From positions 1 through 28,815 of the forward strand of contig NYZA01000130.1 of assembly GCA_002686955.1 (NCBI GenBank): a stretch of 28,815 nucleotides of DNA, read 5' to 3'. This document shows, piece by piece, positions 1-28,815 of this stretch. Position 1 is the stretch's first letter, and the number at the start of each line of letters is the position of its first letter. The position numbers and the translations under genes are program-made. The DNA is from Gemmatimonadota bacterium. Its GTDB lineage: Bacteria; GCA-2686955. The notes beneath the pieces are model-generated. The model searched no databases and was not told where the DNA came from. It saw nothing but the letters and a program-made list of their open reading frames with translations.

Positions 1-774
1 ATCGAGAAGTGCGCGCAGCAGATCGGCTTCGGGTCGGGAATCGACCTCGAAAAGCGAGAAACGGCACGAATCGGGCCGTCCGGCGGCTCTCCAGGTCAGC
101 GCCAGATCGAGGTGATGCTCCGGGGGCGCCTCCCCGCGTGCTCCTTCAGAGGCGATGGCCGCCGCCTCCCACGGAAGAGCCGCTCGCAAGAGCACTTCGA
201 TCTGAAGCGATCTCAGCGCGGCGTCGTTGGGATCGTTTGCCCTGACCCGGGCAACCAGGCGGCGGGCCCGATCCACGTCCAGAGGACGCAATGCGTGATC
301 GGGTTCCTGCTGATCGACCGCCGCACCCTGCAGCGTGCAGGCGTGCATGAAGTGGTCAGCGGCGACCTTGAGGTTTCCTCGCTCCGCTTCCAGACGCCCG
401 AGGGTCAGATAGCGATCGACCGTCCCCCCTCGCTGAGCGATCGCGTTCGTCTGGGTCTCGATCGCCCCCGCAATGTCGCCGCGCGATGCCTGCAATTCGG
501 CCCGAAGATCGAGCTCATCCGGCTCGAATCCAGGAGGACCGCCGATCGCACCGCCTCCATCGCGCGCGCGGAGGGCCCGCAATGCGTCGGAGAGCTCCGA
601 CAGCGTCTTCGCGCCATCGACTTCGCCCACCGCCAACTCAACAGAGGCCTTTGCGGAGCTATCAGGCGCGGCAGGGATCTCACCCGCCCGCGCGCACATC
701 CCCGCCGGTTCGGTCAACCAAACCATGAGGGCCAACGGGAGAACGGGGGCCGTCATTCGCAAGTGTTCGATCAA
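1..774 (-). CDS. Secreted TPR-like protein, cut by the left window edge (C-terminus missing)
   Basis: This frame is open from the start codon to the window edge (258 codons, no stop), so the 3' end lies outside. I prefer the TTG at 774. It overlaps the TGA of the DUF2520 gene and has GGAGGAG eight bases upstream, a strong ribosome site that suggests translational coupling. An in-frame ATG at 756 has no such site. From the TTG the product opens with MIEHLR, a hydrophobic stretch (LPLALMVWL) and small residues, consistent with a signal peptide. The rest is Ala/Leu/Arg/Glu-rich helix with spacing like tetratricopeptide repeats, for example RYLTLGRLEAERGNLKVAAD. I recognise no specific family. 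It is probably an exported scaffold protein co-expressed with the DUF2520 and TolC-family genes upstream. The reading frame is well supported; the function is not. Confidence 0.75.
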   Translation of the reverse strand, partial: MIEHLRMTAPVLPLALMVWLTEPAGMCARAGEIPAAPDSSAKASVELAVGEVDGAKTLSELSDALRALRARDGGGAIGGPPGFEPDELDLRAELQASRGDIAGAIETQTNAIAQRGGTVDRYLTLGRLEAERGNLKVAADHFMHACTLQGAAVDQQEPDHALRPLDVDRARRLVARVRANDPNDAALRSLQIEVLLRAALPWEAAAIASEGARGEAPPEHHLDLALTWRAAGRPDSCRFSLFEVDSRPEADLLRALLD

Positions 775-1664
775 CTGAGCAGCTCCTCCAGGCGCGATTC
801 GAGGTCCCGCCGGAACTCCCTCCGTTGACGCGCGAGCGCCAGCGCACTCTTCCCCAGTTCATTGTACAAGGGGATCGCCTTTGGTAGGGCCGCCTCGATC
901 GCGGCGATATGCGAACGGATCACATCGATCTCCCCTCGCACGATCGGTCCGGTCAGCGCCCGCGCCGCGTCCCCTTCCGTCGTGATCGATTCCAGAGCCC
1001 CACGGGCCAGAGGCATGAGCATCTCGAGCGATTCCTCCGAATCGAGGCCCGCCTCCCGGAGGAGCTCGACCGCTGTCGACATCACTGTCACCAAGTAGTT
1101 CGATGCGTATACCGCCCCGGCGTGATAGAGCGCGCGTGCGCCGGAAGGGATCGCCACCGGACGAGCCCCGACCCGCGCCGCCAGTCCGAAGAGATAAGTT
1201 CTGGTTTCTTCATCGGGGGCTTCGATGCCGATCGTGGAACCGGGGATCAGCTCGCGTCCCCGCTCCCACGACGCGAACACCTGCAGTGGGTGAAAGGCGC
1301 CGATCCAGGCTCCGGTGGCGCGGAGTGGCTCCAGCGGCTCGAGACCGTGTGCGCCGCTCATGTGGATGACCCGGCAACCGCGACCAACCGCCTTCGCTTG
1401 CGCCAATCTCTCCGCCATCTCTCGTATCGTCTCGTCCGGAGTCGAGATGAAGATATTCAGGCCAAGGCGAGCGGCTTCGACGGGGTCTTCCACGACCTGC
1501 GCGCCCCCCAGAATCGCCGCGGCCCGTCTCGCCGAGAGCTCTCGTCGGCTCGCGACCGCTCGGATCGACATCCCTTCATCACGCAACAGAACGGCGAGTG
1601 CCGTTCCGACCGCGCCCGCGCCGATGAACACGAACCCGCTCCGCTCGATCGGGTCGCGGCTCAC
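771..1664 (-). CDS. Rossmann-like / DUF2520 domain NAD(P)-binding protein
   Basis: The 297-aa product begins with a dinucleotide-binding beta-alpha-beta fold: GAGAVG at residues 15-20, followed by TALAVLLRDEG. Further Rossmann strands follow, including an NIFISTPDETI stretch and a conserved-looking HMSGAHGLEPL segment. The second half is helical and fits DUF2520, the C-terminal dimerisation-type domain in this family. Relatives look like ketopantoate/6-phosphogluconate-type reductases, but their substrate is generally unknown, so I assign only an NAD(P)-dependent oxidoreductase-like role in the cytoplasm. The start is GTG, and GTGA overlaps the tolC stop by 4 bp, so the two genes are translated together. 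The next gene probably starts inside its stop codon. Length is typical of the family and no break is visible. Confidence 0.85.
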   Translation of the reverse strand: MSRDPIERSGFVFIGAGAVGTALAVLLRDEGMSIRAVASRRELSARRAAAILGGAQVVEDPVEAARLGLNIFISTPDETIREMAERLAQAKAVGRGCRVIHMSGAHGLEPLEPLRATGAWIGAFHPLQVFASWERGRELIPGSTIGIEAPDEETRTYLFGLAARVGARPVAIPSGARALYHAGAVYASNYLVTVMSTAVELLREAGLDSEESLEMLMPLARGALESITTEGDAARALTGPIVRGEIDVIRSHIAAIEAALPKAIPLYNELGKSALALARQRREFRRDLESRLEELLS

Positions 1665-3391
1665 TCGAGCACCTCCAGGGGACTCTCGCCGATTGCGTGG
1701 TGGAAACTCAGCTTGGCCAACATCAGCCGGGCACGTGCGGCGGTCACTTCGGCAGCAACATCGAGCAGCGCAAGCTCGATCTCGCGAAGATCATCGATCG
1801 GCAAAGCCCCCCCAGCCGCCTCCTCCTTGGCGATGCTCTCATTCTCTCTCGCGAGCTCGAGATTCTTCTCGGCGAGCTCGAGGAGCGCGAGCGATGTCTC
1901 GAACTTGCGCCGCAATCGCTGAATCTCGAGCTCCGCCCGTTGCCGCGCCAGCTCCAGCTCCAGCTTTCGGGAGAGCATTTCCGCGCGCAGACCGTCCTGG
2001 GTTGCTTTTCGGAGGCCCGCATCCCAAACCGGCAGAGAAGCGCCCACACCGACCTCGATTTCGTTTAGCCCCCAGGTTTTTCGGGCCGCCTCGAAATCGG
2101 AGCCGAATCCGGTGAGCGCGAGGCTTCCCACGAGATCGAGCCGAAAGCCGAGCCGGCTCAGGGTCTCGTCCTCGGTCAGCTCCTGCTCTTCGATCTGTTT
2201 CGCGAGAAGAGCCAGGTCGGGGCGCAGCTCCATCGCTCGCGGGAGCGCGGTTTCCTCGCTCGGAATATGGCGATCCACGATGATCGCGTTCCGCTCGATC
2301 GGAATCGGCACGTGGAGCGGAACCCGAATCGCCATGCGGAGACCCTCTTCGGCCTCCCCCAAACTCGCCAGGGCTTCGAGCACCTTTGTCTCCTCCCGCC
2401 CAAGCTCGAGCCTCGCGTTTCGAGCCTCCAAGAGCGCGGCGCCGCCCCTGCGATGTTCCGCCTCGATCGCGATGAGGCGCGTCCGCGAGAGATCGCGCCG
2501 CCGCTCTTTTCGTTCGACCTCCGCGCATGCGGTCTGGTACGCGAAATAGTCCGCCGCCATCCGCAGTTGGATGAGTCCCCGCTGCACTCGAAGCGAGAGC
2601 TCGGCTCGGCGATCGTGCACCGCGGCCCGCGCCCGGGTCAGTCGGTATTCGTTTCCCGCGAAGAGCGGTTGCCGAAGCGTAACCCGAACGTTCCCTTCGA
2701 GATTGCTCGCATCTACCTGGAAATCCCGATCGATCTCGTCGGGGAGATCGAGATTGGATGGGAGCGACGTCGTCTGATCGAGATCGATGCGGGTCCACCC
2801 GCTTCCGGCTCTGAGTACCCCTCCCCAGGGGGTACGCCGGCTCAACGACAGCGACGATCCATAGGAGAAGGCCTGGGAGTCGGTGGTTAGATAGTCGCTC
2901 CCATCGAAAAGAGGTTGGCGACTCTCCACCGTCGCGTAGCTCGGGCCGAGCATCGACCACTCGACGACCGATCCCAAGCCGGAGCGTTCGAGATCGGCCG
3001 CCGCACGAGCGCTTTGATAAGCGTGCTCGATCCTCTCGATCTCCGGGCTACGCTCCATCGCGAGTCGGAGGAAGTCGGTCAGGCCATCCGCCATAGCGAC
3101 GGATGGCCCCAGTAGAACGAGGACTAGCCCGCATTTCTCACCAACTTTCGTCGCGAGGCGGCGCAGATTCGTGCCCTGGCGGTGCTTCGCGCCGCTTCGC
3201 GCGGAGGCGTGCTGGTGGCACGTCGCACAAAGCGAATCGGGGGGAAGCGCCGCCAGGGTGCGGAGATGCGTCGCCACAGCAGAAAGTTGGTGAGAAATGC
3301 GGGCTAGTATCGAGGGAACAGCCCCGTTCTTGGGACGATGAAATCCGGTCGCGGATGACCCGTCCTGGATTGCGGTCCCAAGTGACGCCAC
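1661..3391 (-). CDS. TolC-family outer membrane efflux protein; 5' end rewritten by a palindromic element
   Basis: From about position 3094 downstream the protein is a TolC-type outer membrane factor. It has long Leu/Glu/Arg-rich helices with paired repeats, beginning MADGLTDFLRLAMERSPEIE and ending LSFHHAIGESPLEVLE. Such proteins form the trimeric outer membrane exit duct of efflux or type I secretion systems. No membrane fusion protein or inner membrane pump lies nearby. The start is unclear. A signal-peptide-like core, LVLLGPSVAMA, sits directly before residue D of MADG, so translation should begin upstream of 3094. The only in-frame starts there are GTG at 3391, which is 15 bases after the glnA stop and preceded by GGGAAGAG, and GTG at 3277. 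Codons 28-90 from the GTG at 3391 come from the inserted repeat at 3123-3310. The true N-terminus may therefore be altered or the signal peptide impaired. Confidence 0.78.
   Translation of the reverse strand: MASLGTAIQDGSSATGFHRPKNGAVPSILARISHQLSAVATHLRTLAALPPDSLCATCHQHASARSGAKHRQGTNLRRLATKVGEKCGLVLVLLGPSVAMADGLTDFLRLAMERSPEIERIEHAYQSARAAADLERSGLGSVVEWSMLGPSYATVESRQPLFDGSDYLTTDSQAFSYGSSLSLSRRTPWGGVLRAGSGWTRIDLDQTTSLPSNLDLPDEIDRDFQVDASNLEGNVRVTLRQPLFAGNEYRLTRARAAVHDRRAELSLRVQRGLIQLRMAADYFAYQTACAEVERKERRRDLSRTRLIAIEAEHRRGGAALLEARNARLELGREETKVLEALASLGEAEEGLRMAIRVPLHVPIPIERNAIIVDRHIPSEETALPRAMELRPDLALLAKQIEEQELTEDETLSRLGFRLDLVGSLALTGFGSDFEAARKTWGLNEIEVGVGASLPVWDAGLRKATQDGLRAEMLSRKLELELARQRAELEIQRLRRKFETSLALLELAEKNLELARENESIAKEEAAGGALPIDDLREIELALLDVAAEVTAARARLMLAKLSFHHAIGESPLEVLE
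3123..3310. mobile_element. 188-bp palindromic MITE-like element with 27-bp inverted repeats and 5-bp direct repeats
   Basis: A perfect 27-bp inverted repeat occupies 3123-3149 (begins ACTAGCCCGCATTTC) and 3282-3308 (ends GAAATGCGGGCTAGT). The arms continue inward imperfectly: CCCTGGCGGTGCTTC on the left pairs with GAAGCGCCGCCAGGG on the right with one mismatch, so the whole element can fold on itself. CGAGG occurs directly outside both ends, at 3118-3122 and 3311-3315, as expected for a 5-bp target-site duplication. There is no room for a transposase. Size, palindromy and flanking repeats fit a non-autonomous miniature inverted-repeat element mobilised in trans. It lies between glnA and tolC and supplies coding sequence to the tolC reading frame. 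Confidence 0.8.
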
Positions 3392-3406
3392 CCGCGCTCT
3401 TCCCAG

Positions 3407-4408
3407 CTACTCGAATGCGCCGCAGCAGGTCTCGACCATCAGCCGAGTGACCAGATAGGGGTCCATGTTCGCATTCGGGCGGCGATCCTCCAGGTAGCCT
3501 TTTCGATCGACGACGCAGTGCCACGGAATCCGAATCGATGCTCCTCGATCCGAGTCACCGAAGCTGAACTCGTCCCATCTTTGGGTTTCGTGCTCGCCCG
3601 TGAGGCGGTCCTTGATCCCGGCGCCGTAGCTCTCCATGTGTAGCTCACGCTTCGCGCCGAGGGCCTCGCACGCCTTGATGATGGCGTCGTACGACTCACG
3701 CATCTCCCGCGTCGAGAAATTCGTGTGGGCACCCGCGCCGTTCCAGTCCCCCTGCACCGGTTTCGGATTCAGAGTCGCCGTCACATTGTAGTCCTCGGCG
3801 ATGCGGTACAGGAGCCAGCGCGAGACCCAGATCTGATCCGAAGTCTCGACTGGACCGAGAGGGCCGATCTGATACTCCCATTGACCGATCATGACCTCTG
3901 CATTGATCCCGGCGATGGCGAGACCCGCGGCGATGCATGCATCGGTGTGATCCTCCACGATATCGCGGCCGAAGATCTCGTCGGCCCCCACGCCGCAGTA
4001 GTAGCCCCCCTGAGGTGCGGGGAAGCCGGTCTCCGGCCATCCGAGAGGACGATTCCCCTGGAAGAAGGTGTACTCCTGCTCGATTCCGAAGAGCGATCCG
4101 TGATCGGCGAAGCGCTCCGCGGCTTCGATGCAAGCCCGTCGTGCGTTGGTGGCATGGGGGGACATGTCGAGATTCAGAACCTCGCAGAGCACCAGCTTGT
4201 GTTCCTCTCCGCGGATCGGATCGGGACAGACGAAAACCGGATTGAGGACGCAATCGGAGCTGCTGCCCGGCGCCTGGTTCGTGCTCGATCCATCGAAGCC
4301 CCAGACCGGCGGCTCTGTGCCCACGGTCAGGATCTTCGTTTTCGATCGCAGCTTCGCCGTTGGTTGGCTGCCGTCGATCCAGATGTACTCCGCCTTGTAT
4401 TTCACCAT
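3407..4408 (-). CDS. glnA: Type II glutamine synthetase (GSII)
   Basis: This enzyme makes glutamine from glutamate, ammonia and ATP in the cytoplasm. The 333-aa product matches the short type II (eukaryote-like, GLN2/GLUL) class rather than the roughly 470-aa bacterial GSI. The beta-grasp region holds WGFDGSSTNQAPGSSSD (36-52). The metal-binding GIEQEYTFF lies at 108-116, and NPKPVQGDWNGAGAHTNFST at 214-233 carries the ATP/metal residues. The C-terminal GEHETQRWDEFSFGDSDRGA (271-290) and EDRRPNANMDPY (307-318) complete the active site. I chose the ATG at 4408, giving MVKYKAEYIW, because AAGGA lies seven bases upstream and family homology begins there. The open frame runs back to 4561 only as overlap with thiL. 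It is 52 bases downstream of thiL and probably in the same operon. There is no adenylylation loop, as expected for GSII. Confidence 0.93.
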   Translation of the reverse strand: MVKYKAEYIWIDGSQPTAKLRSKTKILTVGTEPPVWGFDGSSTNQAPGSSSDCVLNPVFVCPDPIRGEEHKLVLCEVLNLDMSPHATNARRACIEAAERFADHGSLFGIEQEYTFFQGNRPLGWPETGFPAPQGGYYCGVGADEIFGRDIVEDHTDACIAAGLAIAGINAEVMIGQWEYQIGPLGPVETSDQIWVSRWLLYRIAEDYNVTATLNPKPVQGDWNGAGAHTNFSTREMRESYDAIIKACEALGAKRELHMESYGAGIKDRLTGEHETQRWDEFSFGDSDRGASIRIPWHCVVDRKGYLEDRRPNANMDPYLVTRLMVETCCGAFE

Positions 4409-4460
4409 CGTCCGTCCTTTCACAGCAGGCCCATTCTCGGACCTCATCCGCCCCATCTGC

Positions 4461-5504
4461 TTACCGACCTGATCGGCGGAAATGCTCGAAACCGCGGAGG
4501 GCGAGCGGGCGGATCTCGCCGTCCTGGCTTCGGGCCAGCGTTCGTTGCTGCGCGGGCGCATCGGCCGGTGCCCCGATAACCTCGCCGATCACCGTGAGCC
4601 GCGTGGCCGGGTGAAGGGCATCGAGCGCTCGCTTCAGCGCAGAATAGTCTTCCGGGAGCACCGTTAGAAGAAGCTCGGAGTCTTCTCCCCCACTCAGCGC
4701 CATCTCGGCCGGGTCGCGTCCGCTCTCTTTGGCCTCGGCGTCTACACCTTCGGCTACCGGAAGCCGAGTCGGATCAACCACGAACGCGAGCTCCTCATTC
4801 GCCCGTGCGAGAGCCAGGAGCTCTTCGGCCAAGCCGTCGGAGATATCGGTCATTGCGTGGATCGGGCATGCGGCGAGCGCGATTCCTGGCCGAAGGGGGC
4901 TGCCCGGCCGCAAATAATCCAGCTCCGCTGGGCTCGGATCCGAGGGGCGCTTTCCCGCTCGCCGAAGAGATGCGAGGCCGGCCATGGCGCCTCCGAGCGT
5001 GCCCGTGACCGCCAGTAGATCCCCGGGCCGCGCTCCGCTTCGATCCACGCTGCTTGATAAGGTCAGCCGCCCCACGACCACGACATCGAAGAAGACCGCG
5101 TGGGGCGATGCGACGACGTCCCCACCAACCAGATCGAAGCCCTCTTCTTCGCCCAGGGCGTCCAAGGTCGCGAAGAGCTCCTCGACCGATGCCACTTCGA
5201 GCTCGCCCCGAAATCCACAGCTGAGCAGCACCGCGCGCGGCTCCGCGCCGACTGCCGAAAGATCGCCGAGCGCTCCGACAACCGCACGCCAGCCCGCATC
5301 CGCCAGGCTCATGAAGCGCAGGTCGAAATGAACGCCCTCGACGGCGGCATCAGTCGAAAGCGCCAATCGACCGGTTTCCGTCTCCAGAATCGCGGCGTCG
5401 CCGCCCGGGCCGCGCACCGTCGTTGACAGCCGCTGCCCCAGATGTGCCCGAATCAGATCCAGCAGATCGAATTCGCCGAGATCCTCGATGCGTCTACTGC
5501 CCAC
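4461..5504 (-). CDS. thiL: Thiamine-monophosphate kinase ThiL
   Basis: ThiL phosphorylates thiamine monophosphate with ATP to give thiamine diphosphate, the last step of cofactor synthesis. The 347-aa product has the family layout: IEDLGEFDLLDLI at the start, GPGGDAAIL (GIGDDAAV-like) at 32-40, LSTDAAVEGVHF at 49-60, an FDLVGGDVV strand, the TDISDGLAEE motif, and the C-terminal GGEDSELLLT nucleotide-binding motif. I prefer the GTG at 5504, which overlaps the nnr stop by 11 bp and has GGGGAG just upstream. The open frame extends to 5594, but that stretch is Pro/Arg/Ser-rich overlap with nnr. The tail, QQRTLARSQDGEIRPLALRG, is slightly longer than usual. It lies in an operon with nnr and glnA. 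Confidence 0.92.
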   Translation of the reverse strand: MGSRRIEDLGEFDLLDLIRAHLGQRLSTTVRGPGGDAAILETETGRLALSTDAAVEGVHFDLRFMSLADAGWRAVVGALGDLSAVGAEPRAVLLSCGFRGELEVASVEELFATLDALGEEEGFDLVGGDVVASPHAVFFDVVVVGRLTLSSSVDRSGARPGDLLAVTGTLGGAMAGLASLRRAGKRPSDPSPAELDYLRPGSPLRPGIALAACPIHAMTDISDGLAEELLALARANEELAFVVDPTRLPVAEGVDAEAKESGRDPAEMALSGGEDSELLLTVLPEDYSALKRALDALHPATRLTVIGEVIGAPADAPAQQRTLARSQDGEIRPLALRGFEHFRRSGR

Positions 5505-7050
5505 CGATCTCCCCGGGAGGCTGGCGCATGCCCGCGGTGATCTCTCGCATGGCGGCGGGGATCGCGTCTGTGACGTCGCGCGCGAGCAGTCCATTGCCCA
5601 GCCGCACCGCCGCGCGGTCGCCCGCCCGCCCGTGCAGCCACGCTCCCATCCAGGCCGCGGCGGTGGCCTCGACTCCGGCGGCGAGGAGCGCGCCGATCAC
5701 GCCGGTCAGAACGTCGCCGCATCCCGCCGTAGCCATCGCCGGGTTTCCGGTATCGGAGATGAAAAGCTCACCCGTCGGTCCGCAGACCAGGGTCGGGCTG
5801 CCTTTGAGGAGGACGGTGGCGCCGACCTTCGCTCGTGCTTCGTTCGCGGCGCCCAAGAGGTCGGCCTCGATCTCCTCTCGTGGTTTGCCGAGGATTCGTC
5901 CTAGCTCACCGGCGTGCGGCGTGAGTAGATCGAGCTTCGCGTGTAGCGACACATGATCGATCGCGCGCAAACCATCCGCATCGATGACGCATGGAATCGC
6001 CGGGCGGCTCTCGAAGAACGCTTGCAGAAAACCATCCGCTGCGCCCAGCCCCGGCCCGATCGCAACCGCGTCGGTCCGATTCGCCAGCTCGATCGCCTCG
6101 GATGCGGCGGTCGGGCAGAGAACACCATTTTCGGTTTGAGGAAGGGGGCGGAGCACAACCTCGAGCAGTTTTCCCGCCAATATATCGATCGCTCCGGAGG
6201 GGGCGGCCAATACGACATAGCCGGCACCCGTGCGCATCGCGGCCTCCGCCGCCAAGCAGGCTGCACCGAGCATCCCGCGCGACCCGGCCAGTACCAGGAG
6301 CCTGCCGACGCTTCCCTTGTGGCAATCGGCCGGACGCCCGGGCCAGCGATCGCGGAGATCGCCCTCCTCGATCCTGTAGCGACGCGGAAAACTCGGAGCC
6401 CCGCGTTTCGGAATGCCGATGTCTGCTACCTCGATTTCGCCGGCCAACGATCGCCCTGGGTGCATCAGATGACCGACCTTCAGGTGCGCCAACGCCACCG
6501 TTAGGTCCGCACGAACATATTCGCCACCAGCCCGCCCCGTATCCCCTTCCACGCCGGATGGCCCATCGACCGCGAGCACGGGACGTCCCGACTGACGGAT
6601 CGCTCCGATAGCTGCTTCCGCGGCACCGCGGGGTGCGCCGCGCAGTCCGGTGCCGAACACTGCATCGATCACCAGATCGGCGGCCGCCAGCTCTTCCTCC
6701 AGCGAGGGGAGCTCGTGATCGGCGGCCAAAATCGGAACCCCTGATTTCTTGGCACGATGGAGGTTCACTTCGGCGTTGCCCGAGACCTCCTCCTCCGGAG
6801 GAATCATCCACACCCTCGCCTCCAGCCCCTGCTCTCGGAGCAGGCGCGCGACGACGAGTCCGTCCCCTCCATTGTTCCCCTTTCCCACGATCGCGAGCAC
6901 CCGGTGCGCCTCCGGGTACGAGCGAGCAACTGAATTGGCGATCGCCCTGCCGGCGCTCTCCATCAGTGTCAGCGAGGGCACGCCTTCGTCGTCGATAGCC
7001 CATCGATCGAGTGCCTGCATCTCCTGGGCGGTCAAGATCGGCTGCGCCAT
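5494..7050 (-). CDS. nnr: Bifunctional NAD(P)H-hydrate epimerase / ADP-dependent dehydratase
   Basis: This enzyme repairs hydrated NADH and NADPH. The N-terminal YjeF_N domain (about 8-215) interconverts the R and S hydrates, and the C-terminal ribokinase-like domain (about 230-505) dehydrates the S form using ADP. Visible marks are LTAQEMQALD at 6-15, GKGNNGGDG at 56-64, DAVFGTGLRG at 129-138 and VDGPSG at 161-166. In the second domain, AGSRGMLGAACLAA is at 255-268, IGPGLG at 331-336, TPHAGELGR at 377-385, and GNPAMATAGCGDVLTG at 435-450 holds the catalytic Asp. The 518-aa length is normal for the fused form. It starts three bases after the ktrA stop and overlaps thiL by 11 bp, so it is the middle of a tight operon. 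Confidence 0.95.
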   Translation of the reverse strand: MAQPILTAQEMQALDRWAIDDEGVPSLTLMESAGRAIANSVARSYPEAHRVLAIVGKGNNGGDGLVVARLLREQGLEARVWMIPPEEEVSGNAEVNLHRAKKSGVPILAADHELPSLEEELAAADLVIDAVFGTGLRGAPRGAAEAAIGAIRQSGRPVLAVDGPSGVEGDTGRAGGEYVRADLTVALAHLKVGHLMHPGRSLAGEIEVADIGIPKRGAPSFPRRYRIEEGDLRDRWPGRPADCHKGSVGRLLVLAGSRGMLGAACLAAEAAMRTGAGYVVLAAPSGAIDILAGKLLEVVLRPLPQTENGVLCPTAASEAIELANRTDAVAIGPGLGAADGFLQAFFESRPAIPCVIDADGLRAIDHVSLHAKLDLLTPHAGELGRILGKPREEIEADLLGAANEARAKVGATVLLKGSPTLVCGPTGELFISDTGNPAMATAGCGDVLTGVIGALLAAGVEATAAAWMGAWLHGRAGDRAAVRLGNGLLARDVTDAIPAAMREITAGMRQPPGEIGGQ

Positions 7051-7053
7051 GTC

Positions 7054-7713
7054 CTAGTCCAGTTCCATGAACGATTCGAGGTCTCTGTCCGAGCCCGCCA
7101 ACAGTAGCCGATCGCCGTCGTGAAGCGATGTACCCGGTCGCGGCAGGATCAAGTGCGCTTTCTCATCGATCGAGCGTCGAATCGCAACGAGGACGAGACC
7201 GAAACGATGTTCCAATTCTCCATCGGCGATCGCCATCCCGACGATTCCCCGAGGTGCGTCGGGCTCCGCCACCGAATACCCCGCGCCAATCCGGTGCCAG
7301 TCGTGGATCTCGGGATCCATCAGTACCTGGGCGATTAGGTGGCCCGCTTCCTCTTCCGGGCAGACGACCCGATCTACACCCAGTGCCTCGAAGATCCTGC
7401 GTTCGCGTTGGTTGCGGGCGCGTACGATGATCTGAGGCACACCCAGATCGCGGAGATTCAGGGCGGCGAGAATCGCGGTTTCGAACGCCTCTCCGAGCGC
7501 CACGATCGCCACGTCGACATCGGCGGCACCCGTGTCGCGCAACGCATCCGAGTTGCGGTCATCGAGACAGACGATCTGGGTGCCCCGATCTCGCAGCGCA
7601 TTGACCCGCTCCAACTCACTGTCGATGCCGATGACCTCGTGTCCCCCTTCGATGAGGGATTGCAACGCTGCCTCGCCGAAAATGCCGAGTCCGATGATCG
7701 CGAAACGTGCCAT
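7054..7713 (-). CDS. ktrA: TrkA/KtrA-family potassium channel regulatory subunit (RCK)
   Basis: The 219-aa protein has one RCK unit. The N-terminal Rossmann domain contains FAIIGLGIFG (GxGxxG at 8-13), the acidic Asp31 at the end of strand 2, and conserved VAIVALGEAFETAILAAL. The C-terminal RCK_C domain is about 137-219 (DGELEHRFGLVLVAI...LHDGDRLLLAGS). KtrA rings bind nucleotide and gate a TrkH/KtrB membrane channel. I chose the ATG at 7713 because AGGAAGAG lies just upstream and homology starts at MARFAIIG; the frame extends open to 7920 without family sequence. Its expected partner, ktrB, lies upstream only as a truncated fragment (8548-9147), separated from it by a plus-strand gene and a repeat element. 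KtrA may therefore be an orphan or pair with a channel encoded elsewhere. Confidence 0.92.
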   Translation of the reverse strand: MARFAIIGLGIFGEAALQSLIEGGHEVIGIDSELERVNALRDRGTQIVCLDDRNSDALRDTGAADVDVAIVALGEAFETAILAALNLRDLGVPQIIVRARNQRERRIFEALGVDRVVCPEEEAGHLIAQVLMDPEIHDWHRIGAGYSVAEPDAPRGIVGMAIADGELEHRFGLVLVAIRRSIDEKAHLILPRPGTSLHDGDRLLLAGSDRDLESFMELD

Positions 7714-7978
7714 TCGCTCTTCCTGTCGCGTTGGTGACTCACCTCCGGTCGACGCGTTCGCGCCATGATCGACGGGTGAGCTTCCGCGAAACGCCGCTCC
7801 GTCTTTCCGATCGTAGCCCTTTGTGCACGCGAGAGGACACCCCGCCGCCCTTGCGAGTACGCCGCCCAGCAATGTTCCCAACTCAAGTGAGTGCCTTTTA
7901 TGGACATAGGCGCTTGGCACAGACGTTGCTCGGAACGATGGGCGACATCATCGAACCTTTCGCCTCAAGGAGCCCGCA
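7714..7978. other. Divergent intergenic region between ktrA and a small secreted-protein gene
   Basis: These 265 bases separate two diverging starts, so promoters for both should lie here. I found no hexamer pair convincing enough to place a promoter on either strand. The plus-strand gene has a clear ribosome site, AAGGAG, about seven bases before its ATG. The open frame extending ktrA through this region does not resemble its family and is treated as non-coding. Confidence 0.5.
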
Positions 7979-8356
7979 ATGAGCAAACACCGCCTGATCC
8001 GCCGAATCGCCCTCGCCTCTTTGGCCGCAACCCTTCTCGCCGCCCCGTCCGCTCTCGCGCACGGCGGCCATCGATCTCGCGCCAAGGTCTGTGTCGTTCG
8101 CCGACCTGCCAGACCCGCCGTTCGCGCATCGGTCCGCGTTGGTCCGGTCCGTGTCACGGTTCCCGTGCGCCGGGCCCGCACCTCTCGGCCCCGCGTCATC
8201 CGCTCCGTTGCTTACCGGCACAACCACAACACCTACGTGTGCACGGAAAACCATCCCGTCTACTACTACGACTGGCACCACCAAGACTGTCGCTATCTGG
8301 GCGACGAGTTCTTCGAATCGGAAGACCTCGGGATTCACTACCACACCTACGAGTGA
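7979..8356 (+). CDS. Small secreted His-rich hypothetical protein
   Basis: The 125-aa product begins with a classic Sec signal peptide: MSKHRLIRR, then IALASLAATLLAAPSA, with likely cleavage after ALA before HGGH. AAGGAG ahead of the ATG supports the start. The mature part has an Arg/Val/Pro-rich middle (VRRARTSRPRVIRS) and a compact C-terminus rich in His, Tyr and acidic residues, with two Cys that could form a disulfide (TYVCTENHPVYYYDWHHQDC). About ten His in the last 45 residues suggest possible metal binding, which is inference only. I recognise no family. It is transcribed away from ktrA and ends 35 bases before the palindromic element, occupying the space where the rest of ktrB would be expected. 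Confidence 0.72.
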   Translation: MSKHRLIRRIALASLAATLLAAPSALAHGGHRSRAKVCVVRRPARPAVRASVRVGPVRVTVPVRRARTSRPRVIRSVAYRHNHNTYVCTENHPVYYYDWHHQDCRYLGDEFFESEDLGIHYHTYE

Positions 8357-8391
8357 CTCCACGCTCACCAAACCCCCATCGCTTAAGGGTC

Positions 8392-8560
8392 CGCGCAAAA
8401 ATAGCTTGTCATTTGGCATCCCATCTGCACCACATCTCCGGCCGATCAGCGAGCCCCGAAAGCCTCGAAGTAGCGCTACTACTCCTCCGGCTTCGGAGCT
8501 CACCGATCAGCCAGATCTGCGACACATCTGGGCGCCAAAATGACAAGCTATTCTCGCGCG
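8392..8560. repeat. Second palindromic MITE-like element, interrupting the TrkH/KtrB gene
   Basis: Inverted arms of 23 bp with two mismatches lie at 8392-8414 and 8538-8560, with a perfect 15-bp core AATAGCTTGTCATTT (8400-8414 and 8538-8552). The palindrome continues inward imperfectly: GGCCGATCAGCGAGCCCCGAA on the left matches the reverse complement of the right arm with few differences. The centre contains the self-complementary AGTAGCGCTACT. No protein is encoded. Its sequence is unrelated to the element at 3123-3310. A CGCGC direct repeat at 8392-8396 and 8555-8559 could be a target-site duplication but is low complexity. The right end supplies the stop codon that ends the ktrB fragment. 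Confidence 0.75.
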
Positions 8561-9147
8561 ACCGCCGATGTATCGCGAACAGTCAGGCCGGTCACGCAGG
8601 TTGCCGACGTGGCCGTGAAGAGAGCGTCGATCGGAGACAAACGAGTAGCCGGCGTCGTGGAAGCGGGTCCGAGGAGCAGCAAAGTGCCAAAGGCGATTAC
8701 ACAGAGAAAGGAAACACCGAGCTCTCGGGCGGGCTCGATTCGTAGCGTACCGGCCTTATCGCGTGACCAATCCGACAGCTGGTTCGGCACCCTTGCCAGC
8801 TGTGTGATCGATGCCCCGATGGCGCACCATTCAGCGAAAGCGGTCACGACATGGGCGTGGTCAAGATACCCTTGGAGGATCCGCGCGACGATCGAGACCA
8901 ACGAAATCCCGGCCGCGATCAACACAGCGGTTCTGATTCTCTGCCGGCGCGCCCATTGAAGTGCATCGCTCGACTTCAAGCAGCTCGAAATGCCCGCACT
9001 GAAGAAGAGCACGAGCAACGGAAGAGCGAACCAGCGAATGCCGCTGATTGTCGCCGCGTCCACATCGAATCCTAACCCCATGATCTCCGCGATGAGAAAA
9101 GCCACTGACGCCAGCGTCGCGGTCTTCCCTAGCGCCGTGCGCTCCAA
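8548..9147 (-). pseudogene. Truncated TrkH/KtrB-family K+ transporter, N-terminal part only
   Basis: The 199-aa frame has four or so hydrophobic segments (about 9-25, 38-52, 72-90 and 143-160), then LSPIDALFTATSATCVTGLTV at 170-190, the first pore loop and selectivity filter of a TrkH/KtrB channel. These channels need four such pore repeats. Here the frame stops nine residues after the first filter (RDTSAVARE), at a TAG inside the palindromic element. Nothing between 7714 and 8391 resembles the missing repeats. The extended N-terminus with extra membrane segments is seen in longer TrkH proteins of about 600 aa. The likely start is TTG at 9147 with no clear ribosome site, so the N-terminus is also uncertain. 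The product cannot conduct K+ by itself. Either the gene was broken by rearrangement or the contig is mis-joined at the repeat. Confidence 0.85.
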
Positions 9148-9176
9148 CGCGACCGCTGAATCTGATCTGGCCCTGA

Positions 9177-10457
9177 TTATGTCTTCAGCTTCTTCTTCCG
9201 GGCCGCGGGGAAGAGCACATTGTTCAGGATCAAACGATAGCCGGGGCTATTGGGATGTAGATTGAGATCGGTGGGGCGATCGTGCACGAGATGCTGCTTG
9301 TCTTCCGGATCATGGCCTCCAAGGAAGGTAAAGGTGCCCGCTCCCCGATTACCGTGGAGATACCGAACACGGTTGGTGCCGGCGACATCGCCCAATATCA
9401 CCACGGAGTCCTTGATCAGATCGCGACGATAGCTCGTCGTCTGCCCATAGAAGCCGCGAACTCGAGAGACGTGATTCTGCACCAACATCGCGGCCACGGG
9501 ATCGTAGCGTGGCGCAAAGTCGAAGAGCCGAAAGTCCATCGTCGTCTTCTTGAGGCGCGGATTGTTGACCTGTTCGACGTCGATGCTGGACACGGAATTC
9601 ACGGCCGCATTCGTTTCTATCGTGAAACCGTCGAACGCGAAAGTAGCGAGGAAGTCGAGCTCCTCGTTGGCCGTTGCGGAAGGAGGCGAGCCATCGTAGG
9701 GCAGGTCGGCGATGTCGGTTTTCGTAGCGGCCAACGCAACGTCTAGCGTTTCCGTCGCGGAGCACATGGCGAAGAGAAAGCCGCCCTCTTCCACGTAGCC
9801 GCGGATCGATCGGGTTACAGCTCTTTTCAGGTCCGGCACCGTTTCGAAACCGAGTCGGGCTGCTGCCTCGTTCTGGCGTTTCCGTTCCTGTTCGTACCAC
9901 GGAGAGTGGCCATGGCTGGAGTGGAACTTGCCGAGTTGGCCGGTGAAATCCTCATGGTGCAGGTGGAGCCAATCGTAACGGTCGAGCTCGCCGGAGAGGA
10001 CTTCGTCATCCCAGACGGTAGCATAGGGGATGTCGGCATAGGCGAGAGCTAGGGTAACTGCATCGTCCCAAGGCAGTTTGTGTGGAGGTGTATAGACCGC
10101 GATCTCTGGCGCCTTTTCGAGCAACACCGTTTCTCGCTCCGATGATTCAATCGCCTCCAAAAGAGCAAGCGACCCCGAAAGCGATATCGGCTCGACCGTA
10201 ACTCCTTGAAGGCGTGATCTGGCGACGATGTTTGAGTTGGAATCGAGAAGGAACGACCCCCCCCGGTGCCCCAAGAGCCAGCGGACATCATCGCCGCGGG
10301 AGAGGGCGAACCATGCAAGCCCATAGGCCTTGAGGTGGTTATGCTGCGATTGGTCCATGGGAACAAGAAGCCGTGCGACGGGGGAGGATTGTGCCCTGAT
10401 GCCCAGTCCGACCAACGCCAAGACGAGCGCGACTGCATGCTTTCGATGGCGTTTCAT
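9177..10457 (-). CDS. Secreted protein of the family often mislabelled 'asparagine synthetase B'
   Basis: The 426-aa protein starts at ATG 10457 with a signal peptide (MKRHRKHAVALVLALVGLGIRAQ). The mature part is globular, with motifs I recall from a conserved Bacteroidetes/Gemmatimonadetes family: LVPMDQSQHNHLKAYGLAW, YTPPHKLPWDDAVTLALAYA, YDWLHLHHEDFTGQLGKF, GGFLFAMCSATETLDVAL, FTFLGGHDPEDKQHL, and the ending LHPNSPGYRLILNNVLFPAA with a basic tail. From memory, database entries for this family often read 'asparagine synthetase B', but I see neither an N-terminal catalytic Cys nor an SGGxDS ATP-pyrophosphatase loop, and the protein appears exported. The strand order partly resembles a ThuA/class I amidotransferase-like fold, which is weak inference. 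Function is unknown. It diverges from the subtilase gene, and the longer frame to 11093 is antisense to that gene. Confidence 0.85.
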   Translation of the reverse strand: MKRHRKHAVALVLALVGLGIRAQSSPVARLLVPMDQSQHNHLKAYGLAWFALSRGDDVRWLLGHRGGSFLLDSNSNIVARSRLQGVTVEPISLSGSLALLEAIESSERETVLLEKAPEIAVYTPPHKLPWDDAVTLALAYADIPYATVWDDEVLSGELDRYDWLHLHHEDFTGQLGKFHSSHGHSPWYEQERKRQNEAAARLGFETVPDLKRAVTRSIRGYVEEGGFLFAMCSATETLDVALAATKTDIADLPYDGSPPSATANEELDFLATFAFDGFTIETNAAVNSVSSIDVEQVNNPRLKKTTMDFRLFDFAPRYDPVAAMLVQNHVSRVRGFYGQTTSYRRDLIKDSVVILGDVAGTNRVRYLHGNRGAGTFTFLGGHDPEDKQHLVHDRPTDLNLHPNSPGYRLILNNVLFPAARKKKLKT

Positions 10458-10482
10458 GGGATATTCCGGGGAAGCGGAGAGC

Positions 10483-10511
10483 TTGCGAGGCCGGTGCCGG
10501 GAGCCTATAGT
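10483..10511 (+). promoter_or_regulatory. Sigma70-like promoter for the subtilase gene
   Basis: TTGCGA at 10483-10488 (four of six to TTGACA) and TATAGT at 10506-10511 (five of six to TATAAT) are separated by exactly 17 bases. Transcription would begin near 10518, leaving a leader of about 60 bases before the ATG at 10578, which has GGAGA eight bases upstream. The site lies between two diverging genes, as a promoter should. Core lineage preferences are unknown, so this rests on consensus match alone. Confidence 0.5.
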
Positions 10512-10577
10512 AAACACCTCGCGCACGATACACCGCTCCCCGGCCTGCGCCGTGGGGCTGATTCTGGAGACACACCC

Positions 10578-13463
10578 ATGGGGAACCCCGCGAAATCCTC
10601 GGGCCAGTCGATCGTCCTCATGATAATCGTTGTGGCGGAGGCCGTTGCGACTCCGATCCTCGATGCGGATCTGGAGTCGAGATTGGCTGTAACCGATCCC
10701 GCCGATTTCATTCCGGTTCGCGTCAATCTGCGGGAACAACTCGACACCAGGCTTCTCAACGCCGAGCTTCGAGCGGCCGGCCTTGAGCTCGAGGATCGGC
10801 ACCGTGAGCTCATGACTGCTCTCCAGGAGTACGCCGCCTACGCCCAGGCACCTTATTTGGCGCTGCTGCGCCAGGAAGAGGCGCTGGGACAGCTGTCCGG
10901 AATCGTGCCGCTGTGGATCTCGAACGCAGTCGAATTGAATGCGACCCCCGCCGGCGTTGCGCGCCTTATGGAGATCTTCGACGACGCGGTTATGTACCTC
11001 GACCAGGTTTTCCTCCACGAGCCAGTGGAGGAAAGCTATGGCCTGCCGAGGAGCGCGGCGGAGACCCGAGAGTGGGGATTGGAGCAGATTCACGCGCCGG
11101 CCCTATGGGAGATGGGGATCTTCGGCCAGGGAACGATCGTCGCCAACCTCGACACGGGAGTGGATGGGGATCATGTCGCACTGATCGATAGATGGCGCGG
11201 TAACGAAGACGGCGTCGAGTGGGACCACGCTTGGCTGGCGGAGGACGGTTCTCAGTTCCCATTCGATCACGGTAGCCACGGCACGCATACGATGGGAACG
11301 ATGGTGGGAAGTGTCGTTGGCGATACCGTCGGCGTGGCCCCAGCCGCGCAGTGGATCGCGGCGAGGATCGGACTCCAGGGGAGTCCCGGCGTCAACATAG
11401 GTTCGGCCATGCAGTGGTGCGCCGATCCGGACGGCGATCCGGGCACTACGGATGACGTGCCGGATGCGGTCAACAACTCCTGGGGAGGTGGCTTCGGTTG
11501 CTCCAGCCAGTACTGGAATGATATCGACAACATGGAGCTCGTCGGACCGGTGGCGGCGTTCAGCGCGGGCAACGAAGGTCCCGGCTCCGAGACGATCGGG
11601 GCGCCGAGCAACCGCGCGACCACCCATGTGCAGAACTTCTCCATCGGGGCGACGAACAGCTCCGAACTGGTGGCTGGATTCTCTAGCCGAGGACCCACGA
11701 AGTGCAATGTCGCCGATTCGCTGCTATTCAAACCGGATGTAGTGGCTCCAGGCGCCAGCGTGCGCTCGTCGATCCCCAACAATGCTTACGGTACGTTCTC
11801 CGGAACTTCCATGTCGTGCCCCCACGTGGGCGGGGCGATCTCGCTCTTGCGCCAGATCATGCCCGCCTTGCCGCCGCAAGAGTTGAAGACCCTACTCTAT
11901 CGTACCGCTCGGCATCCGACCGTACCCGGATCTGAAGACAACAAATATGGCCGAGGCATCATCGACGTCGAGGCCGCTGCACAGTACCTATTCGACGAAT
12001 TCGATCTGGATGGGCGGATAGAGGGTGCCGTGACCGATCTGAACACCGGATTGCCCCTCCCAACCGCGCGCGTGAAGGCGCTTGATGCGCTTCTGGCCAA
12101 GTATCCCGAAGTCGACGGCTCGTACGCGTTCCATTTGCTGGCCGGCGACCAGACTCTTGTTGTATCGCTCTGGGGGTACTATCCCGACACCACCGAGATC
12201 TCCGTGCCCGGTGGCGGCATGGTCACTCACGATGTGGCACTTAGAGAGCTGCCGGAGGGAACTGTATCGGGAACTCTCACCAATTCGACCGGTAGCGGCA
12301 TAGCCGCGCTTCTCAGGTTCTATGAAGAGAGCACCGACACACTCGTCGCGTCGATCCAAACCGATCCCGATGGCGCCTTTGCGCAACAACTGAAGATTGG
12401 TAGCTACGAAATCGTCGTTGAGCCCTCTCCTCCCGAGGCGTTTTATGCTCTGGAAGGCGTCGCCGTGGATTCCGCGGCCGTAGTGGATCTTACGAGCACC
12501 GTTCCGGTAGCGGATGTGTTGCTCGTTGATGCTGATGGTGACAACGCCGACTACGCCGACTACTTCTTGAACGCTGTCGTCGCCGCGGGTCGCTCTTACA
12601 ACTCGTGGGGTCGAGCTTGGCGTGGAAGTGCCGATCTCGCTGTCTCGGTCATGCCGGCCACATCGAAGATCGTGTGGTTCTCCGGCGACGCTACCTCCGA
12701 CATCATCAGTGGGGACGAAGAAGACGCTCTAGTCGCGATGCTGCAAGGCGGCGGGCGCTTTTTCCTGAGCGGGCAGAACATCATCGAATCGATCGATGGC
12801 GGCGTACTGACCACGCATATCGGAATCGGACACGAGGGCAATACAGTCGAGCACTACATATCGACGGTCGCGGGAACTCCTTTGGGCGATGCGATCGATG
12901 GAGATATCTTCACAACCGGCCCGGAGCCACCAGTGAATCAGAACTCGCAGGATCTGCTCTCGAGTGGAGTGGCGGGCGCGCACTACGGTGGGGTCGAGGG
13001 CGATCGGGCGCTCGTGAGCTGGGACGCGGGGGGCGCGCTCGCCGTGATTGCCGGCTTCGGGCTCGAAGGAGTGCACGATGACTTCCCGGGATCTGCCAGC
13101 CGCGAAGAGGTCATGAGCGCCGTGCTGGACTACCTCGATGGTCTGGTGGGTATCGAAGAGGAGGGCACGCTTCCGGGGCCCGTACGCCGATCCCGGTTGA
13201 GCCAGAATCACCCCAATCCCTTCAATCCCTCGACATTCATCCGCTTCGCCCTTGCGCATGCCGGAGACGTGCTGCTGGCGGTTTACGATGCCCGGGGCAA
13301 CCGAATCGCGACCCTCGTGGACGGACCGAGGGACGCCGGCCACCACGCAATTCGCTGGAACGGACAGAATCAGAGTGGCCTTCCGGTGGCGAGCGGTGTT
13401 TACTTCTACCGCCTTGAGACCGGCAACTGGGAATCCACGCGCCGCATGGTCTTGGTGAAGTAG
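10578..13463 (+). CDS. Secreted subtilisin-like (S8) serine protease with FlgD-like C-terminal domain
   Basis: From ATG 10578 the product is 961 aa with a signal peptide (core IVLMIIVVAEAVA, 12-24), an inhibitor-like propeptide region (about 45-120) and a peptidase S8 domain. The catalytic triad is intact: Asp192 in VANLDTGVDG, His234 in HGSHGTHTMG, and Ser411 in FSGTSMSCPHVGG, with oxyanion Asn332 in SAGNEG. Beyond residue about 465 come carboxypeptidase-regulatory-like beta repeats (GRIEGAVTDLNTGLPLPTA; GTVSGTLTNSTGSGI). A flavodoxin-like segment follows (VADVLLVDADGDN...FFLSGQNIIESI). The last 85 residues are a FlgD-like/sorting domain (LSQNHPNPFNPSTFIRFAL...GVYFYRLETG). Such tails anchor or sort secreted proteins in FCB-type bacteria. 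The frame extends open to 10266, but that part is antisense to the divergent gene. It is probably an extracellular or surface protease. Confidence 0.93.
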   Translation: MGNPAKSSGQSIVLMIIVVAEAVATPILDADLESRLAVTDPADFIPVRVNLREQLDTRLLNAELRAAGLELEDRHRELMTALQEYAAYAQAPYLALLRQEEALGQLSGIVPLWISNAVELNATPAGVARLMEIFDDAVMYLDQVFLHEPVEESYGLPRSAAETREWGLEQIHAPALWEMGIFGQGTIVANLDTGVDGDHVALIDRWRGNEDGVEWDHAWLAEDGSQFPFDHGSHGTHTMGTMVGSVVGDTVGVAPAAQWIAARIGLQGSPGVNIGSAMQWCADPDGDPGTTDDVPDAVNNSWGGGFGCSSQYWNDIDNMELVGPVAAFSAGNEGPGSETIGAPSNRATTHVQNFSIGATNSSELVAGFSSRGPTKCNVADSLLFKPDVVAPGASVRSSIPNNAYGTFSGTSMSCPHVGGAISLLRQIMPALPPQELKTLLYRTARHPTVPGSEDNKYGRGIIDVEAAAQYLFDEFDLDGRIEGAVTDLNTGLPLPTARVKALDALLAKYPEVDGSYAFHLLAGDQTLVVSLWGYYPDTTEISVPGGGMVTHDVALRELPEGTVSGTLTNSTGSGIAALLRFYEESTDTLVASIQTDPDGAFAQQLKIGSYEIVVEPSPPEAFYALEGVAVDSAAVVDLTSTVPVADVLLVDADGDNADYADYFLNAVVAAGRSYNSWGRAWRGSADLAVSVMPATSKIVWFSGDATSDIISGDEEDALVAMLQGGGRFFLSGQNIIESIDGGVLTTHIGIGHEGNTVEHYISTVAGTPLGDAIDGDIFTTGPEPPVNQNSQDLLSSGVAGAHYGGVEGDRALVSWDAGGALAVIAGFGLEGVHDDFPGSASREEVMSAVLDYLDGLVGIEEEGTLPGPVRRSRLSQNHPNPFNPSTFIRFALAHAGDVLLAVYDARGNRIATLVDGPRDAGHHAIRWNGQNQSGLPVASGVYFYRLETGNWESTRRMVLVK

Positions 13464-13523
13464 CCAGTAGTTGAGCCGGGTGCGCGATGCTCGCCGTGCA
13501 TCCGAGCGATCTGAACCGCGAGC

Positions 13524-15437
13524 TTGTGGTTGGTCTTGCTAAACGCGGTCGATGCGCAGGAACGAGCTCTCGGGACCGATCCGGTCCAGATTCGCGTGGA
13601 AGAGCCGAACACCCGGGTACCGTGGACTCCTCTCGCCTCGATTCTCTGCGGCGACTCTCCGCACAAGATCATGGTCGGCGGGCTCTTCTACTCCGGTCGA
13701 TACGACCAGCACTTGCCCAATGAGTTGACTCGGATCAGCCGGTTTCCTCAGTTCTGTTGGTTTCGGCTCGAACCCCGCGAGCTTCCCGACGGCACCACAG
13801 CGATCCCCGCGCTCTACACCGGAATGCCCTTGATGGCGATGGAGTTCGAGGGCGCGGCTTGCGGACTTGTCTTTCCACCGATGGTGGGATCTCCCGGATT
13901 TCCCCTCGGCCTGAGACTTGTCGACGACCGGCGCAGGTTGGAGCTGGGCCTGGCTCCAAGCTGGCGGATGCTCGAGAAGGGCGTGGAGAACTACAACGCG
14001 TGGAACCTCGAGCCCCTTGAATCCGTGGGTGATCTGGCGCTTCCCGCTGGTCCTATCGATTTCGAGGTGCAGAGACTTGACGCACCCTCTTTGGACGATC
14101 TCGTTCAGAAGTACTTGTTGGAGATCGCCGCTCCTCGGGACCGATCGATCGATCTTCCCCTCCATGCACGCAAAGCCCTCGAGGCGCTCTACCAGTGTTT
14201 CGACATCAAGACCGGCCTCTTCCTGGAGTGGCGACGACGCGATGGGCGGGGGTTCAATTCCGGATTCTACGGCCTGCCGACCTTCAACACTCTGATGGCG
14301 GATCTTCCCGCCTTCGCGCGCAACGGGGGCTCGGAGACGCGGCGGATGGACGCCGCGGCGATCAGCAACTTCACCTTGCCCGAAGCGTCCGAGAGTGTCG
14401 GCGGAGGAAGAGTGTGGCACAACACGTTTCACCGCGCATGGGGCGAGGATGATGTACGTTTCTTTACGCATCTGGGGACCGGACTGGCGGGCTATCCGGG
14501 CGGTCAGGCAACGATTCTGGGAGCCGCGGCGGAGCGTCTGGCCGCGGAGCGCGAAAAATCTCGTACACTGGCGCCGTTGATTACCGCCGGTGCGACATGG
14601 CTTCGCTCGGTGCAGTACTCCGACGGCTCATGGGGCAGGACTTACCGCGTGCTTGCCGAAGAGCTGACGGCGATGGAGCTCGAATCCGGCTGGGGAACCG
14701 CCTCGGTGGGGGCTACCGCGGAAGGAGCGCTCGCGCTGATGCGGGCTTCCACGGCTCTCTCCGGGCCGGCGGGAACGGCGTCGCGAAGCGCGGCGGAGAG
14801 GGCGCTACAGTGGATCGCGGACGAGCTTTCAGGGAACATTCTCATGGGCGGCTACCTGAGAGACAATCGGCTAGAGGAGAGCGACGGAATCTCGGCGGTG
14901 CCGGTGATCGAAGCGAACCTCGTCGGTTCCGAAATGGGATTGGAGGGCGCCTCGGAGGAGTTGGCCTTGCGCGTGGGTCTCTACCTGGCGACCTGGCAAC
15001 GCTGGTGGCACCGCGAGTACCCTTCGGTCGATCCGCTTCAGATCTCGTTCAAGCCGCGAATCGCGCCGTGGGAAACCGTGCTCGCGGCCCGAGCGTATGC
15101 TCTGCTATACGCTGCAACGGCCGACGACTTTTGGCGACGGATGGCGACGGAGGCCTTCGTGCCGATCGAAGTCGAGAGCGAGCTCGAGGGGTATTCCGAA
15201 GCGATCTACTACGATGAGAAATGGGGCTTTCACGCGCACCCCATGGGAACCACGTACGTTCCCGCGGCTGTGCTGCGCTTTCTTCGAACCTGGTCCGAAA
15301 CGACACATGTTCCCATCCCGGTTATTCGTGTCGACGTACGGCCGCATCGCACCGGCCGAACAGCTCGTTCCCTATCACGCGGAGCTCTGAGACGACTGTC
15401 GGCTCTGTTTAGGCAGCAACACAATCGTGACAACTGA
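13524..15437 (+). CDS. Probable secreted protein of unknown function, likely alpha/alpha-toroid fold
   Basis: The 637-aa frame has strong coding character but no family I can name. The N-terminal 200 residues look beta-rich (GGLFYSGRYDQHLPNELTR; PQFCWFRLEPRELPDGTTA). The remainder is helical, with Trp/Gly-rich turns such as ATWLRSVQYSDGSWGRTYR and ESGWGTASVGATAEGALALM. These resemble the QW-type turns of alpha/alpha toroids (prenyltransferase, terpene cyclase or glycosidase-like barrels). The start is doubtful: an in-frame stop lies at 13512, and the only starts after it are TTG (13524, 13530, 13536), none with a ribosome site. The first residues, WLVLLNAVDAQ, resemble the second half of a signal peptide lacking its basic N-region, so a frameshift near 13490-13525 is possible. 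It follows the protease by 60 bases and overlaps the helicase start by 11 bp. Confidence 0.75.
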   Translation: MWLVLLNAVDAQERALGTDPVQIRVEEPNTRVPWTPLASILCGDSPHKIMVGGLFYSGRYDQHLPNELTRISRFPQFCWFRLEPRELPDGTTAIPALYTGMPLMAMEFEGAACGLVFPPMVGSPGFPLGLRLVDDRRRLELGLAPSWRMLEKGVENYNAWNLEPLESVGDLALPAGPIDFEVQRLDAPSLDDLVQKYLLEIAAPRDRSIDLPLHARKALEALYQCFDIKTGLFLEWRRRDGRGFNSGFYGLPTFNTLMADLPAFARNGGSETRRMDAAAISNFTLPEASESVGGGRVWHNTFHRAWGEDDVRFFTHLGTGLAGYPGGQATILGAAAERLAAEREKSRTLAPLITAGATWLRSVQYSDGSWGRTYRVLAEELTAMELESGWGTASVGATAEGALALMRASTALSGPAGTASRSAAERALQWIADELSGNILMGGYLRDNRLEESDGISAVPVIEANLVGSEMGLEGASEELALRVGLYLATWQRWWHREYPSVDPLQISFKPRIAPWETVLAARAYALLYAATADDFWRRMATEAFVPIEVESELEGYSEAIYYDEKWGFHAHPMGTTYVPAAVLRFLRTWSETTHVPIPVIRVDVRPHRTGRTARSLSRGALRRLSALFRQQHNRDN

Positions 15438-17874
15438 ACAAGTGCATTTCGATCTGAGCAAGTTCAATCCCGGTTTTCCGCTCGATCGATTTCAGCAAGA
15501 TGCTATCGAATCGATCGATAGAGGCCGTTCCGTCTTGGTCTCCGCGCCGACCGGAACCGGCAAGACGGTGGTCGCCGACTTCGTAGTTGCCAAGAGCCTT
15601 GCGGAATCGAAGCGGGTTATCTACACAGCGCCGATCAAGGCCCTCTCCAATCAGAAGTACCGTGACTACACAAAGGCGCATGATCCCAAAAAGATCGGAT
15701 TGGTGACCGGCGATCTCGTCATCAACCACAATGCGCCGATGTGCATCATGACGACCGAGATCCTGAGGAACATGCTCCTGCAGGATCGGGATCGCCTCGC
15801 CGACCTTTCGCATGTGATTTTCGACGAGATCCACTTTCTCGCCGATCCCGAGAGAGGCACCGTTTGGGAAGAGATTCTGATCTATCTGCCCAAGCAGGTG
15901 CGGATTCTCGGCCTCTCGGCCACGATTCCCAACGACGAGGATTTCGCTGCGTGGCTGGGCTTCGTGCGTGAGGAACGAATCGACGTCGTGCGCGAGACCA
16001 GACGCGCCGTACCTCTGCGAATCCACCTCTTCAATCGACAAGCCGGCATGGTCACGAGGCGCGGTTTCGAGGCCCAGGCCAGACGCCATCGATCCTCAGG
16101 CGCCGCGAGAGCGCATCGAGGACGCGGTCGCGGCCGCCGGCGAAACGACCGAACTCGACACGATCAGATCATCTCCGAGATCGCACCGGATCTGCTTCCT
16201 TGTCTCTACTTCGTCTTCTTCAGGCGCCTGACCGAGACATTTGCAAGGCAGCTCGTGGACGAAATCGATCGGCCCTTTCTGAGCCCCGAGGAACGAGAGC
16301 GCACCGAATCGATTCTCGAGACCCGGTGCAGCGGATGGCATGAAGATCTGCTCAGAGACCGGGAGCTCTACGTGAACGGTGTTGCCTACCATCATGCCGG
16401 GCTCAATGTAATGCTGAAAGCGCTGGTAGAGGAGCTGTACGAGGAGCGTCTGATCAAGGTCCTCTACTGCACTTCGACTTTTGCATTAGGCATCAATATG
16501 CCGGTGAAGACCGTCGTATTCGACGGCATCCAGAAGTTCAACGGGCAGCGAATGCAACCGCTCACCGTGCAGCAGTTCATGCAAAAAGCCGGGCGAGCTG
16601 GACGTAGAGGGATGGATGAAGTTGGCCATGTGGTGGTCAGTCAGGAGTTCTGCGACTTCGAGCAGCATAAGGGCTCGTTCGATCGCTACGAACGGGGCAA
16701 ACACGAATCTGTACACTCGACTTTCAATCTGTCATTTAACTCCATCGTCAACCTGCTCAATGCATACGAGATGATGGAGATCCAGGATATCGTCAACAAG
16801 TCGTACAGGAATTTTCACCATCGGAGAGTCTTGGACGGCATAGGTGAACAGATAGAGGAGGTCCGAGGCAGTATTGCCAAGTTGAATGGCGGCATGTCGG
16901 CCGAATCGATCGATGAAGAGGACGATATCGACGACACGCCACAATTACGGAAGCGCGAAACGGCGATTCTTGGGCGCATTCAAGAGCGAATTCATGGAAG
17001 ACGAGAATGGTTGCAAACATCACCTCGATGGCAGGCGATCAACGAAGCAATGGAGTGCCCGGAATCGTTGCTTCGCCTGATCGCTGAGGAGCTGGCGGAA
17101 ACACCGAAACACCGAGCGGCGCGGGTGCGCAGGCTTCGGCGCAACATCAAGAGCGATTGTGCGGAGCTCCGCACGATTCGAGAGGCTCACCATCACCATC
17201 TGCACGGCGGCCATCCCGCGGATTCGAGCGAAGGAAGGACTGCCAAGCTCGAAAAGAGATTGGCCACGCTGCAACGCAAGCGTCGTCGTGAAGAACGACG
17301 CCTCTATCAGGGGCTATTCGAAAAGGTCCATTTTCTGCAAGAGATCGAGTACCTGGGGCCGGGCAATGAGCTCTTGTCCGGCGGAGAGATGCTGCGGCAC
17401 ATCCATATCGAAGAGGTGTTCGTCACGGAAATGGTGTTGGCCGATGTATTTGATGGACTGGACGACGCTGCGCTCTTCGGTCTTTTGGCGTCGGTCTGTT
17501 CCGATTTTCCGCGCAGGGCTGCGCTACGCACGAGGGCTCCGAATCAGTTGCGGGATCTGATCCGCTGGGTCGGGAAGATCCGTCGGTCGTACGTCGTGAC
17601 CGAAGCTGAACGGCTCAATGGAGTGCGATCGAGCTTCTCACCGGAGATCCTCTGCCTCGCTCGTTTGTGGGCCGAGGGTAAGACATTGATGGAGATCATG
17701 TTGTTGGTCGATAGCACGTCGGATATCAGCGGAGATCTGGTGTCGGCATTCCGGCGCGCGAAGGACTTGGCCAAGCAACTTCGAGATGTCTATCACGCCG
17801 AACCTGCGATGCAGACACAGTTGAGCAGGATTCTACGACAGGTGAGCCGCGACGAAGTCGAAGTCCTAGATTGA
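15427..17874 (+). CDS. Ski2-like DExH-box RNA helicase
   Basis: The 815-aa protein is a superfamily 2 helicase of the Ski2/Mtr4/HelY group, ATP-driven RNA unwinding enzymes. Motif I is APTGTGKT (40-47), motif II DEIH (133-136) and motif III SAT (164-166). RecA domain 2 has YHHAGL, TFALGINMPVKTVVFDG (351-367) and motif VI QKAGRAGRRG (386-395). After these come winged-helix and helical regions with charged coiled coil. The C-terminus resembles the DSHCT domain (ISGDLVSAFRRAKDLAKQLR). The start is GTG at 15427, 11 bp inside the previous gene, with only a weak ribosome site. Residues about 218-246, in the linker between the RecA domains, are Arg-rich and read better in another frame. The 3' end overlaps the histidine kinase gene tail to tail by 9 bp. 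Confidence 0.92.
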   Translation: MTTEQVHFDLSKFNPGFPLDRFQQDAIESIDRGRSVLVSAPTGTGKTVVADFVVAKSLAESKRVIYTAPIKALSNQKYRDYTKAHDPKKIGLVTGDLVINHNAPMCIMTTEILRNMLLQDRDRLADLSHVIFDEIHFLADPERGTVWEEILIYLPKQVRILGLSATIPNDEDFAAWLGFVREERIDVVRETRRAVPLRIHLFNRQAGMVTRRGFEAQARRHRSSGAARAHRGRGRGRRRNDRTRHDQIISEIAPDLLPCLYFVFFRRLTETFARQLVDEIDRPFLSPEERERTESILETRCSGWHEDLLRDRELYVNGVAYHHAGLNVMLKALVEELYEERLIKVLYCTSTFALGINMPVKTVVFDGIQKFNGQRMQPLTVQQFMQKAGRAGRRGMDEVGHVVVSQEFCDFEQHKGSFDRYERGKHESVHSTFNLSFNSIVNLLNAYEMMEIQDIVNKSYRNFHHRRVLDGIGEQIEEVRGSIAKLNGGMSAESIDEEDDIDDTPQLRKRETAILGRIQERIHGRREWLQTSPRWQAINEAMECPESLLRLIAEELAETPKHRAARVRRLRRNIKSDCAELRTIREAHHHHLHGGHPADSSEGRTAKLEKRLATLQRKRRREERRLYQGLFEKVHFLQEIEYLGPGNELLSGGEMLRHIHIEEVFVTEMVLADVFDGLDDAALFGLLASVCSDFPRRAALRTRAPNQLRDLIRWVGKIRRSYVVTEAERLNGVRSSFSPEILCLARLWAEGKTLMEIMLLVDSTSDISGDLVSAFRRAKDLAKQLRDVYHAEPAMQTQLSRILRQVSRDEVEVLD
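16078..16166 (+). other. Probable compensated frameshift patch inside the helicase gene
   Basis: In the helicase frame this stretch reads ARRHRSSGAARAHRGRGRGR and onward, with about 12 Arg in 30 residues, unlike the rest of the protein. In the +1 frame the same bases read DAIDPQAPRERIEDAVAAAG followed by ETTELDTI, an ordinary amphipathic acidic/helical segment. The original frame resumes at QIISEIAPDLLP. One base gained near 16076-16082 and one lost near 16163-16170 would explain this without disturbing the rest of the gene. It may be sequencing or assembly error or a genuine pair of indels. Confidence 0.6.
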
Positions 17875-20004
17875 TCTGCTTCGTACGTGATCGAGCAGTT
17901 CCTTGATGTCGGGAATTCGGAAGGGCTTGGTGAGCAGAAGGTCTCCGTGTGCCGGGGCGTCGACCGGCTCTACGACCGACAATCCGGTCGTGAAGACCAC
18001 TAAAACGTCGCCATTGCTCTCCTTGATGGTGGCCGCGAGCTCGACCGCCGAGCACTTGGCCATCTCGAGATCTATGAACACCAATTCGTGCTCGGTGGGA
18101 TCGAAGCGCTCCAGCGCGGATGGCCGCGAATCGGCTTGATCGGTTTCACAGCCGTGGAGTTGCAGCATTCTGGCCAAGACGCCGCTCACGTGGGAATCCT
18201 CATCGACCAGCAAAGCGATGAGGGGCTTCCTCTTTTCGGCAAGCTCCGGCGCCGTCTCGCCGGTTTCGATGGCGGCGGGGAGCGAGATCTTGAAGACGGT
18301 GCCTTCGCCCACTTTCGAGTCGACTTCGATTGTGCCGCCGTGCCCCCGGATGATGCCGGCGGAGGTCGATAGGCCGAGGCCGGTTCCCTTCTTGCCTTTC
18401 GTCGTGAAGAAGGGCTCGAAAACCTCATCTAGACGGGTTTCCGGGATGCCACTGCCGGAGTCGCGCACGTCGATGTGCACCGCCGAATCGATCGGACGAG
18501 CGCCGAGCTCCAGATTGCCGCCCTCCGGCATGGCGTCGAGCGCGTTAAGGACGAGGTTTATGAGCGCTTGACGGAGCTGAGAGACATTGCCCCGGACCGG
18601 AGGAATGGCGGGCTCGATCGTGGTGAAGACGTTGAAGGTCTTGCCGGTGGCGGAGGCGTCGACACTCCACCTCAATCGGGTCATCGCGATGACGTCGGCG
18701 ATTAGATCGGGCACCGCGAAAGAAGATTGCTCTTCGTCGGGTCGCCGCTCCACGAAGGAGCGGATCCTCTCGACCGCCTCGGCGCCGTCTTTGGCGGCCT
18801 TTTCGATGACGGCGATATCGGTCTTGATGTCGGGATCTTGGATCGCGATGTGCGCGATCTGAGCGCGGCCCAGAATCACGGCCAAGAGGTTGTTGAAATC
18901 GTGGGCCACGCCCGCGGCGACCATGCCGAGATCGGTCAGATCGTTGCGTCTCGCCAACATCCTCTCGACACGCCGGAGCTCGGTCACATCGATTGCCAGC
19001 GCCACGATGCCCTGCGGCTCCCCTTCGGGCGATCGGAGCAGATTCGATTCCATCAAGAGACGCTTGATGGTTCCATCGGGACGGGCCACCGCGTATTCGC
19101 CTTTGACATTCCCGGCGGCAATCGTGCGCGTAATGAAGCTCTCGGGACCGGCGTCGGTGCCGATCGGGCGCAATGAGCTCCAGAGCGTGCCGGAACCGAT
19201 CGCTGCTTCGGCGGAGATGCCGAAGAGCTCCTCGGACGCCGTGTTCCAAGTCGACACGGTGCCGTCGAGCTCAAAGGTGCTCACCGAGACCGAAGTCTGC
19301 CGGACCACCTGTGTATGCGCCTCTTTCGTGCGCTGCAGCTCCGCGGTTCTCTCGGTGACGAGCTCCTCGAGCCTCACATTTAGATCGCTGATCTCTCGCT
19401 CGCGCCCGCGAAGCTCGTCGCTCATGCGGGCGCTCTCTATTACGGCCGCGGCCTGCTCGGTAAAGAGGGCGAGCACCTCTTCGTGCTCCGCGCTGAAACG
19501 GGATGCTTGCTTTCGGTTGTCGACATAGATCACGCCACGGACCGCATCGCCCTTATTCCCTGGAGATTCGGCCCGAGCTCGCAGTGGAGCCACCATTACC
19601 GAACGCAGGTGAAGCGCCGCGACGCTGGGTGCGTCTCCGTACTCCTGGTCGGCCTCAGCATCGTCTACCCGTATCAGCTGCCCCGTGCGCAGCGCCTTCT
19701 CGATGACCGTGTGACTGATCTGGGATTCGGCCCGCTCGATCTCTTCGCGACGAACATTGTGCGCAACGTGGCAACCTAGCGCGCCATCGTCTCCCTTGAG
19801 CATGAGAAAGCCGCGCTCCGCTTCGGTGAGCTCTATGACCTGGTCCATGACGTAGGTCAGGAGCGCGTCGAAATCGTGTGTGGAGATCATCTCGCGCAAG
19901 ATCCCCAGGAGCCGGTCGAGCACTCGTGCGCGGCGCCCCTCTCCCAGCAGGGCATCGACCTCTTCGAGGTCCTCGAAGAACTGAGATTCCGGTTGCTTCG
20001 TCAT
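17866..20004 (-). CDS. Hybrid histidine kinase: GAF-PAS-HisKA-HATPase-receiver
   Basis: This 712-aa soluble sensor kinase has no membrane segment. A GAF domain spans about 40-195, followed by coiled coil (REREISDLNVRLEELVTERT), a PAS domain at about 235-345, and HisKA with phospho-acceptor His368 in GMVAAGVAHDFNNLLAVILG. The ATPase domain has the N-box Asn487 in INLVLNALD, G1 DSGSGIP (515-521), the F-box PFFTT and G2 GTGLGLS (540-546). A C-terminal receiver (about 595-708) keeps Asp645 (FIDLEMAK) and Lys693 (TKPF). This is a hybrid kinase with a His-to-Asp relay on one chain, but it has no output or HPt domain. Its ATG overlaps the stop of the Ser/Thr kinase gene (ATGA), so the two are co-translated. 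The GAF domain probably receives the signal, perhaps from its operon partner. Confidence 0.94.
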   Translation of the reverse strand: MTKQPESQFFEDLEEVDALLGEGRRARVLDRLLGILREMISTHDFDALLTYVMDQVIELTEAERGFLMLKGDDGALGCHVAHNVRREEIERAESQISHTVIEKALRTGQLIRVDDAEADQEYGDAPSVAALHLRSVMVAPLRARAESPGNKGDAVRGVIYVDNRKQASRFSAEHEEVLALFTEQAAAVIESARMSDELRGREREISDLNVRLEELVTERTAELQRTKEAHTQVVRQTSVSVSTFELDGTVSTWNTASEELFGISAEAAIGSGTLWSSLRPIGTDAGPESFITRTIAAGNVKGEYAVARPDGTIKRLLMESNLLRSPEGEPQGIVALAIDVTELRRVERMLARRNDLTDLGMVAAGVAHDFNNLLAVILGRAQIAHIAIQDPDIKTDIAVIEKAAKDGAEAVERIRSFVERRPDEEQSSFAVPDLIADVIAMTRLRWSVDASATGKTFNVFTTIEPAIPPVRGNVSQLRQALINLVLNALDAMPEGGNLELGARPIDSAVHIDVRDSGSGIPETRLDEVFEPFFTTKGKKGTGLGLSTSAGIIRGHGGTIEVDSKVGEGTVFKISLPAAIETGETAPELAEKRKPLIALLVDEDSHVSGVLARMLQLHGCETDQADSRPSALERFDPTEHELVFIDLEMAKCSAVELAATIKESNGDVLVVFTTGLSVVEPVDAPAHGDLLLTKPFRIPDIKELLDHVRSRSI

Positions 20005-23000
20005 TTGGTCTGCCTGATCTCTTGGCGCAGGTTCGCCAGAGCGGTCTTGAGCTCTCGTCGCAGGGCGCGCCGCCTCGGAGCCATCAGAAACGCTTTTCGG
20101 CGAGTCGAAGGCAGAGCCGCCCAGTCTTCTTGCAGGGTCTCCATGGCCGAGTACAGCACCGCCGCCGCCTTACCAGGCCGCCCAGAGACGAGGAAGGCAC
20201 GAGCGAGAACCCGCCGAGCTTCGCGTTCCTCTTCACGGAATCCTAGCTTGTTCGCGAGTGTGATCGTGCGTCGAATCCGGCGTTCCGCTCCGACCAGGTC
20301 ACCTTCTTCGAGACTGAGCCAGCTCCGCCAGCGCATCGTCACTACCCGATTCATCGTGACCTCACCGTCGTTGATCCGATCCAGCCGCTCCGTCACCTCT
20401 TTCATGGCGCGGGTATTGCCGGCGATCTCGTGGACCTCCAGCATGCGGGCGAGGATCGATGCCTCTAGCCTCTCGTCGATCTCGTCCGGCAGAGTCGTGA
20501 GCAGGGCGGTGGCTTCGCGCGCGGCCTCGTCGGCTGCGAGCTGCTTCGATATCGCGCGAATGAGTACGATACCGGCGCGCCCGTGGGCGCTTCTGCACTC
20601 ATCGTCGCCGGCCACCTGGATCGCGCCCTCGAAGGCTCGTTCGGCTTCGTCCAGACGCATCGATCGCAGCTCCGCCTCGGCCCGTAGGCTGATCGCGGAC
20701 CACGGTTCCGAGCCAACGGTGGTCCTGGCGCGATTCAAGAGATCGAGCGCTGTGGAATAGTCGCTCTGCTCGATGCGATAGGTCGCAATATTGCGAAGGA
20801 CGCTGGTGATCGGCAAGGGGTCGCCGCATGCCTCGTACGCCTCCAGCGCGCGGTGGAGCAGTCCGATCGCTCGGGAGACGCCCCCCCGAAGCCGCTCCAA
20901 GAGCCCCCAGTTGTTGAGAACCGATGCTTCCCCCTCTCTGTCGCCGATTCGTTGGAAGATCCGGTGCGCTCGCCTGAAGGCGTCGACCGATCCGTCCTCA
21001 TCGGAGAGTTCGGCACGGCACATTCCCAGGCGATTCCAGGCGCTGGCCCGGAGCGCGAAGGGGATCTGCTCCTCCAGATCGAGGGCCCGCTGGTGGTGAT
21101 CGGCCGCTCCCGCCGCGTCGAGCTCACCAAAGGCCAAATCACCACGAATCAGCCAAGTTCTGGCCAGGCCTTTCCAGTCTCGCGCCCTACGAAACAGGTC
21201 GGCGGCTTCTGCCAACTTGGGCAGTGCGTGTGAGGGGCGACCCGCCGCTCGCTCGACCTCGGCCGATTCGCAAGTTGCTCGGGCGCGCAGTCCGACGAGC
21301 TCGACAAGAGCCGCCGACGCTTCCGCGCGAGAGACATGTTCCCGGGCCTCGTCCGTCCGACCCTGCCATCGTGCGATCTCGCTGAGTGAGCGCTGCGCTT
21401 CGCTTTCCGCGGAATGGTCTTTCGCGGCGACCGCCTTTTGCGATAGTTCGACGAGCAGCCTGCGAGCGAGCTCGTATTCATTGCGAGCGATGCGTGCCTT
21501 GGCCATCAGGGTCAGCGCATGTCTGTGCTCCCTGCCGCCCTTGTCGAGCCGTCGAAGCAGGACCTCTTCGATTCGCTTCAAGGCGCGACCGGGTGCATGG
21601 GCTTCGATCGCCTGCTCGGCCGCGCGAAAGCCCGCCCGCACCGCAAGCTCTCGATCGTCTCCGCGCGCCGCGTGATGAGCCAGATCGGATACGGGATCGT
21701 TGGAATCGAGCTTGGGTGCGAGGAGCCGCGCGATCCTCGTGTGGTAGTCCCGCCTCCGAGCGGGGAGGAGCTTGCGGTAGAGGGTGCTTCGGGTAGCACC
21801 GCTTCGAATCGCCAGGCCGTCGCGTCTCTTCTCGACCAGGCCGAGTGCCGCCAGCTCCACGAGGTCTTCGGCGACGTACGCCCAGCCGCTCGCCTCGGCG
21901 ATCGCGTCGGCATCGAGAGGAAGATCCAACACGCTCAGGAACTTGAGGAGACGACGGAGTTTCGGCGGCACGGCGCGAATCTGTTTCAGGACGATCGCCT
22001 CGAGCGATGTCGGGAGCTGCGAAGGGTCCCGGTCGAAGAGAGAGCGGGGCCAGGGGCCGGGGAGCTTCGCGGCGGCACGAACCGACTCCCGCACGAAGAG
22101 TGGCAATCCGTCGGTCGCCGCGGTGAGGCCGTCGACAAAGTGCCGCGGGATCGAATCGGTGTCGATCGAGACCATCTCCGCCACGTAGGATCGAACCTCG
22201 TTGCGGTCGAAGGGGCGCGGTGTGACCTGAAGTGTCTCTGTTTCTTCATCGAGCTCGGACAGGGCTGATTGTTCGCCATTCCCTTGCTGGGCCAGCACGA
22301 AAAGAGCCGGGGAATCGCGCCTCAGAGAGAAGCGGATCGCGTGGGCAATGAGGCCGAGGGTCTCTTCGTCCGCCCGATCGAGATCGTCGAGGAAGATCGC
22401 GATCGGGCCTTGCTTGGCGAGCCTTCGGATGAAACGCGAGATCCGCTCGTGGAGCTGGCGCGACGAGAGGGAACCGTAGCGTTCATGATCGGCGATGCGC
22501 GCAAACTCGCCGTCGAGCTCGCCACGCATTGGAGCGTCGATCGGCTGATGCGTGCCCTGGAAGGCCTTGAGAAAGAGCCCGTGGGGAGCCGGGTCGCCCG
22601 GTCGGGCATCGGCCCTGAAGACCCTGAGTCCCAAGAGCGTGGCTTCGGCCCTGAGCTCTTGCAGCAGCCGCGACTTGCCGACTCCAAGAGGGCCGGTGAT
22701 CAGGATCGGTCCCGCGGCCCTTCCGGTGGCGACGGCTCCCATGCGATCCGCGATCTCCGCGCGGGGCTCGTCCCGCCAGGTGTAGACCGGCTCGCTCAGA
22801 CGGGCCGCGGGATCAAGCTTCAGTTCGAGCTCGAGCCCCTCGATCCGCGCGATTTCGGTCAAAGTCCGTAGCGAGCTCGATGGGCGTTCCCGAGGGTCTT
22901 TCGAGAGCATTCGGAGGATCAGATCGCGCAGTGCGGCGGGGATCTTTCCGGAGCCGGCGGGAAAAGCAGGCGCAACTTCGAGATGGGCTCGCAGGGTCGC

Positions 23001-23636
23001 CGCGGCATCGCCTCCGTCGAAGGGAGGGTGGCCGACGGTCGACTCGTAGAGAACCGCCCCGAGCGAATAGAGATCGGCACGCTCGTCCGCCTCGTCGGCT
23101 CGGATCAGCTCGGGAGCGATGTAGCCGATGCTGCCCTTGGCGTGCGTGATTCGTCCCACGCCGACGCGCCCGGCGAGCCCGAGATCCAAGAGCTTGACCG
23201 AGGATGGGCGCCCAGGTCTCTCTTCGACCAGCAGGTTGGCCGGTTTGATGTCGAAATGTACGAAGCCCCGCGCATGGATGTGGGAGAGCGCGCGAAGAGC
23301 TTGGATGAAAAGCAGCAGCGTGCCCGGCAAAGGCAGGCTACGGGCGGACTCGGTGATTGGACGGCCCTTGACGAGGTCCATGGTGAACCACGGTCGCCGA
23401 TCGCTCGCTCGCCCGAACTCGTACACCCGTACGAGGTTCGGATGGTTCAGGGCGGTCAGGAGGCGAAACTCGGCGGCGAAGCTCGGATCGCCGGCGGCCG
23501 TGCGGCTGAGATGCTTGAGGGCGAGCTCTCGCCCCTCTCGCTCCGAGTCGACTACCCGGTACACATCAGCGGTCGCTCCCCTGCCGATGAGGGAGACGAT
23601 GCGAAAGCGCTCGCCGAATCTCGATCGATCCAACAA
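20001..23636 (-). CDS. Ser/Thr protein kinase fused to P-loop NTPase and TPR repeats
   Basis: The 1211-aa protein carries an N-terminal Hanks-type kinase (about 12-265) with glycine loop LIGRGATADVY (16-26), ATP-binding Lys41 in ALKHL, and catalytic loop HFDIKPAN (127-134) with Asp129 and Asn134 present. Also visible are the metal-binding DLG (151-153) and APE (174-176). The usual HRD Arg is Phe (HFD), so it is a non-RD kinase, perhaps not needing activation-loop phosphorylation. Next is an AAA/STAND-type NTPase with Walker A GPLGVGKS (315-322) and Walker B IAIFLDDLD (412-420). The last 600 residues are helical repeats of TPR type (ALDLEEQIPFALRASAWNRL and similar). The start is TTG at 23636, since no ATG or GTG is available; the ribosome site is weak. 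It sits 64 bases after the TPR/barrel gene and overlaps the histidine kinase by ATGA. Confidence 0.93.
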   Translation of the reverse strand: MLDRSRFGERFRIVSLIGRGATADVYRVVDSEREGRELALKHLSRTAAGDPSFAAEFRLLTALNHPNLVRVYEFGRASDRRPWFTMDLVKGRPITESARSLPLPGTLLLFIQALRALSHIHARGFVHFDIKPANLLVEERPGRPSSVKLLDLGLAGRVGVGRITHAKGSIGYIAPELIRADEADERADLYSLGAVLYESTVGHPPFDGGDAAATLRAHLEVAPAFPAGSGKIPAALRDLILRMLSKDPRERPSSSLRTLTEIARIEGLELELKLDPAARLSEPVYTWRDEPRAEIADRMGAVATGRAAGPILITGPLGVGKSRLLQELRAEATLLGLRVFRADARPGDPAPHGLFLKAFQGTHQPIDAPMRGELDGEFARIADHERYGSLSSRQLHERISRFIRRLAKQGPIAIFLDDLDRADEETLGLIAHAIRFSLRRDSPALFVLAQQGNGEQSALSELDEETETLQVTPRPFDRNEVRSYVAEMVSIDTDSIPRHFVDGLTAATDGLPLFVRESVRAAAKLPGPWPRSLFDRDPSQLPTSLEAIVLKQIRAVPPKLRRLLKFLSVLDLPLDADAIAEASGWAYVAEDLVELAALGLVEKRRDGLAIRSGATRSTLYRKLLPARRRDYHTRIARLLAPKLDSNDPVSDLAHHAARGDDRELAVRAGFRAAEQAIEAHAPGRALKRIEEVLLRRLDKGGREHRHALTLMAKARIARNEYELARRLLVELSQKAVAAKDHSAESEAQRSLSEIARWQGRTDEAREHVSRAEASAALVELVGLRARATCESAEVERAAGRPSHALPKLAEAADLFRRARDWKGLARTWLIRGDLAFGELDAAGAADHHQRALDLEEQIPFALRASAWNRLGMCRAELSDEDGSVDAFRRAHRIFQRIGDREGEASVLNNWGLLERLRGGVSRAIGLLHRALEAYEACGDPLPITSVLRNIATYRIEQSDYSTALDLLNRARTTVGSEPWSAISLRAEAELRSMRLDEAERAFEGAIQVAGDDECRSAHGRAGIVLIRAISKQLAADEAAREATALLTTLPDEIDERLEASILARMLEVHEIAGNTRAMKEVTERLDRINDGEVTMNRVVTMRWRSWLSLEEGDLVGAERRIRRTITLANKLGFREEEREARRVLARAFLVSGRPGKAAAVLYSAMETLQEDWAALPSTRRKAFLMAPRRRALRRELKTALANLRQEIRQTK

Positions 23637-23700
23637 CTGTGTCCAAGACTCGAGGGAAGATCCTCCACCACCCTTTTGGGTCAGGATAATCGCAAAGAGC

Positions 23701-26700
23701 TCAGAACTCGAAGCGTCCCCTGAGGTCGAGCCCGCTCTCGTGGTAGTCGGGCGCGAGGAGGCGGTGGAGTCGCATTTCGAGTCCGAGGGGACCGAGGGGG
23801 CGGGTCACGCGGAGGTCGAGACGGCCGACCGGTTGCACCGTGCTCGGATCGCCCGGTGCGTCCTCCACGCCGAAGCCGCCTTCAAAACCCCAGCTCCACT
23901 TCGATGGGGTCGGTTCGTCGGAGGCGGGGCGTCGCGAGAGGGCGAGTGTGCCCAGCAGGCGGCTGTTGCGGCGCGGGGAGTAGTAGTCCGGGGAATGGCG
24001 GTGGAAGCCGGTTAGCTCGATCTCGGCACCGAGGAGAAGCGATCGATACTGTGGACCGAGAGCCACGGTGGTTCGGGCTATTCCGTGCCAGAAGAAATTG
24101 TCGTCGCTCAGGCTGGATCCCTGCCCCGCGATTTCGAGCCGGAAGCGGTCGTCGAGAACCGAGGAGCCGACCCTGCCGACGAGGCCGCGGCGGGCCATGC
24201 CTTCGAGCACGGTGTCGAGGGTTTCGAGCCAGGGTCGGCTCTCCACGCCGATCATGAAGACGCTCTGGCTATCCCTGCGGAAGCTCAGACCCAGCCCTCC
24301 GTCGAGGCGGCTTCCGACCTCGGCGGCGCCCAGAGTGAAGCGCCCATCGGCCACCACGCCCCACCCGAGGGCGGCGGGATCGCTCGGGAAGCGGGCCGCC
24401 GCCACGAGGCTGTTCAGCGAAACCGATTCGCGATCCGCGTCGGTGGGGTCGGAATGGGTGATCCGCTCGAGATCGAGGTCGGCCCCCCAGAGCGATCCAG
24501 CGGCCAGATCGATCCGCTGCGTCGAGAGCCGCACGCCCGCCATCCGTCCGTGGCGGGTGAGCCCGATCAGGGCGCTTTCGGCGCCGAACTGCTCCGGCTC
24601 GCGCGCGTAGGCGAGGGGCATGCCGGGGCCTGGTTGGGGCGCGAGCGTGCCGAGGGCCACGCGCCGCGCTTCTTGCTCCAACTCGAGCCGTGCTACGAGG
24701 CGCAGGACCGCCTCGCGGGCCGGTCGATGCTCCGGCCAGCGCTCGAGCAGCTCCGAATGGCGATCGAGGGCGTGGTGGAGGTCTCCCCGCGCCTCTTCCC
24801 GCGCGGCTTCGGCTTCGATCTCGATATCGCTCCGTCCCCGGGCGCCCTCGACCAGCGCTCCCCAGGCATCGGTCGCTTCTTTGTGCATCCCGGCCGATGT
24901 GAGGGCACGGGCCTCTTCGATCGCCCAGTCGATGCGCCCGGGAGCATCGCCGAGCAGATGCGCGTAGTGAGGCAGCGATTCGGCGGGACGATCCGATGTG
25001 CGCAGCAGCCTCGCCAGGGCAATCCGCACCGGCCTGTCGCTCGGATCGGCGATGAGCAGCGAATCGAGAAGGGCCGCGGCGGCATCGGCTTCACCGGCGA
25101 GCTGGGCGGCGTGGGCGCGGGCGACGATGCGGTCGTGAGGCAGGGTCAGCTCTTCATCGACCCAGGGCGCCGGCGGGTGCGGGACGATGGGAACCGGCAC
25201 TCTGTCGAGATGGGCGAGCTCCAGGCGGGCCAGGCGGTCGGCCGGGTCGGCGGCGATCCGCCGGGTCAGTAGGTGGCGGGCACGCTCCGGCTGCTCGGCA
25301 CTGGCCAGGGCCCGGCAGCGAGGGAGGAGGGCGCCCCCGATCGCGGCCAACGAATCGGCTGCCAAGACCGCGCCGGCGGCTTGCGCCGAGGCTGCGTCGA
25401 GGTCCGCACGGAGCGCCAGTCGGGAATCAACTACATTCCTCCCAGTCCATGACTTCAAGCGAAGATAGGCTGCTTCGGCATCGCCCTGCCCCACGAGACA
25501 ACGGATTTTGGCCGCGGCGATTCGAGGGTCGTCGGGGTGCCGGCTCTCGAGGGGGTCGATGAGCGCGCCGGTCCCGCCGCCGTGCAGGGCGCGCCAGGCC
25601 AGGAGCTCGGCCAGGCGCCGGGCACGCTTCCGATCGTTCCGCTGCGCTTCGCAATGCCGCGCGAGGGTCTCGATCGCCGCCTGCGGATCGCCGTGCAGGA
25701 GGTGGAGCTCCGCCCGTAGCGGGGCCGCGGCGGTGGCGACCGAATCGGGGAGGGCGTCGAGAAGCGTGCCGGCCTCGCCCGCCCGGACCAGATCGATGTG
25801 CGCGCGCGCGCGAAGCAGATCGTCCTCGGGGGTGTCGAGCCGCCGCGGAGAACGGTCCATCAGCTGGAGCGCCTCATTCGCGCGACCGACCCGCACCAGT
25901 GCTTCGGCCAGCGCCCGGGCGACCGGTGGATGCGGCTCGGCCCGCCAGATGGGCTCCAACGCGGCCACCTGCTGAGTCGGCGCGAGCGAGTCGCTCGCCG
26001 CCAGGTGGGCCCAGGCGGAGGGCGCTCCCGGCCAGGGCGTGATCTCGAGAAGCTCGCGCCAATGTCCCTTGGCCAGCAGGGCCGCCCTTGCCGCCGACGC
26101 CAACTCGCTCTCCTCCGAACCCTCCTTTGCATTCGGCTGAGCTCTCGTCACGCGCGGCGCATGTGTCGCGACCAGGTTCGTGTCGCCGGCGGCCCACGCC
26201 GCGAGCACGAGGCGCCGCTCATCGCGCGCCGTGCCACCGGCCTCCACCAGTCCGCGCCAGATCTCCACCGCCTCCGCCGAGCGGCCGGCCGCGTCGAGCG
26301 CATCGCCGAGCTGCCGCGCGAGGTCGCTGTCCGCCGGCCGAAGCTCCAGCAGCCGCCGCAGCACTCCAGTCGGATCGAGATCGGCGTCGCGCCGTGCGCG
26401 CAGCGCGAGCCGCAGCACTTCGGCCCCGCTCTCTCCCGCCGCAATCAGATCGTCGAGTACCTGCGCCGCGCTCGCCGGCGCGCGGAGCCGCATATGCGCT
26501 TGCGCCAGCGCCATTCCAAGCCGGGCATCGCCGGGCGCATCCGCGAAGAAGGTCTCGAGGGGCCGAAGATCGTCGAGGCCGCGAGCGATTCGTGCCTGTG
26601 AGAGGGCGCGGCGCCTCTCGTTGCCGCTCCCGGGACCGAGCTCGTCGATCCGCGAGATCGCCTCGCGGTGCTCACCGGTGCGCACGAGGGCTTTCGAGAG

Positions 26701-27372
26701 TAGATTGCGCACGACCCGGTTTTCGGGCTCCGCGTCGAGGACACGACGCAGCTCCTTTGCTCCTTCGGCCGGGCGGCCGCTGCGCAGGAGGCTCGTGCCG
26801 AGATCTTGACGCACCCGCAGGTCGTCGGGGAAGTTGACCAGGGTCGCGAGCAGGTAGGAGAGCGCCTCTTCGTGATTCTCCGCTTTCGTCAGCGCCCGTC
26901 CCAGCTCGCGCGTGGCCCAATGGTCGCCCGGCCGCGCCTCGAGCTCGGCCCGCAGCTCGTCGACCGAGAGCTCTCGCCGGGCCTCATCGGCTTCCGCGGA
27001 TTGCGGCCCGGGAGAGGCGCCGAGCAGCTCAGCCGCAGGCCCGACCTCGCCCGTCGCCAGCAGGGCTTGCGCGAGGGCCTGCTCGTAGACCGCATCGCCG
27101 GGATGGGACGAAATCAGCCGTTGCAAGGTCGCCACCGCAACCGATGCGCGCCCCGAGGCGACCAGCGCCTGCGCCCGCGCGAGCTCCTCTTCGGAGGTGA
27201 GGGGCGCAAGGGCGGCCGCCGCATCGAAGCGACTCACCGCTTCTTCGGCGTTGCCGACTCGCGCCGCGTTGCGCGCCGCCTCGATGTAGACCGATCGCTC
27301 CAGGGGGGACGCCGCGGAGAGGGCGGCGGGGAGGAGGAGGCGGAGGATCGCGTGGGTGCTGATCGGGGTCAT
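23701..27372 (-). CDS. Outer membrane TPR protein with C-terminal beta-barrel (BcsC/PgaA-like layout)
   Basis: From ATG 27372 the product is 1223 aa. A signal peptide (MTPISTHAILRLLLPAALSA, then AS) leads into roughly 900 residues of TPR-like helical repeats (ELGRALTKAENHEEALSYLL; LARQLGDALDAAGRSAEAVE). The final 290 residues alternate polar and apolar residues as an outer membrane barrel does. They include PDYYSPRRNSRLLGTLALSR, like the YYSP motif in BcsC/PgaA-type barrels, and end RGRFEF with a terminal Phe, the usual barrel-assembly signal. BcsC, PgaA and PelB use this plan to pass exopolysaccharide across the outer membrane. The upstream frame to 27963 is Arg/Pro/Ser-rich antisense noise. 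It overlaps the preceding small gene by ATGA and belongs to the PilZ operon. The exported substrate is unknown. Confidence 0.88.
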   Translation of the reverse strand: MTPISTHAILRLLLPAALSAASPLERSVYIEAARNAARVGNAEEAVSRFDAAAALAPLTSEEELARAQALVASGRASVAVATLQRLISSHPGDAVYEQALAQALLATGEVGPAAELLGASPGPQSAEADEARRELSVDELRAELEARPGDHWATRELGRALTKAENHEEALSYLLATLVNFPDDLRVRQDLGTSLLRSGRPAEGAKELRRVLDAEPENRVVRNLLSKALVRTGEHREAISRIDELGPGSGNERRRALSQARIARGLDDLRPLETFFADAPGDARLGMALAQAHMRLRAPASAAQVLDDLIAAGESGAEVLRLALRARRDADLDPTGVLRRLLELRPADSDLARQLGDALDAAGRSAEAVEIWRGLVEAGGTARDERRLVLAAWAAGDTNLVATHAPRVTRAQPNAKEGSEESELASAARAALLAKGHWRELLEITPWPGAPSAWAHLAASDSLAPTQQVAALEPIWRAEPHPPVARALAEALVRVGRANEALQLMDRSPRRLDTPEDDLLRARAHIDLVRAGEAGTLLDALPDSVATAAAPLRAELHLLHGDPQAAIETLARHCEAQRNDRKRARRLAELLAWRALHGGGTGALIDPLESRHPDDPRIAAAKIRCLVGQGDAEAAYLRLKSWTGRNVVDSRLALRADLDAASAQAAGAVLAADSLAAIGGALLPRCRALASAEQPERARHLLTRRIAADPADRLARLELAHLDRVPVPIVPHPPAPWVDEELTLPHDRIVARAHAAQLAGEADAAAALLDSLLIADPSDRPVRIALARLLRTSDRPAESLPHYAHLLGDAPGRIDWAIEEARALTSAGMHKEATDAWGALVEGARGRSDIEIEAEAAREEARGDLHHALDRHSELLERWPEHRPAREAVLRLVARLELEQEARRVALGTLAPQPGPGMPLAYAREPEQFGAESALIGLTRHGRMAGVRLSTQRIDLAAGSLWGADLDLERITHSDPTDADRESVSLNSLVAAARFPSDPAALGWGVVADGRFTLGAAEVGSRLDGGLGLSFRRDSQSVFMIGVESRPWLETLDTVLEGMARRGLVGRVGSSVLDDRFRLEIAGQGSSLSDDNFFWHGIARTTVALGPQYRSLLLGAEIELTGFHRHSPDYYSPRRNSRLLGTLALSRRPASDEPTPSKWSWGFEGGFGVEDAPGDPSTVQPVGRLDLRVTRPLGPLGLEMRLHRLLAPDYHESGLDLRGRFEF

Positions 27373-27740
27373 GGCGCCGGCTCCAGAGCGTCTTGAAAGA
27401 GGGGCTCGGCGTCGTCGTGTCGCCCCGCCTCGGCGAGCACGAGTGCGAGCGAGATCTTTCGCTCCCCGCTCCCCGGCTCCAGCTCGACCAGGCGACGCAG
27501 CACCTCGATCCGCTCTTCGGTCGTCCCGATCCGGGCGATGATCGGGGCGATGCGGTCGAGGGTGCGAGCTTCGGAGCTCCGCCGGGCGAGGCGCATGAGG
27601 GGAGCGCGGTAGCCCGGGCCGGGGGGAGCTTCTTCGATGGCGCGATGCAGCGCGATTTCGTCGGCGCGACGCATGCGGAAGACCAGGCCGGTCTCGGCCG
27701 AGACGAGAATCGCGAGGAGAAGCGCGATATGTAACTTCAT
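27369..27740 (-). CDS. Small membrane-anchored TPR-like protein
   Basis: The 123-aa product has an N-terminal hydrophobic segment (LHIALLLAILVSAETGLVF, about 3-21) followed by basic RMRR, which suggests a signal anchor or signal peptide. The remaining 90 residues are helical, with one or two TPR-like units (RIEVLRRLVELEPGSGERKI; SLALVLAEAGRHDDAEPLFQ). It overlaps the PilZ gene upstream and the TPR/barrel gene downstream by ATGA at both ends, so it is tightly coupled to both. It may act in the periplasm as an adaptor between the inner membrane and the barrel protein, which is inference from position. I recognise no named family. Confidence 0.8.
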   Translation of the reverse strand: MKLHIALLLAILVSAETGLVFRMRRADEIALHRAIEEAPPGPGYRAPLMRLARRSSEARTLDRIAPIIARIGTTEERIEVLRRLVELEPGSGERKISLALVLAEAGRHDDAEPLFQDALEPAP

Positions 27741-28815
27741 GGCGCCGTCCTTTCGAAGTCCGCGCGTTCGTCCGCTTGCTCCTCGTCCTCTTGCGCCCCG
27801 TCGCCTTGCTTTTCGGCGAGCTCCTCGGCGAAGGCCTCGAGCAGCGGGTCGGCTTCGGCGGAGGACTCGATTTCCGCCAATGTGTCGCGGACGGAGGAGA
27901 GATCGACGCGTTGCGGCACCTGCTCCGCGGTTGGCGTCTCGGGATGATCTTCCTCTGGCTCATCCGTCTCTGTTGGCGTTTCTTCGATCGCCTCCGTTTC
28001 CATTCCTGCTTCTGAGTCGACTGCGGTCTCTGTCTCCATGTCTTCGTTGTTTCGTAGCCCCCTCTGCGTCATGGCATCATGATCGACATCCCCGGGATCG
28101 AGGAACAAAGGAGCGTCTGGGGGGCTGGCGATTCTGGCCAGCGCGGCATTGGGAGTGCTCAGATCGAGGCCGAGTCGCCAGGTGTTCTCTTCCTCTCTTG
28201 GCGAACACGAGACAACCGTTGCGTTGAGGTGCTCGGGAAGCTCGGGATGAATGACGCGGAGCCCGATTTCGGTTCCAACTGCAAGCTCGCGATCGGCCCG
28301 AAGTGCCGCACCGGTCGTGCTCACATCGATCGTGACGCCCCAGAAAGTGTCGCCATTGCTCCCGTCGGTCTGAACCGGGAGCTCGATTTGGTAGCGCGAC
28401 GCCCGGCGCTTGGCTGGACGTCGAACCGCTTTGCGCGCACACTCCATGGCGCGCGAACGCCGCTGCCGCAGACGCTCCTCTTCGATGGCGCGGGCGAGAT
28501 TGGCGAGTCCATGCAGCCCTTTCTTGTCGGGCCGCAAGAAGTAGCGCCACTCCCCTTGGTCGCCCCCGGGCTCTTCATAGACCACGGTCGCGCTCATCCG
28601 GAACACTTCGCCGAAGACGCGCAGGGCAAGATCGTAGCATCCACCCACTTCGAGCTCTTCCTCTACGAGCAGCCCGAGACCCTGCCCCCCGACGTCTCGC
28701 GCCACTCCCACCTTCGGATCGCTGCTCCCTTCCTCCGTCTTCGCGCCCGGCGGGGGGGCCGGCACGTACTCGACCGGGATCGCCTGGGCCTCTCGGCTGC
28801 CGCTCGCCGCCGCGG
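27737..28815 (-). CDS. PilZ-domain protein (c-di-GMP receptor), N-terminus cut by the right window edge
   Basis: The frame stays open to the window edge, and a PilZ-like beginning (SREAQAIPVEYV) lies upstream of the first GTG at 28765, so the gene continues outside. The visible 358 residues hold two PilZ-like units. The first (fragment residues about 6-90) has a degenerate DVGGQG in place of the binding motif. The second (about 133-225) is intact: RxxxR in KRRASRYQIELPV and DxSxxG in TIDVSTTGAAL, the two signatures that bind c-di-GMP. The last 120 residues are an acidic, probably disordered tail (METETAVDSEAGMETEAIEE). No membrane or glycosyltransferase region is visible. It heads the operon with the small anchored protein and the barrel protein, so c-di-GMP probably controls that export system. 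Confidence 0.88.
   Translation of the reverse strand, partial: AAASGSREAQAIPVEYVPAPPPGAKTEEGSSDPKVGVARDVGGQGLGLLVEEELEVGGCYDLALRVFGEVFRMSATVVYEEPGGDQGEWRYFLRPDKKGLHGLANLARAIEEERLRQRRSRAMECARKAVRRPAKRRASRYQIELPVQTDGSNGDTFWGVTIDVSTTGAALRADRELAVGTEIGLRVIHPELPEHLNATVVSCSPREEENTWRLGLDLSTPNAALARIASPPDAPLFLDPGDVDHDAMTQRGLRNNEDMETETAVDSEAGMETEAIEETPTETDEPEEDHPETPTAEQVPQRVDLSSVRDTLAEIESSAEADPLLEAFAEELAEKQGDGAQEDEEQADERADFERTAP

Follow-up and report, generated by a model that had tools for sequence, protein, structure and literature searches.

In cellulose secretion, the standard partner of the synthase BcsA is BcsB. More generally, synthase-dependent exopolysaccharide secretion brings together a synthase, a c-di-GMP receptor, and TPR repeats with an outer membrane pore (PMC7112194), and in the Bcs system activation and extrusion proceed by way of c-di-GMP and PilZ (PMC8461298). 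In the current study, we analyzed an entire contig of 28,815 nucleotides (C130; referred to below as the window) from a metagenome-assembled Gemmatimonadota genome (G000) that is 84.5% complete. Its right end carries three minus-strand genes, which encode, in this order, a PilZ protein, a small TPR protein, and a giant TPR-barrel protein. We conclude, with a probability that we put at roughly 0.78, that this cassette forms the 3′ portion of a synthase-dependent exopolysaccharide operon of cellulose-like type that is activated by c-di-GMP and has a membrane-anchored TPR protein in the position of BcsB.

The cassette consists of a 5′-truncated tandem-PilZ ORF with an acidic tail (positions 27737..28815), a gene for a small membrane-anchored TPR protein of 123 amino acids (27369..27740), and a gene for a 1,223-amino-acid exporter with an N-terminal hydrophobic or signal segment, a TPR array, and a predicted C-terminal beta-barrel (23701..27372), all on the minus strand. 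As the preliminary description had stated, the genes are chained by ATGA overlaps, and each of the two junctions is a 4-bp overlap. The home phylum is represented in our sample by two genomes, G000 and G001, each about 84% complete, and G001 carries the same three genes with identical order and overlaps (41% identity for the PilZ protein, 54% for the small TPR protein, and 45% for the giant protein); the arrangement in the window is therefore not due to chance. The genes 3′ of the cassette differ between the two genomes, the window having two kinase genes (for a Ser/Thr kinase-AAA-TPR protein and for a hybrid histidine kinase) and G001 a gene for a sulfatase-fold membrane protein, and so we take the three-gene cassette to be the conserved unit. 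The first of these kinase genes (20001-23636, minus strand) lies behind the exporter gene after a gap of 64 bp and overlaps by 4 bp with the second (17866-20004, minus strand), which encodes a GAF-PAS-histidine kinase-receiver protein; this pair does not adjoin the cassette in G001.

Relatives of the cassette outside the phylum came to light in a search of 386 genomes with a small-protein profile. Two matches in other families, one in G088 and one in G355, extended over most of the small protein, which places the cassette in 2 of the approximately 384 sampled genomes outside the phylum. Profiles of the barrel and of the PilZ protein revealed no cassette elsewhere in the 386 genomes; since these profiles also missed the G088 and G355 loci, the true frequency of the cassette may be higher. 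In G088, the operon (L112) encodes a 737-amino-acid GT2 protein with two PilZ stretches, a 149-amino-acid TM-TPR protein, a 1,624-amino-acid TPR-barrel protein, a GH8 glucanase, a sulfatase-fold protein, and a GT87 protein. In G355, the operon (L113) encodes a 731-amino-acid GT2-PilZ protein, a 140-amino-acid TM-TPR protein, a TPR-barrel across two adjoining frames (168 and 506 amino acids), and a GH8 glucanase, and the genes neighboring it are unrelated. Of the two G355 exporter frames (both on the minus strand), the first (6616-7122) matches the N-terminal part of the G088 exporter and the second (5091-6611) matches its C-terminal part; they represent either two genes or one shortened, split gene. 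Both synthases contain the DDG, DxD, TED, and QxxRW motifs and match the CelA model TIGR03030 (5e-109 for G088 and 2e-116 for G355), at scores far below its equivalog cutoff, and the GH8 glucanase matches BcsZ at 1.5e-41. The sulfatase-fold proteins encoded in the G088 operon and 3′ of the cassette in G001 are homologous (E value of 2e-57), a resemblance that counts for less because sulfatases are a broad family.

Cellulose synthesis (Bcs) is the nearest known type of system. The likenesses are a GT2-TM-PilZ synthase and a GH8 glucanase (in G088 and G355), a TPR-barrel exporter with a YYSP element, and predicted PilZ-based control by c-di-GMP. The differences are that the G088 and G355 operons lack BcsB and have a small TM-TPR protein instead, that the PilZ domain is in tandem, that the barrel falls below detection by the Pfam BCSC_C model, and that the G088 and G355 synthases score well under the CelA equivalog cutoff. 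PF03170, which detected the E. coli BcsB control, gave no match in the stretch from synthase to exporter in G088 or G355, and the window cassette likewise contains no BcsB gene. Because BcsB was not found within the operons and the exporter falls outside PF05420, we do not class the locus as a Bcs operon. At another locus (L114; G176:C5:375000-392000), a GH8-GT2-PilZ fusion (2541-5948, plus strand), that is, a BcsZ-BcsA fusion, is followed directly, without an intervening BcsB, by a frame for a TPR-barrel protein that extends to position 8143 and matches BCSC_C weakly.

The remaining described systems are more distant. The PNAG system (PgaABCD) also has a TPR-barrel exporter, and PgaA has a YYNP element at an equivalent distance from its end; however, no deacetylase is present here, and PgaC has no PilZ domain. 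Alginate synthesis (Alg8-Alg44-AlgK-AlgE) likewise employs a GT2 polymerase, a PilZ receptor, a TPR protein, and a barrel, whereas here TPR and barrel are fused, the PilZ domains lie behind TM helices and lack a periplasmic membrane-fusion domain, and no alginate modification genes were seen. Pel shares the giant TPR-barrel exporter, separate inner membrane parts, and control by c-di-GMP, but here PilZ stands in place of the PelD receptor, and the relatives have a GT2-PilZ synthase rather than PelF and PelG. A Pel operon was ruled out, since PelG (PF16933) has no match in G000 or G001.

The genomic context thus supports polysaccharide export coupled to c-di-GMP, much as first proposed. The link to polysaccharide comes from the G088 and G355 cassettes, which sit between a GT2-PilZ synthase and a GH8 glucanase, and the link to c-di-GMP is supported by the six GGDEF proteins encoded in the home genome; with eight more in G001, c-di-GMP signaling is plausible in both. 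The PilZ ORF is the only PilZ match in G000. No GH8 gene adjoins the cassette in the window, where the Ser/Thr kinase gene follows, or in the G001 contig.

The preliminary description had credited the PilZ protein with two domains and intact RxxxR and DxSxxG motifs, and we found this to be correct for the second domain. This domain (28160..28411, minus strand) matches Pfam PF07238 at an E value of 1.7e-14 and contains R136xxxR140 (RRASR) and DVSTTG, with RRSPR and NVSATG at the corresponding places in G001; the pattern of a PilZ c-di-GMP receptor (RxxxR plus [DN]xSxxG) is thus present in both, and the domain is predicted to bind c-di-GMP. The first, PilZ-like domain (28529..28813, minus strand), recognized by alignment to G001, has DVGGQG, but its RxxxR is incomplete. 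The window contig begins inside this domain, which is below Pfam detection in the window, while its G001 counterpart reaches 31.8 bits when scanned alone (cutoff, 22.5). Composition confirms the acidic C-terminal tail of 103 amino acids (27740..28048, minus strand), with 37 D/E against 5 K/R; the tail is missing from the G088 and G355 synthases.

It was also claimed originally that the double-PilZ protein is unusual in being separate and that no matching synthase is present. We find this difficult to maintain. In the window, no in-frame stop codon precedes the PilZ ORF, whose frame runs off the contig end, and the G001 frame likewise is open to its contig end. (The G001 contig, L022, stops at position 8253 in a G-rich stretch, so that both assemblies break at the same gene.) In G001, the ORF starts with two TM helices, the two PilZ domains that come next each have a Pfam match, and the corresponding slot in G088 and G355 is filled by a single GT2-TM-PilZ synthase. 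From these sequence comparisons, the PilZ ORF most likely represents the C terminus of a GT2 synthase of the BcsA/CelA type that is interrupted by the edge of the contig, and its apparent separateness is most likely an artifact of contig truncation. What ties the window protein to the G088 and G355 synthases is its position, its tandem PilZ arrangement, and the preceding TM pair (in G001); a profile comparison of this pair with synthase helices TM7-8 was not significant, and one BLASTP piece of it aligned to the synthase at the expected place (E value of 0.18).

Could the PilZ protein nonetheless be a separate, membrane-anchored tandem-PilZ subunit, an Alg44-like co-polymerase whose synthase is encoded elsewhere or just upstream? 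The G001 ORF does have an ATG ca. 40 bp from the contig end, ahead of the two TM helices, neither G000 nor G001 yielded a GT2 protein with features of BcsA, and alginate synthesis has just such a separate PilZ-TM subunit (PMC8461298). The order of parts in Alg44 is the opposite, however, with PilZ N-terminal to a single TM segment and a periplasmic domain (PMC8461298). Together with the open frames and the single synthase in the G088 and G355 slot, this makes a truly separate subunit unlikely in our estimation; it was the frame running open to the contig end that led us to prefer a truncated synthase.

Searches for the other half of the presumed synthase covered both home genomes. No BcsA-like catalytic half was present among their GT2 genes; tblastn with the G088 synthase against G000 and G001 yielded, as its best match, a PilZ-less 505-amino-acid GT2 protein in G001. 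No contig adjoining the window in G000 could be found by end overlap, and no convincing second piece in G000 corresponded to the N terminus of the G001 PilZ protein. Only the PilZ part of any synthase is visible in the window and G001, as the contigs end there. Given that the catalytic half was seen in neither home genome, we infer the synthase from synteny.

The small protein proved to be membrane anchored and TPR-like, as had been supposed, with one N-terminal TM segment (about residues 3 to 21), a conserved SAETG, and one TPR; the charges flanking the TM segment gave no decision as to the side of the membrane on which the TPR lies. A profile built from the small proteins of G088 and G355 scored 36.7 and 42.9 bits against those of the window and G001 (best shuffle, 7.5), and the reverse test gave 37.0 and 35.5 bits (best shuffle, 8.0). 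Judged by these profile scores, the four small proteins are homologous. From the gene order, we hypothesize that this small TM-TPR protein replaces BcsB. The true oddity of the locus is the lack of a BcsB gene and the presence of the small protein in its place, not a separate PilZ protein.

Of the TPR-plus-barrel architecture described for the 1,223-amino-acid protein, the TPR-rich character is evident and the barrel is well indicated, albeit not by a confident fold. The predicted outer membrane beta-barrel spans about residues 907 to 1223 (23704..24654, minus strand) and is recognized by a strand meander, amphipathic alternation, and homology to the G088 and G355 exporters. Structure prediction of the C terminus had been suggested as a check, and AlphaFold runs with two sequences returned low-confidence models, with mean pLDDT values of 48 for residues 747 to 1223 and 29.8 for residues 890 to 1223. 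The longer of these low-confidence models lays out 12 consecutive strands over residues 1003 to 1220 or thereabouts, the preceding ca. 95 residues being unresolved. The hydrophobic/polar alternation in the 12 predicted strands, scored in the window and at the aligned places of G001, was exceeded by none of 2,000 shuffles. Going by the model, a total of 16 strands is possible for the window barrel, which is the number in the barrels of BcsC, PgaA, and PelB (PMC12141448). A profile of the G088 and G355 barrels scored 18.1 bits against the window and 10.0 bits against G001 (best of 10,000 shuffles, 6.6), and the reverse test gave 9.0 and 10.6 bits (best shuffle, 5.4). At the level of sequence profiles, then, the barrels of the window and G001 are homologous to those of G088 and G355. 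Our assignment of a barrel is made on the 12 alternating strands and on homology to exporters encoded beside synthases, not on a confident AlphaFold model.

Other approaches to the exporter were less informative. A Foldseek search with the model of residues 747 to 1223 returned TPRs only, scanning the barrel by itself with Pfam and NCBIfam models was uninformative, and an MshA match in the barrel scan (0.001, in one member) was taken as chance. The window exporter has no match to PF05420 (BCSC_C); its TPR-barrel layout and YYSP element are like those of BcsC. Comparisons by hhalign with single sequences of BcsC, PgaA, and BcsA were not significant. The YYSP element (residues 1130 to 1133; 23974..23985, minus strand) lies 94 residues from the end in the window exporter, as does YFSP in that of G001. 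Similar elements occur in BcsC (YYSP), in PgaA (the YYNP mentioned above), and in several TPR-barrels adjoining GT2 genes elsewhere. Because a profile of the ends of BcsC, PgaA, and others did not beat shuffles in this region, the motif by itself is suggestive only. The BcsC element adjoins Tyr-1030, and the corresponding position is occupied by Asn in the window exporter and by Phe in that of G001. Tyr-1030 was compared with Tyr-1103 of PelB in a study of the latter protein (PMC12141448). Additional pairs of synthase and exporter were observed at L116 in G008 (5076-9568) and at L115 in G127 (8048-10830), where GT2 genes adjoin TPR-barrel genes whose products have a Y-aromatic-[SA]P element.

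We consider it very improbable that the cassette serves an unrelated envelope process, such as protein secretion, gliding, a pilus-linked function, or Slam-like surface protein export, as might be proposed because TPR and barrel also occur together in Slam (a weak TPR_Slam match was obtained), because the window encodes a subtilase with an FlgD/type-IX-like tail, and because its neighbors include two kinases (one Ser/Thr and one hybrid histidine kinase), since in two other lineages homologous small and barrel proteins are flanked by a CelA-like synthase on one side and a GH8 glucanase on the other and the downstream kinases do not accompany the cassette in G001.

If the cassette is indeed the 3′ part of a cellulose-like operon, the PilZ ORF would represent the last TM helices and tandem PilZ domains of a GT2 synthase. 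By analogy with BcsA, binding of c-di-GMP at the second PilZ domain would release the synthase, leading to polymerization and extrusion across the inner membrane. The TM-TPR protein may couple the inner membrane synthase complex to the periplasmic TPR scaffold of the exporter, and the 1,223-amino-acid protein would carry the chain along this scaffold, with its C-terminal barrel releasing the polymer, as in BcsC, PgaA, and PelB. The parts of this scheme that we infer are the missing catalytic half, the polymer, the binding of c-di-GMP, and the replacement of BcsB. Whether there is a wider family of BcsB-less cellulose-like synthases, spread over several little-studied lineages and having a one-helix TPR coupler between a tandem-PilZ synthase and a TPR-barrel exporter, is in our judgment an even bet. 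A full-text search with partial coverage, and hence only weak evidence of novelty, returned nothing on point for BcsB-less operons or for BcsA with two PilZ domains. With the PilZ synthase, glucanase, and TPR-barrel kept and a TM-TPR protein in the place of BcsB, such loci would amount to a natural experiment on BcsB function, and the coupling of synthase and exporter would become testable with a protein of 123 to 149 residues. They would also add c-di-GMP-controlled matrix export to a phylum that is represented here by two genomes.

Two further genes of the window deserve mention. The subtilase (10266-13463, plus strand) has carboxypeptidase-regulatory-like domains and, at its C terminus, an FlgD-like tail similar to the sorting tails of the type IX or FlgD type. 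Shortly after it (13524-15437, plus strand) lies a gene for a 637-amino-acid protein that gave only a weak squalene-hopene-cyclase-like match and is possibly an alpha/alpha-toroid enzyme.
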